Below are positions 1 through 64,000 of a stretch of DNA of 64,000 nucleotides, piece after piece; position 1 is the first letter of the stretch, and the number at the start of each line of letters is the position of its first letter. The stretch is from Nitrosomonas sp. (GTDB lineage: Bacteria > Pseudomonadota > Gammaproteobacteria > Burkholderiales > Nitrosomonadaceae): positions 1 through 64,000 of the forward strand of contig JAJFJJ010000095.1 of the NCBI GenBank assembly GCA_021774195.1. Reading direction: 5' to 3'. The notes below the pieces were generated by a model. It saw only the letters and a program-made list of their open reading frames with translations. It made no database searches and was not told the origin of the DNA. The translations under genes were made by a program, and so were the position numbers.

Positions 1-64
1 TCGCAGTTGTCTAGAAGTTACGGAATCTATCAATTTTTTTCTCATCGTCAATTTTTTCTCACAA

Positions 65-202
65 TTAATTGAGTATCAAGGAGTTTACATCAATTTCACA
101 AAAACCTTCTTGTCCAGTACTGCCAGCAGCCCATGTCATGCTGGTGCCAATTAAAGTATAGCGCTTTTCTTTATCCCCACAGTAGCGTTCCAAAATTAAC
201 AT
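65..202 (-). other. Possible remnant of a coding sequence (45 codons)
   Basis: A short open frame on the minus strand reads as a plausible protein tail with two cysteines (ERYCGDKEKRY near the start, GQEGFCEID near the end). The composition resembles a secreted or pilin-like C-terminus, but no family is recognised. No convincing ribosome binding site precedes its ATG. The rest of positions 1-418 shows no gene. It may be the decayed 3' end of a gene. Confidence 0.2.
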
Positions 203-418
203 CGACTTCTCTTAGGGTCAAACTTTATTCGCCCATCTGTAAATCAAAAAATTAAATGAATGGCACTTAGTCGAAACTCAAACAAACGCACCCATAGGTT
301 TTGACTCTAAAACAGCTCCCCCCTTCAGCTTCATCAGTATTGACAAAACCAAATTCTATTAGAAGATCGCAAGCAAATTTTCACATAATTATGTGACTAC
401 ACCTCAAAAAATATTCCA

Positions 419-1216
419 TTAAATCGTTGGAACAATTCGGTTTTTACCTGTTCGCTTAGCCTGACATAATGCCTGATCAGCTCGAGTAGTCACTGAATCT
501 TGATGTTCTCCAAATAAACGAATAGCCACGCCCGCACTAAATGTTATTGGAAAACTCTGGCTATTTCCTTGCACCCAGCTGACCTTAGACAAATTCTTCT
601 GCAACCGATGCATCACTGAAATTGCTTCATCCATTTCTAGATCGGACAACAGAATAAAAAATTTTTCATCATCAAGTCTTGCCACAATGTCACTAGGCCG
701 TAACGTATCTTTTGCGACTGATACTAACTTTATAAGCACATCGTCACCAAATTGGCGACCAAATTTTTTGTTAACCTGTTTAAAGTCATCAACATCAATC
801 AGAACTATACATAATGATTGTGCATACCTATCAGCCCTTGCAGCCTCGCGGCAAAAAACTTCATTCAACCCACAACGATTAAGTGCGCCGGTCATTTGAT
901 CAATTTGAACAGAAGCCTTAAGCTGCTCTAATTCTCGCTTCATTAATTCAATTTTGCACTCAGCAATTTTAACCTGCTCTTTTGCCGCACACACCTCATC
1001 ACTAAACTGCAGCCCCTTCGTTTCTGACAGTACGATGTCAAGTATATCGATAATTTCATCGGCACTATCTGCTTCTCGGATCTGATGCGCATATTGCTCA
1101 ACTTGCTTATAATACTCATGTGAGCCAATTGATGACTGCCCTATTTTCAACTTTCCATTTGCTGTTGACCTTACAAGTCTGAGCGAATTTTTTTTTCTGC
1201 CACCTTTCGCTTGCAT
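419..1216 (-). CDS. GGDEF-domain protein with degenerate active site
   Basis: 265 residues. The N-terminal ~100 residues are hydrophilic and partly helical; the C-terminal ~165 form a GGDEF domain (NRCGLNEVF at its start, DVDDFKQVNKKFG for the metal and nucleotide region, FSAGVA near the end). In diguanylate cyclases the signature loop is GG(D/E)EF after RYG or RLG; here it reads ARLDDEKFF, so both glycines and the catalytic acidic/Glu pair are altered. Cyclase activity is therefore unlikely, and a role as a c-di-GMP or GTP sensor, or as an inactive regulator, is inferred. There is no transmembrane segment or signal peptide, so it is probably cytoplasmic. A GGAG sequence lies shortly upstream of the ATG. 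It sits at the edge of a polysaccharide locus, a common place for c-di-GMP proteins. Confidence 0.85.
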   Translation of the reverse strand: MQAKGGRKKNSLRLVRSTANGKLKIGQSSIGSHEYYKQVEQYAHQIREADSADEIIDILDIVLSETKGLQFSDEVCAAKEQVKIAECKIELMKRELEQLKASVQIDQMTGALNRCGLNEVFCREAARADRYAQSLCIVLIDVDDFKQVNKKFGRQFGDDVLIKLVSVAKDTLRPSDIVARLDDEKFFILLSDLEMDEAISVMHRLQKNLSKVSWVQGNSQSFPITFSAGVAIRLFGEHQDSVTTRADQALCQAKRTGKNRIVPTI

Positions 1217-1722
1217 ACTTCATCTCCAAGAAAAACTTTTATCTATCACTTTTTGATCGAGAATAATTCGCTTGATTGCAAAAGATGAACCCGTACCGAT
1301 GTGAAATGCTAATTTAATGTAAATAAATTAACAGAACACACCAGAATTGAATAATGGAATACATGGGAAAATTACCGTTATTTATAATGATTATAAAGTT
1401 TCGGGATGGAAAAACTCTTTCAAAAACGAGTAAAATCTAACCGGTGACGACTAAAGGTGCCGATTTATATCAACAGGACTATATGATATTTTTTATACCC
1501 CCCAAAAAATACCAGACTAAATCAAAAAAATCATATGTTTTATACATCTATTCTCCATTAATGCTTATTCAACGGGCAACAAGATATATCTTTCACAGTC
1601 AGTTAGTAAGCACATACATTAAACACGGACTTTCGTGATCATCAGATTACAAGTATAATTTATAAGATTTTCCCCATACATAGCCAAACTCTCAAAATGG
1701 CGACCTCTCGAGGATTGGAAAA
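1217..1722. other. Non-coding gap between GGDEF gene and mdh
   Basis: About 500 AT-rich bases between two divergently transcribed genes. It must contain both promoters. Short open frames here have no ribosome binding site and low-complexity translations, so I treat them as chance. No repeat family of this window is present. Confidence 0.5.
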
Positions 1723-2706
1723 ATGAAACCGCCTATTCGTATTGCTATTACTGGTGCTACTGGCCAGATTTGTTATAGCCTGCTATTTCGTATTGCAGCA
1801 GGAGATATGCTTGGAAAGAGCCAACCTGTTATATTGCAATTGCTCGACATTCCAGATGCACAACAATTGTTTGATGGCATCTTAATGGAATTGCAAGATT
1901 GCGCTTTTCCGCTACTAACTGAGGTTATCACTACCGATAATCCCAGTATTGCATTTAAAGACGCTGATATCGCCTTACTAGTAGGCGCACGTCCGCGTGG
2001 AGAGAATATGCAGCGCAACGATTTATTAACAGCCAACGGTCCGATATTTATCGAACAAGGCAAAGCACTGAATGCAGTAGCTAGTAGAACAGTTAAAGTT
2101 CTTGTGGTTGGCAACCCTGCGAATACTAATGCCTACATTGCCATGAGGAACGCGCCTGATCTCAGTCACAATAATTTCTCTGCCATGTTGCAGCTTGATC
2201 ACAATCGAGCTTTATCGCAGGTCGCTCAAAAAGTTTCCAAACCGATCGCAAGTATCAAGAAAATAATTGTTTGGGGCAATCACTCCAACACACAATATCC
2301 TGATTTAAATCATGCAACGGCAGACGACGTGCCTGTGACAACGCTGATCGATGACCTATGGGTAGAGAATGACTTTCTCCCCACAGTACAAAATAGAGGG
2401 ATGTCGGTTATCGAAGCGCGTCATGGCAGGTCTAGTGCGGCCAGTGCAGCCAATGCTATTATAGACCACATGCAAAATTGGTTTTTTGGCACTCAAGAAA
2501 ATGACTGGACATCCATGGGCGTTCTATCTAACGGGAGTTACGACATCCCAGAAGGCGTTTTTTACAGCTTCCCTGTTACCTGCCATGACGGACAATACAA
2601 AATCGTTGAAGGGTTGAAAATAAGCGTGACAGACCAAGAAAAAATGCGAAGAAGTTATCAAGAACTCATCGCTGAACAAGACACAATTAGACATTTGCTT
2701 TCTTGA
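1723..2706 (+). CDS. mdh: Malate dehydrogenase (cytosolic type)
   Basis: 327 residues, the normal length for the cytosolic-type bacterial malate dehydrogenase that interconverts malate and oxaloacetate with NAD in the TCA cycle. The N-terminal Rossmann motif reads [16 protein letters not shown] (family usual GAAGQIGYSLL, so one glycine is Cys here). The substrate-binding arginine region [15 protein letters not shown], the NAD-contact [10 protein letters not shown] and the catalytic histidine in [12 protein letters not shown] are all present. A GAGG-like site precedes the ATG. It is monocistronic; the next gene downstream is a truncated prpB, another C3/C4 carbon-metabolism gene, so a former metabolic cluster is possible. 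Confidence 0.93.
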
Positions 2707-2787
2707 ATCACATTCAATCGATTAATTAGCAACTCATTACTGACAACTATAATCGTACAAAACCAGAAACAAGATTGATTTCATTGT

Positions 2788-2993
2788 GCAAATAACTTAT
2801 CTGCTGGTTTAAAACTCCGAACAGCGCTGACTGCTGAAAAGCCTCTACAAATTGCTGGTTGCGTAAATGCCATTTCAGCACAGATGTACAAACAAGTTGG
2901 ATTCAAAGCTATCCACCTTTCCGGCGGTGGCGTTGCTGCTGACTCGATTGGCGTACCCGACCTTGGCATTACAACACTAGATGACATCTTTAC
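2788..2993 (+). pseudogene. prpB: Truncated methylisocitrate lyase (prpB) fragment
   Basis: The plus strand encodes about 68 residues matching the N-terminus of methylisocitrate lyase of the 2-methylcitrate cycle: LRTALTAEKPLQIAG, then FKAIHLSGGGVAADSIG and VPDLGITTLDDIF. The full enzyme is about 290 residues. No in-frame ATG or GTG start remains and an in-frame TGA lies just upstream. The reading stops matching exactly where a fragment of repeat family A begins. The remaining ~75% of the gene is not found in the window. This is a clear gene remnant, cut at a repeat. Confidence 0.88.
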
Positions 2994-3022
2994 CCTAAAA
3001 TCCTCAGTTGATCGCTTCAGAA
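2994..3022. repeat. Terminal fragment of MITE family A
   Basis: About 29 bases match the left end of family A (CCTAAAATCCTCAGTTGATC and the next few bases, as at 30661). The rest of the element is missing. It marks the break point of prpB and lies just beyond the stop codon of manC copy 1. Confidence 0.8.
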
Positions 3023-3075
3023 ATGTCTATTGAACCACATCAAAATATAACCTGCTAGTGCAATATTCGAGCAAC

Positions 3076-4491
3076 CTACGTCCGCCGATAATTGTCCTCA
3101 AAGCGAACAATATCATCTTCTCCCAGATAAGAACCCGATTGCACCTCAATGATGTGTAGCGGCACCTTGCCGGGATTTTCCAATCGATGCGTCGTTCCCA
3201 ACGGAATATAAGTCGATTGATTCTCCATCAGAATTTCTTCAACATCATTACGAATAACACAGGCAGTACCAGAAACAACCACCCAATGTTCCGCACGGTG
3301 ATGATGCCTTTGCAAAGAAAGCCTCTCGCCTGGTTTAACCATGATTCGCTTAACCTGAAACCGCTCACCCATATCGATGCCTTCGTACCAGCCCCAAGGT
3401 CGAAACACACGGGTATGGAATTCATGCTCTCTACGACTGTTTTTCTTCAGGAAGTCAGTCACTTTCTTTACATCTTGGGCACAGTTTTTATCAACAACCA
3501 ACACCGCATCACTGGTTTCCACAACAAGTAGATCTTTAACACCAATTACTGCAACCATTCGGGACTCTGCACGAACTAAGCTGTCACTGACATTATCAAC
3601 ATAAACATCACCACGTACCACATTGCCACCGTCATCCTTGTCGCCGACTTCCCACAACGCTGACCAAGCACCGATATCATCCCAACCAATATCCGTTGGG
3701 ATTACAGCTGCATTTTCAGTATGCTCCATCACCGCATAATCAATAGAATCAGCAGGACAAGCAGTAAACGCAGCAGTGTCTAGACGATAAAAATCAAGAT
3801 CATCCGACCCTTCATCCAGAGCCTGCTCACAGGCTTTGAGAATATCCGGGCGGAATTTTTTCAGCTCATCAAGGAATTGCTGGCAAGAAAACAAAAACAT
3901 ACCGCTATTCCAAAAATAATCACCGCTGGCAATAAAACGCTCAGCACTGTCAAGATCCGGTTTCTCGACAAATCGGGTTACACGATGCACGCCACCCTGA
4001 TTAAGTACCTCTCCAAACTGTATGTAGCCATAACCGGTTTCTGGTGCATCTGGGACAATACCGAAAGTCGCCAGAGACCCCTCTTTAACGGCCTGCAAAC
4101 CGACATCAATCGCATGGTGAAAAGCCACCGTATCGCGTATCAAATGATCTGCTGGCAGCAGTAACATGACCGCATCCGGGTCTCGTTTGAGTAATGCCAA
4201 TGCAGCGATAGCAGCAGCTGGCGCAGTATTTCTGCCAACTGGCTCAAGATAAATACCAATCGGCGTCACATCAATTTCACGCATTTGCTCAGCGATTAAA
4301 AAACGATGATCATTATTACAAACGATCAGCGGCTGACCGACCTGCGCATGACCAGCGAGACGCTGCACGGTATCTTGCACCATAGTACACTCGGAAGCCA
4401 GCGCCAGCAGCTGTTTGGGCAACGCAGTGCGAGACATAGGCCACAGGCGGGTACCGGACCCACCAGAAAGAATAACGGGGTAAAGAGTCAT
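3076..4491 (-). CDS. manC: Mannose-1-phosphate guanylyltransferase / mannose-6-phosphate isomerase, copy 1
   Basis: 471 residues, usual size of bifunctional ManC/AlgA enzymes that make GDP-mannose. The N-terminal nucleotidyltransferase has LSGGSGTRLWPMSR at the start and RFVEKP for sugar-phosphate binding. The C-terminal cupin (from about residue 345) carries the isomerase motif. Reading both copies side by side gives about 25 differences in 471 residues from the gene at 9358-10773. Copy 1 carries the unusual ones: LSLQRHHHRAEHW instead of the usual LSLQMHHHRAEHW, SGTACV instead of SGTARV, and ASECTM instead of ASERTM. This suggests relaxed selection on its isomerase half. It would feed gmd, fcl and the polysaccharide locus. 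Upstream lies a broken TA module, downstream a repeat fragment and prpB remnant. Confidence 0.93.
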   Translation of the reverse strand: MTLYPVILSGGSGTRLWPMSRTALPKQLLALASECTMVQDTVQRLAGHAQVGQPLIVCNNDHRFLIAEQMREIDVTPIGIYLEPVGRNTAPAAAIAALALLKRDPDAVMLLLPADHLIRDTVAFHHAIDVGLQAVKEGSLATFGIVPDAPETGYGYIQFGEVLNQGGVHRVTRFVEKPDLDSAERFIASGDYFWNSGMFLFSCQQFLDELKKFRPDILKACEQALDEGSDDLDFYRLDTAAFTACPADSIDYAVMEHTENAAVIPTDIGWDDIGAWSALWEVGDKDDGGNVVRGDVYVDNVSDSLVRAESRMVAVIGVKDLLVVETSDAVLVVDKNCAQDVKKVTDFLKKNSRREHEFHTRVFRPWGWYEGIDMGERFQVKRIMVKPGERLSLQRHHHRAEHWVVVSGTACVIRNDVEEILMENQSTYIPLGTTHRLENPGKVPLHIIEVQSGSYLGEDDIVRFEDNYRRT

Positions 4492-4541
4492 AGAGTCAAA
4501 ACCAAAAAATCACAGGAATTTATATTAAATTACAGAACATC

Positions 4542-4664
4542 ATGACTGATCCCGATCAAGACCTAGCGATAACTGATGAGATCAAAGCTAAGCTTCAGTT
4601 ATCCTTGGACTCCACTGACCGGATTTCTCTCCAGGAAGTGAAAGACCAGCTAAAGTTCGCTTGA
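4542..4664 (+). other. Small open frame, 40 codons, unknown
   Basis: An ATG-initiated frame lies divergently from manC copy 1. It encodes an acidic, helix-prone peptide beginning MTDPDQDLAITDEIKAKLQ and ending EVKDQLKFA. No family is recognised and the ribosome binding site is weak. It could be an antitoxin-like fragment or chance. Confidence 0.2.
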
Positions 4665-4749
4665 ACTATCACGTTCATTCACCCCGTGTTAGTAACGCAC
4701 TAACACCAAGCGCTGGCTCCATAGCAATTTAATTTCCGCCTGTTAAATT

Positions 4750-4990
4750 CTATTTTAGAAACTGGAAAGTAAAATTCATTTTACCGTGCAAGACACGAAC
4801 AAGATAAATGGATTTATTCTCGATACGGTAAATCATTACATGTTCACGCACCGCCAATGCATAAGCCATCAGGTATATCAGGTCAAGCGTGACCGGAAAA
4901 GGGATTACCCAATAATTGAGTAATCCCCTTATCCAGATCATCATAGGCTTCACTGGAAAGTTCTAAAATATATTCAGAGTTTAACTTCAC
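4750..4990 (-). pseudogene. ParE-type toxin, broken
   Basis: Two pieces of a ParE/RelE-superfamily toxin can be read on the minus strand. The first starts at a GTG (4990-4988) overlapping the end of the antitoxin gene and reads SEYILELSSEAYDDLD. It runs into LLGNPFSGHA and an in-frame TGA. The second, in another frame, ends the fold with REHVMIYRIENKSIYLVRVL HG. ParE proteins are normally about 95-100 residues; here a central stretch is missing, plus one stop and one frameshift. The toxin should be inactive. ParE toxins normally poison gyrase; the antitoxin next to it appears intact. Confidence 0.8.
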
Positions 4991-5264
4991 TTTTTACAGG
5001 CTCTCCAGCTAGTGCAGCTTGCTTCCCTTTTTCAGAAATCTCAGTCATCAAATTGGGTGTATAACGGACCGACCGCCCAGCCTGAATATTAGCCTCACCT
5101 TTTGCAATAACCGCACTGATCGATGAGAGACGTAGTTTTTCATCTTCCACCATTTGTCTATAAATAGCATTTTCTGCAGCAGCCGTCACTGAACTGAAAA
5201 GGCCGGCATCAACTAAACTTTTAAGATAGTGTTCGTAAGAACCATTAATATCAATTCGTGCCAT
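4974..5264 (-). CDS. ParD-type antitoxin
   Basis: 96 residues. The N-terminus (MARIDINGSYEHYLKSLVDAG) resembles the ribbon-helix-helix DNA-binding part of ParD antitoxins, followed by a helical toxin-binding tail (EDEKLRLSSISAVIAKGEA) and a C-terminal extension. It ends 17 bases inside the start of the toxin remnant, the usual antitoxin-first coupled order. A GGAGG-like site precedes the ATG. With its toxin broken, it is an orphan antitoxin that may still repress its own promoter or neutralise related toxins. Confidence 0.7.
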   Translation of the reverse strand: MARIDINGSYEHYLKSLVDAGLFSSVTAAAENAIYRQMVEDEKLRLSSISAVIAKGEANIQAGRSVRYTPNLMTEISEKGKQAALAGEPVKSEVKL

Positions 5265-5430
5265 AATTCTACCTCCTTTTTCAGAAAGTATCAGATATCA
5301 CCGTATAAGCACAGTAATACTACAGTAACGCTTTGCGTAATATTAATTCACATGCAGAATCGGTTTTTTTGAATCCCTCTTTCAAACAACTCCGCCAAAT
5401 GCCGCTACTTATCCTGAAATGCATCTCTCT

Positions 5431-5519
5431 TCATGGTTTGACATCCAGACGCATGGCATGCGCATACGCAATTGTTTGGAGCGGTGTTAGTTCTGTATTC
5501 CGCACATGAACCACCAGGT
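5431..5519 (-). pseudogene. C-terminal fragment of an MNT nucleotidyltransferase
   Basis: About 28 codons read VVHVRNTELTPLQTIAYAHA and end LDVKP-stop. This nearly repeats the tail of the MNT gene at 11858-12184 (VYVRNTELTPFQTIAYTDA). The catalytic part is missing and the reading continues into IS66 transposase sequence. The fragment lies upstream of manC copy 1, as the full gene lies upstream of manC copy 2 and fcl. That arrangement suggests one duplication covered both. Confidence 0.75.
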
Positions 5520-5842
5520 TGGGAATTTTGTGAGTGTACACCCAAGCCGTATGGCTGGGTCTATGCTGTTGCGTTGTGCTGCGCCAAGACTTTGAACGGT
5601 GGCAGCGCGTTGACCGGCGCGTTCCGATTCGACAAAGAGCTAGTGCTTTTTGTCGACGGCTATGGGACGAATTACATTTTCTAATGGGTTGTTGTCGATC
5701 GGTAGGTAACCGGTGTGTGCGTAGCGTACCAGAGCGGCCATCGTTTGAGCGTGTAGTCGAGTGCTTTGGCGGATGCGCCACCGTTTGCAGTTTGCACACG
5801 AGTTTGCATCAGCCAATCGTGCAAGGCATCAACAACGCTTTG
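5520..5842 (-). pseudogene. IS66-family transposase C-terminal remnant
   Basis: Minus-strand translation gives DALHDWLMQTR, then GGASAKALDYTLKRWP, and in a shifted frame YLPIDNNPLENVIRPIAV and SERAGQRAA. These are the conserved C-terminal blocks of IS66 TnpC transposases, including the acidic PIDNN-x-x-E catalytic block. At least one frameshift (after KRWP) and one stop (a Trp codon turned to TAG after DKKH) disrupt it. No IS66 ends or accessory genes are seen. It is a dead fragment joined to an MNT remnant. Confidence 0.78.
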
Positions 5843-5947
5843 TAGCCCTGACCCTAATGGCGTTTTTCCAAATAGTCAAACCTCATAATCTAGTCAGCCG
5901 TAATCAATAACCATCCTGGCAGTTAGTTTTACAGTGTATAACACTAT

Positions 5948-6466
5948 TTACAATCCCAGCTCACTATGCGAACCAAGACGAACAAGCTGCAACACTTCAT
6001 CATCGGGTTTGCGATAGATTAAAACCAGATCTGGTTTGATATGGCAATCTCTGCAATCTTGCCATTCTCCAGTAAGTGAGTGATCTCTGTATTTTTCCAA
6101 CAAGATTTCATCGTTTAGCAATACCTGCAGCACTTCAACCTAGAATCCTCAGTTGAACGTGCCCAAGTGTCTGGTTTTCAGGTTGGCTGGCAAGGCGCAA
6201 AGAGGCGCATGGTCACTCCCTGCAACGATGAGCAACGCAGCCAGATGACCTAAAAACCATACAATCGAGTGCGTAGCGATTTCACCCATTTGGTAAGTAT
6301 GGCTGGCGGTATAAAATCAATATCTACGGGACATTTAAACACTGAGGTGCGGTCAACTGAGGAATCTAGGTTCAACCAGAGCAGCTTCTAATGTTTTACG
6401 GTGACGGCCTTTAAGTATTCGACGATAATTTCGCTTAAATTGATGCGTACGCTCAATCTTTCGCAT
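5948..6466 (-). pseudogene. YafQ-family mRNA interferase toxin split by a MITE
   Basis: The toxin starts at an ATG (6466-6464) that overlaps the antitoxin stop by 14 bases and reads MRKIERTHQFKRNYRRILKG, continuing to EAALVE. Reading then enters the family A element. On its other side the same frame resumes as VLQVLLNDEILLEKYRDHSL and ends LVRLGSHSELGL. This C-terminal half carries the conserved RDCHIKPDLVLIYRK block with the catalytic-site residues of YafQ/RelE toxins. Removing the element and one copy of its TCA target duplication restores ...LVEVLQ... exactly, giving a normal ~90-residue toxin. The gene is therefore a recent insertional knockout, not a decayed gene. Confidence 0.9.
6138..6371. 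mobile_element. MITE family A, copy inside yafQ
   Basis: 234 bases with terminal inverted repeats ACCTAGAATCCTCAGTTGA and TCAACTGAGGAATCTAGGT. It is flanked by a 3-bp duplication TCA (6135-6137 and 6372-6374). The interior keeps only parts of the family pattern (for example GGCAAGGCGCAAAGAGGCG), so this is a divergent subfamily. It has no coding capacity. It splits the YafQ toxin gene. Confidence 0.9.
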
Positions 6467-6716
6467 TCAAGTCATTAATAAGCTCATCAACACTATCAAA
6501 AGATTTTACTTTGCCCTTACGTGCTTCTTTAACTGCTGCAATAGTCTCAGCATTCGGAACCAATGGCTCGAATGGCAATGCTTTTTCTGTAGCAATACGG
6601 GTTAACATCATTCTAAAAGCATCGGAAACCGTTAAACCCATGCTAGCCAATACAACAGAAGCTTCTTCTTTGATACGCTCATCAATTCGCGCTCGAACGA
6701 CAGTATTCGCGGCCAT
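6453..6716 (-). CDS. RelB/DinJ-type antitoxin
   Basis: 87 residues from the ATG at 6716, chosen because a GGGGA site lies eight bases upstream; an in-frame ATG two codons earlier is too close to it. The N-terminal half (NTVVRARIDERIKEEASVVL, then MGLTVSDAFRMMLTRIA) is the ribbon-helix-helix fold of RelB/DinJ. The C-terminal half (KEARKGKVKSFDSVDEL) would wrap the toxin. It overlaps the YafQ toxin start and is the usual first gene of a dinJ-yafQ operon. With the toxin split, this is probably an orphan antitoxin still able to autoregulate. Confidence 0.85.
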   Translation of the reverse strand: MAANTVVRARIDERIKEEASVVLASMGLTVSDAFRMMLTRIATEKALPFEPLVPNAETIAAVKEARKGKVKSFDSVDELINDLNAKD

Positions 6717-6776
6717 AATCATTCCCCACTAAACACAATTATATTGGGCCACATCGTAGCACATAAGGAGCATGGG

Positions 6777-6821
6777 AGGGCCAGGTCTAGAATCGTAGCC
6801 TACATATCTAGACCTGGCCCT
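6777..6821. repeat. 45-nt hairpin repeat F, copy 1
   Basis: Perfect 15-bp arms, AGGGCCAGGTCTAGA and its complement, around a 15-nt loop, followed by TGTTTTGC. The same 45-nt unit recurs at 7564-7608 and 8488-8532 in the same orientation. It lies between the dinJ antitoxin and the next TA pair, in the shared divergent upstream region. Confidence 0.9.
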
Positions 6822-6908
6822 GTTTTGCTGATTTTTCTAGGATAAATTGACATGCCAATCGAGCGTATTACAATAGGTCATACATTAATCTGTTAGAGGG
6901 AGTACAAA

Positions 6909-7148
6909 ATGATTACACTGAGACTTGACCCCGAGTTAGAACAGACCATCAGCAACATTGCCCATCAAATGGGGCTAAGCAAATCTGAACTAATAAGAAG
7001 AAGTATTACAGAATATATTGATAAATTAGAAAAGCCCTCTGCATGGGAATTGGGCCAAGACGTTTTCGGCAAGTATGCCAGTGATAATGTTAATTTATCA
7101 AAAGATAGGAAAAAGCTTGTCAAAGAAAAAATCAGGATAAAGGGATGA
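6909..7148 (+). CDS. Ribbon-helix-helix antitoxin (CopG-like)
   Basis: 79 residues. MITLRLDPELEQTISNIA followed by MGLSKSELIRRSITEYID is a textbook RHH DNA-binding domain, and the basic tail (LSKDRKKLVKEKI) follows a short linker. A GAGGGAG site precedes the ATG. The stop overlaps the start of the PIN gene by four bases (ATGA), so the two are translationally coupled. It is inferred to neutralise the downstream PIN nuclease and repress its own operon. Confidence 0.85.
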   Translation: MITLRLDPELEQTISNIAHQMGLSKSELIRRSITEYIDKLEKPSAWELGQDVFGKYASDNVNLSKDRKKLVKEKIRIKG

Positions 7149-7552
7149 CAAAGATCTTAATTGACTCTGGTCCATTAATCGCTTTATTCAACTCCAAAGA
7201 CAAGTATCATGCAGTATCTATCAAATTCGTAAAAAATAATCATAGTGAATTAATAACAACATTAGCTTCTGTTACTGAAACACTCCATTTGCTTGATTTC
7301 AACAGAAATGCTCAAGCAGACTTTTTAAATTGGGCAAATGCTGGCGCTATCACTATAGAACCCATCACCCTCGGTGATTTTTCAAGGATAAGAGCGCTAA
7401 TGTTGAAATACTCAGACCTGCCAATGGATTTTGCAGACGCCTGCCTTGTATTCTTAAGTGAAAAACTAAACATCAGTGAAATTGCAACAATCGATAGAGA
7501 TTTCGATGTGTACCGAACAAAAACCAAGAAGCCATTTACGATACTTTTATAA
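7145..7552 (+). CDS. PIN-domain ribonuclease toxin (VapC-like)
   Basis: 135 residues, typical of PIN toxins. The acidic metal-binding residues are visible: Asp in ILIDSGPLIALF, Glu in VTETLHLL, Asp in MDFADACLV and Asp in IATIDRDFDVY. Such toxins cleave RNA, often tRNA. It overlaps the RHH antitoxin by four bases. Repeat F copy 2 begins eleven bases after its stop. The module appears intact, one of the few complete ones in the 5-9 kb array. Confidence 0.88.
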   Translation: MTKILIDSGPLIALFNSKDKYHAVSIKFVKNNHSELITTLASVTETLHLLDFNRNAQADFLNWANAGAITIEPITLGDFSRIRALMLKYSDLPMDFADACLVFLSEKLNISEIATIDRDFDVYRTKTKKPFTILL

Positions 7553-7563
7553 GAGCGAGCGAG

Positions 7564-7608
7564 AGGGCCAGGTCTATATTCGTAGTCTACATATCTAGAC
7601 CTGTCCCT
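7564..7608. repeat. 45-nt hairpin repeat F, copy 2
   Basis: Same unit as at 6777, with a few substitutions (right arm CTAGACCTGTCCCT), followed by TGTTTTG. It directly follows the PIN toxin stop and could act as a transcription terminator or mRNA-end stabiliser. The T-run is weak. Confidence 0.85.
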
Positions 7609-7745
7609 GTTTTGTTCCTGTTTTGTTTCAAGTTATTGGGAATTTTCAGACAAACCCAATATTCAAAGATCTGCCACGCTTGCTAGCAATGATGGCACAT
7701 GCTAGCATTACTGTAGTGACATTATAATTATTATTGGAGAGAATT

Positions 7746-7979
7746 ATGGCAAGCTTGAGCGTCAGAAAACTTGATGAGGATACCTATGAACGCTTGCGGG
7801 TTCGAGCTGCAAAACATGGCGTTTCAATGGAAGAGGAAGCCCGCCGAATCTTAAAACAAGCAACTTCGGCACCAGAACGGATAGGCGATTTATTCCTGGA
7901 TTATTTTGGCCCCTCCAATGGGGCAATATTGGAACTTCCGACTAGGGAACCACACGAACCATTGACTCTCTCGCAATGA
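7746..7979 (+). CDS. FitA/VapB-like antitoxin
   Basis: 77 residues from the ATG at 7746; a GGAGAG site lies just upstream, which rules out the in-frame TTG at 7734. MASLSVRKLDEDTYERLRVR followed by HGVSMEEEARRILKQA matches FitA-like RHH antitoxins (Arc/MetJ fold). The C-terminal part is the toxin-binding tail. It overlaps the downstream toxin by four bases (ATGA). Confidence 0.88.
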   Translation: MASLSVRKLDEDTYERLRVRAAKHGVSMEEEARRILKQATSAPERIGDLFLDYFGPSNGAILELPTREPHEPLTLSQ

Positions 7980-8395
7980 TCATTCTTGACACCAACATCA
8001 TTTCGGAAATGATGAAGCCGTCGCCCAAAAAATCAGTATTAGATTGGCTTAACGATCAAGAGTCGGCATCATTGTATTTAACAACGATTAGCGTCGGAGA
8101 AATTGGCTATGGTATTCGGGCCTTACCGGCTGGCAGACGACGCCAGTTACTATCAGAGAGCTTTGAAGCGCTGCTGGTAGCCGCTTTCGAGAACCGAATT
8201 CTGGGTTTTGATGAAACCGCAGCGCGACAATATGGCGAAACAATGAGTAACCACAAAGAAATGGGGCGTCCACTGAGCTGTTTAGATGGACAGATCATTG
8301 CCATAGCTCGAACCAATGCCTGCGCTATCGCCACGCGGAATGTCCGGGATTTTGAGTGCTGTGGGTTAACGATCATCAACCCTTTCGACGCATAA
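7976..8395 (+). CDS. FitB/VapC-like PIN toxin
   Basis: 139 residues. MIILDTNIISEMM gives the first catalytic Asp, TTISVGEIGYG the Glu, LSCLDGQIIAIA the third acid and ATRNVRDF the C-terminal Asp region of FitB-type VapC ribonucleases. It overlaps its antitoxin by four bases. Repeat F copy 3 starts 92 bases downstream. The pair appears intact and functional. Confidence 0.9.
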   Translation: MIILDTNIISEMMKPSPKKSVLDWLNDQESASLYLTTISVGEIGYGIRALPAGRRRQLLSESFEALLVAAFENRILGFDETAARQYGETMSNHKEMGRPLSCLDGQIIAIARTNACAIATRNVRDFECCGLTIINPFDA

Positions 8396-8487
8396 CCACT
8401 TCAAGCTCATGCACTGCTATTCGTAATAGGCCACAAGATCGGAGGCGTCTTTTCTATGCCCGTATTCAAAAATCAAGTGCACGTGGG

Positions 8488-8532
8488 AGGGCCAGGTCTA
8501 GAATCGTAGCCTACATATCTAGACCTGGCCCT
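8488..8532. repeat. 45-nt hairpin repeat F, copy 3
   Basis: Same sequence as copy 1 over the 45-nt core and the following TGTTTTGCTG. On the minus strand it supplies the last codons and the stop of the neighbouring RelE-type gene, so the repeat appears to have cut that gene. Confidence 0.9.
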
Positions 8533-8714
8533 GTTTTGCTGTATGAGCCTATTCTAATACGCCAAACATCTCTGCCAGATAGTTTTTTGCTTCCTTGGGG
8601 AAACGGATCATTTGATAAATTTTTTATCTTGGCAATAATACTTTCTTGATATTTGGAGGGGATCCTTGCCAAAGATCTCTGAGCGCTTTTTTTAATCTTT
8701 ATGGCATAAGTCAC
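8511..8714 (-). pseudogene. RelE-type toxin truncated by repeat F
   Basis: 67 residues against the usual 85-90. The N-terminus is a good RelE (YAIKIKKSAQRSLARIPSKY, then LSGRDVWRIRIGSYS). After RIGSY, family members continue with R-x-x-Y-x-I and a C-terminal catalytic strand. Here the reading enters repeat F and ends KTGPGLDM-stop, all encoded by the hairpin. The catalytic C-terminal residues are lost, so activity is unlikely. It overlaps the antitoxin gene by four bases. Confidence 0.85.
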
Positions 8715-8917
8715 TTGACAATGCCAGCTTTGATTTCATCTACCGCTTGTTCAAATGGAATAGTCTCTTCTTCCTCCAACTTTGATGCGTCGTAAGCTCT
8801 AATATCATCAAGTTCTTCCATTTCTTCAAGGATACTGTTCCACTCATCAATAAGTATTACTACAGCTTTCTTATTTGATCTTTCGTCAACAATATATTCT
8901 GGATGGAATTCAATCAT
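8711..8917 (-). CDS. Phd/RelB-type antitoxin
   Basis: 68 residues. FHPEYIVDERSNKKAVVILI followed by EWNSILEEMEELDDIRAYD resembles the Phd/YefM-like antitoxins that pair with RelE. The start has a GGAG site at good spacing. A family A element begins only 23 bases upstream of its ATG, so any promoter must lie inside the element or be lost. Its toxin partner is truncated, so this is probably an orphan antitoxin. Confidence 0.78.
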   Translation of the reverse strand: MIEFHPEYIVDERSNKKAVVILIDEWNSILEEMEELDDIRAYDASKLEEEETIPFEQAVDEIKAGIVK

Positions 8918-8940
8918 GGCTATCTCCTAAATACAATTTA

Positions 8941-9170
8941 ACCTAGAATCCTCAGTTGGATGGTGCTTAGAATGCATTGTTGTTTATTTCTGGCAAGGCG
9001 CAGTGAGGCGTGAACTAGTTCACAACGAATTGCAACGCAGCAAAAGATAAAGAACAGTGTGCTATAAGCATCATAGCGTGGTTCACCTTTAGGGCGTGAC
9101 ATCTGACAAAATATTTGTTCCATTTCATAAGACTGGCCAATGTCGAAGCGATCAACTGAGGAATTTAGGT
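8941..9170. mobile_element. MITE family A, copy upstream of a relE-type operon
   Basis: 230 bases, ACCTAGAATCCTCAGTTGG to CAACTGAGGAATTTAGGT, inverted relative to the copy at 30661. Flanking triplets are TTA (8938-8940) and TCA (9171-9173), both TNA but not identical, so the duplication has decayed or a different copy was exchanged. It displaces the upstream region of the antitoxin gene. Confidence 0.88.
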
Positions 9171-9357
9171 TCAATGTAAAATCCTTAAAAAAGCACCGAA
9201 TAATTCCGGACCAAATGAATGATGAGATAAAATTTTTCAAATTGAGGCACTAATTACTGATAAAGCCAGTGTGCCATCAACTTTATATTGACACATATGA
9301 TGGACTGTTAGCCCTGCCATCTATCGCTTTTCATGGAATACGCAGATTTACTCCAAC

Positions 9358-10773
9358 CTACGTCCGCCGATAATTATCCTCAAAGCGAACAATATCATCT
9401 TCTCCCAGATAAGAACCCGATTGCACCTCAATAATGTGTAGCGGCACCTTGCCTGGATTTTCCAATCGATGCGTCGTTCCAAGCGGGATATACGTCGATT
9501 GATTTTCCGTCAACAATTCTTCAACGTCATTACGAATGACACGAGCCGTTCCAGAGACAACCACCCAATGTTCCGCACGATGATGATGCATTTGTAACGA
9601 AAGCTTCTCCCCCGGTTTAACCATGATTCGCTTGACCTGAAACCTTTGCCCCATATCGATACCCTCATACCAACCCCAAGGGCGAAACACACGAGTATGG
9701 AATTCATGCTCTCTACGACTATTTTTTTTCAGGAAATCGGTCACTTTTTTTACATCCTGAGCACGGTCTTTTTCAACAACCAACACCGCATCACTGGTTT
9801 CCACAACAAGCAAATCTTTGGCGCCAATCACGGCAACCATACGCGACTCTGCACGAACCAGACTGTCGTTAACATTATCAAGATAAACATCACCGCGCAC
9901 CACATTACCACTATCATCCTTATCGCCGACTTCCCACAACGCCGACCAAGCACCGATATCATCCCAACCAATATCCGTTGGAATTACAGCCGCATTCTCA
10001 GTATGTTCCATCACCGCATAATCAATAGAATCAGCAGGACAAGCAGCGAATGCATCCGAATCTAGGCGACAAAAATCAAGATCATCCGACCCTTCATCCA
10101 GAGCCTGCTCACAGGCATTTAGAATATCCGGACGGAATTTTTTCAGCTCATCAAGGAATTGCTGGCAAGAAAAAAGGAACATACCACTGTTCCAGAAATA
10201 ATCACCGCTAGCAAGAAATTTTTCAGCATTATCAAGATCCGGTTTCTCTACAAATCGATTCACGCGATGCACACCACCCTGATTAAGCACTTCACCAAAC
10301 TGTATGTAACCATAACCGGTTTCTGGTGCATCTGGGACAATACCGAAAGTCGCTAGAGACCCATCTTTAACGGCCTGCAAACCGACATCAATCGCATGAT
10401 GAAAAGCCACCGTATCGCGTATCAAATGATCTGCTGGCAGCAGTAACATCACCGCGTCCGGGTCACGTTTGAGTAACGCAAGCGCAGCGATAGCGGCAGC
10501 TGGTGCAGTATTCCGCCCAACTGGCTCAAGATAAATACCAATCGGCGTCACATCAATTTCACGCATTTGTTCAGCGATTAAAAAACGATGATCATTATTA
10601 CAAACGATTAACGGCTGACCGATCTGCGCATGACCAGCGAGGCGCTGCACGGTATCTTGCACCATAGTACGCTCAGAAGCCAACGCCAGCAGTTGTTTTG
10701 GCAACGCAGTACGAGACATGGGCCATAGACGAGTACCAGATCCACCAGATAGAATAACGGGATATAGAGTCAT
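9358..10773 (-). CDS. manC: Mannose-1-phosphate guanylyltransferase / mannose-6-phosphate isomerase, copy 2
   Basis: 471 residues. All ManC signatures are in their usual form: LSGGSGTRLWPMSR, RFVEKP, and in the isomerase half LSLQMHHHRAEHW and SGTARVIRN. It makes GDP-mannose for the Gmd/Fcl/aminotransferase branch. It is upstream-adjacent to fcl (117 bases apart, same strand), which makes it the operonic copy and the more likely functional one. About 45 bases upstream of the start also resemble the region before copy 1, so the duplication extends slightly beyond the gene. Confidence 0.95.
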   Translation of the reverse strand: MTLYPVILSGGSGTRLWPMSRTALPKQLLALASERTMVQDTVQRLAGHAQIGQPLIVCNNDHRFLIAEQMREIDVTPIGIYLEPVGRNTAPAAAIAALALLKRDPDAVMLLLPADHLIRDTVAFHHAIDVGLQAVKDGSLATFGIVPDAPETGYGYIQFGEVLNQGGVHRVNRFVEKPDLDNAEKFLASGDYFWNSGMFLFSCQQFLDELKKFRPDILNACEQALDEGSDDLDFCRLDSDAFAACPADSIDYAVMEHTENAAVIPTDIGWDDIGAWSALWEVGDKDDSGNVVRGDVYLDNVNDSLVRAESRMVAVIGAKDLLVVETSDAVLVVEKDRAQDVKKVTDFLKKNSRREHEFHTRVFRPWGWYEGIDMGQRFQVKRIMVKPGEKLSLQMHHHRAEHWVVVSGTARVIRNDVEELLTENQSTYIPLGTTHRLENPGKVPLHIIEVQSGSYLGEDDIVRFEDNYRRT

Positions 10774-10889
10774 AGTATCAGACCAAAAAAATTACAATAA
10801 TTTAGATTTAGTTACAATGTCTTACCTGAATCACATCTCTATTTCTCATTAACAAACTAAGACGTGTCATTTTAATAGAGATTTTCGGA

Positions 10890-11849
10890 TCACATCATGG
10901 ACGCTTGATACCAGCGATACGCATCCTCAAGACCTTCACGAAGTTTGATTTTCGCTTGCCAGCCCATGTTCGTCAATCGTGACACATCCATCAATTTACG
11001 CGGTGTACCGTCTGGTTTGCTTGAATCAAACACAATGCTTCCAGAAAAACCGGTTATTTCCGCAATTAATCCGGCAAGCTCGGCTATCGTCACATCCTGC
11101 CCCGTACCAACATTAATATGCGACAACATCGGCTGTGTATTCGCTTCGTAATCCGCCAATGGCAAATCCAATACAAAAAGCGATGCCTCAGCCATATCAT
11201 CTACATGCAAAAATTCACGGTAAGGCTTGCCACTCCCCCAGATCACAACTTCCGGCGCTCCTGTCGCTACAGCCTCGTGAAACCGTCGTATCAAAGCTGG
11301 TACCACATGACTATTTTCCGGATGAAAATTATCGCCCGGCCCATATAAATTAGTCGGCATAACACTACGGTAATCCACACCATACTGCCGGTTATAGCTT
11401 TCACATAGCTTAATACCGGCAATCTTAGCGATTGCATATGGTTCGTTGGTTGGTTCCAGCATTCCTGTTAGAAGGCTATCCTCACTCATTGGCTGCGGGG
11501 CAAGTTTGGGATAAACACATGAACTTCCCAGCAATAACAAACGATTCACCCCTGCCTCCCAGGCCTGATGCACAACATTACATTCCATCATCATGTTCTG
11601 GTAAATGAATTCAGCGGGATACGTGTTATTCGCATGGATTCCACCAACCTTTGCCGCAGCCAGTATCACCACATCAGGACATTCACTTGAAAAGAAATCT
11701 CGTACTTGAGCTTGTTCAATTAGATCTAGTTCAGCGTGCGTGCGGGTAATCAGTTCAATTGCCTCACCACTTTCTTGCCTTGCTTGCAAACGCCGTATAA
11801 TGGCCGACCCAACCATACCCCTATGTCCTGCCACATAAATCTTTGTCAT
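10890..11849 (-). CDS. fcl: GDP-L-fucose synthase
   Basis: 319 residues, normal length for the epimerase/reductase that turns GDP-4-keto-6-deoxymannose into GDP-L-fucose with NADPH. The Rossmann motif is [16 protein letters not shown], the catalytic Tyr-Lys pair is in PYAIAKIAG, and [11 protein letters not shown] supplies the Ser of the triad. Substrate from Gmd (26706-27797). The start overlaps nothing; eight bases separate it from the upstream MNT gene, so the two may be co-transcribed. Confidence 0.95.
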
Positions 11850-11857
11850 TATTTAAC

Positions 11858-12184
11858 CTATAAAAAAAGAGGTGCAACGCTGAATGGCTTGACATCCAAA
11901 CGTGTCGCATCTGTATACGCAATGGTTTGGAATGGCGTTAGCTCAGTGTTCCGCACATAAACCAGAATGTCCACCGTCAAACCAAGTGCTTGCTCCAGTC
12001 CCATTTTTATTTTTGCCTGTTCGATTCTGAGAAGCCGCCGATCCACTTCAAGCAGAATATCAACATCCCCACCTCTAGCCTGGTCGTTCAAACGGGAGTC
12101 AAACAAATATACCGCCGCAGTATCACCGAAAGAGCGTGATACAACCTGGGTGATAATTTGGACTTGTTTTGTTGTCAGTCGCAT
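11858..12184 (-). CDS. MNT-type nucleotidyltransferase, orphan and degenerate
   Basis: 108 residues from the ATG at 12184 (MRLTTKQVQIITQVV, the usual start of these proteins); the frame stays open upstream but without a good start. MNT antitoxins of HEPN-MNT pairs carry GSR followed about ten residues later by D-x-D. Here the block reads YLFDSRLNDQARGGDVDILL, with the motif Gly replaced by Asp but the DxD kept. No HEPN partner lies downstream; fcl does. The substitution and lack of partner suggest a decaying gene. Its C-terminus is repeated as a fragment at 5431-5519. Confidence 0.75.
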   Translation of the reverse strand: MRLTTKQVQIITQVVSRSFGDTAAVYLFDSRLNDQARGGDVDILLEVDRRLLRIEQAKIKMGLEQALGLTVDILVYVRNTELTPFQTIAYTDATRLDVKPFSVAPLFL

Positions 12185-12293
12185 ATTGCGGTTCAATCCA
12201 CCTGGATTCGCTTCACCCAAATTTCTGATAATACACCGTATGGATTCTGCTAATTCATGATCAATAGGGTTTTGTCAGAATATTAGAGGCCAC

Positions 12294-13241
12294 TTACATT
12301 GAATCAATCATCCTGCTTAAACCATCTTCTATCGTATAAGGCGCCTTAAATCTCATGGACTGAAGATTTTTTGTTTCCACAACTGTGCTTGCACAAAATT
12401 TCTTAATTCGAACACTGCTCAAAGGTAACTTCTTTCCTGATACAAGAGCTAATACGTCAAAAAAATATCCAGCAACCAAGCCTAAAGTATAAGGAATCGT
12501 AATATTACCCTCTGATTTAACGCCTAATTTAGTTTGCAAAAAACCAACTAATTCCTTCGTCGAAAGATCAGGTTTATCCGCATAGTTAATAAGTTGTAAA
12601 GAAACAGGAAGATCAGCACAATCCATTAGAAACTTTGTGATATTCCCAATATAAGCCATAGATTTTTTATTTTTCCCGTTCCCAACCATAAAAAATCTTT
12701 TCTTTCTAATCTGGTCAATTAAGTTAAATACATTACCAATATTATTTTCACCAAAAATTACTGATGGTCTGACAATAATCAATGCCCTATCTTTACCCCT
12801 TTTATACCACTCACAAAAAACCTTTTCAGCTTGCAGCTTACTTTTACCATAATCATTAAACGGAGCAACAATACTATCCTCCTTAGTACTTTTAGCATTC
12901 AATGGATATACTGCAACAGAGCTAATAAATATTATTTTTTTTATATTGTTATGTTCAGTAGCGTAAGTAAGATTTTCTGCCCCCCCCACATTGACATCAT
13001 AATAAAGACTCACAGGTGAAACATCATCTCGATGCTCAGCTGCAAGCATATAAACAATGTCTATTCCATCAAGCGCTTTAACTAAGTCTTCTTTTTTTCT
13101 AACATCACCAATAATTGTTAGCGAAGGATAGGCCTCACTTTTTACTTTATCGTAAATTTGAACTTTATGGCCTGCTTTCAACAATGTGCCAACTAATCTA
13201 GTACCAACAAAGCCACTTCCTCCAACTATCAAACATTTCAT
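12294..13241 (-). CDS. NAD-dependent epimerase/dehydratase (extended SDR)
   Basis: 315 residues. LIVGGSGFVGTRLVGTLL is the N-terminal NAD-binding motif, IIFISSVAVYP supplies Ser, and NDYGKSKLQAEKVF the YxxxK catalytic pair. The C-terminal domain is typical of nucleotide-sugar or lipid-linked sugar reductases and epimerases. The exact substrate cannot be read. Three bases separate it from the glycosyltransferase gene upstream, so they form an operon. It may finish a sugar precursor or reduce an undecaprenyl-linked sugar. Confidence 0.85.
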   Translation of the reverse strand: MKCLIVGGSGFVGTRLVGTLLKAGHKVQIYDKVKSEAYPSLTIIGDVRKKEDLVKALDGIDIVYMLAAEHRDDVSPVSLYYDVNVGGAENLTYATEHNNIKKIIFISSVAVYPLNAKSTKEDSIVAPFNDYGKSKLQAEKVFCEWYKRGKDRALIIVRPSVIFGENNIGNVFNLIDQIRKKRFFMVGNGKNKKSMAYIGNITKFLMDCADLPVSLQLINYADKPDLSTKELVGFLQTKLGVKSEGNITIPYTLGLVAGYFFDVLALVSGKKLPLSSVRIKKFCASTVVETKNLQSMRFKAPYTIEDGLSRMIDSM

Positions 13242-13244
13242 GCT

Positions 13245-14474
13245 TCACACCCTCTCAATCAAGTTTCTATATTTTTCAGAAATCACATTTAGTGTGTATT
13301 TATCGTCAAATGCTTTTCTCGCATTTAGCGACTTACAACGAAGCAAATTTGTATCGGCTGAATACATTAGAATCTTCTCTGCCAACTGTTTACAATCGCC
13401 CGGATATACATTTTCGCCGCAATCATTTTTTATAATTTCACGAGAAGTCTCCGTTTTCTTATCAGCAATACTGATAACCGCCTTTCCAGAAGCCAATACT
13501 CCATAAAGCTTACTAGGCACACACAAGCCTGTTATTTCTTCTTTAAGCGAAATTAAGGCCAAATCACAGGCGGTTAAAGTAAGAGGGAGTTTTTCAAATG
13601 GCTGGAAAGGTTTTAAAGTAATATTTTTAAGTTTATGTTTATCAATCACATGCTGAATATTTGGTAATTGACCTCCTTCACCAATAAATAAAAAATGCAC
13701 TTTTTTATTATCTTTTAATATTTTTGCTGCTCCAAGCATAGTTTCAAAGTCGTGGAATAAGCCCAAATTACCAGAATACTGAACAACAAACTTATCATTT
13801 AACCCCCACTCGATTAATTGAGGATGATTTTCTCTTGGATATGGCTTGATGAAGTTACCATCCGCCCAATTCTCTATCACTTCAATTTTTTCTTGATGAT
13901 GCTTGCTTATTTCAGCGTCAATAACTGCCTTCATACAGGAACCAAGAACAACAATTTTTGAAGCCCTTGCATATGAAAACCGATTTAATTTTTTCCACAA
14001 TTTCTCAATCATCGACCCCTCTTTAATCTTTCCAAGCTTGACTGCCACATCGGGGTAGACATCATGAATAATCAGAACATATTTTGTTCCACGTATCAAA
14101 TTATTGACACATGCAACCCAAAGCAAAAGAGGAGGGTTTGTTACTGTAATAAGGACATCAGCCTGACGTCTGAAAAGAAGATTAAATAATGCTGATAATG
14201 TAAAGCTAGCTGTGTTTATTATTCGACCTATTGTCGTATTTTTATTTAACTTTGTTGACCAAACTCTTTTAATACAAACACCATTATGTTCAACCATTTT
14301 AGGCAGCAATTTTTTTACCAATAAGTAAGCTGGTTGCCCAGCCAACCCATCAACCATGTACTCTGCTTGTTTTAGCTTAAATGCAATCCCTGAGAGCAAA
14401 ACAGATGTTGCCATTTCTTCAGGCCAGAAATAATGCGACAAAAATAGAATTGATTTTTTTTCTTGTTTTTTCAA
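13245..14474 (-). CDS. Glycosyltransferase family 4-like (WbuB-type)
   Basis: 409 residues. SILFLSHYFWPEEMATSVLL opens a GT-B fold N-terminal domain; VLIIHDVYPDVAVKLG, VQYSGNLGLFHDFETML and KLYGVLASGKAVISI are the donor-site blocks seen in WbuB-like transferases. It probably adds a sugar to the lipid-linked repeat unit on the inner membrane face. It is followed directly by the epimerase gene (three-base gap). The coding DNA is visibly more AT-rich than the flanking housekeeping genes. Confidence 0.88.
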   Translation of the reverse strand: MKKQEKKSILFLSHYFWPEEMATSVLLSGIAFKLKQAEYMVDGLAGQPAYLLVKKLLPKMVEHNGVCIKRVWSTKLNKNTTIGRIINTASFTLSALFNLLFRRQADVLITVTNPPLLLWVACVNNLIRGTKYVLIIHDVYPDVAVKLGKIKEGSMIEKLWKKLNRFSYARASKIVVLGSCMKAVIDAEISKHHQEKIEVIENWADGNFIKPYPRENHPQLIEWGLNDKFVVQYSGNLGLFHDFETMLGAAKILKDNKKVHFLFIGEGGQLPNIQHVIDKHKLKNITLKPFQPFEKLPLTLTACDLALISLKEEITGLCVPSKLYGVLASGKAVISIADKKTETSREIIKNDCGENVYPGDCKQLAEKILMYSADTNLLRCKSLNARKAFDDKYTLNVISEKYRNLIERV

Positions 14475-14553
14475 TGTGATTACCTACGAAAATATATCAT
14501 TAGATAAATTTGAAACTCGCGATTACAGCATTAAAATTTTTTTAACCCATAAT

Positions 14554-15489
14554 CTACCATTCATCATTACTATAGAAACAAGATGAAATTGGTTCAACGG
14601 CAGCCCTAATATAATTTATATCTTCTGATGAAAGCTTTCTTTTCCATGCATAAGCATTAGCTTTACTATCCCTTTTATGTGTGTGAACACTCCGCGCATC
14701 CCGAGGATTAGATGAGCTAGTCGTTTTCAAAAGTACTTCTCTTGTTTTCTCACCATATTCAATTTGCATATGCTGAAAAACGATTGAGAAATTATGAAAT
14801 GGATCTATTGACAAGTCTTCATGTTTGACAAATAACCATTCATTGTGATGTTTCTCTTTCAATTTGTTTATTTGAGAATGTGTGATTTTCCATAACAGAA
14901 TCGCTTGATCTAATAAAGATTTTTCTTTTATTGAATACTCATATATTTCATCATGAAAGTTAACAAGTTCATTTTTCATAAGTAAATCTTGCATTAGAAA
15001 ATGAGAAAATGGATGCCCCCATCCAACTCTAAGGATGCTATTTACAAAAGCTGCAGGATGCCTAATTAACACCAAAACATCCGAATTAAATGTTGAATAA
15101 AACCATTCACTAGAAAAAAGAGCCAATGGGTCTTTGATTATTGTTCTGTATTCATCACGCCTCATAATCTGCGCGGTCATATTTAATTTCGCGTATTTAA
15201 AAAAACGTCCTAGTGATTTTATTGAGTTAACCATTTGCAACGCTTTCGAATAGTTAAACGAAAAAGAAATCATTTGCTCCAACAACTTTTTACAATTCAA
15301 ATCACCGGTATCGCTGATACAATAATACCAATAAGGAAAAAGACCAAGATTAAATGGATTATTAATATTAAATGGCTCTTGCAGGTAGGATGTTCTAGGT
15401 GCAGATGCTACTACTTTCCCGACCCAAGTTGTACCCGATCGATGTGCCCCAACAATAAGTATTGGTTTATTTAAGCTCACCTTATTCAA
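14554..15489 (-). CDS. Sulfotransferase (PAPS-dependent), first of three
   Basis: About 311 residues. The 5'-phosphosulfate-binding loop is ILIVGAHRSGTTWVGKV, and the 3'-phosphate site is VLVLIRHPAAFVNSILRVGW. Such enzymes move sulfate from PAPS to a hydroxyl or amine of a carbohydrate. No ATG opens the frame: TTG at 15489 or GTG at 15480 are the candidates, and neither has a clear Shine-Dalgarno. It precedes the glycosyltransferase/epimerase pair on the same strand. Polysaccharide sulfation is inferred from context. Confidence 0.85.
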   Translation of the reverse strand: MNKVSLNKPILIVGAHRSGTTWVGKVVASAPRTSYLQEPFNINNPFNLGLFPYWYYCISDTGDLNCKKLLEQMISFSFNYSKALQMVNSIKSLGRFFKYAKLNMTAQIMRRDEYRTIIKDPLALFSSEWFYSTFNSDVLVLIRHPAAFVNSILRVGWGHPFSHFLMQDLLMKNELVNFHDEIYEYSIKEKSLLDQAILLWKITHSQINKLKEKHHNEWLFVKHEDLSIDPFHNFSIVFQHMQIEYGEKTREVLLKTTSSSNPRDARSVHTHKRDSKANAYAWKRKLSSEDINYIRAAVEPISSCFYSNDEW

Positions 15490-16563
15490 TTCAATTTATT
15501 GAGTTCTAAAAATCGCCAGAAAGTAAAGTATCACAGCATCCTGGTGCAGTCTGGCGCAACTAATAATATCAAGTTCACTCACAAACAACATTGACATAGC
15601 AGTTACCCTTCCAGGACAACCATGATTTTACAATGCATTTCTGAATTCATTGTAGATTAATACACTTTATGTATTTATCCATTGCCCATCCGACTCTTGC
15701 GTAAATAAAGACCTATATCATCAACACCATATTTGCCTGACCCAATTACCGAAAGTCTTACAGTCTGCACTTAAATTTTGTACCAGCTCAGTTAGAAGAC
15801 AAACCAAACTTAATGCCAAGACTACCATTACATCTTTGGTTTCTTGATTGTACTTTTTCATCTTCCTAGTTCTTTTATTTTTAAATCAATAGGATTCCGT
15901 TAAAAAACATTGTCATCACATAGTACGCAACTAACATAAGCATAGGAGTTTAACAACATACAATACAAGTCAAGATATGCAGAAATATTGTTTTATGCAA
16001 AGATCCATCATGAACAACATATTCATAAATGGTTGAGAACTAACGCTACATCTCAATTAATAATCGTAACTACTCACTCCACATTTCCTAAGCCTTGCTT
16101 GCCAAAGTAATTCAGACTGTATTCGACGGGCTTAGTAAGACTTTAACTTTATATATCTTCTTCTTTACGATAAAATTTTGCTAACTCTTATAAACCTATC
16201 CTTTCATTCTAATAAAAATTTGGGCTAAGTAATGTGAGAAAACTCACAGACAAAGTATGAAAAATCATCCTGAATGAATGGACTTTAGACGAAGAAAGCC
16301 GACACTTGGCTTACTTAATCGCTCAGATCGGAGCAACAATATATCAGCCACGAATATTACGGTAACCTGTCTATTATGAAAATGGAGCAGAGCATAAGCC
16401 AAAAAGGAAATTGCTAGGATAACTCCCCGACAGAATGAATCGCCCCGGGTTTACAGGAGACACTATTTCTTGAGAGGATAGTGTTATGGGCACCTCTAAA
16501 AATTCAAGTTGCAAAAATGGTTCATCCGGTAAACGCGTACTTATACCCTCAACCGACTGGAGC
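15490..16563. other. Non-coding gap left of the IS3 element
   Basis: About 1.07 kb, strongly AT-rich, without a supported gene. At 16488 the bases GGGCACCTCTAAAAATTCA match the end of family C, but the rest of that element is missing. Decayed sequence is likely. Confidence 0.5.
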
Positions 16564-16630
16564 TGAAGTGGTACCGCAAAATTGGACAAGTTGTTAAGCT
16601 CTGATATGTGATAAATAGAGAGAGACAATC

Positions 16631-16912
16631 ATGAGCAAGAAACGCACACAATATTCACAAGGATTCAAAGCCAAAATAGCGTTGGCGGCAATACGTGGAG
16701 AAGAGACGGTACCGCAATTAGCCGCTCGTTATCATATCCATCCCACGCAGATTAATAGCTGGAAACGTCAATTAATTGAAAAAGCCGGTGATCTGTTTGG
16801 CAAGAATAATGACGCCAATAATAAAAGCGGTCACAGTGCCGACGACTTACATCGCGTGATTGGGCAATTGACGGTAGAACGTGATTTTTTAGCCAGAAAG
16901 CTCGATCATTAA
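16631..16912 (+). CDS. IS3-family transposase OrfA
   Basis: 93 residues. The helix-turn-helix (YSQGFKAKIALAAIRGEE, then LAARYHIHPTQINSWKRQ) and a leucine-rich tail (LTVERDFLARKL) are typical of IS3 OrfA. A canonical slippery heptamer T-TTT-TTA at 16885-16891 lies in the zero frame near its end. A -1 slip there leads straight into the orfB frame, reading SQKARSLSVAKRKTMIG, so the active transposase is an OrfAB fusion. Confidence 0.92.
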   Translation: MSKKRTQYSQGFKAKIALAAIRGEETVPQLAARYHIHPTQINSWKRQLIEKAGDLFGKNNDANNKSGHSADDLHRVIGQLTVERDFLARKLDH

Positions 16913-16932
16913 GTGTTGCCAAGCGCAAAACA

Positions 16933-17760
16933 ATGATTGGGCGCCACGGAAAACTAAGCCAATCCCGTCAATGCCATTTACTGGGTGTTGCACGCTCGAC
17001 GTATTATTATCAGCCACACCCCACAGATGAGGGTGAATTGATTTTGCTGCGTCAAATGGATGAGCAGTATTTGAAAACACCGCAGTATGGTTCACGCAGT
17101 TATGCTACGTGGTTCAGGCGTCAGGGAATTGTGATAGGTCGTAAGAAAGCAACTTCAATGATGAAGATGCTGGGCATTATTAGCACAGCACCAAAGCCCA
17201 AAACCAGTATTGTGGCCAAGCAACACAAGAGGTATCCCTATCTGCTCAAAGGCAAGGCCATCAATCGTCCCAACCAAGTTTGGGCGACTGATATCACCTA
17301 CGTGCCGATGGCAAAAGGTTTTGGTTATCTTGTGGCCATCAAGGACTGGTATTCGCGTAAAGTACTGAGTTGGCGCTTATCTAACACACTGGACGCTGAT
17401 TTCTGTGTCCAGGCTTTGGAGGCTGCCATCCAGGATCATGGCTGTCCACAAATCATGAATAGTGATCAAGGTGTGCAGTTTACCAGTGAGGCATTTACAT
17501 CAACACTAAAAGCCAATGGTATACAGATCAGCATGGATGGCAAGGGCTGCTACTATGACAATATTTTCGTTGAACGACTATGGCGTACAGTCAAGTATGA
17601 ACACCTATACACTCAGGAGTTCAGCAATCTAAAGGAGGTAAGGAAAAGTTTAAATGTTTGGTTCAACTGGTACAATCAGGAGCAATTTCATCAAAAGCTT
17701 GATGATCTAACACCAGATGAAGTTTACTATCAGAAACATGCAATTCCTCAGGCTGCCTGA
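16933..17760 (+). CDS. IS3-family transposase OrfB (DDE integrase domain)
   Basis: 275 residues from the first ATG, although the functional protein is the frameshift fusion with OrfA. The DDE triad is visible: Asp in VWATDITYVPMA, Asp in IMNSDQGVQFTS, and Glu in DNIFVERLWRTVKYE. The C-terminal block VWFNWYNQEQFHQKLDDLTP is also standard. No stop or frameshift interrupts it, so the element should still be active and could act on related remnants. Confidence 0.92.
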   Translation: MIGRHGKLSQSRQCHLLGVARSTYYYQPHPTDEGELILLRQMDEQYLKTPQYGSRSYATWFRRQGIVIGRKKATSMMKMLGIISTAPKPKTSIVAKQHKRYPYLLKGKAINRPNQVWATDITYVPMAKGFGYLVAIKDWYSRKVLSWRLSNTLDADFCVQALEAAIQDHGCPQIMNSDQGVQFTSEAFTSTLKANGIQISMDGKGCYYDNIFVERLWRTVKYEHLYTQEFSNLKEVRKSLNVWFNWYNQEQFHQKLDDLTPDEVYYQKHAIPQAA

Positions 17761-17836
17761 GCTTGATTAACCAACCATGTTAGAGCTTAATTTATCTTCA
17801 GGTTGTCTCGTTAAAGGGAACCACTTCAGTATATTT

Positions 17837-17874
17837 TCTCTTAACTGGGGTGTCCGGGTCTATTAGACCATGTC
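17837..17874. repeat. End remnant of a second IS3-type element
   Basis: The bases CTCTTAACTGGGGTGTCCGG and the following GTCTATTAGACCATGTC recur, with two changes, at 37186-37221, where they form the outer end of an IS3-type OrfA remnant. Only the ~38-base end survives here, directly beside the complete IS. From 17875 to 18235 I see no gene or known repeat; this stretch must hold the promoter of the next gene. Confidence 0.7.
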
Positions 17875-18235
17875 AATATTGGCTTTAACTGCGAACCAAA
17901 TGATGATCCTGGCGACTTAAAAAACAACCAGGCAAGTCTTAAAAATAGAATTTAAAGCACACCCTAGGAAAATTACGCCTTAAAATTGGTAAAATCTCAG
18001 GAATGACCATATAAAATTATAAAAATGCTGATATTTGAGCGTATTTGGATTTAAATTTAGCTTAATTCGATTTGCCGCCACTTACGTGCTTGGTCTTAAC
18101 GGAGTTTTGCAAGAGGCTCGGGTGTTAAAAGTTTGAAATATTTACTTGTGATTCTGCATAAATGCCATCTAGTTAAGATTATTTATGACAATCATTGTGA
18201 TAACAAATTGTTTAAAATTAGCGTGATTATAAATA

Positions 18236-19072
18236 ATGCGAAAAATTAAAAAATACTTGCACTTCATTAAAGGGCAGCTTCTTACATACTGGCCAAATGA
18301 AACCAGACGTTTGAATAAAGGCAATGAGTTTGTGCTGGTACTTGCTAGTGCTCATAAAGTGGGGAGTACCTGGTCTTATAAAATGATCTCTGATTTAAAA
18401 ATTTTCCGTCAATGGATTGTTCCGCATACATTTCGGGCGAATATCAGAAATAAAGGGCTATTAGATCTACATAAAAATAATGTTGATAGCTATTTGAAAA
18501 AATTTAAGCACTATCGGCTTTTTAAATCTCACTCTTTACCACCATCCTGGCATTCAACATGTAATGTGAAATTCCTTACGGTTTTTAGAGATCCTAGAGA
18601 TGTCGTTATATCGAATATATTTTACCTGGCTAATCTTGATTCAAGGTTAGGTGGTTGGCCAGACTTGATAGATATGCCTCTTAAAGATCGAATTGCTGCA
18701 TATCTAAATAAAGGTATATATGACCTTCAATTAATGGAAAAGTGGTTTTTATATAATGACTGTCACAAGATATTTTATGAAGAAATGCTTGAAGATCCAG
18801 ACGGCGTTATGAAGAAAGTATTTGAGGATATGAATTTAATTGTATCGTCGGATGAACGTTGCAGAGTGGTGAGTAAGAATGATTTTAAAAAACTGTCTAA
18901 AGGAAGGAAGACAGGCCAAGCTGATACCAAATCCTTTTTTAGAAAGGGCGTAGCAGGTGACTGGAAAAATTACTTTGGTGAAGAAGAAAAGGATTTATTT
19001 AAAACTCAATGCAATGGACGATGGAATAAATTGTTGCTTGATTTGGGTTATGAAAAAGATGAAAACTGGTAA
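18236..19072 (+). CDS. Sulfotransferase (PAPS-dependent), second of three
   Basis: 278 residues. The PAPS 5' loop is LASAHKVGSTWSYKMI, the 3' site is FLTVFRDPRDVVISNIFY, and the C-terminal RKGVAGDWKNYF matches the RKG-x-x-GDWK block of sulfotransferase family 1. It is unlike its neighbours in being on the plus strand. It sits between the IS3 element and an IS3-type transposase remnant, so it looks like cargo brought in or trapped between insertion sequences. Substrate is unknown; a sugar of the local polysaccharide is the natural guess. Confidence 0.88.
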   Translation: MRKIKKYLHFIKGQLLTYWPNETRRLNKGNEFVLVLASAHKVGSTWSYKMISDLKIFRQWIVPHTFRANIRNKGLLDLHKNNVDSYLKKFKHYRLFKSHSLPPSWHSTCNVKFLTVFRDPRDVVISNIFYLANLDSRLGGWPDLIDMPLKDRIAAYLNKGIYDLQLMEKWFLYNDCHKIFYEEMLEDPDGVMKKVFEDMNLIVSSDERCRVVSKNDFKKLSKGRKTGQADTKSFFRKGVAGDWKNYFGEEEKDLFKTQCNGRWNKLLLDLGYEKDENW

Positions 19073-19171
19073 ATTAATCAAATTTTTCAAAATATGGCTA
19101 TAGGAAAAATAAACCACCTTTTCCATGAGTTTTGAATGAACTGAAAGTAGGCTCGGTTGACAATGTAATGA

Positions 19172-19282
19172 TCAAGCAAAACCGGGCACTTTTTTAGCAG
19201 CCTTTCTATAAAATACATGTTCAAATTCTAACAGCGATTGGTAGCCTAATTTTGAGTGCGTACGTTTTTCATTGTAGGAAAC
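19172..19282 (-). pseudogene. IS3-type transposase C-terminal remnant
   Basis: Minus-strand reading gives VSYNEKRTHSKLGYQSLLEF and ends at TGA after KKVPGFA. The YN-x-x-R-x-HS-x-LGY-x-S block is the conserved end of IS3 OrfB. Nothing of the DDE domain remains. It flanks the plus-strand sulfotransferase on the side opposite the complete IS. Confidence 0.78.
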
Positions 19283-19284
19283 AA

Positions 19285-19328
19285 CCAAATAGTCGCCTCT
19301 GAATAGTTATTCAGGGGCGACTATTTGG
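19285..19328. repeat. 44-bp near-perfect palindrome at the 3' end of wzx
   Basis: CCAAATAGTCGCCTCTGAATA faces its complement across two bases, with a single mismatch (T/C). The wzx stop codon and its last residues (NSRP) lie inside the right arm. Half of the sequence (GTTATTCAGGGG, then a close match to GACTATT) recurs at 37659-37677 beside the stop of the SNF2 gene. It may be a terminator or the joined ends of a lost insertion sequence. Confidence 0.75.
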
Positions 19329-20627
19329 CCATGGGAAGATCGAAATTTTAAGTTCTCTCCATACTAATAACATTGCAATTAAATTCTGCGTGGAAAGTAT
19401 AAGTGCTGCTGCAACTGCAGCACCTAAAATTCCATACTCAGGAACTAACCATGAATTTAATAATAACCCAAGAATTACACAAAACAATAAATTATTACGC
19501 ATGAGTCGCTCATTCCCTGTCATCATCAATAAGTATCCTACAGAGCCCGTTGCCACATTAATAAATTGACCAATTGCCAGAATAATCAGAACTGTAGATC
19601 CTTGCTTAAATTGGTCGCCAAATATAGACAGTATCCATTCTGGAAAAAATATAAATAACAATAATACAGGGGATGCTAACAGTACCATGAGCTTAGCTGA
19701 GTTGCGTGCCACCGATCCTAACGCTTCCATTTCCCCTCGCTGGTATAGTGCCGAGAATTTAGGTGCTGCAATACTATTGACAGCTATCAATACAAAACTG
19801 GTCAACATCGCAGTCCTGCTAGCTGCATTATATACCCCAACATTTTCACTACTTTCCCACACTCCTAGAAACAATATGGGCGACAAGGTTATAAACATAT
19901 TCATAACCACAATACCAAAAAGAGGCATACTGGTAGTTAACAATTCACCACTACTAAACTCAGGGGAATTGTTCTTAAACAACAATGTTGCTTTTTTCCA
20001 GAACCGCCACCCAAACAGAAAAGTCATAGTAACAGCAAATATATAACCCCAAACTGATGCATCAATACCATAATTAGGCACAAACAGTATAGCTACCACA
20101 CAGGTGAGCAATGGCACACAAATACTTAGAATAGAAACTGAGGCAGCAATTCTCTTTAGTCCCTGCAAAGCTTTGGCATGTAAAGTGAGAAGTGCCAAGG
20201 GTACAACACCGATGGTCATGATGCTCAAAGGGCGAATCAATTCTGGTTTAGCAAATATCACATCACTAATCCACGGTGACAGCAGATAGATAAATATGGA
20301 TAGAATTGATGAAACCACTAACGAAAAAAGCATCGCTTTTTGATAAATTCCCAATACTTTATTGGGCTGTTCAGATGCAATATTGGCAGCTATAAACCTA
20401 ACCAATGCATTTTCCATTCCGACTCTTCCTATTGCAGCGACTATCGTCACAATGGTAAGTGTCAAAAAGAAAATTCCGGAACCTTCAGCACCGAGAAGCC
20501 TTGCCAATACCACATTCAAGGCAAAAGCAAGCCCAGCTGCAAGCACCTTGAGCACAAAAGCGATTGATGCGCCATGCAGCAACTCCTGCATGTGGTCATC
20601 AAACCCAATCAGTATTTTTTTAATCAC
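19311..20627 (-). CDS. Wzx-type polysaccharide flippase
   Basis: 438 residues with about a dozen hydrophobic segments spread along the protein (for example VLKVLAAGLAFALNVVLA, FFLTLTIVTIVAAIG, FGIVVMNMFITLSPILFLG). This is the MATE/MOP-superfamily layout of Wzx proteins, which flip undecaprenyl-linked repeat units across the inner membrane. The C-terminus (PWPNSRP) is encoded within a palindrome, so the native end may have been replaced. It lies in the same direction as the Wzy-like and glycosyltransferase genes. Confidence 0.88.
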   Translation of the reverse strand: MIKKILIGFDDHMQELLHGASIAFVLKVLAAGLAFALNVVLARLLGAEGSGIFFLTLTIVTIVAAIGRVGMENALVRFIAANIASEQPNKVLGIYQKAMLFSLVVSSILSIFIYLLSPWISDVIFAKPELIRPLSIMTIGVVPLALLTLHAKALQGLKRIAASVSILSICVPLLTCVVAILFVPNYGIDASVWGYIFAVTMTFLFGWRFWKKATLLFKNNSPEFSSGELLTTSMPLFGIVVMNMFITLSPILFLGVWESSENVGVYNAASRTAMLTSFVLIAVNSIAAPKFSALYQRGEMEALGSVARNSAKLMVLLASPVLLLFIFFPEWILSIFGDQFKQGSTVLIILAIGQFINVATGSVGYLLMMTGNERLMRNNLLFCVILGLLLNSWLVPEYGILGAAVAAALILSTQNLIAMLLVWRELKISIFPWPNSRP

Positions 20628-20864
20628 TTTTATACATCAAAAAAAAACCCTATTAAACCGCTTGATACAATATGCCCATCTGTAGCCCACCCCCATAAAT
20701 CGACTAATTCGCAATTCAGGATTACCCGGGTATTCATACATAATTAATATGTCGACATTTATTTAGGTTTTACAAAGTTTTTTAGGATTAACATCGGCAC
20801 ACCCTCAAGCAACGATCTTATTTCAAAATGCTAAGCAGTTTTCTCAGCTTCTTTGATACAATTA

Positions 20865-21704
20865 CTATCTGAATTTCAATTTTATCATTTTATATATCTC
20901 CTCATCTTCTCCTGCACCAGCACAGTCAAATGTGCTACAAGTATGAATTCCTCTTTTAACATTTATTTTCCACTTTTCCTCTTTTTTTACGGTAAGATCT
21001 CCTGCAACCCGTAGTTGCAAACACAGGTCTATATCCACCTGTTTAAGTGCCAAAAAGTTCATTATGGAACCAAGTACCGCATGAGGGTCTCTACATAATT
21101 CTTCGTATGTTACTAAATGGTGGTTGGTTGGATCATGCGTACAATAATATTGGCTTCTTTTAATATCCCTACGCCACTGTTTATTTACAATTCTCTTTGG
21201 ACGAGAAAAATAATCCAGTTTATATTTTAAGGATGCTTTTTCCCATGAATGAAAAACAGCAGGAAACCTCCTTATTAAATGAACAAACTTTGCTTGATGA
21301 GATATTTTTTTTATAACTGGGATTCTTCTTAGATGGACAGTTGATTTTTCTGACCAGGTGTTTTTGTTTGCGTGAAGTGCTGCTTTATCCATTTTAGCCA
21401 TCCAATAATGATCCATATCACTACTATATGAAATGGAAGATAATTCGTCATAACTATATTGTATTTGGTTTTCATCGAAAAAACGCCGGATAATTTTACG
21501 GTCAAATCTGGGCCTTCGAACAAAAAAAACATCGGATAACGGAACGGACAAGCCCAGCTTATCAAATGGACAAATATATCGATGAAAAAAATAGTGTGAT
21601 TCAGTAAAGCCCATTACGTCAGGATGTGATGCAATTACAGATTGCAGAAGCGAAGTTCCAGACCTTGGAAATCCTACTACAAAAACTTGATTAATCTTTT
21701 TCAT
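20865..21704 (-). CDS. Sulfotransferase (PAPS-dependent), third of three
   Basis: 279 residues from the ATG at 21704, which places the PAPS loop QVFVVGFPRSGTSLLQSVI right at the N-terminus, as in the family. The longer frame upstream lies inside the glycosyltransferase gene. The 3'-phosphate site is KFVHLIRRFPAVFHSWEKAS. The start overlaps the upstream glycosyltransferase by 14 bases, so the pair is translationally coupled. That coupling is the best evidence here that sulfation acts on the same glycan as the glycosyltransferase. Confidence 0.85.
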   Translation of the reverse strand: MKKINQVFVVGFPRSGTSLLQSVIASHPDVMGFTESHYFFHRYICPFDKLGLSVPLSDVFFVRRPRFDRKIIRRFFDENQIQYSYDELSSISYSSDMDHYWMAKMDKAALHANKNTWSEKSTVHLRRIPVIKKISHQAKFVHLIRRFPAVFHSWEKASLKYKLDYFSRPKRIVNKQWRRDIKRSQYYCTHDPTNHHLVTYEELCRDPHAVLGSIMNFLALKQVDIDLCLQLRVAGDLTVKKEEKWKINVKRGIHTCSTFDCAGAGEDEEIYKMIKLKFR

Positions 21705-22833
21705 TACAAAGCGTAGCAATAAGCTCATCACCATACTTCGAAAACTCCAGCTTTTCATTGTGTAGCCGTAGTGCTTCAGATTGGTACATCTCATAATTAC
21801 CAGATATTTTTGCTAATGCAATATGAATATTCCTAATATTATCAATTGCCACACCACATCTAAATTCGTCAAAGATTTCTTTAAATGTAAACTGACCTGT
21901 TGTTATAGTCGGTTTGCCATATTTCATAAACATATTAAATTTTCCAGAGGAGAAGCCCATATATTCGATATTATCTCCCCCTGTAGGCAAATCATAATTC
22001 ACGTAGATAGCAAGCCCCACATACGATGATGCGTATAAATACTTAATTTCCTTATAAGGCACAGGTCTTGACGAGAACACTATTTTTTCATCTATCTCAT
22101 CAAGTACAACATTCATTTTTCTGCCAGCATGAATAACAATTACATATTCCTCCGATAGTTGTCTTGCAACAAAATTGAGATCTACAATCATCCTTTTTGC
22201 AAAACCAATCGACCCAGGATGCAAAAGTATTTTTTTCTCTCTACTAATCCCTAGCTTATCATGCAGATAAAAACTTTCACTGATTTTTGCTTTTCCAGAC
22301 TCAGCATTTGGTAAAAGTAATATCTTATCAAGAAATAAATTATTTGCTGACTTTAATAACCCCCTCCTCCATTTGTCCTGTGTGATCACCAAACTGACTC
22401 TCCTACTTATAAAAGCTTCTAATTTCTTATATAACTTCCAGGCCGGGTTCTTCAATTCGGAGCCAATTAGTACCTCAAGCGATAGATAAATTATTTTCGT
22501 CCGAGTGAAAAAAGAAATAAAGTAAACTTCAAATAAACTAAGTGGTTCAATAGCAATAACATATGAATATTTCTTTCCTTTCATTTTATTGATTAGAAAA
22601 AAAATTGTTGTCGACAGGGAGGATAATAATCGTAAAATACTTTTCCCTGCATAAGTATCCATTGGAAACAAGCTGATATTGTCCCCCTTTACCACATTCT
22701 CATTATAACCAGGGTATTTTGCAAAAAATATATCCACCTTGTATCCTGCACTTGTTAAAGTCCGAATTAACTCATGTTCAATCGGATGAATGCAAAAAAA
22801 CGAACTATGTTTAATAACCCCAATTATTTTCAT
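21691..22833 (-). CDS. Glycosyltransferase (GT-B fold)
   Basis: About 380 residues from the ATG at 22833 (MKIIGVIKHSSFFCIHPIEH); an AAGGAG site lies upstream of it, and the frame before it has no support. The N-terminal HPIEHELIRTLTSAGYKVDI and the central ILLHPGSIGFAKRMIVDLN with EYMGFSSGKFNMFMKYGKP are the acceptor- and donor-domain blocks of a group 1-like transferase. The donor sugar cannot be read. It is coupled to the downstream sulfotransferase. Confidence 0.8.
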   Translation of the reverse strand: MKIIGVIKHSSFFCIHPIEHELIRTLTSAGYKVDIFFAKYPGYNENVVKGDNISLFPMDTYAGKSILRLLSSLSTTIFFLINKMKGKKYSYVIAIEPLSLFEVYFISFFTRTKIIYLSLEVLIGSELKNPAWKLYKKLEAFISRRVSLVITQDKWRRGLLKSANNLFLDKILLLPNAESGKAKISESFYLHDKLGISREKKILLHPGSIGFAKRMIVDLNFVARQLSEEYVIVIHAGRKMNVVLDEIDEKIVFSSRPVPYKEIKYLYASSYVGLAIYVNYDLPTGGDNIEYMGFSSGKFNMFMKYGKPTITTGQFTFKEIFDEFRCGVAIDNIRNIHIALAKISGNYEMYQSEALRLHNEKLEFSKYGDELIATLCNEKD

Positions 22834-23012
22834 GTTTTCATCACTCCTTGTCTCAATAATAGTCTTCGATATCATTCCTGCCCCTTCCGGATTCTTATAC
22901 CTTCGTTACATTCTCGTTGTTTAATACGATAGCGCTTTATGGGGGGAATCATTCCATGACCCTTCAATTTTCCAGTTTTCGCTCCAAAACATAGAAAACA
23001 TATCCCGAGAAA

Positions 23013-24185
23013 TTAAAGATAATCTTTTTTTCGATTTTTATTGATCTTGTTATTTTTAGATTCAAACCAGAAAAATGATGCTATGGCACATGCAATAACC
23101 AACCTGTCAAAACCAGATAAAGCCAGAAACAATCCCCCATACAAGAAATAAAAGCAGAGAAATACCATAAGAATTAATTCAGGCTGTGAACGCAGAAATC
23201 TATGTTTCCAACATTTGTACAACAAAACTAATACAAAATAGGCTAGCAACAGATAAAACAAAGCTCCCAATTTCCCAGCCTCGTAAGAGGCAACCAAAAA
23301 ATACCCATGAATTAGTGTTGAACCTTCCTTTTCCTTTTCAAAAGCTTCACTGCCAACATATGGCACAATGTGGTTTTTCGCAAACGCACTATGTCCATTA
23401 CCAATCATTTTTGCTTCAATAAAATCATTAAATACAGTCATCGTAATGGCTGCACGGAGAGTATTGGACATATCTCGCCTATTCCCAGATGTTTCATCTG
23501 TATATTGATAAATAGCAATAAATGAATAAACCACAAAAGGGATAATTGCTAACATTAATATTTTGTTTATGTTTAGTTTACTCGATGAATGGGACATATA
23601 TGAATAGCAAAACACTATTAACATGACTAATGCCAATCCACGAAAATCAAAAAAAACATTAATCACCACCAAAACAAATATCAATAGATGAGTAAGTCGA
23701 ACAGGAAAAAGTAACGCGCTCAGAGCAACTATGGCAAAAGATACCCCTTCTCCAATCCCTAGCCGCCAAAATTTATACGCACTTAAAAAATCTTCATAAA
23801 CCACACTAAGAAGAATGGTATTACACACTCCATATCCAATAAAAACAAATGGAAGGAAAGATGGGTACTCAGAATGTTTTGCGAGAAAGATTGCTAACAG
23901 AAGTAATGAAAGTAATTTCAACACATCATAAATTATCTGCCTCAGCAACTCATTAGCAGCGATATCACTTACAATCTGAGCAAATATATAAAGCAAGAAA
24001 ACCACTAACAATAGCGAAAACTTCTTCGGTACATAGATAACGCTATTCCCTTTTCTAATAGAGTCATAAAAAAATGATAGTGGGATGAATATTAATGCGA
24101 AAAGCTCCGTAAGCGACATCCCACCAAACGCCTGTATAGACAACCCACACCCCAGTGAGAAAAAATAAATATTTTTTAACCACAT
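23013..24185 (-). CDS. Wzy-like O-antigen/capsule polymerase
   Basis: 390 residues with about ten to twelve membrane segments (for example LLLVVFLLYIFAQIVSDIAA, LLIFVLVVINVFFDF, GALFYLLLAYFVLVLLYKC) and a larger polar loop in the second half with RRDMSNTLRAA and GNGHSAF. The last loop with charged residues is the usual Wzy layout, but sequence conservation in this family is poor, so the name rests on topology and location. It would polymerise repeat units in the periplasm. Confidence 0.75.
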   Translation of the reverse strand: MWLKNIYFFSLGCGLSIQAFGGMSLTELFALIFIPLSFFYDSIRKGNSVIYVPKKFSLLLVVFLLYIFAQIVSDIAANELLRQIIYDVLKLLSLLLLAIFLAKHSEYPSFLPFVFIGYGVCNTILLSVVYEDFLSAYKFWRLGIGEGVSFAIVALSALLFPVRLTHLLIFVLVVINVFFDFRGLALVMLIVFCYSYMSHSSSKLNINKILMLAIIPFVVYSFIAIYQYTDETSGNRRDMSNTLRAAITMTVFNDFIEAKMIGNGHSAFAKNHIVPYVGSEAFEKEKEGSTLIHGYFLVASYEAGKLGALFYLLLAYFVLVLLYKCWKHRFLRSQPELILMVFLCFYFLYGGLFLALSGFDRLVIACAIASFFWFESKNNKINKNRKKDYL

Positions 24186-24240
24186 AAACTTAAAGCTACT
24201 GAGTTTATCCCATTAAGAAAAAGGATTGGTACCGTCGTAT

Positions 24241-25371
24241 CTATTTAGCACTTATCAACACTTGCTTTACCGCATTCACTACTTTCTTGACATCACTTTC
24301 TTTAAGAGCGAGTCCGCTGGGAAGATAGAGCCCTCTTTTATACAATCTTTCTGATACTGGATGACTATCACCGATAAAAAGACCTTCTCTGTTGAATATT
24401 GGCTGCTGATGCATTGGATAAAAAAAAGGGCGAGTCCCAACCCCTTTCTCCCCCAAACGCGACATAAAACCTCGTGCATCAATCGGAAAAGAATCTTTCA
24501 GAACAATTCCAAATACCCAGAATAAGTTATCTGCATAGTCAGTTCTTTCCAAAGGTAACTCTAATTCATCAATTTCTTTTAGCGCTTCCAGATACCAAAG
24601 GCCAATACTCCGTTTGAGTTTTAAGTGAGTTGGCAACTGTTCAAGTTGCGCAAGACCAACAGCCGCTTGTAGATTTGTCATTCGGTAATTCCATCCTAAT
24701 TCGTAATGGACGAATCTCTCTGAGTTAACAAAACATAGATTCCTCAGGCTACTGCAACGCTCAGCAAGAATTGGGTCATTTACTGACACCATCCCCCCCT
24801 CTCCAGTAGTAATATGCTTATTCGGATAAAAACTAAAGACACTTACATCCCCAAATCCTCCACAAGGCTTTTCTTCATACTCTAATCCAATCGCTTGAGC
24901 AGCATCCTCAATGACGCTGATATTATATTTCTTAGCTAAAGCCATTAATGGATTCATATCAACAGGAAGTCCGTATATGTGAACAGCCATAATTGCTTTA
25001 GTTTGCTCTGTGATAAGAGACTCTATTTCCCAAACATTCATATTCCATGTATCGGGTTCACAGTCTACTAGTATTGGAGTTGCACCTGCTCGATATATAG
25101 CAGCAGCACATGAGATAATTGTAAAAGTAGGCATAATCACTTCATCACCAGCCCCAATCTTCAAGGCTGCTATCGCCACATCCAATGCTGCTGATCCATT
25201 GCATACAGCTACACTACTTTTACGACCAACGACTTCTGAAAAGTAATTCTCAAATTTGGAGACAAATGGCCCTTCTGATGAGATCCAACCTGTATCTATA
25301 CATTCTTCAAGATATTTTTTTTCATTTCCTGCCAGCAACGGTTCATTGACTGGTATAAATTCTTTGGTCAT
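24241..25371 (-). CDS. DegT/DnrJ/EryC1 aminotransferase, probably GDP-perosamine synthase
   Basis: 376 residues. FIPVNEPLLAGNEKKYLEEC and DTGWISSEGPFVSKFE open a sugar aminotransferase of the PLP-dependent DegT family. VIEDAAQAIGLEYEEKPCGG holds the cofactor Asp, SFYPNKHITTGEGGMV the Schiff-base Lys, and NYRMTNLQAAVGLAQLE the conserved block after it. The sequence style is that of RfbE/Per, which makes GDP-perosamine from GDP-4-keto-6-deoxymannose, the product of the nearby Gmd. Other sugar aminotransferases are possible. It directly follows the cupin gene (TAA then ATG without a gap). Confidence 0.85.
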   Translation of the reverse strand: MTKEFIPVNEPLLAGNEKKYLEECIDTGWISSEGPFVSKFENYFSEVVGRKSSVAVCNGSAALDVAIAALKIGAGDEVIMPTFTIISCAAAIYRAGATPILVDCEPDTWNMNVWEIESLITEQTKAIMAVHIYGLPVDMNPLMALAKKYNISVIEDAAQAIGLEYEEKPCGGFGDVSVFSFYPNKHITTGEGGMVSVNDPILAERCSSLRNLCFVNSERFVHYELGWNYRMTNLQAAVGLAQLEQLPTHLKLKRSIGLWYLEALKEIDELELPLERTDYADNLFWVFGIVLKDSFPIDARGFMSRLGEKGVGTRPFFYPMHQQPIFNREGLFIGDSHPVSERLYKRGLYLPSGLALKESDVKKVVNAVKQVLISAK

Positions 25372-25803
25372 TTAGCTTTCATCCCCTAAGTTATCTATTC
25401 CAGAGAACCTAGTCTTATCATTTTCTCCTGCATACGGCCCCTGCTTAACCTCGATCATTTCCACATTATCTAACACTGAAAAACCGTGACCACCACCGGA
25501 TAACAGAATCGTATCACCTGCACAAAGAACCCTGCTATCCAAATAGACTTTATCATCATCATAAAAATCTACTTTCAAACGTCCAGATCGAATAAATAAT
25601 ACTTCATGAGTATAGAGCACCTCCCTAACCACTAGGTTATGGATATGCGGTTCAATCACCTTGCCCTTGGGATGCTTCATGTATGCCACTTGTTGAGAAA
25701 GATGATTTTCTGTAAAAAAATGGATTCCATCTTTCTGAAATGAAGCTCTTATTATAATCGCGAACAACTTGCCATTATGTTTGACTTCTTCAGTATCATT
25801 CAT
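25372..25803 (-). CDS. Small cupin protein of the polysaccharide locus
   Basis: 143 residues. KVIEPHIHNLVVREVLYTHE is a cupin motif with two histidines and a Glu, followed by the second motif around GDTILLSGGGHGFSVLDN. Similar small cupins sit beside sugar aminotransferases and are assumed to be sugar isomerases or binding proteins, but the function is not established. Its stop abuts the start of the aminotransferase gene, so the two are co-translated. Confidence 0.75.
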   Translation of the reverse strand: MNDTEEVKHNGKLFAIIIRASFQKDGIHFFTENHLSQQVAYMKHPKGKVIEPHIHNLVVREVLYTHEVLFIRSGRLKVDFYDDDKVYLDSRVLCAGDTILLSGGGHGFSVLDNVEMIEVKQGPYAGENDKTRFSGIDNLGDES

Positions 25804-26705
25804 ATTTAGACCACCCTAATCTTGTAGTTAAAGCCAGTATCTCTAGCTTCTCTGAATATGCATGTTGACAACTTGCCACAAATTTCCTCCAGCACGCTCA
25901 ACACAGATTTCTTCTTAATTTGGCAACAAGCTATTAATACTCAAAAACCCTTTTATTGAATGATACCTAGCTGCTATATGTTGCAAAATATCTTCAATTA
26001 CAATCTAACATCAACAGAAATAGAGGATCATATGTTTCATCGCCATCAACCCAATATTTTAGTTTCCGATGTTAGTGCGCATTCGCAGTGACAAGAATAC
26101 GACTCTCTTTCAGAGAACAACAACTTGTAGGATACCTGTGTAGAAAACAATTCCTTACATCACATGCTCTACCGGCCACAATTAAGAATGTGCATATTCA
26201 AGTCATGATAGCATTCTTGGCACCCTCCAACTCCTGCCTCGCAACATTGGAGATTTTGACGTACAGCATGCTTTCTTAAATATTTCTTCCATTAGTATGC
26301 CATGCAGCGTTCCTTTCCGATATATTCGAATCAAGGGGGAGGGGGGGGCAGACACCATTGTTTCTGTTTGTCAAAAGATCATATGTAACACGATTGACGC
26401 CTTTTAAATTACACTTTCAGGGTGTCTCTAAAGAATCCATATTTCATCCCTACTGCTGTGTTACGGAAATAACTTCTTACTTAAATACCGACCCTACGCT
26501 GCACTGTTAACTATCTCCACCCCTTGCATCTGAATAAACTCTAGATCTTTAAAAGTATCTTCAAATACGTTCTCAATTCTTTCGGTTTCAACACACAAAG
26601 GCCAAGAAAGATACAAAAAAATTGCTAGTCTGTGTCAAAAACCGCATCTCTTAATTGATTGTGACATTTTACAGTTTATCCCTTAGCTTCATTGCGACGC
26701 ACTAT
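25804..26705. other. 900-base gap with TA and repeat remnants
   Basis: Between the cupin gene and gmd. It holds a decayed toxin-antitoxin copy (26030-26335), a run of G residues near 26335-26348, and a partial family C end at 26420 (GGTGTCTCTAAAGAATCCAT). No intact gene is seen. Confidence 0.6.
26030..26335 (-). pseudogene. Decayed ParE-type toxin and antitoxin tail (no MITE between them)
   Basis: The plus strand from 26034 to 26275 aligns base by base with 28231-28520 (the ParE-type toxin gene), with many substitutions and deletions. From 26276 onwards it aligns with the 3' end of the antitoxin gene at 28786-28835. The two parts lie directly next to each other, while at 28.2-29.0 kb they are separated by a 243-bp family B element. 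This remnant therefore records the arrangement before the insertion. Confidence 0.8.
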
Positions 26706-27797
26706 CTATCCCTTGTAATCATGTACACTGTATCCTTGTTGCTTGACTAGCCTATACTTCTCAGCCGATTTCAAGTCTTCTCGCATCATCTCTGCAACTA
26801 ACTCTTCAAAACTAATCTCAGGCGTCCAGCCCAATTTCTCCTTAGCCTTGCTTGGATCACCCAGCAAAGTTTCCACCTCTGCCGGACGAAAATAACGTGG
26901 ATCTACTCGAACAATCACATCACCGTTCTGATCAGTACCCGTTTCATTCAGGCCTTCACCATGCCATGTGATTTCTATACCCACTTCTTTCGCTGCAATA
27001 TTTACAAAATCACGCACGGAGTATTGCACACCAGTCGCGATGACAAAGTCTTCCGGCTCATTTTGCTGCAACATCATCCATTGCATCCGTATGTAATCTT
27101 TAGCATGCCCCCAGTCACGCTTGGCATTCATGTTTCCTAAATACAAGCAATCTTGCAGTCCCAGCTTTATACGCGCTAATGCACGTGTGATTTTCCGGGT
27201 AACAAAGGTTTCGCCACGATTGGGAGATTCATGATTAAATAAAATGCCATTACAGGCATAGATGCCGTAGGACTCACGATAATTCACGGTTATCCAATAA
27301 GCATATAATTTCGCTGCTGCATAGGGTGAACGCGGATAAAATGGTGTTGTTTCAGATTGCGGAATTTCCTGCACTTTGCCGTACAGTTCAGAAGTTGATG
27401 CTTGATAAAAGCGCGTTTTCTTTTCCATACCAAGGATACGAATGGCCTCAAGCATGCGTAGTGTGCCAATGGCATCTGAATCAGCTGTATATTCCGGTTC
27501 TTCAAACGACACTGCCACATGTGATTGAGCTGCCAGATTATAAATCTCATCGGGCTGCACCTGCTGGATAATGCGAATCAAACTGGATGAATCCGTCATG
27601 TCGCCGTGATGCAAAACAAAGCGTAAATCTTTTTCGTGGGGGTCTTGGTAGAGATGATCGATACGGTCGGTATTGAATAGAGACGTGCGGCGTTTGATAC
27701 CGTGCACTTCATAACCCTTTTCCAGAAGAAATTCGGCCAAATAAGCGCCATCCTGACCTGTTACGCCAGTAATCAGCGCTTTTTTATTCTCGGACAT
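26706..27797 (-). CDS. gmd: GDP-mannose 4,6-dehydratase
   Basis: 363 residues, normal length. [19 protein letters not shown] is the NADP-binding motif, [12 protein letters not shown] supplies the catalytic Thr/Ser-Glu pair and [13 protein letters not shown] the Tyr-x-x-x-Lys. It makes GDP-4-keto-6-deoxymannose from ManC's GDP-mannose, feeding Fcl (fucose) and the aminotransferase (perosamine). It is the last polysaccharide gene before the accessory island and is more conserved and less AT-rich than the transferases. Confidence 0.96.
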
Positions 27798-28229
27798 CGG
27801 AAAACCTTTTTATCATTATTCTTAAATAACTTAACTTCAAACATCTACAGATGAGGATCTAAAATACACCACACAGTATTTGTTTCACAGCATCCCTTCT
27901 TGCTTCAGAATGAAAATAATTGCAACGAACAGCTAGATAGCATCTCCTACAATCACCCTAAAACTTTCACTGCATTTCTACCTAACCTTACTCAAATACA
28001 TCTCCAAACTTTAGACTGCCGCGTACAAAAACCAAGAACAATACAAGATTAAAATTCACCTGTCTGTGATAAAAATCACATCTTCAAATACCGAATGATG
28101 GTAATTTTTTTTTGATTACGCCCATGCTGTCATCAAAAGATCAGACACCATTAAACCTCATTAGATTAAATTATTTAGTAGGCAGCTCATCATCTATGCC
28201 ACTTTCTGACATCAACTGGAATCGGTTCA
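27798..28229. other. Gap upstream of gmd
   Basis: About 430 AT-rich bases that must hold the gmd promoter. No gene or known repeat of this window is recognised. A short stretch near 28150 (AGACACCATTAAA) recurs at 29441 and may be a trace of duplication in the island. Confidence 0.45.
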
Positions 28230-28529
28230 TTATGTTTCATCGTTACCAACCCAGTAGTCTGGTTTCCGATGCTGGTGCGCAATCGCAATGACAAGAATAT
28301 GATTCTCTTCCACTGAATACATCAATTTGTATGGAAACTTGTGAAGAAGACACTTCCTCACATCGCCACGCTCTATCGACCACGCTTGAGGGTGCACGGC
28401 GATTCGTAACGCGGCCTTCCGCACTTCCTCCTTAAAGTTTCTTCCAAGCCCCGCATATTCGAGTTCATAGTAGCGGATAGCATCTTCCAATTCCTGCCTC
28501 GCAAAGCTGGTGAATATGACACGCATCAT
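28230..28529 (-). CDS. ParE/RelE-superfamily toxin
   Basis: 99 residues. MRVIFTSFARQELEDAIRYY, GLGRNFKEEVRKAALRIA, then KFPYKLMYSVEENHILVIAI and the C-terminal HQHRKPDYW are the full set of conserved blocks for the ParE-like toxins that pair with CHP02574-type antitoxins. It seems intact. Its antitoxin lies upstream at 28757-28978 but a family B element now separates them; before insertion they overlapped by four bases. Toxin expression is thus cut off from translational coupling with its antitoxin. Confidence 0.85.
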   Translation of the reverse strand: MMRVIFTSFARQELEDAIRYYELEYAGLGRNFKEEVRKAALRIAVHPQAWSIERGDVRKCLLHKFPYKLMYSVEENHILVIAIAHQHRKPDYWVGNDET

Positions 28530-28539
28530 TTTCCCTTAA

Positions 28540-28782
28540 ACCTAGATAAATCAGTTGAACACAGAATTTGCATTGAACATAAGGCTACAAGGCAAGGCGC
28601 CGTTCGCAGTCAATGGCCGTACCCCTTGGCAAGAGCGGCAACACAGTATTATGGCCTTAGATTCAATGCAAAACTGTGTCGCGTGATTATAATCACCTTC
28701 ATGGTGTGCAAAACACTTGATCTCTACATTTGTTATTCAGTCGCACATATGCGGTTCTAGCAGTCAACTGATTTTTCTAGGT
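28540..28782. mobile_element. MITE family B, copy 1
   Basis: 243 bases, ACCTAGATAAATCAGTTGA to TCAACTGATTTTTCTAGGT, with a 3-bp TAA duplication (28537-28539 and 28783-28785). The ends resemble those of family A, the interior does not. It carries an internal inverted repeat (TTTGCATTGAA and TTCAATGCAAA). It encodes the last eight residues of the neighbouring antitoxin. Confidence 0.92.
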
Positions 28783-28978
28783 TAAATATTTCCTCCATCG
28801 GAATACCATGCAGCTTTCCTTCCCGATATGCTCTGAGCCTATTTTCTGCCTCTTCCGCCCAAATCTCATCTAGTTCTTTGTCCGGCTCGTCTAAGCTCTT
28901 TATCAAGCCCTCAAGCAAGACAAACCGTTCCTCAGGTTTTAATTTCATTGCTTGATCTAATAGTTCTTTAGTACTCAC
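28757..28978 (-). CDS. Antitoxin (CHP02574-type) with MITE-derived C-terminus
   Basis: 73 residues from a GTG at 28978, chosen for the GAGGAG site seven bases upstream; the longer frame has no support. STKELLDQAMKLKPEERFVL followed by GLIKSLDEPDKELDEIWAEE matches putative addiction-module components that pair with ParE-like toxins. The last eight residues (NLEKSVDC) come from the family B element. Without it the gene would end IFKGK and its TGA would overlap the toxin ATG (ATGA). Neutralising ability may be unaffected or weakened. Confidence 0.82.
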   Translation of the reverse strand: MSTKELLDQAMKLKPEERFVLLEGLIKSLDEPDKELDEIWAEEAENRLRAYREGKLHGIPMEEIFNLEKSVDC

Positions 28979-29047
28979 GGTATGCTCCTCAAATTTTATA
29001 AAACATAACGAATTGTAACGTAACGCTAGGTCAAACCAGCCCAACGT

Positions 29048-29125
29048 TTAAATCCCAGTAACTGATGCAACATACGGGTTAATATATTGAAGGTAATCAA
29101 GCAGCCTTTTCTGGTCTCGATTCAT
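29048..29125 (-). pseudogene. HEPN (DUF86-type) N-terminal remnant
   Basis: 25 codons beginning MNRDQKRLLDYLQYI, the usual start of DUF86/HepT-like HEPN proteins of about 110 residues. After that the reading no longer resembles the family and stops. The ATG overlaps the MNT stop by four bases (ATGA), the standard arrangement. The toxin half of this pair is therefore lost. Confidence 0.7.
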
Positions 29126-29412
29126 ATCGGAATAGATTCACGTAATATTTGTTCACGAAATGCATCAGGCAAACCGTTTGGCGTTAGAACATCAACATCA
29201 ATACCCAGCAAAGCTTTTATCTCAAACCGAATTGCCCCAATATCCATTAATGTTGTTTCAGGTGTTGGGTCAACTAGCAAATCCAGATCGCTATCATCCG
29301 TATCTTCACCACGAATAACAGACCCAAATACGCGAACATTGGTTGCATGATGGGCTATAACAACTGATATTATTTGCTCTCGGTGAATTTGTAGGGCTTC
29401 AGAAGGACGCAT
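29122..29412 (-). CDS. MNT-type nucleotidyltransferase (antitoxin of a lost HEPN partner)
   Basis: 96 residues. VRVFGSVIRGEDTDDSDLDL carries the GS motif and D-x-D of minimal nucleotidyltransferases, and GIDVDVLTPNGLPDAF the third acidic residue. In characterised HepT-MntA pairs, MNT proteins transfer AMP from ATP onto the HEPN toxin. The catalytic residues are intact though the HEPN gene is cut to 25 codons. Confidence 0.85.
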   Translation of the reverse strand: MRPSEALQIHREQIISVVIAHHATNVRVFGSVIRGEDTDDSDLDLLVDPTPETTLMDIGAIRFEIKALLGIDVDVLTPNGLPDAFREQILRESIPI

Positions 29413-29551
29413 AGTTTTCCTCTAATGAATCAAAGAAATAAGACACCATTAAATTTCCGTTTCCAACATTTACTCTAAAATTCTCACGGCAGCTCGGCCT
29501 GGTCACATTTTCCATTCTTTAAATTCCTGCGCACAGGATGATCCAACAACT

Positions 29552-29962
29552 TTATGAGGTTGCCACCCAATTCTCTAGCTTCAAACCTTTAATACGTTCA
29601 AACTCACGTGTATTATTTGACAACAAAATCATATCTAATGACAAGGCAATCGCGGCAATTTGAATATCATAAGATCCTATTGGTGTCCCCTGTTTTTGTA
29701 ACGTATCACGAACACAAGCAGCTTTTTTTGCCGCTTCTAAGTTAAAATCTACCACTGTTAACGGCGCTATAAAATTCTCTAAAGCAGTCAAATTACGTTG
29801 ATGAGAGTTGTTTTTTTGAATTCCATAGTGAAGTTCATACACTGTAACTGTAGAAATATGTAACTGCTTAAGCTGTATTTGTTGAAAACGCTTAAAAACC
29901 TCAGGTGGACATTTCTTGATCAAGTAAATACAAATATTAGTATCCAGTAAATATTCAGTCAC
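29552..29962 (-). CDS. vapC: VapC-type PIN ribonuclease toxin
   Basis: 136 residues from a GTG at 29962 (TEYLLDTNICIYLIKK follows); the frame upstream belongs to the antitoxin region. Catalytic acids: Asp in LLDTNICIYL, Glu in VTVYELHYG, Asp in GSYDIQIAAIA, and Asn/Asp region NNTREFERIKGL. The last is typical of the VapC clade that cuts initiator tRNA, but the target cannot be read. It overlaps the antitoxin by eight bases. A fragment of a paralogue's tail lies at 34835-34902. Confidence 0.9.
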   Translation of the reverse strand: MTEYLLDTNICIYLIKKCPPEVFKRFQQIQLKQLHISTVTVYELHYGIQKNNSHQRNLTALENFIAPLTVVDFNLEAAKKAACVRDTLQKQGTPIGSYDIQIAAIALSLDMILLSNNTREFERIKGLKLENWVATS

Positions 29963-30188
29963 ACCAATCGCGCTCCTGTGTTTCGAGTTGCTCACGCACG
30001 TTTGTCATACAATCATCTGAGAACTGGTTTATCGCCTCAAACCATTGCTCCCAAGAGTCTTCTATCGGCTCTAAGATAATTTTATTACCTTGTTTAGAGA
30101 TTTTAACCTCATTACCCGACAGTCTAAACGCCTTAGGCAAACGCACCGCTTGAGAACGACCGTTTTTAAACAACTTTGCTGTTTGCAT
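29955..30188 (-). CDS. vapB: VapB-type antitoxin (AbrB fold)
   Basis: 77 residues. AKLFKNGRSQAVRLPKAFRL is the swapped-hairpin AbrB/MazE DNA-binding domain of VapB; the C-terminal half (WEQWFEAINQFSDDCM) binds the toxin. It is first in the operon with an eight-base overlap into vapC. The module appears intact. The start of this gene is close to the broken toxin copy at 30252. Confidence 0.9.
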   Translation of the reverse strand: MQTAKLFKNGRSQAVRLPKAFRLSGNEVKISKQGNKIILEPIEDSWEQWFEAINQFSDDCMTNVREQLETQERDWCD

Positions 30189-30251
30189 GATGAAATCTCC
30201 CCAAATTTAACGGTATAGCTTTTAAGTATATACCATGTCACTGGGAAGGTG

Positions 30252-30503
30252 CTAGTACGCAATGACAAGAATATGATTCTCTTCCACTGAATACATCAAT
30301 TTGTATGGAAACTTGTAAAGAAGACACTTCCTCACATCGCCACGCTCTATCGACCACGCTTGAGGGTGCACGGCGATTCGTAACGCGGCCTTTCGCACTT
30401 CCTCCTTGAAGTTTCTTCCAAGCCCCGCATATTCGAGTTCATAGTAGCGGATAGCATCTTCCAACTCCTGCTTTGCAAAGTTGGTGAATATGACACGCAT
30501 CAT
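30252..30503 (-). pseudogene. ParE/RelE-superfamily toxin, second copy, C-terminally truncated
   Basis: 83 residues, nearly identical to the toxin at 28230-28529 up to ENHILVIA, then Tyr and a stop. A small deletion shifts the frame and removes the C-terminal HQHRKPDYW block, which carries conserved basic residues in the family. Family B copy 2 begins eleven bases before its start, exactly as in copy 1. No antitoxin follows beyond the element. The toxin plus MITE were duplicated as a unit, then the copy lost its antitoxin and its function. Confidence 0.85.
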
Positions 30504-30513
30504 TCTCCCTTAA

Positions 30514-30993
30514 ACCTAGAAAAATCAGTTGAACACAGAATTTGCATTGAATCTAAGGTTACAAGGCAAGGCGCCGTTCGCAAACAATGGCCGTAGTCCT
30601 TGGCAAGAGCGGCAACACAGTATTGTGGCCTTAGATTCAATGCAAAACTGTGTAGCATTATCCTAAAATCCTCAGTTGATCGCTTCAGAACTTACTAGCC
30701 TTATGAAATAAAACGAATATTTTGTCAAATGTTACGCACCCTAAAGGTGAACCACGCTATGATACTTATAGCGCACTGTTCTTTATCTTTTGCTACGTTG
30801 CAATTCGTTGTAATAACTCGTTCACGCCTCTTTGCGCCTTGCCAAAAATAAACAACAATGCACTCTAAACATCATCCAACTGAGGATTTTAGGATTATTA
30901 CAGTCACCTTCATGGTGTGCAAAACGCCTGATTTTAACGTTTGTTATTTAGTCACTTATAAACAGTTTTAGCGGTCAACTGATTTTTCTAGGT
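30514..30993. mobile_element. MITE family B, copy 2, interrupted by a family A element
   Basis: Ends ACCTAGAAAAATCAGTTGA and TCAACTGATTTTTCTAGGT, with TAA on both sides (30511-30513, 30994-30996). After subtracting the 234-bp family A element and its 3-bp duplication the length is 243, the same as copy 1. The left flank matches copy 1, the right flank does not. Confidence 0.92.
30661..30894. mobile_element. MITE family A nested in family B
   Basis: 234 bases with perfect inverted ends TCCTAAAATCCTCAGTTG and CAACTGAGGATTTTAGGA. Flanked by TTA (30658-30660 and 30895-30897). Removing the element and one TTA gives GTGTAGCATTATTACAGTCA, which aligns without gaps to the same place in family B copy 1. 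This is the cleanest proof of its limits and of the 3-bp duplication. Confidence 0.95.
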
Positions 30994-31065
30994 TAAAGCA
31001 TTTTTTTATATTCTGTAACAACAATACGGAAACCAGAAACCAAACAAACTCAGCTTTACATCCTT

Positions 31066-31201
31066 GCCGAAATAACTGCGGGAAAGACTTTAGGGCGCCT
31101 TTAGAAATTCACCTATATTCTTGTGAGATCTTCTTTCGTGATTTAGGATATTTTCCTTCTGACAAATTTGTGAGTAGTCTGTATGTTATAAAACACGTTT
31201 A
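31066..31201. repeat. Repeat D, copy 1, with a transposon footprint
   Basis: About 136 bases repeated at 32961-33229. At 31089-31103 it reads TTTAGGGCGCCTTTA. The other copy has a complete 140-bp family C element between the same two TTTA sequences. Here only the seven bases GGGCGCC remain. The function of D is unknown. Confidence 0.88.
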
Positions 31202-31322
31202 GTAACTATTCAACTTACTTCTAGAATTCACTATTTCTGCGTTACAAAATGATCATTTACACGTGTAAACTCACATTTTGCGCCTTGAACTGATGAAGTC
31301 TAGAGGCAATCAGAACAGTTAC
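31202..31322. repeat. 121-bp foldback repeat E, copy 1
   Basis: GTAACTATTCAAC to CAGAACAGTTAC, with an inner perfect palindrome TTTACACGTGTAAA and nested inverted segments, so the whole unit can fold on itself. It directly follows repeat D copy 1. It is the same length as the copies at 57775, 59462 and 61848. Confidence 0.9.
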
Positions 31323-31332
31323 TGCATTATAA

Positions 31333-31566
31333 TCCTAAATTCCTCAGTTGATCGCTACAAAAACAACCAACATTATGAAATTACAAATAATATTTTTAAT
31401 ATGATGCATACCTTTTTGGTGAGCCTCGCTATAATGTTTATAGCACGCTATTCTTTCATTTTAGCTGTGTTGCAATTCGTTGCAATAACTCGTTCACGCC
31501 TCATTGCGCCTTGCTAAAAAGAAACAATATCGCACTCTAAACACCATCCAACTGAGGATTTTAGGA
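31333..31566. mobile_element. MITE family A, copy upstream of the Fic gene
   Basis: 234 bases, TCCTAAATTCCTCAGTTG to CAACTGAGGATTTTAGGA, with TAA duplicated (31330-31332 and 31567-31569). It ends 178 bases before the start of the Fic frame and could influence its transcription. Confidence 0.92.
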
Positions 31567-31744
31567 TAATCCGTTGTGATGCTGTCAATGAATGATTTGT
31601 GTGGCGCTGTTTTCTTCAATACGCCGATTACGTCTTCTACTCATTTTTGTAGAAAATTGAGAAAACCACTGGCAATCTTCTCAAAAAAACGTATTATTGA
31701 GAAAGTAGATTTAAAGCTTCTCAAAAATGCAGGATTTAGAGAAT

Positions 31745-32816
31745 ATGAGCACCCTAGAATTAAAACCACTACCACCTGAAGGAATAATAGAAACAGCAGA
31801 TGTTCTTCGTGAGCTTGTCCAAGCACACCGGTATCTTGCCGAATTGAAAGGTGTGGCTAAGACAATCCTTAATGAAAATATATTGCTTTCTACATTGCCT
31901 TTACAAGAAGCCCAGAGCAGTTCTGAAATTGAGAATATCATCACGACGCAAGATGCACTGTATAAACACCAGCTACAAACGAGTATAGCTGATCCCATTA
32001 CAAAAGAAGTTTCACACTATGTTGATGCGCTGCATTTCGGATATCAGAAGGTCAAAAAAAAATGCGCTGACATTAAATACTATTCTTGAAATCCAGGGAA
32101 TTTTGGAGGGTAATCGTGCAGATTTTAGAAAAACACCTGGCACTGTCCTTAAGAATGAAAAAACGGGAGAAATTGTGTTTGAGCCACCTTCTCCTGAGAA
32201 AGTAACGGAATATATGTCAATGCTAGAGCATTTTATAAACGATGAGTCGGAAATCGACCCTTTAGTAAGAATGGCGCTGATCCATCACCAATTTGAAACA
32301 ATACATCCTTTTTATGATGGAAATGGAAGGACAGGCCGCATCATAAATATTTTGTATCTCGTGCAAACAGGTTTGCTCGATACACCCATACTTTATTTAA
32401 GCCGGTATATTAACCAAACAAAAGACGAATATTATTCAAAACTGCAAAATACTCGAGAACACTCCGGTTGGGAGTCATGGGTTATTTATATGTTACGCGG
32501 TGTCACATTGACAGCAAAACATACAACGAGCCTGATTGAAAATATCCGTGATTTATTAATTGCCCAAAAGCAGCATATACGTAAAAAGCATAAATTTTAC
32601 AGCCAGAATCTTATCAACAATCTGTTCCGTCATCCCTATACAAAAGTTGCGTTCCTAGAAAATGATCTTCAAGTCTCACGCGCAACAGCAACCCGATATC
32701 TTGATGCTTTGGCAAAAGATGGCGTGTTGCAAAAATATAAGCTGGGAAGAGAAAATTTTTACATTAATCATGATTTAGTCGATCTGCTTTTTAAGTTGCC
32801 TGAGTTGCGAAAATAA
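31745..32816 (+). pseudogene. Fic-family AMP transferase, frameshifted at a nine-A tract
   Basis: Two frames make one protein. The first begins MSTLELKPLPPEG and includes the inhibitory-helix motif in AQSSSEIENIITTQD (S-x-x-x-E-N), as in Fic proteins with an N-terminal inhibitory helix. It stops soon after a run of nine A residues at 32054-32062. With eight A residues the frame joins the second part, which holds the catalytic HPFYDGNGRTGRI and a C-terminal winged helix (FLENDLQVSRATATRYLDAL). The restored protein would have 356 residues, the normal length. It would move AMP from ATP onto target proteins. The break may be real decay, a phase-variable tract, a site read through by slippage, or a sequencing error. 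Confidence 0.85.
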
Positions 32817-32960
32817 AAAACTGTCATCCGTCACGAAGCGAAATTCGAACAAACGAAGTGTGAGCAGGTGCACAAATTTTTACTTTTGCTGTGACTTTAG
32901 GATAACTGCAAGATGTGCGTTGTTGTACTACAAAATGTACCATTTCCTAGCCCTGCCCCT

Positions 32961-33229
32961 GCCGAAATAACTGCGGAAAAGACTTTAGGGCGCCTCTAAA
33001 AATTCGGATTTCTAAACAAGACAAGGCGAGAACAAAAAATATTGACGCAGCATATAACTGATATGTAAGGAAATATTTTTTTGAGTAACGCAGTATTGTG
33101 ACGAAATATGGATTTTTAGAGGTGCCCTTTAGAAATTCGCCTATATTCTTGTAAGATCTTCTTTCGTGATTTAGGATATTTCCATTCAGACAAATTTGTG
33201 AGTAACCTGTATGTTATAAGACACGTTTA
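32961..33229. repeat. Repeat D, copy 2, carrying a family C element
   Basis: Same 136-base sequence as 31066-31201, split at 32988 by a complete family C element. From 32817 to 32960 there is no gene; the stretch only holds the 3' flank of the Fic gene. Confidence 0.88.
32988..33127. mobile_element. MITE family C, copy in repeat D
   Basis: 140 bases, GGGCGCCTCTAAAAATTCGG to a terminal TTTTTAGAGGTGCCC, flanked by TTTA on both sides (32984-32987, 33128-33131). It contains no coding sequence. The same element occurs at 40227, 53650, 62066 and, diverged, at 44505. Confidence 0.92.
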
Positions 33230-33285
33230 TTTGTAATACTTTTAGCAACACTTGCCAATACTGTATGTGGTGGTAATATACTTTT

Positions 33286-33597
33286 ATGATTGACTGGACA
33301 CAAATAGTTGGCTTTGACTGGGATGAAGGTAATTCTCGCAAGAACATAGAGAAGCACGACGTCGGACAACCCGAAGCGGAACAAGTGTTCTTTAACCAGC
33401 CAGTCCTGATTTTGGCAGATTCTAAGCATAGCCAAAGGGAAGTGCGTTACCATGCTCTTGGCATCACTGATGATGCTCGGTTACTGCACATTACCTTTAC
33501 ACTACGAAATAGCAGAAAATTGATCCGAATAATTTCCGCTCGTGACATGCACCGTAAAGAGAAAGTTTTCTATGAACAAAACCCGAAAGATTCCTAA
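33286..33597 (+). CDS. brnT: BrnT-family ribonuclease toxin
   Basis: 103 residues. FDWDEGNSRKNIEKHDVG is the conserved start of BrnT (WD-x-x-K-x-x-x-N-x-x-KH-like), followed by ALGITDDARLLHITFTLR and IRIISARDMHRKEKVFY with the catalytic Arg-Ser-His-type region at the end. BrnT folds like RelE and cleaves RNA. It is first in the operon, and brnA starts 26 bases before its end, the known brnT-brnA order. Confidence 0.9.
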   Translation: MIDWTQIVGFDWDEGNSRKNIEKHDVGQPEAEQVFFNQPVLILADSKHSQREVRYHALGITDDARLLHITFTLRNSRKLIRIISARDMHRKEKVFYEQNPKDS

Positions 33598-33844
33598 ATT
33601 TAAAACTGAAGCTGATGAACGAGCTTTCTGGGAAAGCCATGACTCCAGCGAATATGTTGACTGGATTAAGGCTCAACCAACTTCTTTTCCCAATCTAAAA
33701 CCATCTACTAAAACAATTTCGCTCAGACTACCTGAAGCTTTGTTGGACCGCATAAAGATTGAAGCAAATAAGCGCGACATGCCATATCAATCTTTGATTA
33801 AAGTATGGCTTGCCGATGATGTAGAAGAAAGCCGTCGCTCTTGA
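33572..33844 (+). CDS. brnA: BrnA-type antitoxin
   Basis: 90 residues from the ATG at 33572. FKTEADERAFWESHDSSEYV and ISLRLPEALLDRIKIEANKR (a C-terminal ribbon-helix-helix) are the CopG/BrnA pattern, with the toxin-binding part first. It overlaps brnT and its end overlaps the convergent, broken HEPN gene. The module seems intact. Confidence 0.88.
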   Translation: MNKTRKIPKFKTEADERAFWESHDSSEYVDWIKAQPTSFPNLKPSTKTISLRLPEALLDRIKIEANKRDMPYQSLIKVWLADDVEESRRS

Positions 33845-34414
33845 ACGTGTCAACTTCTCGCAAGCAATTGATCCGGCCACTCGTCAATCGAGATACGCGT
33901 GCGCGCATAAAGACTGTTATCGGCTTCAATTTTTTTCCTTGTTTTTTAATACCCGGAAAATGCATATTGATATATTTCTGTACTGATTGGTGCAACACGC
34001 TCATCTGTGACGCTCCCGCCATAAACCGATTGATCGCACTAATCCGCATTTCTGGGTCATCTGGATATTCGTGCGCAATGGCATTTCGGGAAACGCGGAG
34101 TTTTTTCCACCCTTCTGCAGATGGTATTGCACCAATACGCTCAAGCCGATTTAATTTTTCTACAAATGTAGCGTTCGCGGCTACCGGTTCTTGTGCCAAA
34201 ACTAGTATCAAAGGCGAGACCTTTTCACCCATTGAGTCCTGCAATTTGGCAAAACGATAAGCGATTTGATCAAGAATCCTCAGGGCATCTTTATCTATTT
34301 CGACCTTGATGGAAAAAGGCAGGCATTTTTGACTATCCAGTAAGCTATATTTTAGCACTTCCGCATGAATTTCACATTCTGCCAAATAATCCGCATTGAT
34401 TGTTCTGGGTTCAT
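33798..34414 (-). pseudogene. HEPN toxin, frameshifted near its start and chimeric at its end
   Basis: The ATG at 34414 overlaps the MNT stop by four bases and reads MNPEQSMRI, as the intact paralogue at 43283 does. One base is then missing, and the rest continues in another frame: YLAECEIHAEVL, RILDQIAYRFAKLQDSMGEK, then WKKLRVSRNAIAHEYPDDPE. The last block has the HEPN R-x-x-x-x-H ribonuclease motif intact. The 3' end differs from the paralogue and instead resembles the tail of the HEPN gene at 43624 (RTRISIDEWPDQLL against RKRISVAEWPGLL), in yet another frame. It is not translated as a whole from its own start. Confidence 0.82.
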
Positions 34415-34722
34415 ATTTGCACACCCTCTTGCATAGCAATATGAAAAATTGGCATATCAAAAGACGATTGTTGGCGTTTTATAATGATGTCAATTTTTTC
34501 ATCCTCGAATGGTCCACTACTTTGCAGCTGCGTAATCATGTCGATTTTGCACGAAATGATTTCGTCTGGATTGGTGAGGGATGTTTCAATTAAGAAGTCA
34601 TAATCGCCGCCTTTTTTCTCATCATCAACGCGGGAACCGAATAACCACAGCTTTGCATCCTTTCCAAAATATCTGAGCGAAAGGGTCTTCACAAGGCTCA
34701 GTTGATCGGCGTTGATTCTCAT
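34411..34722 (-). CDS. MNT-type nucleotidyltransferase, type a
   Basis: 103 residues. LWLFGSRVDDEKKGGDYDFL holds the GSR and D-x-D residues and EDEKIDIIIKRQQSSFDM the third acid. It is almost identical to the gene at 43280-43591. It would modify its HEPN partner with AMP, but that partner is frameshifted. It overlaps the HEPN start by four bases. Confidence 0.88.
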   Translation of the reverse strand: MRINADQLSLVKTLSLRYFGKDAKLWLFGSRVDDEKKGGDYDFLIETSLTNPDEIISCKIDMITQLQSSGPFEDEKIDIIIKRQQSSFDMPIFHIAMQEGVQI

Positions 34723-34834
34723 GAGAACGCAGTAATGTACAACTGAGATACATTAATCAAAACTTTGAGTCTTGTATTTCTATTTTCTCTATTCTTCATG
34801 AAAAAAATCATTTTAGTTTACATATCCAACAGCA

Positions 34835-34902
34835 TTATGAGATTGCCACCCAATTTTCTAACCTCAAACCTTTAACATATTCAAACTCACGCGTATTGTT
34901 TT
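34835..34902 (-). pseudogene. VapC C-terminal fragment
   Basis: About 21 codons read NTREFEYVKGLRLENWVAIS, nearly the same as the tail of VapC at 29552 (NTREFERIKGLKLENWVATS). Nothing else of the gene remains. It lies between two HEPN-MNT pairs and shows that a VapBC module once stood here. Confidence 0.8.
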
Positions 34903-35012
34903 CCCATTAAGCGGTAATATGCCATTTCGGTTCTTACCTTACATGTACGCTGAAAATTTAGCATCACATCTTGTGCATCGGAAAAACAAAGGGATAAGAT
35001 ATCATCCATCTC

Positions 35013-35090
35013 TTATTCCTGTCTTGAAAGAAGTTTTGTGAAAGGGATATTTAAAAAATCCAAAACAAAACAATACTGTTTGTTCTTAAC
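35013..35090 (-). pseudogene. HepT C-terminal fragment
   Basis: About 25 codons read KNKQYCFVLDFLNIPFTKLL and stop, matching the tail of HepT at 36063 (RKKQYGFVLEFLNIPFSQLL). The rest is gone. Together with the VapC fragment it marks a deletion-prone junction between the type b and type a HEPN-MNT pairs. Confidence 0.8.
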
Positions 35091-35119
35091 TGATGAGAAT
35101 ATAGTTTGCAGTATTCAGG

Positions 35120-35605
35120 TTAAGCAGTTATCCAACCTCTGGATTGCAAATCCACCAGTATTCTGGCTGCGTCCTCTGTTAGCATCGAGACATGCTCATG
35201 CCCTTTATTTAGCGCTTCTGACAGTTTATCCAAATCTTCCATGTACTCATGCACCATTTGATTACGCAAAACACGTAATGTCATCCATACTTCAGCAGAG
35301 CCAATCAAGCCAAGCTTTTCTGCTCGATTCAGATTATCCACTGCAGGTCCAATTGTTTCACCGACTGCGTTCAAATAATTCGGTAGCAATTTATCTCCCA
35401 CAGTATCTTGTAACCGGCCAAAACGACTCACAAAGGCATCCACACGTTCAGCAAGATCCACATCCTTTTCTAACTGCTTTATTTTTTCATGGGTGAAAGG
35501 AACATCAAAGAGGCGTTGATCTGTTAGTTGCAGATAATACATTTCCTTGAGTATTACCCTTGCCAGAAATTGTAATCGAAGCTTTTGTTCAGGGTGAATA
35601 CTCAC
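35120..35605 (-). CDS. HEPN-domain toxin, type b
   Basis: 161 residues from a GTG that overlaps the MNT stop (GTGA). RLQFLARVILKEMYYLQLTD opens a helical HEPN protein; DAFVSRFGRLQDTVGDKLLP and WMTLRVLRNQMVHEYMEDLD follow. The last holds R-x-x-x-x-H, the ribonuclease motif. It is intact, unlike its paralogue at 43624-44150. It is the toxin half of a HEPN-MNT pair. Confidence 0.88.
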   Translation of the reverse strand: MSIHPEQKLRLQFLARVILKEMYYLQLTDQRLFDVPFTHEKIKQLEKDVDLAERVDAFVSRFGRLQDTVGDKLLPNYLNAVGETIGPAVDNLNRAEKLGLIGSAEVWMTLRVLRNQMVHEYMEDLDKLSEALNKGHEHVSMLTEDAARILVDLQSRGWITA

Positions 35606-35901
35606 AATACTATTCCCTCTTTTTGCGCTACATGGTGGATAGTTGAGTATTCTAAATTAGGCGCAAGTAATATTACATCGACCTTTTGGCCATCCAGTAA
35701 ATAACTTATTCGTCCTGATATTTTTGCACTTAACCAAGCTGAATCTACCACCGCATGCGGGATCTCGACAAGTAGATCAATATCCCCGCCGCGTGCATTG
35801 TCATCTGTACGAGAACCAAACAAACGTACCGTTGCATCTTTTCCCGCCAGCTCAAAAACAGCGTGTTGGATAATATTGATTTGCCGCGGACTCAGTCGCA
35901 T
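35602..35901 (-). CDS. MNT-type nucleotidyltransferase, type b
   Basis: 99 residues. VRLFGSRTDDNARGGDIDLL carries the GSR/D-x-D motif and GQKVDVILLAPNLEYSTI the third acid. Close paralogue of 44147-44446. Its last codon ends in the GTGA overlap with the HEPN gene. The pair looks functional. Upstream, a short gap separates it from hepT. Confidence 0.9.
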   Translation of the reverse strand: MRLSPRQINIIQHAVFELAGKDATVRLFGSRTDDNARGGDIDLLVEIPHAVVDSAWLSAKISGRISYLLDGQKVDVILLAPNLEYSTIHHVAQKEGIVL

Positions 35902-36062
35902 AAATAATTAGGGTCTATTATGTAATGAAATTAAATACTTTGGCTGAAGCAAATTGATTTATTCTTCTCAAGCTCAGAACAAACGGAAAAAAGTCAGAAG
36001 ACCCGTTTGATGCATAAACATTGCTCATATAATTCTTATTGCTTAGCTGAGAACTCTTCAAC

Positions 36063-36494
36063 TTAGGTTCCTTCTGCAAGTAACTGAGAAAAGGGTATAT
36101 TTAAAAACTCCAGCACAAAACCATATTGTTTCTTTCTGACTATAGTTTTAACAAGTGCAATGTCGAGTTTCATATATTCATGAACGATCGTATTTCTCAG
36201 GCCAACAATTTTTTTCCATTCCTGTAGCACTTTATCATCTATGGCTCCAATGGTTTTCAGTTGTTCGAATAGATCATAAGCGCTAATCGGCACCTTCTCA
36301 TTTTTTGCTTTTAATAGATGCCTCGCCTTACCAATGGCATTTTCAATAATAATTTGTAACGTATGCAGCATAGCCTGTTCTTCCATCGTGGATAGCTCTG
36401 CCGTTTGCACAAGTTTGTCATGCAACTCATCTAGTAATTTACCATTTCTTTCCGCAAGTTTTTCTGTCTCTTTCTGATACAGCTCAAGATACAT
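36063..36494 (-). CDS. hepT: HepT toxin (HEPN ribonuclease)
   Basis: 143 residues from the ATG at 36494; two extra codons upstream would need a TTG start. YLELYQKETEKLAERNGKLL begins the helical fold, and VGLRNTIVHEYMKLD near the end carries R-x-x-x-x-H-x-Y, the catalytic and AMP-acceptor motif of HepT. In characterised systems HepT is silenced by AMP added to the Tyr by MntA. It overlaps mntA by 11 bases. Confidence 0.88.
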   Translation of the reverse strand: MYLELYQKETEKLAERNGKLLDELHDKLVQTAELSTMEEQAMLHTLQIIIENAIGKARHLLKAKNEKVPISAYDLFEQLKTIGAIDDKVLQEWKKIVGLRNTIVHEYMKLDIALVKTIVRKKQYGFVLEFLNIPFSQLLAEGT

Positions 36495-36909
36495 GATCAA
36501 GGTTCCAGTAGTAGTCTTCCAGGTTGGCCCATATTCTCTGGTAAAACATTGCCAATGCTAAACTATTCTGACCAGTAAGTGGAATTCCTTCATCAACAAC
36601 GGTGGCGCAAATACTAAGCCCACCACGATATAAATCTACAAGGTCTATCTTGTCGTCGTTAACAGCCAAGGCTTGTGAAAGTAAGTGTCGAACCTCCTCT
36701 TGCTTACCTAAATTATCCCAACCGTTGGTATTATCTCTAAATAAAATGGCGATATCCCAATCACTCTGCTCATGATGATTATCCCTCGCTCTACTTCCAA
36801 ACAGAAAAGAGAGCGCTATATCATCGCGCAAGCTTAAGAACTCCTGCAAAGTTTGCAGATTACTACCAACTAATTCAAGTGACAAATTGTTTTGATTCAT
36901 GTTATCCAT
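36484..36909 (-). CDS. mntA: MntA antitoxin (protein adenylyltransferase)
   Basis: 141 residues. LSFLFGSRARDNHHEQSDWD contains GSR and the D-x-D, and DDKIDLVDLYRGGLSICATV the third acid. This is the larger MntA type that places AMP on HepT tyrosines. It is first in the pair and coupled to hepT. This module differs from the type a and b pairs and has no paralogue here except the HepT tail at 35013. Confidence 0.9.
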   Translation of the reverse strand: MDNMNQNNLSLELVGSNLQTLQEFLSLRDDIALSFLFGSRARDNHHEQSDWDIAILFRDNTNGWDNLGKQEEVRHLLSQALAVNDDKIDLVDLYRGGLSICATVVDEGIPLTGQNSLALAMFYQRIWANLEDYYWNLDHVS

Positions 36910-36940
36910 TTACAGCTTAACCGAAAGCACATTTCCGATC

Positions 36941-37221
36941 GACATGGTCTAATAGACCATGTCACCTCCTGCTCCAGTGTTAACTTTCCTTTACCTCGAA
37001 ATGCCTGCCCATCATCCGCCTGATATTCCTTGATCCAGTACATCAACATGTAGGCATAATCTCAAAACTTCGTGCCTCTGCTGCAGCTGTATAACCCTGA
37101 TCCAATACCAGGCTTACTGCATCTAATTTGAATTCTTTTGTACATAGTTTTTTTGTTACCATTTCTGCCTCAGTTAAGATATTTCTCTTAACTGGGGTGT
37201 CCGGATCTATTAGACCATATC
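36941..37221 (-). mobile_element. IS3-type element remnant (OrfA only)
   Basis: On the minus strand an OrfA begins at 37162 (MVTKKLCTKEFKLDAVSLVL, then GYTAAAEARSFEI), stops, and continues in another frame as MYWIKEYQADDGQAFRGKGK. The right end (near 37186-37221) matches the remnant at 17837. At 36941-36963 is a perfect 23-bp palindrome, GACATGGTCTAATAGACCAT plus GTC, which looks like two end sequences joined. OrfB is missing. Confidence 0.8.
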
Positions 37222-37227
37222 ATACTA

Positions 37228-37551
37228 ACTCTGTGCTGTAGCACGGTAATTCTCTTTGATGCGCCTTCATGCCACAAAGTAACTGATAGCAAGGATTACG
37301 TTCCCACTGCACGACAATCACCTTATCACTTAGATTCTCCAATTGTTTCAGAACCAGCAATCCAACCATCAGGCGTATTGGCTTACTCGGTGCGCCTATA
37401 GCTTCTTTGTAATGGTTTGGGAAAACTTCTTTAAGAGATGTCAGGGTATGGCTGTGGATAATTTGATCAATGGATCATTCGGATCAAGCTGTAAAAGCAA
37501 ATCAGTACCGAAAAGATTCTTTTGATGGATAGAACTACTTTGAGTGAGCAT
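37228..37551 (-). pseudogene. Transposase N-terminal remnant (IS5-like)
   Basis: Reading from 37551: MLTQSSSIHQKNLFGTDLLL, then PNDPLIKLSTAIP and a TGA, and in a shifted frame KPIRLMVGLLVLKQLENLSD with WERNPCYQLLCG. These are N-terminal blocks of IS5-family transposases. One stop and one frameshift are present and the catalytic part is missing. It separates the HEPN pairs from the SNF2 gene. Confidence 0.65.
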
Positions 37552-37676
37552 TTTTGCTAACCATTTCGACCAGAGAACAAGGACTCATCTTACCATTTCC
37601 GATCGAAATATTCACCTAAAATACACTCTTTATTCCACATTATCAGTCAGTTGTATAGTTATTCAGGGGTGACTAC

Positions 37677-40130
37677 TTACTTACGCAGCATGTCAGCCAG
37701 CGCAGCAAAGGTATCTGCCAGCTGGCGGGTGGTCTCAGGTGGTGGAACGGGAATTTTTAAATGACTGTTCCCAGATTGCTGGTCGCGTTCAACCCAGGGA
37801 TGCGCAGGTGCATCAGGATTATGTGCCGATGCCAGTGCTGCAATAAGCTGCCCACCAACTTGAGCAATCGCCTGCCAAGGATCGCTAACAGTGGACTCAG
37901 TTGTTGCTGATGCTTGAATTGAATCGACCTCTGCAACTTCTTTGCGGCGGTCTTCTTTTGACTCTGAAATATTTTCTTGTCGTATTGGCGGCTGTTCAGC
38001 TTGATCAAGTGGATCACTCTTGTTCATATTGCTTGTCACATTTTCCACATCTTGCATAAAGCGCTTCAAACGTGATCCGCCTAACGAAACTTCCGTACTG
38101 CCGCCATCCAAAATACCGGCTGATAACGAGCGCTTGAACGACAACAATGACAACATACCTTCTTCTATCGTGCCTTTGGCAATAAAATTAATCGCCTGAA
38201 CTTTATCCGGCTGCCCCATACGGTGAATACGGGAAATCCTCTGTTCCAACAAGGCTGGATTCCATGGTAGATCCATATTTACTAGCGTGTTGGCAAACTG
38301 TAAGTTCAATCCGGTTGCGCCTGCGTCTGTTGATAAAAATACCTTGCAATCATTTTCTTTTTTAAACTGCCGAATCAATTCTGGGCGCTTTTCAGACGCA
38401 ATGCCACCGTGGAAACTGACATAGCCGATACCTCGTTCCTTGAGACGACGAATCAAAATATCTTGAGTACGCGTCCACTGACTGAACACCACCACCTTGT
38501 TTTTTGGGTGTTCAAACAACTCATCAAGTAGCACCATCAGTTCATCGGCTTTCGTGCCATGATCAGTTTCTTGATCTAACAAATAAGTGCTGTTACACGA
38601 CATACGCATATTCTGCAGTGCACAAGTCATTCGACGCTGATCGGTCTCTGACAGATATTTATTCTGACGCCAACGCGCCACAATACGTGCGACGACTTCG
38701 GCATTTTCCTGATGCCACTGCTGTTGCTGTAGCGTCATCGGCAACAAAATATTCTGGTCTGACCGCTCAGGCAACTGCATCAGAACCTCAGATTTCAATC
38801 GGCGTATCATTACTGGAGCAAGCGTATTGGCTATTTTGTCCAAGCCAACGTAACCGATAACCTTGCCGGCTTCATCTTTTTGCTGGTGTTCGTACAACAA
38901 TTTCCAAGTCGGCCCTAGGCGATATTGATCGACAAACTGCACCAGAGAGATCAGTTCTTCCAGTTTATTTTCCAGCGGTGTGCCGGTCAGCACCACCGCA
39001 TAAGGGCTGTTAATTCGTTTGAGTGCACGCGAGGCAATGGTGTTCCAATTTTTTATTCGCTGCGCTTCATCCACAATGACCAGTTCCGGCGCCCAATCTT
39101 CTATCAAATCCAAATCGGCATTCAGCTTTTCATAGTTAGTAATTTTGCAGAAATCGGATTGTTGATATTGTTTGCGGCGTTTGGCCGGGTTGCCACTGAT
39201 CACTAAGGTTTCTCGCCCAGCAAAACGTTTGTATTCGCTCTGCCACTGATATTTCAATGAAGTCGGACATACCACCAACACTTTGCTAACACCGAAATAA
39301 CGTGCCAGTATCTCTGTAACCGCAATTGCCTGTATGGTTTTACCCAGTCCCATTTCATCACCGATCAAAGCGCGACCGGCCCGTACCGCATATAACGCGC
39401 CCTCTTTCTGATACGGATAAAGCGGCGCATTTAGCAGTTTCTCCCATTGCTGGTCCTCTATCCCCAGTGGAAAGGTCTGATTTAATAATTGCAATCGCTT
39501 CTCTGCGTCACGTAAACCGGCAATATAATCCAGCGCATCGTCATAAGCACGCAACTCATGCGCGCATTTAACCGCTGCTTTAATAAATTTATCTAATTCT
39601 GCATAGCGTTGTGGCGCCAGACACCAATTTGCTTCTTCATCAAACAACTTGCGCGCCTTACCTAACAGTCTTTCCGGACAATCGGCCCCGGGACGAAAAT
39701 GTACTGTTCGTCCGTCTTCGTTACGTAGATATAACTCTGAGAAAACAGGTTGATAACCACGAGAAAATGCCGTTTTAAAACCGCGCACTTTCTCCAGTTT
39801 TGCGAGCACAAATTCGATATGCTTACATGTACCCAACTCATTAGTGGCATAATCCGGACAGGCACAAAAATTATCACCTGGCCGCAAACCACGAATCGCA
39901 ACCCGATAACCGCGGTTTGAGACCGGATTAACAACCTTAAAATCCGAAAAGAATTTTTCTGTTCCTTGGTTTATGAGATCAAATTGTTGCACCCGGCCAA
40001 ACTGCCGCCGCAGCCCTCGCTGCCATTCCACCGCTGTTAAACCGTCAGGCACATGCGTGCGTGAAAGCTTAAGTTCAGCCTTGGGCTTGCGTCGTAATTT
40101 TTTTGTGGTTTTACGGGTACTAGCTGTCAT
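37677..40130 (-). CDS. SNF2-family helicase with SWIM zinc finger
   Basis: 817 residues. N-terminal SWIM finger: CACPDYATNELGTCKHIEF (C-x-C...C-x-H), around residue 95. SNF2 ATPase core: ALIGDEMGLGKTIQAIAVTE (Walker A), VIVDEAQRIKNW (Walker B, DEAQ), VLTGTPLENKLEEL, and the helicase C domain with FLSTDAGATGLNLQ and QRISRIHRMGQPDKVQAINF. The C-terminal ~130 residues are polar and variable. Such proteins translocate on DNA or remodel protein-DNA complexes, and they occur both as house genes and inside defence islands. It lies in the middle of the HEPN-MNT island. It could be cargo of that island or an old resident gene around which the island grew. Confidence 0.9.
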   Translation of the reverse strand: MTASTRKTTKKLRRKPKAELKLSRTHVPDGLTAVEWQRGLRRQFGRVQQFDLINQGTEKFFSDFKVVNPVSNRGYRVAIRGLRPGDNFCACPDYATNELGTCKHIEFVLAKLEKVRGFKTAFSRGYQPVFSELYLRNEDGRTVHFRPGADCPERLLGKARKLFDEEANWCLAPQRYAELDKFIKAAVKCAHELRAYDDALDYIAGLRDAEKRLQLLNQTFPLGIEDQQWEKLLNAPLYPYQKEGALYAVRAGRALIGDEMGLGKTIQAIAVTEILARYFGVSKVLVVCPTSLKYQWQSEYKRFAGRETLVISGNPAKRRKQYQQSDFCKITNYEKLNADLDLIEDWAPELVIVDEAQRIKNWNTIASRALKRINSPYAVVLTGTPLENKLEELISLVQFVDQYRLGPTWKLLYEHQQKDEAGKVIGYVGLDKIANTLAPVMIRRLKSEVLMQLPERSDQNILLPMTLQQQQWHQENAEVVARIVARWRQNKYLSETDQRRMTCALQNMRMSCNSTYLLDQETDHGTKADELMVLLDELFEHPKNKVVVFSQWTRTQDILIRRLKERGIGYVSFHGGIASEKRPELIRQFKKENDCKVFLSTDAGATGLNLQFANTLVNMDLPWNPALLEQRISRIHRMGQPDKVQAINFIAKGTIEEGMLSLLSFKRSLSAGILDGGSTEVSLGGSRLKRFMQDVENVTSNMNKSDPLDQAEQPPIRQENISESKEDRRKEVAEVDSIQASATTESTVSDPWQAIAQVGGQLIAALASAHNPDAPAHPWVERDQQSGNSHLKIPVPPPETTRQLADTFAALADMLRK

Positions 40131-40226
40131 ATTTTTCTCTTTGATCGCAACAAAATGTCGATTTTAACAAGGCAACAGTAATACCACGAGCAAGGTTGTC
40201 CGAGTCTGTAGAATACCTACAATTAA

Positions 40227-40367
40227 GGGCACCTCTAAAAATCTATATTTAGTCACAATACTGCGTTACTCACAAAAAATATCTCCTCACATATCAGCTA
40301 TATGCTGCGTCAATATTTTTTGTTCTCGCCTTGTCTTGTTTAGAAATCCGAATTTTTAGAGGCACCC
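40227..40367. mobile_element. MITE family C, copy beside the AAA ATPase
   Basis: 141 bases, GGGCACCTCTAAAAATCTAT to a terminal TTTTTAGAGGCACCC, with a TTAA duplication (40223-40226, 40368-40371). The stop codon of the ATPase gene lies in the right duplication, so the protein end is unchanged. Confidence 0.92.
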
Positions 40368-41552
40368 TTAAGAAACTTCCTGTAGTTTCATCAATAATTT
40401 TTTCAAGGCAATGACAACAGTGCCATTTCCGATTGGAAATTCATCTGTTCCGCCATAGACTACAAATTTTTGGCTGGCTCTAACATCCTCACAGGCAAGA
40501 TGAAACCCTTTTTTTATTTTGGGCGCAACGCTGTTTTTTATTTCTATTGCCCATAACTCTTTATTAGATAATTTAAGTAGCAGGTCAATTTCGGCACCTG
40601 CTGCTGTACGATAGAAATAGGCTTCCGCCTGTCTCGGTAAAACCGAAAAAATATTTTCAATCACAAATCCTTCCCAGCTTTTGCCAAGAACAGGATTAGA
40701 AAGTAAGGAATCATAATTATTGATACCGAGTAGTCTGTGCAAAATACCGCTATCACGGATATAGAAATGAGGTGATTTAATAAAGCGTTTTTTGACGTTC
40801 GCATGCCACGGCTCAAGACGGCGTACCAGCAGTAAATCAACCAGGATATCAATGTAACTGGCTATTGTTTTTCCATCAACTTCGAGATTGCCGCCTAATT
40901 TGGAAAAATTAACACTTTCACCTTGTAAATGGGCTAACATTGTCCAAAGCCTGCGTAATCGCACCGCTGGAACACGAAAACCCATTTGAGGCACATCGCG
41001 CTCGAGATAGGTGCGTATCAAGTTTTCAAGCCAATCCATACTGATTGAATCGGTTGTTGCTAAATAACTTTCAGGAAATCCACCGCGAAACCATAATCGA
41101 TGAATATCTTCTGGTTTTGAGGATGGCACTTCTAGTATGTTTAATCCGGACAGTTCGATATAACTGATGCGGCCAGCCAGACTTTCCGATGATTGCCGAA
41201 GTAAATCGATTGAAGCAGAACCCAAAAGAAGAAACTGTTCACCCTTGCGCCCCATCCTTCTGTTCTTATCAATCAAGCCACGCAGCACCATGAATAAATC
41301 AGGAGAACGCTGTATTTCATCTACGATAACAAGCTTGTCACTATGCATGGATAAAAATGCATAAGGATCACTCAACTTCAGCAAATCTTCAGGATTCTCA
41401 AGATCCAAATAAAGTGCTGGCCGGTTTTCGGCTAGTGTCTGTGCAAGTGTCGTTTTTCCAACCTGACGCGGCCCCAGCAAAGCAACTGCTGGCGTGTGCT
41501 GCATAGTTCGTTCAACTTTGTCTGAAATCCACCTTTTTAACATACCTTGCAT
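40368..41552 (-). CDS. AAA ATPase with DUF4143 C-terminal domain
   Basis: 394 residues. ALLGPRQVGKTTLAQTLAEN is Walker A, KLVIVDEIQRSPDLFMVLRG Walker B, and LLLGSASIDLLRQSSESLAG the sensor region of the AAA_14 family. The C-terminal DUF4143 region includes SWEGFVIENIF and AEIDLLLKLSNKELWAIEIK, which looks like a PD-(D/E)xK-type nuclease core (D-x-x-L...E-x-K). Function is not established; such proteins are common in accessory islands and may be TA-like or defence components. Confidence 0.88.
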   Translation of the reverse strand: MQGMLKRWISDKVERTMQHTPAVALLGPRQVGKTTLAQTLAENRPALYLDLENPEDLLKLSDPYAFLSMHSDKLVIVDEIQRSPDLFMVLRGLIDKNRRMGRKGEQFLLLGSASIDLLRQSSESLAGRISYIELSGLNILEVPSSKPEDIHRLWFRGGFPESYLATTDSISMDWLENLIRTYLERDVPQMGFRVPAVRLRRLWTMLAHLQGESVNFSKLGGNLEVDGKTIASYIDILVDLLLVRRLEPWHANVKKRFIKSPHFYIRDSGILHRLLGINNYDSLLSNPVLGKSWEGFVIENIFSVLPRQAEAYFYRTAAGAEIDLLLKLSNKELWAIEIKNSVAPKIKKGFHLACEDVRASQKFVVYGGTDEFPIGNGTVVIALKKLLMKLQEVS

Positions 41553-41822
41553 TATCGTATACTAACTCCGAAAATACAATGTAGACTCCATGTTAGATAA
41601 GCGTTCTAATTAACTATTAGTAAATTAGAAACTTTGATAATAGCAAGAGGGAAAAAAGGTGCCAGGCCCAACATTAATACATATCGATTATTATTGGAGT
41701 GTTGATCTTGGACACCTTTTGCGTAATTACGCGACAACGAGGAAAAGAGCTAGATCCCTATTTTTAAACTACCGGACACCTCTAAATAGCGATTTATATC
41801 TATTCGCACTAAGCCTATTACT

Positions 41823-42496
41823 TCAAATTTGCACAGACAAAGGCTTGCCCAATACAAGCGCTGGATGTTCAATTTTTAGTTTCTGTTCTACTCTCGCAAG
41901 TATTTCATACATTTCTGCAGCTGCTTCACGGGCTAGATTAATTAATGCGGAATTTCTATCCCAGTCATCGGGATAATCATGAGTAAACTTGTTGCGCGTT
42001 ACACGAATGTTTTGCCATACATCTGCGCTCTGAATATACCCTAGCTTTTCTAACCGATTGAGCTTGACAGGAGGCTGTCCGAGAATAGAATGATCTACTG
42101 CGAGAAAGCTATTTTGGTCAGATTTCTCGATCATTTTTGTTAAATAGAACAACTATTCGCCTCAAATGATCAAGAATTCTGCCTCAAAACTACTTCCCCT
42201 CGCTACGACCACTATTCTCGGACAGCCTCCTGCATTGGGCGCTCTCCATATTGCTCTTGTAGGTGATCCAGAATAGCCGGAAACAGACGTCCACCCATGG
42301 CATCCTGCAATTTTGTGAAGCGTAGGATGAATTGATCTAGCGCTTGAACCTGTGCATCAGTTAGATGTTCGAATCTTTTTGCAGTCATTGGCAGAATCGG
42401 ATCAAGTGATGTTAATGCCGTTGACAAATAATATATATGACGTTCACATTCTCGCCATGCATCTTGCAGCCGAAGTATTGAAATATCGTCGTTCAT
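41823..42496 (-). pseudogene. HEPN toxin split by MITE family G
   Basis: The ATG at 42496 overlaps the MNT stop (ATGA). The N-terminal half reads MNDDISILRLQDAWRECERH through LDQFILRFTKLQDAMGGRLF to YGERPM, then runs into the element and stops. Beyond it the frame resumes with VKLNRLEKLGYIQSADVWQN and RVTRNKFTHDYPDDW, which holds R-x-x-x-x-H. A few residues appear lost at the joint. No start serves the second half except one inside the element. This is the last gene of a four-gene coupled series. Confidence 0.85.
42069..42231. mobile_element. MITE family G, copy 1, inside a HEPN gene
   Basis: 163 bases with inverted ends AGGAGGCTGTCCGAGAATAG and its complement. No target duplication is evident. 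A second copy of exactly the same length lies at 47388-47550. Its interior has no coding capacity. Confidence 0.9.
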
Positions 42497-42798
42497 AACA
42501 AAATACCTGTCTGCCTGGCAATGGCAAAAATTGGCGGACGTTTTTTTCGTGATGGATAATCCAGCAACACATCAATTTTTTGCTCGCCCATTTTCATTTG
42601 AATCTTCGTAAGGAGCGCAATTTCAGCTCGCGCTATTGCAACGACATCAACCTGCTCTGTTTCAATTAAGAGATCAATATCTCCCCCTCGCTGACTGTCA
42701 TCCACTCTTGAGCCGAACAACCATACATTAGCATCTGCACCAAAGGTTTCTGTAACGGCTGTGCGGATTATGGTCTGTTGCTGTTCTGTTAGTCTCAT
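42493..42798 (-). CDS. MNT-type nucleotidyltransferase, third type
   Basis: 101 residues. VWLFGSRVDDSQRGGDIDLL has GSR and D-x-D, and GEQKIDVLLDYPSRKKRPPI the third acid and a basic tail. It overlaps the HEPN gene before it and the HEPN gene after it, each by four bases. Its own partner is split by MITE G, while the HEPN upstream of it is intact. Confidence 0.9.
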   Translation of the reverse strand: MRLTEQQQTIIRTAVTETFGADANVWLFGSRVDDSQRGGDIDLLIETEQVDVVAIARAEIALLTKIQMKMGEQKIDVLLDYPSRKKRPPIFAIARQTGILL

Positions 42799-43283
42799 AT
42801 TTTATGTGGCTTTTTTGAAAGTAGAGAATGCGCACCGATATATTCATACACTGTTTGATAAAGCACACTCATCTGCAATGCGCCTTCCATAAACCGGTTG
42901 ATAGCACTAATTCGCATTTCTGGGTCATCTGGGTATTCGTGCGCAATGGCATTTCGGGCAACACGAAGTTTTTTCCATTCTTCTGTCGATGGAATTGCAC
43001 CAATACGCTCAAGCCGATTTAGTTTTTCTGCAAATGTAGCACTCGCGGCTATTGGTTCCTGTGCTAGCACCAGTATCAAAGGTAGAACCTTTTCACCCAT
43101 TGAATCCTGCAACTTGGCAAAACGATAAGCGATTTGATCAAGAATCCGCAGGGTATCACTGTCGATCTCGACTTTAACGGAAAAGGGCAAGTATTTCTCT
43201 ATATCCAGCAAGCCTTTATTTAGCACTCTCGCATGAATGCCACATTCAGCCAAATATATCCGCATTGATTGTTCCGGATTCAT
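42795..43283 (-). CDS. HEPN-domain toxin, type a (intact copy)
   Basis: 162 residues. MNPEQSMRIYLAECGIHARV, RILDQIAYRFAKLQDSMGEK and WKKLRVARNAIAHEYPDDPE, the last with R-x-x-x-x-H. It is the intact counterpart of 33798-34414, and shows where that copy lost a base. It overlaps both neighbouring MNT genes (ATGA at each end). Confidence 0.88.
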   Translation of the reverse strand: MNPEQSMRIYLAECGIHARVLNKGLLDIEKYLPFSVKVEIDSDTLRILDQIAYRFAKLQDSMGEKVLPLILVLAQEPIAASATFAEKLNRLERIGAIPSTEEWKKLRVARNAIAHEYPDDPEMRISAINRFMEGALQMSVLYQTVYEYIGAHSLLSKKPHKI

Positions 43284-43591
43284 ATTTGCACACCTTCTTG
43301 CTTGGCGATATGGTAGATCGGCATTTCAAAAGACGATTGTTGGCGTTTTACAATGATGTCAATTTTTTCATCCTCGAATGGTCCACTACTTTGCAGCTGC
43401 GTAATCATGTCGATTTTGCGCGAAATGATTTCGTCTGGACTCGTGAGGGATGTTTCAATTAAGAAGTCATAATCGCCGCCTTTTTTCTCATCATCAACGC
43501 GGGAACCGAATAACCACAGCTTTGCATCTTCTCCGAAATAGCTGCGGGACAGTTTTCTCATGATTCTCAGTTGGTCATTGGTAATTCTCAT
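43280..43591 (-). CDS. MNT-type nucleotidyltransferase, type a (second copy)
   Basis: 103 residues. LWLFGSRVDDEKKGGDYDFL and EDEKIDIIVKRQQSSFEM hold the catalytic residues. It differs from 34411-34722 at only about a dozen positions, mostly near the N-terminus. It opens the coupled series MNT-HEPN-MNT-HEPN that runs down to 41823. Confidence 0.9.
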   Translation of the reverse strand: MRITNDQLRIMRKLSRSYFGEDAKLWLFGSRVDDEKKGGDYDFLIETSLTSPDEIISRKIDMITQLQSSGPFEDEKIDIIVKRQQSSFEMPIYHIAKQEGVQI

Positions 43592-43623
43592 ACGCCCATT
43601 GTTTCATTATTTTCCGCACCTCA

Positions 43624-44150
43624 TCAGCTTCCTTTCTCAACTTCTCTCACAGGCAACAGACCCGGCCACTCGGCAACTGAAATACGCTTGCGTGCGTAAT
43701 CATTAATGGCATTGTAAGTAGCAACCAGCAATGTCACCGAAACATGAGCTTGATTCAGTGTTAGGGCAAATTTCTCTGCATCGACCATGTACTCATGTAC
43801 CATTTGATTGCGCAAAACACGTAATATCATCCATATTTCAGCAGAGTCAATCATCCCAAGCTTTTCTGTTCAATTCAGATATCCACTGCAGGCCCAACCG
43901 TCTCACCGACTACACTCATATAATTCGGCAGTAACTTATCTCCCACAGTATCTTGTAACCGACCAAAACGGCTCACAAAAGCATCCACACGTTCAGCAAA
44001 ATCAACATCCCTTTCAATCCGCTCTATTTTTTCACGGGTGAAGGGAACATCAAAGAGGCGCTGATCTGTTAACTGCAAATAAAGTATTTCCTTACGTACC
44101 ACCCTTGCCAAAAATTGTAATCGAAGTTTTTGTTGAGGGGAAATACTCAC
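43624..44150 (-). pseudogene. HEPN toxin, type b, frameshifted
   Basis: GTG at 44150 overlaps the MNT stop (GTGA). The first part matches 35120-35605 (RLQFLARVVRKEILYLQLTD, FVSRFGRLQDTVGDKLLP) up to GPAVDI and a stop. One base is missing against the intact copy (GTGGATATCTG against GTGGATAATCTG). The rest continues in the next frame with WMILRVLRNQMVHEYMVDAE, which still holds R-x-x-x-x-H, and ends with a different tail (YARKRISVAEWPGLLPVREV). Confidence 0.88.
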
Positions 44151-44446
44151 AATACTATTCCCTCTTTTTGCGCTACATGGTGGATAGGGAAACGCTCTAA
44201 ATTAGGTACCAACAATATTACATCGACCTTCTGACCGCCTAGCAAATAACTTATCCGGCCCGATATTTTCGCGCTCAACCAGGCTGAGTCTGCCACTACA
44301 TGCTGGATCTCGACAAGTAGATCAATATCACCACCGCTTGCATTGTCGTCTGTACGAGAACCAAATAAACGCACAATTGCATCTTTCCCCGCTAGTTCCG
44401 TAACAGCGTGTTGAATAATGTTGATTTGTCGCAAATTTAGTCGCAT
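44147..44446 (-). CDS. MNT-type nucleotidyltransferase, type b (second copy)
   Basis: 99 residues. VRLFGSRTDDNASGGDIDLL and GQKVDVILLVPNLERFPI hold the catalytic residues. Close paralogue of 35602-35901. Its HEPN partner is frameshifted, so this antitoxin may be free to act on the intact type b HEPN 9 kb away. Confidence 0.88.
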   Translation of the reverse strand: MRLNLRQINIIQHAVTELAGKDAIVRLFGSRTDDNASGGDIDLLVEIQHVVADSAWLSAKISGRISYLLGGQKVDVILLVPNLERFPIHHVAQKEGIVL

Positions 44447-44504
44447 AAGTCTAAAACCTTAAGATGGTTGCTGTAATAATAGCTAACTTAATGAAAAAAC
44501 AATA

Positions 44505-44644
44505 GGGCACTTCTAAAAATTGCTAGTTCGCCCAGATTCAAGATACGGGAAAAATTTTGCAGCGCTGCATATGATTCATATCTATGAGAGAGGGATTCGC
44601 CGTAACACAGCGGTTGGAATGGAACTTTTATTTTAGAAGCACCC
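44505..44644. mobile_element. MITE family C, diverged copy
   Basis: 140 bases from GGGCACTTCTAAAAATTGCT to TTTTATTTTAGAAGCACCC. Ends and length fit family C; the interior is very different, so this is a separate subfamily. No clear target duplication. From 44645 to 44945 no gene is seen; GATGCAACATATGAG-like sequence near 44733 (complement) also occurs near 29066. Confidence 0.75.
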
Positions 44645-44945
44645 TATAGAGGTACCTGAACTTACAAAAGTCAATTGAACAAAGTTCAGCGCTTAAATTC
44701 CGATAATTGGATAAAATTCGGGCTAGCTCATATGTTGCATCAGTGACAGGAGTTTATACATAGGGCCGGTTTGAAAAGGGTGTAGGTGCGTACAATTCAA
44801 ATCAGCACAAGTTTAAAACCGGTAAGCAACCTTCCGAGTACAAATTGTATTTTTTGTGATCCTCTGAAACAAAGTTAGCGCAAGCATTTCAGGCCAAAAT
44901 TAAGCGTACTAGTGCAATATGCGGGCTAGCTTCCTGATTGAGTAT

Positions 44946-46514
44946 TCATGGCAAGATACCTGTCATCACCGGACAGCGCGGCATGCCGTGAGTAACTTCA
45001 AATGCAAGCACTTGGGAACCCAGTCTATGCTGATCCGAGATGCGTCGATTCAAGGCACGTCGATCCGAATTTCGTCTGTCATCAGCACGGGTTTCACCAG
45101 TAGTACTACGCCGTTTATTTTTTCGTCGATCAGCATTATCGTAATCACGCGAAACAAATTGACGCAGATAGATGCCCTGCTGCTGTTCCAACTTTTCCTG
45201 AAGGAGTTCAACTGCTTGGATAATCTCTTCGTCCAAAGACTCGGCATCTTTTGGTAGCCGGACATTAAGCGCAACCGCATAACGCTTTCCAGAAATGTTG
45301 TTCGTTGGGTGCTGCTCGAAAATCTTTACCCAATAATTCAGGTCGGCCCCAAGCTCTTTACTAATTATACTAACCAATCTTTCGGCGTCTTTGGTTATGT
45401 AGTCTCCGAGGAAGACCCCTCTGTTGGCAGTAACTGTTAATCCCATTCGAGTATGAATACGGCGCAAAATCGGCACAAATCGCCATGGGCGTAATGTCAG
45501 GCTGAAGTAAGCAAAATATGCCAGAAGAAAACCAAGCAGCATGATAAATTCAGGAACACCCAAATAGAAAGCTGTAATTCCGATTATGCCAAGCAACAAA
45601 TGTAATATTGCCATAACAAAGACCACTTCTTCGACACGAAATCCTGCACTCAATAATATGTGATGCAAATGATTATGATCCGGCGTAAATGGAGACTTAC
45701 CCAACCTCATCCGGCGGTGCATTACACTAACAATATCCATCAATGGAATAGCGAGCAACCAGATTGCCACCACCGGTTTCATGGCTGGATTATCTCCTTG
45801 CGAGAGGTCAATCAGCAACAAGGCGACGATGAACCCTATCAACATACTACCGTTATCACCCAAAAACACCCGCGCACTACTCTGTCCGGGGTGACGAAGA
45901 TTAAAATACAAGAAACCCGCCACACCACCCGCCAACGCTGTAACTAACACAACATTATGTATGTCGCCTGAGATGAGTGCTACAACACCAATTAAAAATA
46001 GAGTCGCCAGGGAAATAGCGCCCAAAAGTCCGTCGATACCATCGATCATATTAAGCGCATTGATACCACAGATAATGGCGAGAATAGTGAAAGGCGCCGA
46101 AAACGGGCCAAGTTGCAGCGAAAAACCAAAAAGCAGTCCACCGAGATCATCAATAAATAGTTGCCCTATCGAAATCATCAAGAGCCCGGCAATAGCCTGA
46201 ATAATCAGACGTGATTTATAACCCAATTGGAAAAAATCATCTACCAAACCAGTGATATATATAATGGCCGAACAAACTCCCAAAGCAATCCATTGCGCCA
46301 TTAATTCAGGATACGCATTAACTAACACAACCAATGCAACGCACAGCGCGGAAAAGACGCCTACTCCACCCACAAAGGGTGTATTAACATCATGCATTTT
46401 GTGTTCGCCGGGATCGTCGGTGATATTCCGAGATAGCGCAAAGTTAATCGATAAGTTGATAACAACTATTGACAATATGACACAAGTTACAAATAAAACG
46501 ATTCCATCCATCAT
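44946..46514 (-). CDS. WecA/TagO-like UDP-sugar:undecaprenyl-phosphate sugar-1-phosphate transferase with long C-terminal extension
   Basis: 522 residues from the ATG at 46514 (MDGIVLFVTCVILSIVVINL follows one Met); the frame upstream is hydrophobic but unsupported. About eleven membrane segments. Key motifs: DPGEHKMHDVNTPFVGG at the first cytosolic loop, GLVDDFFQLGYKSRL (D-D), NALNMIDGIDGLLG, and FLGDNGSMLIGF with PDHNHLHHILL (H-x-H-x-H). It starts the lipid-linked repeat unit. Residues after ~345 are extra to the usual ~350-residue enzyme: a folded-looking segment, then an Arg-rich tail (RRKNKRRSTTGETRADDRRN). The tail's role is unknown. Confidence 0.9.
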   Translation of the reverse strand: MMDGIVLFVTCVILSIVVINLSINFALSRNITDDPGEHKMHDVNTPFVGGVGVFSALCVALVVLVNAYPELMAQWIALGVCSAIIYITGLVDDFFQLGYKSRLIIQAIAGLLMISIGQLFIDDLGGLLFGFSLQLGPFSAPFTILAIICGINALNMIDGIDGLLGAISLATLFLIGVVALISGDIHNVVLVTALAGGVAGFLYFNLRHPGQSSARVFLGDNGSMLIGFIVALLLIDLSQGDNPAMKPVVAIWLLAIPLMDIVSVMHRRMRLGKSPFTPDHNHLHHILLSAGFRVEEVVFVMAILHLLLGIIGITAFYLGVPEFIMLLGFLLAYFAYFSLTLRPWRFVPILRRIHTRMGLTVTANRGVFLGDYITKDAERLVSIISKELGADLNYWVKIFEQHPTNNISGKRYAVALNVRLPKDAESLDEEIIQAVELLQEKLEQQQGIYLRQFVSRDYDNADRRKNKRRSTTGETRADDRRNSDRRALNRRISDQHRLGSQVLAFEVTHGMPRCPVMTGILP

Positions 46515-46803
46515 GATTCTAAACAACACTCCCGGCAACAACCATTGAAGAAGAAACACAAGTTTTTGACAACTTACGCACGAAACGAACTCAAAGTGCC
46601 TTTCCAAAACAACTCAAACTGACAAGTACAAAAACAATAATAGCAAAGATAACGTGAAATTGATTAAATCTCTGTGATAAAAATCACATACAAACATTAT
46701 TTTTTAGACTAATCGGTCTCAGGTTGATAGCTAATATAGCGTGAGTAGTGCTATTGAGACGGCGGGGAATGGTTTACATCAAAAAAAAGAATTGAAAATA
46801 TAA

Positions 46804-47205
46804 TCCGAAAATCTTCAGTTGACCGCTAAAACTGTCTACAAGTGACTGAATAAAAGATGTGAGACACAAGCGTCTTGTTTAACTTGAAGATGATTGCAAT
46901 AACGCTACACAGTTTTGCGTTGAACCTAAAATCCTCAGTTGATCGCTTCGGCATTGACCAGTCTTATGAAACGAAACAAATATTTTGTCAGATGTCACGT
47001 ACCCAAAAGGCGAACCACGCTATGATGCTTATAGCACACTGTTCTTTATCTTTTGCTGCGTTGCAGCTCGTTGTAATAAATAGTTATTACTCCTCACTGC
47101 GCATTGCAAAAAAAATAAACAACAATGCACTCTAAGCACCACCCAACCGAGGATTCTAGGTTGAATCTAAGGACACAATACTGTGTTCAAGTGATTTTTC
47201 TAGCT
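46804..47205. mobile_element. MITE family B, copy 3 (inverted), interrupted by family A
   Basis: Starts TCCGAAAATCTTCAGTTGAC and ends near ATTTTTCTAGCT. The left ~120 bases match the complement of copy 2 (CAGTTGACCGCTAAAACTGT); the right part is shortened after ATACTGTGTT. A complete family A element sits at 46924-47161. From 47206 to 47387 I see nothing recognisable. Confidence 0.85.
46924..47161. mobile_element. MITE family A nested in family B copy 3
   Basis: 238 bases, ACCTAAAATCCTCAGTTGAT to CAACCGAGGATTCTAGGT, with TGA duplicated (46921-46923, 47162-47164). The target within family B (GCGTTGAATCTAAGG restored) is different from that of the nested copy at 30661, so the two nestings are independent. 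Confidence 0.92.
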
Positions 47206-47387
47206 TTATACTTATTGGCTTTTAGGGATTTCGATGAAAATACAGCTTGATTCGAAACTTCACTTGCTGAGTTTTAACTTACCCTATTTTGAATAGAAGG
47301 CACATGCGCCCGTTAGCGCAGAATAGCTGCGTCTCCGGTAAAGAGGTACGCTCAATTTAAATAGCTCATCGTTTAAACTCCAGCGAC

Positions 47388-47550
47388 AGGAGGCTGTCCG
47401 AGAATAGTAATCGTAGCGAAGGGAAGCCATTTTGAGACAGATTTTTTGGTCATTTGAGGCGAATAGTTGTTCTATTTAACGAAAATTACAGGAAAATATG
47501 GCCATAATGGCTTTCCTGCAGTAGATTATTCTATTCTCGGACAGCCTCCT
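47388..47550. mobile_element. MITE family G, copy 2
   Basis: 163 bases, AGGAGGCTGTCCGAGAATAG to CTATTCTCGGACAGCCTCCT. It shares ends and length with copy 1 at 42069. It lies downstream of wzc. The stretch 47551-47627 holds no recognised gene. Confidence 0.9.
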
Positions 47551-47627
47551 AGGGAATTTCAGGTTAAAAGCGCGTTAACACCGTGAGCCGTTCAAGGCGG
47601 TTGGCTTCATCACACACCAAGATTGGT

Positions 47628-49898
47628 TTATGATTTTGAGGATGTCGATTTCTTATAATCATATTGATAAACATACTTGCCATAGCCATAGCCATAGCGC
47701 GAAGACGATTCTGGCACATCATTAAATATGATGCCTTTTATGTTGATCCCAGTCTGGATAAGTCTTTTTTTACACTGTTCTAGCTCTTGTATTGGATGCG
47801 CTCCAGCTTTTACTACCATAAATGCAGCACTGGTCAAGCGGCCAATAATGGCTGAATCTGTGACTGCCAGAACAGGAGGTGAATCAACAATAACAAGATC
47901 ATAGTTTTCAGAGGCGTCTTCCAAGAAAGCACCAAAGCGTTCATGTAGCAATAATTCCGATGGATTTGGCGGTATCGCCCCTGTCGGTATGAAATCAAAG
48001 TTGGCCAGAGGAATCTCACGAATCGAATCCTTAACCGTAATAGTCTGTAAAATAATCTCCGACAAACCATTCTCTCGTCCCACACCGAGCAAGCTATGTA
48101 TCGTTCCTTTTCTCATATCACCATCGATTAACAATACTTTTTTTCCTGCATCAGCCATTACTGTAGCAAGATTAGCCGAAACAAAGGTTTTCCCAATCCC
48201 CGGGCTTGGACCCGTGATCAAGATAATATTATTTTTTGCTTCCAACATAGCGAAATGCATTGTCGTACGCAAACTGCGCAGACTTTCTATAGCAAGGTCT
48301 TCTTTATTTTCCAGCGCTAAAAGCGTTGATAAGCGGCCTTTAAAGTTACCTTCTTTACTATGCTTTGCATTAAGTTTTTCCTGGCCTTTACTATGAGGAA
48401 CAGTTGCGTATACAGGGATGTTCAATTGCTTCTCAATTACATTGGGATCTTCTACACCACGATGAAGAAATTTCCGCAAAAATACAGCCACAATTCCCAA
48501 AAACAATCCCATAATAAATGCGACACCGATAATCAGTATCTTTTTAGGCTTGATTGGTTTATCTGGCAATACCGCATAGTCGATAATCCTCACGTCACCT
48601 ACTGTTCCCGCTTTTGCCACTCGTAATGTCTGCGCGTTATTAAGTAAGGTGGTATAAAGGCTAGAACTAACTTGCACATCGCCAGCCAGCCTCATAATAA
48701 CTTGCTGCGTCTCCGGCAGCGTTTTTACCATATTGTCATCTGATTGCATTTGTCCCCTCAATCGGGAAATCTGCCGGTCAATAGCGATAACATTAGGGTG
48801 AGACTCGGTATATTTCTGCCGTAGCTCATCGCGTTTTTGCTGCAATAAAGTCGTTTGGGTCCTATTTTCCACCAACCCCTTTAAAATATTTTGTGTTTCC
48901 AGATCTAAATTAACCGAGCCTTTGCGGTTTCTATAATCATTCAGAACATTTGTTGCAGCTTCTAGCTGCTCTTTAAGTACAGGCAGCTGTTCTTCAAGAA
49001 ACCCCAAGGTTTTTTGCGACTCAGCAGACTTTTGTTCAACATTTTGCCGTACATATATATTGGCAATTTCATCTAAAACCTGCACAGCAGAGTCCCGCGT
49101 ATAAGATTCCAAGGTTAATTCGAGGATCCCTGTGCTCTTCCCTTTTTCAGCAACAGTTAAATTTTGTTTTAACTCGTTGATTGCTTGATTTAGCGATTTC
49201 CGTATCACGGAAAACTGAGTATCTGGGCGTGATTTTAATAGCGAAACAAAAATAGCGACTGTTTGTTGCGGATCATTCGCCAATTGTTGACTAACCAATT
49301 GACCAACTTCACCTTCAAGGATTACCTCATCATCGTAAATAAGCTGGAAGTAGCCTTGTTCGCCAGCCTGCAATATGAACTCCTTATCCTCCCAAGCAGC
49401 CGGTATTGTAAACGTATCGACTTGAATCGCTTCGCCGCCCCAAGCATAGTGAGACTGCCATAACAGCGGATTGGAAACAGCATCATCTTGCGTGCGTTGC
49501 TGGAACCGCCTGGAAATAGCTTCCCCAACAAGCGGGAAATATTTCGGTTTAGCGACAATATCCAAACCCAAATTTTTAATGGCTTCCCCTAATACCATCC
49601 TGGATTTAATCAGCTCTATTTCAGCCATTACCGGCATGTTGCTTTTTAAAATATCGGTCAATGGCTCCATCACTGCCATGGTTTGTGATTTTTCATTGAT
49701 CTGCAGCATGACATCAGACTTGTAAACTGGCTTATCAAGAAATGCTTTGGCAATACCAAGTGATAAAACAGCGAATGTAACTAGAATGATCAGCCATTTA
49801 CCATCCACCAATAGACCCAACAATTCCCCCAGATCAATTTCATCTTCATCTTGGCTTGGCGAAATAACGGAAGGATTTGTATTATCGATGTTTGGCAT
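47628..49898 (-). CDS. wzc: Polysaccharide co-polymerase and tyrosine autokinase (Wzc-type)
   Basis: 756 residues, a full-length Wzc/EpsB. An N-terminal Wzz domain (GKWLIILVTFAVLSLGIAKA as first membrane segment, about residues 30-55) and a coiled-coil periplasmic part (LEEQLPVLKEQLEAATNVLN) lead to a second membrane segment (ILIIGVAFIMGLFLGIVAVF). The cytosolic kinase has Walker A GPSPGIGKTFVSANLA, Walker A' VLLIDGDMRKG and Walker B DLVIVDSPPV. The tyrosine cluster YGYGYGKYVYQYDYKK ends the protein. Wzb reverses its phosphorylation. It is co-directional with wza and wzb. Confidence 0.95.
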   Translation of the reverse strand: MPNIDNTNPSVISPSQDEDEIDLGELLGLLVDGKWLIILVTFAVLSLGIAKAFLDKPVYKSDVMLQINEKSQTMAVMEPLTDILKSNMPVMAEIELIKSRMVLGEAIKNLGLDIVAKPKYFPLVGEAISRRFQQRTQDDAVSNPLLWQSHYAWGGEAIQVDTFTIPAAWEDKEFILQAGEQGYFQLIYDDEVILEGEVGQLVSQQLANDPQQTVAIFVSLLKSRPDTQFSVIRKSLNQAINELKQNLTVAEKGKSTGILELTLESYTRDSAVQVLDEIANIYVRQNVEQKSAESQKTLGFLEEQLPVLKEQLEAATNVLNDYRNRKGSVNLDLETQNILKGLVENRTQTTLLQQKRDELRQKYTESHPNVIAIDRQISRLRGQMQSDDNMVKTLPETQQVIMRLAGDVQVSSSLYTTLLNNAQTLRVAKAGTVGDVRIIDYAVLPDKPIKPKKILIIGVAFIMGLFLGIVAVFLRKFLHRGVEDPNVIEKQLNIPVYATVPHSKGQEKLNAKHSKEGNFKGRLSTLLALENKEDLAIESLRSLRTTMHFAMLEAKNNIILITGPSPGIGKTFVSANLATVMADAGKKVLLIDGDMRKGTIHSLLGVGRENGLSEIILQTITVKDSIREIPLANFDFIPTGAIPPNPSELLLHERFGAFLEDASENYDLVIVDSPPVLAVTDSAIIGRLTSAAFMVVKAGAHPIQELEQCKKRLIQTGINIKGIIFNDVPESSSRYGYGYGKYVYQYDYKKSTSSKS

Positions 49899-49919
49899 TG
49901 TATAAAGTCTGATTAATGG

Positions 49920-51125
49920 CTAAGGAAATGTTGTCAATGGTTGGACTCTTAATGACCCGTCAAACAAGTTCAACAATTGAACCGTCGGTTGGATCTGCGC
50001 GATAATCTGGTTCCAACGAATGCCTTCGGCACGATCAACAAATATCACATCACGGGGCTGTAGCGGAAAACGTTCTGCCAATAAAAATGAGTCCGGCGAT
50101 TTGGCATCTAAATGATATATTTCTGATTTACCCAAACCCGTCCTAAAAACGAAAACTCTGGCTGCATCAGACGTCTCTTGATCAGGTCCACCACCCTCAC
50201 TCAACGCTTCTGTTAATGTCATGCGTGCTTTATTCATCAGAACACTTCGCGGCCTCCCCACACCAAAACCACGACCAAAAGTTGTTTCTCCAAACACAAA
50301 TACTTTGTTGAACATATTGTCCGGCACATTTAGCACATCACCATGTTTAAGTAGCACATTTTGACTTGTATCCCCGCCTTCATAAAGACTCAGCAAGTTA
50401 ATACTAAAAGTTTTATCCTCTCGTGTTAATGTGATGTTCCGTAGATCCGCTTCAGGCTTTACTCCACCAGCACTATTGATCGCTTCCAGAACAGTCAAAG
50501 GAATATCTTTCACTAAATGAATTCCAGGCTGAACCACTTCACCTACAATATAAACCCGTTGACTTCGATATGCAGCCACACGCACATCAAGCTGAACTTG
50601 TTCAATATATTTAGATAGTTTTCTGGTCAAATCTTCACGAATTTCTTCAACGGTTCTACCAGCCGCTTGAACCACACCGGCAAAGGCATAGAAGAATGTA
50701 CCATCTTCACCAACAACACTACCAGCGGACTCTGCCGAACGAAATTCTCCTGCTGGAATGGTTAATTCAGGATGACCCCAAACAGTTATGTTCAATATAT
50801 CTCTGGGCCCGACGCGATACTGGCTATACGATTCTTCAATCGGCGTGCCTTTAATGGTTTTTGAACCGATACGATAGTCAAAGTAATGATTGGCAACATT
50901 ATTTGGATCTAAACTAAGATTACTAAGATCTTTCTCTAAATCAATAATCAACTGGGCATTAATTGTTTGAATATTGAGCCTTTTTAAAATAGTCTCATTG
51001 TCTTCGGTAACAGGCATTTCCACACTTGATTGCGTGGCAAATTGGCGCATATGTTGGCCAGGGATTAAAGTACAGGCTGCAAGTTGACTCAGTACTATAA
51101 GAATAATAAAAATTTTAATTCGCAT
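49920..51125 (-). CDS. wza: Outer-membrane polysaccharide export lipoprotein (Wza-type)
   Basis: 401 residues. The signal peptide MRIKIFIILIVLSQLAACTL has a lipobox LAAC. The Poly_export domain follows (YRVGPRDILNITVWGHPELT), then SLBB-type repeats (VYIVGEVVQPGIHLVKDIPL, KVFVFGETTFGRGFGVGRP). It forms the outer-membrane channel for the polymer and docks on Wzc. 21 bases separate it from wzc. Confidence 0.94.
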   Translation of the reverse strand: MRIKIFIILIVLSQLAACTLIPGQHMRQFATQSSVEMPVTEDNETILKRLNIQTINAQLIIDLEKDLSNLSLDPNNVANHYFDYRIGSKTIKGTPIEESYSQYRVGPRDILNITVWGHPELTIPAGEFRSAESAGSVVGEDGTFFYAFAGVVQAAGRTVEEIREDLTRKLSKYIEQVQLDVRVAAYRSQRVYIVGEVVQPGIHLVKDIPLTVLEAINSAGGVKPEADLRNITLTREDKTFSINLLSLYEGGDTSQNVLLKHGDVLNVPDNMFNKVFVFGETTFGRGFGVGRPRSVLMNKARMTLTEALSEGGGPDQETSDAARVFVFRTGLGKSEIYHLDAKSPDSFLLAERFPLQPRDVIFVDRAEGIRWNQIIAQIQPTVQLLNLFDGSLRVQPLTTFP

Positions 51126-51208
51126 TGATCCTGTATCTGCAGTGAATATTATTTGTAAAAAATTTCGATGGTTACTTAAAAGTCATTACCCTATTTTTAT
51201 TTCCTGAA

Positions 51209-51649
51209 TTACAGCTTCTCTAGCCAATGAGAAACACCTTGTTCGATTAATGTTAAAGACTTCTCAAAAAAAACCAGCTCCTTTCGATAGGGATCTTCAA
51301 TATCAAACTTTCCCCACTCGCCTAGTCTAAAAACTTTTCCTCTTGCACTTTGTTCACGTTCTAAAATTACAGCCTTTTGATCCAATTCCATCACAAGAAT
51401 AAGATCCGCTTTACGAATCATTTCAGTATTTAATTGGCAAGCACGATGACCTGAGATATCAATTCCCTTTTCCATCATCAGTTTGCAAGCACTTGGATCT
51501 GCTTGATGACCCACAAGTGCACCTAGTCCGGCAGAACTAACAAAGCAGTCCGTCTTTGTAGTTGCTGCCAACTTGTGCTTAAACAATCCTTCTGCCATTG
51601 GGCTTCTACAAATATTCCCGACACAGACAATAAGTATATTTCTAAACAA
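51209..51649 (-). CDS. wzb: Low-molecular-weight protein tyrosine phosphatase (Wzb-type)
   Basis: 146 residues, the usual size. NILIVCVGNICRSPMAEGLF holds the C-x5-R phosphate loop and FDIEDPYRKELVFFEKSL the general acid Asp in D-P-Y. It dephosphorylates the tyrosine cluster of Wzc. It is first of the wzb-wza-wzc group on this strand. Confidence 0.93.
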   Translation of the reverse strand: MFRNILIVCVGNICRSPMAEGLFKHKLAATTKTDCFVSSAGLGALVGHQADPSACKLMMEKGIDISGHRACQLNTEMIRKADLILVMELDQKAVILEREQSARGKVFRLGEWGKFDIEDPYRKELVFFEKSLTLIEQGVSHWLEKL

Positions 51650-52205
51650 TTTTAAATTTTTCTAAAAAATCTATGTCGTATTTAAATACTGAAAGTAAGA
51701 CGCAAACATGCGCAGAACAATTACAGTCTGCGCATGTTTGAGAATTCAATACTAACTATTAAAAGATAATGATGCCGCTTATACTTATTCACATCTTGTT
51801 AAGAGAACGGTTTTTAGTCAAAACGATAATTAAACCTAAAACCGGAATAGATAATCCGATGGCTCTGGAACAGCTCACTATTGATAAACTCCAAACCAAA
51901 AACTTATACAATCAAACAGATGAATTATATACAAACAGATTAATCAGTACATAATAACCTATCGCAACAACGAATTCTACTACTCATTAGTACAGATTAA
52001 CGTTGTTCAGGGCACCTCTAAAAATCCAGGTTTCATCCCAACTACTGTTTGGATAATTTTTTTCGCTTACCTATCAACCATATGCAGTGCTGAAAAAATT
52101 TCCACACTCTGCATTTGAGAAAACTTGACGATACAAATCAAATCAGACTAACAATCGCCAGACGGGATAAGGCGGATTAGATGACTGACCTGAAACTTTA
52201 GAATT
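51650..52205. other. Gap with a partial family C end
   Basis: About 550 bases. It includes the wzb promoter region and, at 52010, a one-sided match to family C (GGGCACCTCTAAAAATCCAG) that fades after about 50 bases. A short plus-strand frame near 51769 lacks a ribosome binding site and is taken as chance. Confidence 0.5.
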
Positions 52206-53297
52206 TTACTGTTCCGCATTCATATAGTACAGTTCCATAAAGCCCAAGCCTGTATGGGACCCACTCACTTGAACAGCGCCTTCCCAATAAACATTATAAC
52301 TAGTCAACATCGCATCAAACTCGCTCTCTTTATTGATACTATTAATTTTAATATTGATACCCTTTTCTGGAATATCTATTGCCCATTCAATAGGATAAAC
52401 AATGTTTGATTGACTACTTTGCCATTCTTCTCCAGGAATGGTCTTGAATTCATCATCCAGAAGTGTTTCAGTTACCCCATTCTTACTGATACTGGCCGTA
52501 TAGAGCAGCGGCTTATTTGATTTGTCACGTAATTGATAGATCATCACGTCCACACCATCGTTTAATTGTAGGCTGAACCAGTCCCAGGATAAAAGGCCAA
52601 CTGAGAAATCACCCCATTGATGATCGAACCATGAAATTCCCGATACTTTTTCACTTTCACCGCCGATCGTTATCGTGCCAGAGATCGCCATACGGGTGCG
52701 CGAATAATAATAACTATCACCGGCGTCACCCAAAGAAATGATGCCGTCTCCTCCATGATAAACAGGATCTTGTTTGCTAACTAAATTAAGGGCAAAGTTA
52801 AAATTTTCCGTATTGACTTCTAATCGGTCATTTCCGTTTCCACCGGCCATAAGCCAGTCACCATGCTTAAAGTCAAAACCATTTTTTATGTTTTTTGAAG
52901 GATTCCCTCCCGTTCTCCGCTGGGCGGTATAGTGCTTTCCATTTTGATGGTCACTCAAAGAAACATGGCTAACCATATGGGTCGTTAAATTGCTGACCAA
53001 AAACACGGTATGGTGAAAACTATATCGCTTGCCAGATTCAGTCCGTAAATGTCCATTGTAGTACCACCATTCCATACTTGCTTGGTGTGTAGCATCGTCT
53101 TTAGGCAATGAAACTTTTCTATCAGCACTACCGCTAGCCTCATACCAATTATCGGCCGGCTTAATATACAAAACTTCATGAATTAACCATATGCCGACAC
53201 CACAGGCCATCATCAAGAAAATCCAGAAAACAGAAGATTTTTTTAAAGAACGTGACTTCTTCTTGTATTTACGCCGAGATTTTTTATTTTTCAACAT
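52206..53297 (-). CDS. AttH/CrtC-like lipocalin-fold protein, membrane anchored
   Basis: 363 residues. A very basic N-terminus is followed by one membrane segment (VFWIFLMMACGVGIWLIHEV). The rest has the CrtC/AttH pattern: HQASMEWWYYNGHLRTESG, then SWFDHQWGDFSVGLLSWDWF with WFDHQWG as the signature, and a C-terminal WEGAVQVSGSHTGLGFMELY. The family includes carotenoid 1,2-hydratases and proteins of unknown role. No carotenoid gene is near, so the link to polysaccharide export or to the envelope is inferred from position only. Confidence 0.8.
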   Translation of the reverse strand: MLKNKKSRRKYKKKSRSLKKSSVFWIFLMMACGVGIWLIHEVLYIKPADNWYEASGSADRKVSLPKDDATHQASMEWWYYNGHLRTESGKRYSFHHTVFLVSNLTTHMVSHVSLSDHQNGKHYTAQRRTGGNPSKNIKNGFDFKHGDWLMAGGNGNDRLEVNTENFNFALNLVSKQDPVYHGGDGIISLGDAGDSYYYSRTRMAISGTITIGGESEKVSGISWFDHQWGDFSVGLLSWDWFSLQLNDGVDVMIYQLRDKSNKPLLYTASISKNGVTETLLDDEFKTIPGEEWQSSQSNIVYPIEWAIDIPEKGINIKINSINKESEFDAMLTSYNVYWEGAVQVSGSHTGLGFMELYYMNAEQ

Positions 53298-53496
53298 GCC
53301 GAGTTATTAAACGATAAAACTACGTTCTAGGAAATGAATATTCAAAGCGCAACAGCTTCAGGGGTATATTCAAGCATTTCATCGGTCTATGATTAAGCTG
53401 TTTAACAATATTGTCAATCTGATTTTGTTTTACCGAATCTATGAACTGAATAGTTACTTGATATCTCCGGCAAAGCTGGAGATTCATAGTTTATAA

Positions 53497-53577
53497 TCCT
53501 AAAATCCTCAGTTAGATGATGCTTAGCGTGCATTGTTGTTTGCTTTTGGCAAGGCACAATAGGGCGTAAACTAGTTG
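53497..53577. mobile_element. MITE family A, left part only
   Basis: TCCTAAAATCCTCAGTTAGA and about 60 further bases match the family in the orientation of the 8941 copy (GTGCATTGTTGTTTGC, GGCAAGGCACAATAGGGCG). The rest has been deleted, so no right flank remains. Confidence 0.82.
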
Positions 53578-53649
53578 TGTCTTGAAATCTGCATATTTAT
53601 TGAGCAGCCATTAGTAGACACTAATAACACAATATATCTATAATCATAA

Positions 53650-53790
53650 AGGCACCTCTAAAAATCCATATTTCGTCACAATACTGCGTTACTCACAAAA
53701 AATATCGTCTTACCTATCCGCTGTAGGCTGCATCAATATTTTTTATTCGCGCCTTGTCTTGTTTAGAAATCCGAGTTTTTAGAAGCACCC
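53650..53790. mobile_element. MITE family C, copy upstream of a phosphatase gene
   Basis: 141 bases, AGGCACCTCTAAAAATCCAT to a terminal TTTTTAGAAGCACCC, with an ATAA duplication (53646-53649 and 53791-53794). It ends 40 bases before the next start codon, so it may carry or block that promoter. Confidence 0.92.
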
Positions 53791-53830
53791 ATAAGCAATA
53801 GATTGATTCAGAATGTAATAATAAACATCT

Positions 53831-54337
53831 ATGGAAAAAGACGAAAAGATAAAAGTACTATTTGTTTGCTTGGGAAACATCTGCCGGTCACCTACGGCTG
53901 ATGCTGTCTTCAAATATCAAGTGATTAATGCGGGACTTGAAAATATAATCCTGGTTGATTCTGCAGGTACGCATGCCTATCACATCGGCAAGCCGCCCGA
54001 CAAACGTGCACAAAGCACTGCTTTGAGTCGCGGATACAAAATGCATGATTTACGTGCACGCAAGGTTACATCTGACGATTTCATTACTTTTGATTATATT
54101 CTTGCGATGGATCATGAAAACTTATCAATTCTCAAGCAACGTTGCCCGGCTAAGGCGACAGCCAGAATTGACTTACTGATGAATTATAGTCGTAATAATA
54201 ACGCTGGTGATGAAGTAGCAGACCCTTACTTCGGTGGGCAAGATGGTTTTGACATGGTACTGGACATGGTGGAAGACGCTTGTCAAGGCCTGCTAGAACA
54301 CATTAACTCCAGAAAGAATAGCCCCCCGTCTTCTTGA
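53831..54337 (+). CDS. Low-molecular-weight protein tyrosine phosphatase, second copy
   Basis: 168 residues. VLFVCLGNICRSPTADAVFK contains C-x5-R, and NNAGDEVADPYFGGQDGFDM the acid Asp in D-P-Y. It is longer and closer to the housekeeping low-MW phosphatases than to Wzb. Substrate unknown; it may also act on Wzc. Confidence 0.9.
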   Translation: MEKDEKIKVLFVCLGNICRSPTADAVFKYQVINAGLENIILVDSAGTHAYHIGKPPDKRAQSTALSRGYKMHDLRARKVTSDDFITFDYILAMDHENLSILKQRCPAKATARIDLLMNYSRNNNAGDEVADPYFGGQDGFDMVLDMVEDACQGLLEHINSRKNSPPSS

Positions 54338-54444
54338 TCATTCGAGGCAAATTCGGATTCTCGTCATTAGTAAATAAAGCTTAGACAAGATCCTCATTAT
54401 GCAAAATTGATCAAAACTTTCTTAATGAATGGGAACAACTAAAG

Positions 54445-55551
54445 ATGAAAACAAAAGCAGCTGTGGCTTGGCAAGCAGGTCAACCGCTTACTATTGAAAA
54501 TGTTGATCTAGATGGCCCAAAACCAGGTGAGGTTTTGGTAGAAATCAAGGCAACGGGTATTTGCCATACGGATTATTACACGCTATCCGGTGCTGATCCT
54601 GAAGGATTATTTCCTACTGTTTTAGGTCATGAAGGTGCTGGCGTCGTGGTAGAGGTCGGTTCTGACGTCAAATCTCTTCAAGTTGGCGATCATGTTATTC
54701 CACTTTACACACCGGAATGCCGCGAATGCAAATTTTGCCTCTCGCAGAAAACTAATTTATGCCAAGCCATCCGTAGCACTCAAGGTCGTGGCTTAATGCC
54801 GGACACCACATCACGCTTCTCATTAGACGGCAAGCCTTTATTCCATTATATGGGCACATCAACCTTCTCCAACTATACGGTTGTACCTGAAATTGCACTG
54901 GCTAAAATCCGTCAAGATGCGCCATTTGATAAAGTTTGCTACATCGGCTGCGGAGTCACTACTGGAATTGGGGCTGTTTTATTTACTGCCAAAGTAGAAA
55001 CAGGAAGCAATGTTGCCGTATTTGGATTGGGTGGTATTGGGTTAAACGTTATTCAAGGCGCTAAAATGGTCGGTGCCGATAAGATCATTGGTATTGATAT
55101 CAATCCAAAACGTGAAGCCATGGCACGTGATTTTGGCATGACACATTTCATCAATCCCAATGAAGTACCGGATATTACCGATGCTGTCATCCAATTAACC
55201 GATGGTGGCGCAGACTATAGCTTTGAGTGTATTGGTAACACGCAAGTGATGCGCCAGGCTTTAGAGTGCACCCATAAAGGCTGGGGGCGCAGCATTATTA
55301 TTGGCGTCGCCGAGGCTGGCGCAGAAATTAGTACACGCCCATTCCAATTGGTTACCGGCCGCAAATGGGAAGGTTCTGCATTCGGTGGCGCACGCGGTCG
55401 AACTGATGTACCAAAAATTGTCGATTGGTATATGGAAGGCAAAATTAATATTGATTCACTGATTACGCATCGATTAAAACTAGAAGATATTAATGAAGGC
55501 TTTGATTTGATGAAAGCTGGGGAATCAATACGTTCCGTAGTCATCTACTAA
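54445..55551 (+). CDS. frmA: S-(hydroxymethyl)glutathione dehydrogenase (class III alcohol dehydrogenase)
   Basis: 368 residues. [20 protein letters not shown] and [14 protein letters not shown] bind the catalytic zinc, [17 protein letters not shown] the structural zinc, and [23 protein letters not shown]. It oxidises the formaldehyde-glutathione adduct and can reduce S-nitrosoglutathione, the latter relevant in nitrogen-oxidising bacteria (inference). A GGGAA site precedes it. Its stop overlaps the fghA start by one base (TAATG). Confidence 0.95.
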
Positions 55552-56396
55552 TGTCAGCGCTTGAGATTCGTAGTGAGCATGTCTGTTTTGGTGGCCAGCA
55601 GACTTTTTATCAGCATCAGTCTGAAACCATTGGACTGCCCATGCGGTTTTCAGTTTACCAACCACCACAAGCCAAATCAGATCGTGTGCCGGTTATTTTC
55701 TTTTTGGCCGGGCTGACCTGCACAGAAGAAACGTTCATGATTAAAGCAGGTGCACAACGCCTTGCTGCTGAACATGGTCTCATGCTGGTTTCTATGGATA
55801 CCAGTCCACGTCAGACGGGAATTGAAGGTGAAGCTGACCACTGGGATTTTGGTGCAGGTGCAGGATTCTATCTGGACGCCACCGCTGCACCTTGGGCACG
55901 TCATTTTCGGATGGAAAGTTACATTACTGACGAATTAAGAAACATCATCGTCCAACAATTCTCAGCCGATGAAAATCGTATTGGGATTTTTGGTCATTCC
56001 ATGGGTGGGCATGGCGCACTAACTTTAGCCCTACGCCATCCGGATTTATATCGATCCGTTTCAGCCTTCGCGCCAATTTGCGCGCCGAGGCAATGCCCTT
56101 GGGGGCAAAAAGCTTTTGTAAATTATCTGGGAGAAAATCAGGAAAACTGGCGTAGCCATGATGCCAATGCTTTAATAGAAGATGGCTATCGCATAAGCAA
56201 AATCCTAATCGACCAAGGCCTCAATGACCAGTTCTTAACAGAACAGCTTTATCCTGATTTATTTGAAAAAACCTGTAAAGAAGCCGGACAGGAATTAACG
56301 CTTCGGCATCATGAAGGTTATGACCATGGGTATTATTTTATCAGCACATTTATGGCTGATCATTTAAAACATCACCGCGATATATTGTTCTATTGA
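55551..56396 (+). CDS. fghA: S-formylglutathione hydrolase
   Basis: 281 residues, an alpha/beta-hydrolase. IGIFGHSMGGHGALTLALRH carries the nucleophile Ser, IDQGLNDQFL the Asp and HHEGYDHGYYFISTF the His. It hydrolyses S-formylglutathione to formate and glutathione, the step after FrmA. It is translationally coupled to frmA. Confidence 0.95.
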   Translation: MSALEIRSEHVCFGGQQTFYQHQSETIGLPMRFSVYQPPQAKSDRVPVIFFLAGLTCTEETFMIKAGAQRLAAEHGLMLVSMDTSPRQTGIEGEADHWDFGAGAGFYLDATAAPWARHFRMESYITDELRNIIVQQFSADENRIGIFGHSMGGHGALTLALRHPDLYRSVSAFAPICAPRQCPWGQKAFVNYLGENQENWRSHDANALIEDGYRISKILIDQGLNDQFLTEQLYPDLFEKTCKEAGQELTLRHHEGYDHGYYFISTFMADHLKHHRDILFY

Positions 56397-56413
56397 CACT
56401 GAAAGAAGATATA

Positions 56414-57013
56414 TCATGTATTATTTTTTAGTCGTTCTGCCAACTGTACTAACGCTTTACCGCGATGGCTAATTTGGTTCTTTTGTTCAGGCGAAAGTTG
56501 AGCGGCGGTTTTGTTAAATTCAGCCAAATAAAAATAGGGATCATAGCCGAACCCACCCTCTCCAAGAGGTTCTAGAATGATTTCCCCATGCCATGACCCA
56601 TCAACAATAATCGGTTGCGGATCTTCATGATGGCGCACTAAAACAATAATGCAATAATAATAGGCACTACGATCTGTTTGTGTGCGTAACGCCTCAACCA
56701 GTTTAAGATTATTACGTTGATCAGATCTTGGTTCCCCCGCATAGCGAGCAGAGGTGACGCCAGGCAAACCATTTAACGCATTAACGCAAATACCAGAGTC
56801 GTCTGCCAGCGCAGGCAAACCAGAACATTGACTCGCATGACGCGCTTTGATTAAGGCATTTTCGACAAAGGTACCAAAGGGTTCCTCTACTTCTTCCACA
56901 TTAAATTCAGCTTGTGGCATAGCCTTAATTTTCAATGGTTCAAGCAGCGCATTAATCTCGCGCAATTTTCCTTGATTATTACTGGCAATCACCAGTTTAT
57001 TAATTGACCGCAT
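56414..57013 (-). CDS. rdgB: XTP/dITP diphosphatase (non-canonical purine NTP hydrolase)
   Basis: 199 residues. KLVIASNNQGKLREINALLE and LPALADDSGICVNALNGLPG are the substrate and metal sites, SHRGKALVQLAERL the end. It removes ITP, dITP and XTP. It follows rph with a three-base gap, a common operon. Confidence 0.95.
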   Translation of the reverse strand: MRSINKLVIASNNQGKLREINALLEPLKIKAMPQAEFNVEEVEEPFGTFVENALIKARHASQCSGLPALADDSGICVNALNGLPGVTSARYAGEPRSDQRNNLKLVEALRTQTDRSAYYYCIIVLVRHHEDPQPIIVDGSWHGEIILEPLGEGGFGYDPYFYLAEFNKTAAQLSPEQKNQISHRGKALVQLAERLKNNT

Positions 57014-57016
57014 CCA

Positions 57017-57739
57017 TTAATCCGTCGTCAAGACTTGCTTCTGAATCAACACCAACTCCTTGATCCCTTTTTCAGCCAGGTCCACCATATCATCCAATTC
57101 TTTCCGATTGAATGAAACACCTTCTGCCGTACCTTGTACTTCTACAATGCCAGATTGTCCTGTCATCACGACATTCATGTCGGTATCACAGGAAGAATCT
57201 TCCTCATAGTCTAAATCTAATATGGACACACCGTTATGGATACCCACAGAAATAGCAGCAATATGATCCAAAATTGGCGTAGTTTCGATTAATTGTCGAT
57301 AAATTAAATTTTCAACCGCATCATGTAACGCCACAAATGCGCCGGTAATACTGGCGGTACGCGTGCCACCATCGGCTTGAATGACATCACAATCAATTTG
57401 TATGGTCCGCTCACCCAGTTGTTTTAAATCAACCACAGCACGTAATGACCGCCCGATTAACCGTTGAATCTCCATGGTGCGTCCAGATTGCTTACCTCGA
57501 GCCGCTTCACGTTGCATACGCGAATTAGTCGAACACGGAAGCATGCCGTACTCAGCAGTTAACCATCCCTGCCCTTGTCCTTTGAGAAACGGCGGTACTT
57601 TTTCACTCACACTGGCCGTGCAAATCACTTTCGTATCGCCAAATTCGATTAGTACTGAGCCATCAGCATGTTTGGTATAACCTCGAGTAATTGTTACCGG
57701 TCTTATTTGATTGCAGTCTCTGTTATTACTACGTGCCAT
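57017..57739 (-). CDS. rph: Ribonuclease PH
   Basis: 240 residues, normal. [20 protein letters not shown] begins the family, with [20 protein letters not shown] and [20 protein letters not shown] as the phosphate and tRNA 3' end binding blocks. It trims tRNA 3' ends phosphorolytically. It is coupled with rdgB. Confidence 0.96.
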
Positions 57740-57774
57740 AGTTTTATATGAACCAATTAATTGTTAAATTTAAG

Positions 57775-57895
57775 GTAACTATTCAGCTTACCCCTATAAT
57801 CCGCCATTTCGCTGTTACAAAATGATCATTTACACGTGTAAACTCACATTTTGTGCCTTGAACTGACGAATTATAGGAGCAATCTGAACAGTTAC
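57775..57895. repeat. 121-bp foldback repeat E, copy 2
   Basis: GTAACTATTCAGCTTACCCC to a terminal AATCTGAACAGTTAC, with the inner TTTACACGTGTAAA palindrome. It lies 36 bases upstream of the rph start, so it sits in or near the rph promoter. Confidence 0.92.
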
Positions 57896-57965
57896 TTTAA
57901 TGTGCTGAATAATTACAATTTAAGTAATTATTCAGTGTGTTGCGGAAACTATTCAGGTTACAGCC

Positions 57966-58766
57966 TTAAAAACGGTACTCTGGTTTAGGTGGCGCACCAT
58001 CTGAAAGTGTCAACACTTCATGGCCATCTTCGGTGACCAAAATCGTATGCTCCCATTGCGCTGATAAACTATTATCTTTTGTGGTGATTGTCCAGCCGTC
58101 TGGTAAATGCCGTATCGCTGCTTTACCGGCATTAATCATCGGTTCAATGGTGAAAATCATACCTTGTTTAATTTCTAAACCGGAACCAGCACGGCCATAA
58201 TGCAAAACTTGCGGGTCTTCATGGAATTTTTTACCAATCCCGTGTCCACAAAACTCTCTCACCACACTATAGCCCACACCTTCAGCTAATTTCTGAATGG
58301 CATGACCAATGTCACCTAGATGATTACCCGGTTTGACCTGGTCTATACCACGCCACAATGCTTCCCAAGTTAATTCACACAATCGACGAGCCTGAATAGA
58401 CGGCTCTCCAACAAAAAACATTCGGCTGGTGTCGCCATGATACCCATCACTAATCACTGTGATATCAATATTGACGATATCCCCATTTTTTAATTTCTTT
58501 TGCCCGGGCACCCCATGACAAATTTGATTATTGACTGAGGTACAAATCGACTTTGGATAGGGTGAATGGCCAGATGGGGCATAGTTGAGTGGCGCAGGAA
58601 TCGTCTTTTGCACATCAACCATGTAATTATGACAAAGTGTATCCAGTTCTTCAGTCGTCACGCCTGGCTGTACATATGGTGTGACGTAATCTAACACCTC
58701 TGAAGCCAAACGACCTGCGACACGCATTTTCTCAATTTCTTCAGGTGTTTTGATATGAATCTTCAT
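57966..58766 (-). CDS. map: Methionine aminopeptidase, type I
   Basis: 266 residues from the ATG at 58766 (MKIHIKTPEEIEKMRVAGRL); a start six codons earlier is possible but less typical. Metal ligands: Asp in VNIDITVISDGYHGDTSRMF (two), His in FCGHGIGKKFHEDP, Glu in FTIEPMINAG and in SAQWEHTILVTEDG. It removes N-terminal Met from nascent proteins. Confidence 0.95.
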   Translation of the reverse strand: MKIHIKTPEEIEKMRVAGRLASEVLDYVTPYVQPGVTTEELDTLCHNYMVDVQKTIPAPLNYAPSGHSPYPKSICTSVNNQICHGVPGQKKLKNGDIVNIDITVISDGYHGDTSRMFFVGEPSIQARRLCELTWEALWRGIDQVKPGNHLGDIGHAIQKLAEGVGYSVVREFCGHGIGKKFHEDPQVLHYGRAGSGLEIKQGMIFTIEPMINAGKAAIRHLPDGWTITTKDNSLSAQWEHTILVTEDGHEVLTLSDGAPPKPEYRF

Positions 58767-58832
58767 AATGATTTTCTGAACCAACTAAAATAGCAGCGGA
58801 TTTAAGTAATGATAAAGCGATTGAACTGAGTA

Positions 58833-59429
58833 TTATAAGCGGTCACAAGACGCTTGTATCAACTTACTACCAATAAATTGCTGCTTTAAATGAGCCAATT
58901 TTACTTCAACATCCTCATCAGGTTCATGAATCACTATTTTTTTCTGTTGATTTTTTCTTGGCTTAATGGTCGCAGCAGCGACCCCTCTGAGTTTTAATTC
59001 GCTTAATAATTGCTGTGCTGAGACTTGATCCTGAAACATTTCTAGTGTGATTGCATTTAACCACGGTCCTTCTTCTTCGACTCGATAACTAGCGATTCCC
59101 AAATTCCTTAGTTTATTGACTTCACGATTTGCATCCTGCTGGTTCTTAAACGGCGGAATATGCACCCAATACATAGTATTAATATTGGACAATTCAATGC
59201 TTATAGTCTTTATTATCAGCTGGTTAGCAATGGAACTTTCAGCTTGTTGAACAACCGCATGATCAAAATCACCCCATTTCAAACAAGGGACCTGCTTTGG
59301 TAACAAAACAATTTTCTCTGGACTCATCAATGATGGAACCGTCCTATTATCTTGAACATTAGAACCAAGCTGGATGTAGGCAATGACCAGAATATTAATA
59401 ACCAGTAGTACGACAAAAACAATTTTCAT
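58833..59429 (-). CDS. SPOR-like periplasmic protein with N-terminal membrane anchor
   Basis: 198 residues. One membrane segment (MKIVFVVLLVINILVIAYIQ) anchors it, then a part with CLKWGDF and MYWVHIPPFKNQQDANREVN, LRNLGIASYRVEEEGPWLNA and AQQLLSELKLRGVAAATIKP. This resembles SPOR domains, which bind denuded peptidoglycan at the septum. The call rests on the fold pattern and is moderate. Confidence 0.65.
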   Translation of the reverse strand: MKIVFVVLLVINILVIAYIQLGSNVQDNRTVPSLMSPEKIVLLPKQVPCLKWGDFDHAVVQQAESSIANQLIIKTISIELSNINTMYWVHIPPFKNQQDANREVNKLRNLGIASYRVEEEGPWLNAITLEMFQDQVSAQQLLSELKLRGVAAATIKPRKNQQKKIVIHEPDEDVEVKLAHLKQQFIGSKLIQASCDRL

Positions 59430-59461
59430 TTAAAAATATAGTAACTATTCAGTGTATTGCG

Positions 59462-59582
59462 GTAACTGTTCTGATTGCCCCTAGAATCCATCAGTTCAAG
59501 GCACAAAATGTGAGTCTACACGTGTAAATGATCATTTTGTAACGCAGAAATGGTGAATTCTAGGGGTGAGCTGAATAGTTAC
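59462..59582. repeat. 121-bp foldback repeat E, copy 3 (inverted)
   Basis: GTAACTGTTCTGATTGCCCC to a terminal TGAGCTGAATAGTTAC. It is inverted relative to copies 1, 2 and 4 and lies between the divergent SPOR-like and cytochrome c4 genes. A partial end (GTAACTATTCAGTG) sits just left at 59441. A promoter role is possible. Confidence 0.92.
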
Positions 59583-59725
59583 TAAAAATATTTGTATTAA
59601 GAACACATCGATTCATTGAATTTTCTTGTTAACAATCCACTGCCTTGATAGAATGCGATGTTACGCTCATCAATAGAAAAATTACTAAATTTTAGTTAGC
59701 TTTATATAAAAACGGAATACGAAAT

Positions 59726-60448
59726 ATGAAAATGATTACGAGTTCTGCGTTGATAATTGCAATCGCATTATTATCTGCACCCATTTCAGCTGAAACTGAC
59801 GCCACTGTCGATCTTCAAGACGAAGAAACGGTTGATCAAGAGACTGTAGCCGAGGAAGCGGTAGTAGAGGCTTCAGAAGCAGTACCCGCTGCTCCGCCAA
59901 CCACTGAAGAAATTGCAGGCGGAATGTGTGCCGGTTGCCACAGCGCTGACGGCAACAGTATCATCCCCATTAATCCAAGTCTAGCCGGACAACATGCGGG
60001 CTATCTCACCAAACAATTGATGGACTTTCAATCAGTTGATGGTGAAACAGCTAAACGCAACAGTGCTGTAATGACCGCAATGGTTGCTGCGCTGACAAAA
60101 GAAAATATGCAAGAGCTAGGTGACTATTATGCGCGTCAAGAAGTCAACCATACCGCCACATCTGAAGCAGATGAAGAAGTAATCGCTGCGGGAAAGATAC
60201 TTTACCATGGTGGCAATTTAGACAGTAATGTGCCAGCTTGTGCAAGCTGTCATGGACCTACTGGTTCAGGCCTACCACCACATTATCCTGGTCTGGCAGG
60301 TCAGCATGCAGCCTATACTTTGACACAACTTGAGCTATTTAATAAAGGTGAACGTGCTAATGACAACGGCGTTATGCAAAAAGTATTATCTCGCATGAAT
60401 GCGCTAGAGAAAAAAGCAGTCTCTGAATATATTTCAACTATGCGCTAA
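59726..60448 (+). CDS. Cytochrome c4 (dihaem)
   Basis: 240 residues. Signal peptide MKMITSSALIIAIALLSAPI, then an acidic, Glu/Val-rich linker of about 45 residues not usual for the family. The two haem sites are MCAGCHSADGNS and PACASCHGPTGSG. Each half has LAGQHAGYLTKQL or LAGQHAAYTLTQL and a distal Met. It is a periplasmic electron carrier, probably to a terminal oxidase. A perfect hairpin terminator follows. Confidence 0.93.
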   Translation: MKMITSSALIIAIALLSAPISAETDATVDLQDEETVDQETVAEEAVVEASEAVPAAPPTTEEIAGGMCAGCHSADGNSIIPINPSLAGQHAGYLTKQLMDFQSVDGETAKRNSAVMTAMVAALTKENMQELGDYYARQEVNHTATSEADEEVIAAGKILYHGGNLDSNVPACASCHGPTGSGLPPHYPGLAGQHAAYTLTQLELFNKGERANDNGVMQKVLSRMNALEKKAVSEYISTMR

Positions 60449-60460
60449 TATTCTCTTTTA

Positions 60461-60498
60461 GCAATAAAAAAGGCGGCCATTGCCGCCTTTTTTATTGC
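60461..60498. terminator. Bidirectional rho-independent terminator
   Basis: Perfect 17-bp arms (GCAATAAAAAAGGCGGC and complement) around a four-base loop, with A-run and T-run on the two sides. It lies between the convergent cytochrome c4 and hemL genes and can end both transcripts. Confidence 0.93.
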
Positions 60499-60522
60499 TC
60501 TAAAAACACCAGAACCAAAGGG

Positions 60523-61803
60523 TTACCAAGCAGAAAATATTTTATCGGCTGCTGAAACAGTTTGATTGATATCTTGCTCACTATGCGCCGATGAAACAAA
60601 ACCGGCTTCAAATGCTGATGGTGCAAAATAGACGCCTTCATCTAACATCGCATGGAAGAAACGATTAAAAGCGTCCTTATCGCATTCCATCACTTCAGCA
60701 AAGCTGGTTGGCACTCCTTTACGGAAATAAAACCCAAACATCCCACCAATTGATTGCGCCGTTAACTCAACGCCATGCTTGTTTGCCGCAGTAGTAACTC
60801 CGTCTATCAGTTGTTGCGTCTTAGCACCTAATTGCTCATAGAATCCTTCGGCCATGATTTGTTTCAGCGTTGCTAAACCAGCCGCAACAGCAACCGGGTT
60901 TCCTGACAGTGTACCTGCTTGATAAACAGAACCAATTGGCGCCAAACATTGCATAATATCCCGACGACCACCAAATGCAGCCATCGGCATACCGCCACCG
61001 ATCACCTTACCTAAAGTCGTCAAATCCGGCTGAATTTGATAAAGACCCTGCGCGCAACCTAAACCAACTCGAAAACCGGTCATGACTTCATCAAAAATTA
61101 ATACACTGCCATGTTGCGTACACAAATTCCGCAATGATGACAAGAACCCTTCGCTTGGCGCTACCAAATTCATATTGCCAGCAACCGGTTCTACAATCAC
61201 CGCTGCAATTTCATCACCAAACTGCTTGAACACCGCGTCCAATCCTGGCAAATCGTTATAATCCAAAACAATCGTATGCCCTACCGTCTCTGCCGGTACA
61301 CCTGCTGAACTTGGATTACCAAAAGTTAATGCGCCAGAACCCGCTTTTACCAGCAAAGCATCATCATGACCATGATAACAACCTTCAAATTTAATAATTT
61401 TGCTCCGACCCGTATAACCCCGTGCCAAACGAATGGCACTCATCCCTGCTTCGGTTCCAGAACTTACCAGCCTGACTTGTTCAATTGAAGGAAGCAATTT
61501 ACAGATCAGTTCAGCAATTTCTAATTCAGACTCAGTCGGCGCACCGAATGTTAAACCGTTTTGCACCGTATCCTGAACAGCCTTAACCACTTCAGGGTGC
61601 GCATGACCTAAAATCAACGGCCCCCAAGAACCCACGTAGTCAATGTAAGACTTACCATCAACATCCCATACATGTGAACCTTGTCCACGCTGAAAGAATA
61701 TTGGATGACCACCAACGGACTTAAAAGCCCGAACTGGCGAGTTCACACCACCAGGGATAACCTTCTGAGATTGTTCGAATAATTGTTGATTACGTGAAGT
61801 CAT
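60523..61803 (-). CDS. hemL: Glutamate-1-semialdehyde 2,1-aminomutase
   Basis: 426 residues, normal. [19 protein letters not shown] begins the family, [20 protein letters not shown] binds PLP, and [20 protein letters not shown] contains the Schiff-base Lys. It makes 5-aminolevulinate for haem. Repeat E copy 4 is 45 bases upstream of the start. Confidence 0.96.
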
Positions 61804-61847
61804 TTATAAATACTCGCTATATATTAATAAAACATTCAAAAACTTAG

Positions 61848-61968
61848 GTAACGATTCAGCTCACACCTAGAATTCACCATTTCTGCATTACAAAATAATC
61901 ATTTACACGTGTAAACTCACATTTTGTGCCTTGAACAGATGAATTCTAGGGGCAATCTGAATAGTTAC
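61848..61968. repeat. 121-bp foldback repeat E, copy 4
   Basis: GTAACGATTCAGCTCACACC to a terminal AATCTGAATAGTTAC. It is flanked by an 8-bp direct repeat AAACTTAG (61840-61847 and 61969-61976). That is the best evidence that family E moves by transposition with an 8-bp duplication. It lies in the hemL upstream region. Confidence 0.92.
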
Positions 61969-62065
61969 AAACTTAGACCCACCCAACAAGTGCCCGGCTT
62001 TAATACAGCAACCAAAATGACACTTATAAATGAATCATAGCCTTAACAGCTGGCTAAGCTATTTA

Positions 62066-62244
62066 GGGCACCTCTAAAAATCCATATTTGCGAGCATCCG
62101 CAAAGCGAATTGCCTGCTTACCCCGTTTCGTCACAATACTGCGTTATTCACAAAAAATATTTCCTTACATATCAGCATATGCTGCATAAATATTTTTTGT
62201 TCTGGCCTTGTCTTGTTTAGAAATCCGAATTTTTAGAGGTACCC
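62066..62244. mobile_element. MITE family C, long variant, overlapping the end of thiE
   Basis: 179 bases, GGGCACCTCTAAAAATCCAT to a terminal TTTTTAGAGGTACCC, with about 37 extra bases (GCGAGCATCCGCAAAGCGAA and on) near its left end that are missing from other copies. Flanks are TTTA and TTAA, an imperfect 4-bp duplication. Its right end encodes the last eight residues and stop of ThiE. Confidence 0.9.
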
Positions 62245-62852
62245 TTAAAAAGTTTGGCAAAATATTCAGCTGTAGCTTGAATATCGTTTGCACAAAACAA
62301 GGCATTACTGACTGCAATAGCATCACAGCCATTTTCAATTAATACCTTTGCATTCCCTAGGTTAATGCCGCCTATACAAACAATAGGCAGTACAGTCTCC
62401 TGCCTCGCTTGACAAAGCAAGTCAATAGAAGCCTTAACCGTATCCGGTTTTGTGACTGATGTAAAAAAAGCACCGAACGCGACATAATCAGCGCCACTAG
62501 CTTGCGCTTGCAAGGCCAATTCCAAGCGGTTATAACACGAAACACCAATTATCTTGTCACGGCCAAATTGTTGGCGTGCTTGGGATAAAGGACTATCACC
62601 CTGTCCCAAATGAACACCATCAACGTCAAACTCAACTGCAATATCAAGATGATCATTAATGATCAACGGAATATCAAATTCACCACAAAGTTGACTCATG
62701 TGCCAAGCTTGTTCATTTAACAACACCCGATCGGCAAGCTTGTTGCGATATTGAACGATCCGCACCCCGCCTTCTATCGCCAATCTTGTCTTGCTAACAA
62801 GTTTTTTCGTATCAAGCAAATCCGGCGTAATTGCATATAACCCACTAATCAC
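62217..62852 (-). CDS. thiE: Thiamine-phosphate synthase with MITE-derived C-terminus
   Basis: 211 residues. GGVRIVQYRNKLADRVLLNE and IPLIINDHLDIAVEFDVDGV then HLGQGDSP, with ADYVAFGAFFTSVTKPDT near the phosphate site, are the ThiE blocks. It joins HMP-PP and HET-P to thiamine phosphate. The last eight residues (GTSKNSDF) and the stop come from the family C element. The catalytic core ends before that, so the enzyme is probably active. It follows thiD with a 41-base gap. Confidence 0.94.
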   Translation of the reverse strand: MISGLYAITPDLLDTKKLVSKTRLAIEGGVRIVQYRNKLADRVLLNEQAWHMSQLCGEFDIPLIINDHLDIAVEFDVDGVHLGQGDSPLSQARQQFGRDKIIGVSCYNRLELALQAQASGADYVAFGAFFTSVTKPDTVKASIDLLCQARQETVLPIVCIGGINLGNAKVLIENGCDAIAVSNALFCANDIQATAEYFAKLFKGTSKNSDF

Positions 62853-62893
62853 AGCACGCCTCGATCCGGACTCAACAACCCAATACTCCGTCT

Positions 62894-63718
62894 TTACTTA
62901 TTTGATTTTTTTGGCGCATATAAACGATCAGGGATATATTGCCCCATTCCAGGCCGGAAACCAGCCTTTAGTGTCTGCCAAGTATATTCCTGCGCTTTAT
63001 AAACACTCTCGTCTACCGAGAACCCTTTTGCCATTAATGCAGCAACGGCTGAAGACAAGGTACAACCAGAACCATGATAAGAATGCGCCAATCGTTCCCA
63101 CTCGTCTGAACGCAAAATACCTTTTTCAGAAAAAAGTGTATTCGTCACCTTGGCGGTATTCTCGTGTGTACCAGTAATTAAGACATTCTCGCAGCCCATA
63201 TATAACAATTTCTCGGCACACAAATTTAAATCTAATTTTTGCAAGCTCTCTTCTTCATTATCTTCATCATCCGACAGTTGCCTTGCCTCCAGACTATTCG
63301 GTGTCAACACGGTAACTTGAGGAAGCAACAATTCACGCAAAGCATCCATCATTTCATCGCTAGCAAGTTCATCACCGCGCCCGGACGCTAAAATGGGATC
63401 TAACACGAGTGGAATGGTTGGATAATCCGAAACGACCTCAGCAATAGCGGCAATAATTTCGACACTGCCCAACAAACCTATTTTAAACACCTGAACAGGC
63501 ATATCTTCTAAAACAGCCCTTGCTTGATCAACAACCCAATCCGGATCAAGTGGCAAAATATCCTCAACACCGACTGTATCTTGAATAGTAACAGCGGTCA
63601 TAACCGGCAGTGGATAACACCCAAGACTAGCAACAGTCAACGTGTCCGCCTGCATACCCGCCCCTCCACTGGGGTCATTTGCTGAGAAAGAAAGTACAAT
63701 TGGGGGTGGCTGTAACAT
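62894..63718 (-). CDS. thiD: Hydroxymethylpyrimidine (phosphate) kinase
   Basis: 274 residues. VLSFSANDPSGGAGMQADTL and PLVLDPILASGRGDELASDE are the family blocks, and HSYHGSGCTLSSAVAALMAK carries the anion hole and catalytic Cys region. It phosphorylates HMP and HMP-P for thiamine synthesis. It is divergent from rubredoxin with a 52-base gap. Confidence 0.95.
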   Translation of the reverse strand: MLQPPPIVLSFSANDPSGGAGMQADTLTVASLGCYPLPVMTAVTIQDTVGVEDILPLDPDWVVDQARAVLEDMPVQVFKIGLLGSVEIIAAIAEVVSDYPTIPLVLDPILASGRGDELASDEMMDALRELLLPQVTVLTPNSLEARQLSDDEDNEEESLQKLDLNLCAEKLLYMGCENVLITGTHENTAKVTNTLFSEKGILRSDEWERLAHSYHGSGCTLSSAVAALMAKGFSVDESVYKAQEYTWQTLKAGFRPGMGQYIPDRLYAPKKSNK

Positions 63719-63770
63719 GCATTAATACCGTAAAATAGCATTTTAACCTAAAAGGAAGTTGCTATCTATC

Positions 63771-63959
63771 ATGCCTACCGAAGAGAATCACGATTACAAT
63801 CGTTACATGTGTCTTATTTGCGGCTTTATTTATGACGAAGCCCAAGGATCCCCCGACGAAGGCATAGAACCTGGAACACGTTGGGAAGACGTACCCATCA
63901 ATTGGACTTGTCCAGAATGCGGTGCACGCAAAGAAGATTTTGAAATGGTGAAAATATAA
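63771..63959 (+). CDS. Rubredoxin
   Basis: 62 residues from the ATG at 63771, with an AAGGAAG site upstream. [20 protein letters not shown] and [17 protein letters not shown] hold the two C-x-x-C iron ligands. A small electron carrier. Its stop abuts the next ATG without a gap. Confidence 0.94.
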
Positions 63960-64000
63960 ATGCGTATCTTGCATACCATGTTAAGAGTGGGTGATCTTGA
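63960..64000 (+). CDS. gloA: Lactoylglutathione lyase (glyoxalase I), 5' end only
   Basis: The window ends after 13 codons, MRILHTMLRVGDL, the typical start of glyoxalase I, which turns the methylglyoxal-glutathione adduct into lactoylglutathione. The ATG follows the rubredoxin stop directly (TAAATG). The rest lies beyond the window. Confidence 0.85.
   Translation, partial: MRILHTMLRVGDL

Follow-up and report, generated by a model that had tools for sequence, protein, structure and literature searches.

Why would a polysaccharide locus of a Nitrosomonas carry three sulfotransferase genes, and what would these enzymes act upon? We addressed this question in a stretch of 64,000 nucleotides of Nitrosomonas sp. 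(contig JAJFJJ010000095.1, positions 1 to 64,000), hereafter called the window; the features named below are on its minus strand unless stated otherwise. A preliminary description of this DNA had placed sulfotransferases with both PAPS-binding motifs at 14554, 18236, and 20865, and this was borne out, as the genes for ST1 (14554-15489), ST2 (18236-19072, on the plus strand, against the prevailing direction of the locus), and ST3 (20865-21704) are all unbroken, full-length open reading frames. All three proteins exceeded the curated Pfam cut-offs, with ST1 matching both Sulfotransfer_1 (E 3.2e-7) and Sulfotransfer_3 (4.8e-7), ST2 matching Sulfotransfer_1 (PF00685, 6.3e-20), and ST3 matching Sulfotransfer_3 (1.4e-22). 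A 5'-phosphosulfate-binding loop (R/K-x-G-T/S-T-like) is found near the N-terminus of each, namely GAHRSGTT at position 14 of ST1, SAHKVGST at 38 of ST2, and RSGTS at 14 of ST3, and the Arg and Ser that bind the 3'-phosphate are present in RHPAAFVNS at 143 of ST1 (R143/S151), RDPRDVVIS at 118 of ST2 (R118/S126), and RRFPAVFHS at 145 of ST3 (R145/S153). ST2 additionally has the SULT-type motifs KSH at 97 and KGVAGDW at 237, and cytosolic SULTs are its matches in the PDB (1.8e-10). No strong membrane span was seen in any of the three proteins. They share only 23-24% identity with one another, which agrees with their earlier portrayal as diverse and rules out the recent duplication of a single gene. 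We conclude that all three belong to the PAPS-dependent sulfotransferase superfamily, with predicted activity.

ST1 is the weakest of the three by sequence, and a search of the PDB by sequence only (phmmer) did not find a solved structure below E 0.9. A structure model built from 41 sequences reached a pLDDT of 90, replacing a poorer one from 5 sequences (pLDDT 66), and this model aligned with the tyrosylprotein sulfotransferase TPST1 over 217 residues (Z 17.9, rmsd 2.9). As modeled, ST1 has a sulfotransferase fold. Its motif residues G14, R17, G19, T21, R143, and S151 are invariant across 41 homologs, so the motifs are not due to chance; together with the family cut-offs, this rules out chance motif matches.

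The genes around the sulfotransferases make up a Wzx/Wzy polysaccharide system, as judged from their predicted products. A Wzx-type flippase (19311..20627; Pfam Polysacc_synt) lies between ST2 and ST3. ST3 overlaps a probable GT4-like glycosyltransferase (21691..22875) by 14 bases, as had been proposed, if it starts at the ATG at 21704 (the glycosyltransferase stop is at 21691); the longest reading frame of ST3 would begin at 21794. This glycosyltransferase had no Pfam or NCBIfam family match and is identified from its context and the preliminary description. The candidate Wzy-type polymerase (23013..24185) likewise had no match to family models and is proposed from topology only, with 10 predicted membrane spans; searches of plasmids with these two proteins gave no match. 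On the other side of ST1 are a WcaI-like GT4 glycosyltransferase (13245..14474; Pfam PF00534, below the cut-off of the NCBIfam WcaI subfamily) and an SDR-family sugar epimerase/reductase (12294..13241; Pfam Epimerase 7e-28, 33.9% G+C). The locus is also larger than first described, as genes for polymer initiation and export are located upstream (44946-51649). These encode a WecA-type initiating phosphoglycosyl transferase (44946..46607; PF00953, 4.8e-35), the tyrosine autokinase and polysaccharide co-polymerase Wzc (47628..49898; PF23607, PF13807, PF02706), the outer-membrane export protein Wza (49920..51125; PF02563 and SLBB), and a Wzb-like low-molecular-weight tyrosine phosphatase (51209..51649; NF007520 4.5e-33, below the equivalog cut-off). 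A flippase, polymerase, co-polymerase, export protein, and initiating transferase thus all accompany the sulfotransferases, each as a predicted function.

Genes for the supply of sugars and of PAPS are present as well. GDP-mannose would be supplied by ManC (mannose-1-phosphate guanylyltransferase/mannose-6-phosphate isomerase, 9358..10773; NCBIfam TIGR01479, 717 bits against a cut-off of 373). The capacity for GDP-fucose, claimed previously, is confirmed at the level of gene identity, since both the GDP-mannose 4,6-dehydratase Gmd (26706..27797; TIGR01472, 602 bits, cut-off 415) and the GDP-L-fucose synthase Fcl (10890..11849; NF047922, 517 bits, cut-off 500) pass their NCBIfam equivalog cut-offs. 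The suggestion of GDP-perosamine also stands as probable. Among solved DegT enzymes, perosamine synthases are the closest to the DegT aminotransferase of the locus (24241..25371; Pfam 1.3e-109) at 7e-86, with 3bn1/3dr4 the best PDB matches and the next kind at 2e-71, and the protein keeps the PLP lysine (SFYPNKHITTGEGG). Next to it is a gene for a WbuC-like cupin (25372..25803; TIGR04366 1.3e-6, below cut-off). The PAPS synthesis genes that had been flagged for a check are present, as the genome encodes CysD, CysN, and CysC above NCBIfam cut-offs (CysC at 305 bits) on contigs other than that of the window. Its CysH is of the APS-reductase type, so sulfur assimilation needs no PAPS and would not drain it, and a PAPS supply for assimilation alone is ruled out. 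CysC also lies within 7 kb of sulfotransferase genes in three congeners (G015, G017, G026).

The interior of the locus appears to have a different origin from its borders. Most interior genes, including the sulfotransferases, have a G+C content of 33-35%, compared with 45-47% in the bordering Gmd, Fcl, and ManC, and no orthologs of ST1, ST2, or ST3 were seen in 84 congeners. Both results point to an imported cassette. Fcl and Gmd also bracket a variable segment in three congeners (G091, G071, G065), and in these and a fourth (G015) Wzc orthologs are present and the WecA-type ortholog directly adjoins Gmd, whereas in the window a 17-kb island separates the export genes from Gmd. From these comparisons, we read the interior as a serotype-like segment that was replaced by a horizontally acquired cassette with three sulfotransferases. 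The cassette has itself been interrupted by an IS3-family element (16564..17833, plus strand; transposase ORFs 16631-16912 and 16933-17760), copies of which occur at 91% DNA identity in another congener (G044) and ISVpa4-like relatives of which are found on plasmids. With its interior cut by this element and the whole locus cut by the island, expression of the locus is not assured. These signs of rearrangement would fit a polymer that is unsulfated or sulfated only once, with one or two of the sulfotransferases, ST2 first, being passengers or decaying imports. ST2 is indeed on the opposite strand, between the IS3 element and Wzx, and ST1 and the element are separated by about 1.1 kb that lack any long ORF; a search of this gap (15490-16630) against the collected ORFs for a broken gene gave only weak transposase-like matches. 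We nonetheless regard this as somewhat unlikely, since none of the three ORFs is truncated or lacks a motif, and a similar adjacency of ST1- and ST2-like genes occurs in a Mariprofundaceae locus (L093).

We consider it likely, from the predicted gene functions, that the window holds a Wza-Wzb-Wzc-type Wzx/Wzy surface-polysaccharide locus with an imported three-sulfotransferase cassette and a sulfated polymer as its product. What the sequence itself shows (which genes are present, their motifs, how the locus is composed, its foreign base composition, and the PAPS genes) suggests the following route. The WecA-type enzyme would load the first sugar onto undecaprenyl phosphate, and glycosyltransferases would assemble a repeat unit from GDP-fucose, a GDP-perosamine-like sugar, and other sugars. 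Using PAPS made by CysDN and CysC, ST1-3 would then move sulfate onto putative acceptor positions of the lipid-linked repeat unit, presumably in the cytoplasm, before Wzx flips the sulfated unit, Wzy polymerizes it, and Wzc/Wza export it as an exopolymer or capsule. The WecA-type initiation and the Wzx/Wzy pair are also common to O-antigen synthesis, the WcaI-like glycosyltransferase/SDR pair resembles O-antigen genes, and rhizobial and mycobacterial sulfotransferases act on lipo-oligosaccharides and glycolipids (PMC8205485), so that the acceptor might instead be LPS O-antigen or core, or a glycolipid. We think this improbable, because Wza and Wzc orthologs in a gene order common to relatives point to capsule or EPS export, although the locus may still have a product in common with LPS. 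Given a complete or nearly complete line for polymer assembly and export together with the imported cassette, the cell very probably has a coating of sulfated polysaccharide.

The wider distribution of ST1 homologs bears on the nature of the product. Exact peptide patterns of ST1 alone found nothing in genome contigs, while a two-sequence alignment (ST1 and one homolog) found 73 loci. Sugar-polymer genes are present in 66 of 72 such loci from other phyla; a glycosyltransferase is a neighbor in 52 and another sulfotransferase in 42. The dominant clade is from Anaerolineae, one operon of which has the order GT2-ST1-GT2-Wzz-Wzy_C-ST. An ST1 homolog directly follows the flippase in a plasmid EPS locus of Alloyangia pacifica, and Mariprofundaceae loci combine Wzx with several sulfotransferases; in two loci of this family (L094, L095), homologs of the window Wzx (2e-101 and 6e-90) lie beside ST1 relatives. 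ST3 had no match in viral contigs or plasmids. Polyketide-synthase sulfotransferase domains are among the fold relatives of ST3 and ST1, and ST2 is SULT-like, features that would suit a sulfated small molecule such as a signal or secondary metabolite. Yet the biosynthetic genes beside the sulfotransferases are those of sugar polymers only, and ST1 homologs mostly accompany glycosyltransferase, Wzz, and Wzy genes, making a small-molecule product very improbable. Polysaccharide sulfation, as proposed in the preliminary description, remains the best reading of the sequence and locus make-up, and the ST1 family may serve as a marker for sulfated-glycan loci in uncultured bacteria.

One earlier expectation, that sulfotransferases in polysaccharide loci are not a standard trait of this group, did not hold. 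Of 85 genomes in the genus, 63 have Sulfotransfer_3 matches. Another type of polysaccharide locus, EpsI-Wzy-ST-Wzx, recurs in at least seven congeners and on the genome's own contig C142, and its sulfotransferases, up to five in number, are orthologous. As most close relatives carry sulfotransferases in this different polymer locus, the trait seems widespread among these bacteria and not exceptional. As of 2021, cyanobacteria were said to be the only bacteria with sulfated polysaccharides (PMC8205485); structures determined since then in Vibrio and Cobetia have extended that range. A broader reading has somewhat less than even chances. In it, sulfated extracellular polysaccharide would be a trait of the whole genus, based on the conserved EpsI-B locus, with horizontally swapped, strain-specific sulfated serotypes such as that of the window in addition, and the ST1 family would mark a sulfated-glycan operon widespread in Anaerolineae. 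Bacterial sulfated polysaccharides would then be far commoner than published accounts suggest, beyond both cyanobacteria and marine gammaproteobacteria. Staining for sulfate esters with Alcian blue at pH 1 is positive in the EPS of granular sludge dominated by ammonium oxidizers (PMC6291783), and if the organism of the window is such a nitrifier, its sulfotransferase loci would be a direct candidate for the genetic source of this staining.

Several characterized or predicted systems resemble parts of this locus. Tyrosylprotein sulfotransferase and polyketide-synthase sulfotransferase domains share the PAPS motifs and the fold of ST1 (the latter at Z 16.4), but act on protein tyrosine or polyketides and have 16-18% identity to ST1 over aligned residues. 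The C142 EpsI-B (exosortase-associated) locus also combines multiple sulfotransferases (a-e) with Wzx, Wzy, and glycosyltransferases, but is conserved in the genus and has another set of sulfotransferases and a different Wzx and Wzy. In Vibrio sp. KMM 8419, a sulfated capsule locus carries cysNDC and strain-variable, horizontally acquired sulfotransferases (PMC11641403). It is a proteobacterial capsule-type locus with imported sulfotransferases, as in the window, but uses an ABC-transporter pathway for a Rha/Glc polymer, whereas the window has Wzx/Wzy and its cys genes are on other contigs. The closest parallel in kind is the xss cluster for synechan in Synechocystis PCC 6803, for which genetics and composition demonstrate a sulfated EPS (PMC8205485); for the window, such a product is predicted. 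Each of the two is a Wzx/Wzy-type locus in which at least two PAPS sulfotransferase genes accompany those for a flippase, a polymerase, and glycosyltransferases. ST3 is XssE-like, a weak match at about 25% identity that falls short of orthology, and of the C142 enzymes a and e are XssA-like and b, c, and d XssE-like. The window differs in having three sulfotransferases. Two of them, ST1 and ST2, share about 20-25% identity with XssA/XssE, gave no pairwise phmmer match, and are thus not orthologs of either, and a tblastn search of plasmids gave no pSYSM hit. It also differs in its GDP-fucose and perosamine-type sugars, its own Wza/Wzc/Wzb, and its imported cassette. The locus is thus synechan-like and of an already known kind, and what is distinctive is that it forms a second, genome-specific, imported sulfotransferase locus.

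The gene content of the window supports well, and we consider probable, a sulfated polysaccharide made by a Wzx/Wzy pathway; the identity of its sugars is moderately supported, with the suggested capacity for GDP-fucose confirmed and that for GDP-perosamine probable. The polysaccharide locus is larger than the preliminary description indicated and reads on the minus strand, with the sulfotransferase gene ST2 on the plus strand. It comprises a Wzb-like phosphatase (51209-51649), Wza (49920-51125), Wzc (47628-49898), and a WecA-type initiating transferase (44946-46607), all on the minus strand, followed by an island of about 17 kb (27798-44945) between WecA and Gmd that carries PIN, Fic, HepT/nucleotidyltransferase, SNF2-helicase, and AAA-DUF4143 genes. 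In descending coordinates, the genes after the island are Gmd, a cupin, a perosamine-synthase-like DegT, a Wzy candidate, a probable glycosyltransferase, ST3, and Wzx, and then ST2, an IS3 element, ST1, a WcaI-like glycosyltransferase, an SDR, Fcl, and ManC. The operon is contiguous in relatives and broken by the island here, where the Fic gene is itself split into overlapping ORFs (N-terminal domain, 31727-32089; catalytic part, 32019-32816). ManC occurs twice (3076-4534 and 9358-10816); the two copies share their orientation and 89% DNA identity and are separated by about 5 kb.

The sulfotransferases ST1 (14554-15489, minus strand), ST2 (18236-19072, plus strand), and ST3 (20865-21704, minus strand) lie at the positions first assigned to them and have intact reading frames, and all three belong to the PAPS-dependent superfamily, as had been proposed. 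The reported 14-base overlap between ST3 and its upstream gene also holds, taking the ATG at 21704 as the ST3 start. ST2 is SULT-type, with KSH and KGxxGDW motifs and cytosolic SULT1C as its top PDB match (1.8e-10), and ST3 matches Sulfotransfer_3 (1.4e-22) and weakly resembles polyketide-synthase sulfotransferase domains and tyrosylprotein sulfotransferases. Although ST1 was the weakest of the three in single-sequence comparison, its assignment is secured by its homolog family. The best structural match to its AlphaFold model (pLDDT 90.2, 41 sequences) is human tyrosylprotein sulfotransferase (Z 17.9, 217 residues, rmsd 2.9); polyketide-synthase sulfotransferase domains come next.

Homologs of ST1 (23-37% identity) come chiefly from Anaerolineae/Chloroflexi, and also from Mariprofundaceae (L172, contig G152:C100), Alphaproteobacteria (on an Alloyangia pacifica plasmid), Bacteroidetes, Verrucomicrobia, and one cyanobacterium. 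When their neighborhoods were labeled by profiles grown from proteins of the window and of a second polysaccharide locus on contig C142 of the same genome, descriptive counts gave a polymer-synthesis gene in 66 of 72, a directly adjoining glycosyltransferase in 52, and a further sulfotransferase in 42; about 11% of the 1117 ORFs in these loci carried a GT2 or GT4 label. An operon of GT2, an ST1-like sulfotransferase, GT2, Wzz, Wzy_C, and a second sulfotransferase is conserved in Anaerolineae (L131, 3237-14583), and many Chloroflexi loci (L115-L174) are similar; a representative Anaerolineae order is GT39-type, GT2, ..., DUF6056, ST1, GT2, Wzz, Wzy_C, sulfotransferase. This is apparently an undescribed sulfated-glycan system. 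In the iron-oxidizer family Mariprofundaceae, an ST1-like gene adjoins an ST2-like gene (L093, contig JAUZRG010000189.1), with other sulfotransferase-like and glycosyltransferase genes within 8.6 kb. The flippases of two loci from this family are homologous to the window's Wzx (2e-101 and 6e-90).

In congeners G091, G071, and G065, Wzc and WecA orthologs directly adjoin Gmd, and beyond it come another set of flippase and glycosyltransferase genes and then Fcl. This gene order makes Gmd and Fcl the borders of a variable, serotype-like segment. A WecG-type glycosyltransferase lies in two of these three segments (the G091 copy was assigned by family model), and no sulfotransferase was recognized in them. 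G+C content is 33-35% in the SDR, WcaI-like glycosyltransferase, ST1, ST2, ST3, glycosyltransferase, and Wzy genes, 40% in Wzx and PerA, and 45-47% in Fcl, ManC, and Gmd (downstream flank, 43%). At the DNA level, the 85 genus genomes yielded matches to Gmd, Fcl, ManC, and the IS; among the matches listed, none covered an interior gene in full. Protein searches of the 84 congeners found no orthologs of ST1, ST2, or ST3 (best, 33% identity over ~110 residues). Base composition and these searches mark the interior of the locus as an imported cassette.

Sulfotransferases had been thought non-standard in this group. This is wrong, because 63 of 85 genus genomes have a sulfotransferase match (58 over the cut-off) and the C142-type sulfotransferases recur in seven congeners. 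The window's genome has ten sulfotransferase genes, and its PF13469 count exceeds those of all 84 congeners (next, 7). Five of the ten, a-e, lie in the C142 locus (L023, 552-16675, and L022, 19034-19954) with EpsI (B-type, exosortase-associated), Wzx, Wzy, glycosyltransferase, UDP-glucose dehydrogenase-like, and polysaccharide-deacetylase-like genes. The locus is conserved in the genus: varying subsets of orthologs of its sulfotransferases (E ~1e-135 to 1e-162) occur alongside the same Wzx, Wzy, and EpsI in G006, G013, G020, G056, G058, G083, and G093, which were chosen for having sulfotransferase clusters and so demonstrate recurrence, frequency being given by the 63 of 85. On contig C5 (L025, 9369-14009), another sulfotransferase gene immediately precedes an adhesin-like, repeat-rich ORF of >1250 residues.

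The genome also encodes PAPS synthesis, which had been proposed as a check, with CysD and CysN on contig C94 and CysC on C30, where a UTP-glucose-1-phosphate uridylyltransferase-like gene adjoins it. CysH and CysI share C94; CysH scored above the cut-off of the APS-reductase model (249 bits against 235) and below that of the PAPS-reductase model (149 against 254), and it carries the CCxxRK/CxxC motifs. As CysH is of the APS-reductase type, assimilation can run from APS, and from established pathway knowledge we infer that PAPS is left for the sulfotransferases. CysC lies within 7 kb of sulfotransferase genes in three congeners (G015, G017, and G026), but APS kinase is also present in congeners without a sulfotransferase by PF00685 search.

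In the literature covered, which excludes most subscription journals, we found no paper on Nitrosomonas sulfotransferases and exopolysaccharide. The EPS of granules dominated by ammonia oxidizers stains positive for sulfate ester (PMC6291783), and a single sulfotransferase gene has been noted in a polysaccharide cluster of Gallionella (PMC3770913) and of Nitrosococcus oceani (PMC7285500). Vibrio makes sulfated capsules with sulfotransferases plus cysNDC (PMC11641403). Synechan is a sulfated Wzx/Wzy exopolysaccharide with two sulfotransferases (PMC8205485), and in comparison with this genetically proven cluster, C142 sulfotransferases a and e resemble XssA and b, c, and d resemble XssE, with E-values computed on a set of 14 sequences.

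Follow-up and report, generated by a model that had tools for sequence, protein, structure and literature searches.

Genomic context and structure of repeat D

The locus lies in a 64,000-nucleotide stretch of a Nitrosomonas sp. genome, referred to below as the window. Two ParE-type toxin genes (28284-28583 and 30258-30557), 96% identical and 2 kb apart, are found in a region dense in toxin-antitoxin genes (BrnT/CopG at 33286-33844) and MITEs. A Fic-family gene at 31727-32816 codes for Fic_N and Fic domains and a SoFic-like C-terminal domain. It occupies two frames and is split at a nine-A run near 32058, which may represent a frameshift, a phase-variable run or an assembly error. Fic genes were the only matches returned by a plasmid search. 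Among the MITEs is an IS66-like family with ends GTAACTATTCAG..., present in the window at 31202-31324, 57766-57895, 61839-61968 and 59455-59593 and in at least 40 copies in the genome, two of which have 8-bp duplications. Another MITE family, with ends CCTAAAATCCTCAGTTGATCGC, is found at 30657-30898, 31329-31570 and 46920-47161; it also occurs nested within other elements (e.g. L082).

The subject of this analysis is a repeat, D, which had been proposed to occur twice. A search of the 2.97-Mb draft genome indeed gives exactly two matches to it and no third (Table 1). Without its insert, D is about 133 bp long, with a left part of 31 bp and a right part of 102 bp, and the two copies differ at 10 positions, two in the left part and eight in the right. 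The right edge of copy 1 is cut by an IS66-like MITE. Repeat D was sought in 148 relatives and not found. Three of them have weak partial matches: one resembles the left part (82% identity), and the other two match 30 bp of the right part at 90%. Of the three, only the one in Nitrosomonas sp. Nm33 was also recovered when named genomes were scanned for the pattern.

The two copies differ in what they carry at the same place. Copy 2 reads ...GCGGAAAAGAC TTTA [32988-33127] TTTA GAAATTC..., where the bracketed 140 bp correspond to an element of family C, exactly as the original prediction had it. The reading proposed for copy 1 holds as well: ...GCGGGAAAGAC TTTA GGGCGCC TTTA GAAATTC.... As claimed, the seven bases are identical to the start of the copy 2 element, including C4 and G5, which are variable in the family. 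By a rough estimate, seven matching bases together with a repeated TTTA would arise by chance with a probability of about 1e-6. The copy 2 element departs from the family consensus, which is matched by locus L006, by one substitution and one 1-bp deletion. We also considered a composite element extending from 31093 to 33127 (2035 bp), which has matching ends and TTTA on both sides. Since copy 2 also has the left part of D, plain D plus C accounts for the arrangement completely, and the composite element was set aside.

Table 1. Parts of repeat D, associated family C sequences and empty family C sites
Feature	Position or locus	Strand	Remarks
D copy 1, left part	31062..31092	+	ends with first TTTA (31089-31092); 29/31 identical to 32957-32987
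GGGCGCC, putative seven-base remnant	31093..31099	+	same as first seven bases of copy 2 C element
D copy 1, right part	31100..31201	+	starts with second TTTA (31100-31103); 94/102 identical to 33128-33229
D copy 2, left part	32957..32987	+	ends with target duplication TTTA (32984-32987)
Family C MITE, 140 bp	32988..33127	+	inverted repeats at the termini, GGGCGCCTCTAAAAAT / ATTTTTAGAGGTGCCC; one predicted end-to-end hairpin
D copy 2, right part	33128..33229	+	starts with second target-duplication TTTA (33128-33131)
Empty C site, paralogous copy in this genome	L153		target TAAA
Empty C site in G019	L154		diverged target
Empty C site in G019	L159		target TTAG
Empty C site in G081	L155		target TATA

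Family C elements

With the element as query, about 40 copies of family C are among the BLAST matches listed in this genome, and of 85 genomes of the genus, 47 contain relatives of the family. The elements are 140/141 or 179/180 bp long, most members being 141 or 180 bp, and at this size they have no long reading frame. Listed and aligned copies carry terminal inverted repeats GGGYRCCTCTAAAAAT at both ends. A pattern search allowing up to two mismatches found about 180 such ends in the genome, which is more than family C alone accounts for, and therefore sister elements must share these ends. One sister MITE family with C-like ends and a different interior is represented in the window at 44505-44644 and 26420-26560, and elsewhere at L078 and L084. 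An unusual short element in the relative G048, which has very many C copies, is built from a pair of right-hand C ends that face one another (L109, G048:C27:12214); its flanks show no matching duplication.

Perfect 4-bp target duplications are found at 44 of the 74 family C elements for which both flanks are readable. TTAA and TAAA are the commonest, and a G adjoins the target duplication in 70 of 148 flanks. Joined flanks of 24 C sites were prepared from this genome, and the first 19 were searched against the genus. Four empty sites were recovered (Table 1), of which three are in relatives and the fourth is a paralogous site in this genome; each has one copy of the target and no GGGYRCC. Thus, insertion of family C produces a plain 4-bp duplication, and targets without an insert normally lack GGGCGCC. 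Terminal inverted repeats, target duplications with clean empty sites, short length and many copies are the MITE features seen in family C. With its target, the element is predicted to form one end-to-end hairpin of -29.7 kcal/mol (DNA parameters). The draft genome, which is incomplete and in which this one transposase family was searched, has ten PF01609 transposase loci, and at none of them is the gene flanked by a matching pair of C-type ends; a partner may nevertheless be present. As to the origin of family C, the sole pointer is its AT-rich target duplication of 4 bp, by which it may be of IS5 type. A literature search found no report of a Nitrosomonas MITE.

A proposed single deletion between the element ends

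Enumeration of all single deletions showed that one of 133 bp converts the filled site into copy 1 exactly (134 bp if the element was 141 bp long). It has four equivalent break positions, corresponding to a 3-bp microhomology, CCT. The exact route requires the left end GGGCGCC, which is the allele of copy 2; GGGCACC and GGGTGCC, both common in the family, fail. We infer that copy 1 once held the element. In the proposed sequence of events, repeat D had one TTTA, in the context C|TTTA|G that family C usually targets, and a C element would have inserted there and duplicated it. Later, in the lineage of copy 1, most of the element would have been lost in one step. The break would join the left end, at its base 7 or 8, across CCT to either the right end or the target duplication, so that GGGCGCC was left between two TTTA. 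Slippage of a replicating strand across the element hairpin would be the likely route, as in the 'nearly precise excision' of Tn10 and Tn5, which depends on neither RecA nor transposase. The hybrid of both ends, which had been offered as another reading of copy 1, is indistinguishable from a deletion since CC/CCT is common to both ends.

A second shortened element is present in the same genome. At G000:C133:9256-9291 (L085:357-392) the sequence ATAA GGGTGCCTCTAAAAATTCGGATTTTTAGTGGTACCC ATAA is a C element cut to 36 bp. Its formation is explained by a deletion between two copies of GGATTT, one at positions 19-24 and the other close to the right end; no longer direct repeat is shared by the two element ends. 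The 36-bp remnant sits in the loop of a 12-bp stem, which may have helped it to form. When the short-form pattern was sought in 85 genomes, the 36-bp form was found once, in this genome, along with one different inverted structure in G048. It thus arose independently and does not represent a mobile mini-family. As one genome has two such end-to-end remnants, repeat-mediated deletion becomes the economical explanation for copy 1. Nothing in either junction calls for a transposase, and both show direct-repeat microhomology. Junctions at short direct repeats (CCT and GGATTT) and a predicted inverted-repeat stem are features of nearly precise excision that are seen here.

Some points speak against a deletion. 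The 3-bp microhomology is short, and the 4-bp TTTA/TTTA pair, which would have given precise excision, was available. In addition, none of the 148 relatives searched has a copy of D that displays the ancestor, whether empty or filled. The same junction would also result from template switching during repair or replication, if a strand took up TTTAGGGCGCC by using copy 2 or some other C element as its template and then returned to copy 1. Multiple near-identical templates for this exist, but two switches would be needed and nothing in the sequence asks for them, so that we regard such an origin as highly improbable.

Age of the copy 2 insertion and alternatives with an older GGGCGCC

An element already in D before the duplication should have accumulated changes as fast as D itself. 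Over 133 bp there are 10 substitutions between the D copies, compared with 0 to 2 private changes over the 140-bp element. If the element had been present since the duplication of D, so few changes would be expected with a probability of 0.015 (0 of 10), 0.065 (1 of 11) or 0.16 (2 of 12). These values are conditional on the totals, and their range depends on how changes are counted. The test leans mildly towards an insertion in copy 2 that is younger than the duplication of D. Such an order of events would break the simple loss story. However, homogenisation among C copies could also be the reason for the few changes in the copy 2 element. The loss of an element from copy 1, as originally predicted, stands in part. 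Deletion between the ends is the best single explanation, requiring one event, with a microhomology at the junction and a second remnant in the genome, whereas the simple story of a shared insertion followed by loss in one copy is weakened by the dating test.

A young insertion would be accommodated if GGGCGCC were older than the copy 2 element. Both D copies would then once have read TTTA GGGCGCC TTTAGAAATTC, where the seven bases belong to a worn C-like end. A new C element would have entered copy 2 at one TTTA, and the resulting 11-bp repeat (TTTAGGGCGCC) would have collapsed. Several features of the sequence would fit this reading. Of the 18 positions of GGGCGCCTTTAGAAATTC, 16 agree with the terminal repeat of C, and the TTTAGAAATTC that follows the remnant matches terminal-repeat positions 8-18 (TCTAAAAATTC) at 9 of 11. 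A match as close is seen in only 1 of 147 other C flanks (about 1% by chance). Terminal inverted repeat variants with CCTTTAAAAAT are present in relatives, and a 12-mer, TTTGTGAGTAAC, is common to C and the right part of D in the flank of copy 2 (shuffle p 0.003). On the other hand, the insertion must have occurred exactly beside the old end, and the 11-bp collapse is a second event. No right-hand end is visible in D. Its right part gives no significant full alignment with C and is missed by the profiles of both C and the sister family. The pairwise and profile tests thus lend no support to the right part of D being a relative of C, although the 12-mer and the 11-bp anchor are suggestive. Overall, we consider a GGGCGCC that predates the insertion unlikely, albeit the most serious of the alternatives.

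The young look of the copy 2 element would equally fit two independent C insertions at the same TTTA of both D copies after the duplication, with the copy 1 element subsequently deleted to seven bases. C|TTTA|G is a favoured target. Still, hitting the same site twice in a 133-bp repeat is unlikely a priori, and the element in copy 1 would have needed the same GGGCGCC end allele, which is found in roughly 9 of 30 aligned copies. This sequence of events is improbable. Taken together, the comparison of sequences favours copy 1 as a remnant of a family C MITE that was probably deleted by slippage; the loss would postdate the insertion in the copy 1 lineage.

Search for further seven-base scars

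If the seven bases were the regular product of excision, similar scars might be expected elsewhere. The pattern TWWA-GGGYRCC-TWWA has 15 exact matches in 85 genomes. About six of these are ordinary C ends with a C-to-T change, and about nine remain, including copy 1, versus about 40 matches to a reversed control pattern. Hence other GGGCGCC-type scars, which the original prediction suggested looking for, do not occur beyond chance in the 85 genomes. In the absence of an excess over the control, the scar of copy 1 is not a recurrent footprint. One candidate, TTAA-GGGCACC-TTAA in G081, is part of a stretch that homologues conserve. For a matched scar-like case in G048, no homologue is available for comparison.

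These results bear on whether a transposase cut the element from copy 1, with the gap then sealed by end joining and seven bases of one end left behind. Retention of both target duplications and of an element end resembles the footprints of eukaryotic cut-and-paste transposons. If true, such a footprint would show cut-and-paste movement of family C, with the donor site repaired by end joining. However, similar scars do not recur beyond chance in the 85 genomes, all four empty sites are clean, and the 36-bp remnant is better explained by repeat-mediated deletion. Furthermore, no C-type end pair accompanies the 10 PF01609 matches, as far as one transposase family in an incomplete draft can tell. 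Excision by a transposase thus appears very unlikely, and deletion by slippage remains the preferred reading of copy 1.

Significance and comparison with known systems

Copy 1 offers a small natural example of how bacterial genomes may shed MITEs: the loss is not clean, and a slip spares some bases of the element together with the two target duplications. Together with the 36-bp remnant, it suggests that family C is being worn down by repeat-mediated deletion between its ends. It also calls for caution in comparative analyses: a short sequence between two copies of a target site may be a former insertion rather than an ancestral empty site.

Family C resembles bacterial IS-derived MITEs in its terminal inverted repeats, the absence of a gene, its dozens of copies and its 4-bp AT-rich target duplication. 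Unlike these, which would be IS5-type by inference, no autonomous partner was found for it at the 10 PF01609 loci of this draft genome. The 3-bp junction of copy 1 is shorter than that in the Tn10 case. In nearly precise excision of Tn10 and Tn5, as in the loss proposed for copy 1, an element with inverted repeats disappears, a short piece of its end stays and the junction is set by direct repeats near the ends; in Tn10 and Tn5 transposase is not needed. The differences are that the element here is a 140-bp MITE and that its loss is recorded as a genomic relic and not as a laboratory measurement. According to PMC4390865 and PMC12524634, it has long been established that Tn10 and Tn5 are lost through slippage between short direct repeats, aided by inverted repeats, without transposase (Egner and Berg 1981, as cited in PMC4390865; d'Alencon et al., as cited in PMC12524634).

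Natural relics of this kind have been described as well. In Sulfolobus pTC plasmids, a 142-bp MITE and ISSte1 have been imprecisely deleted in various ways, and the deleted forms exist beside full ones (PMC4390865). The view that such relics are rarely caught next to the full form is therefore too strong, since they have already been published. As in our case, the pTC relics are natural partial deletions of MITE or IS elements found alongside full-length copies at the same site. The pTC data comprise many variants of an archaeal plasmid from environmental samples, whereas here a single relic is found in a duplicated chromosomal repeat. Copy 1 of repeat D is most likely a further example of this already known kind of MITE/IS deletion relic.
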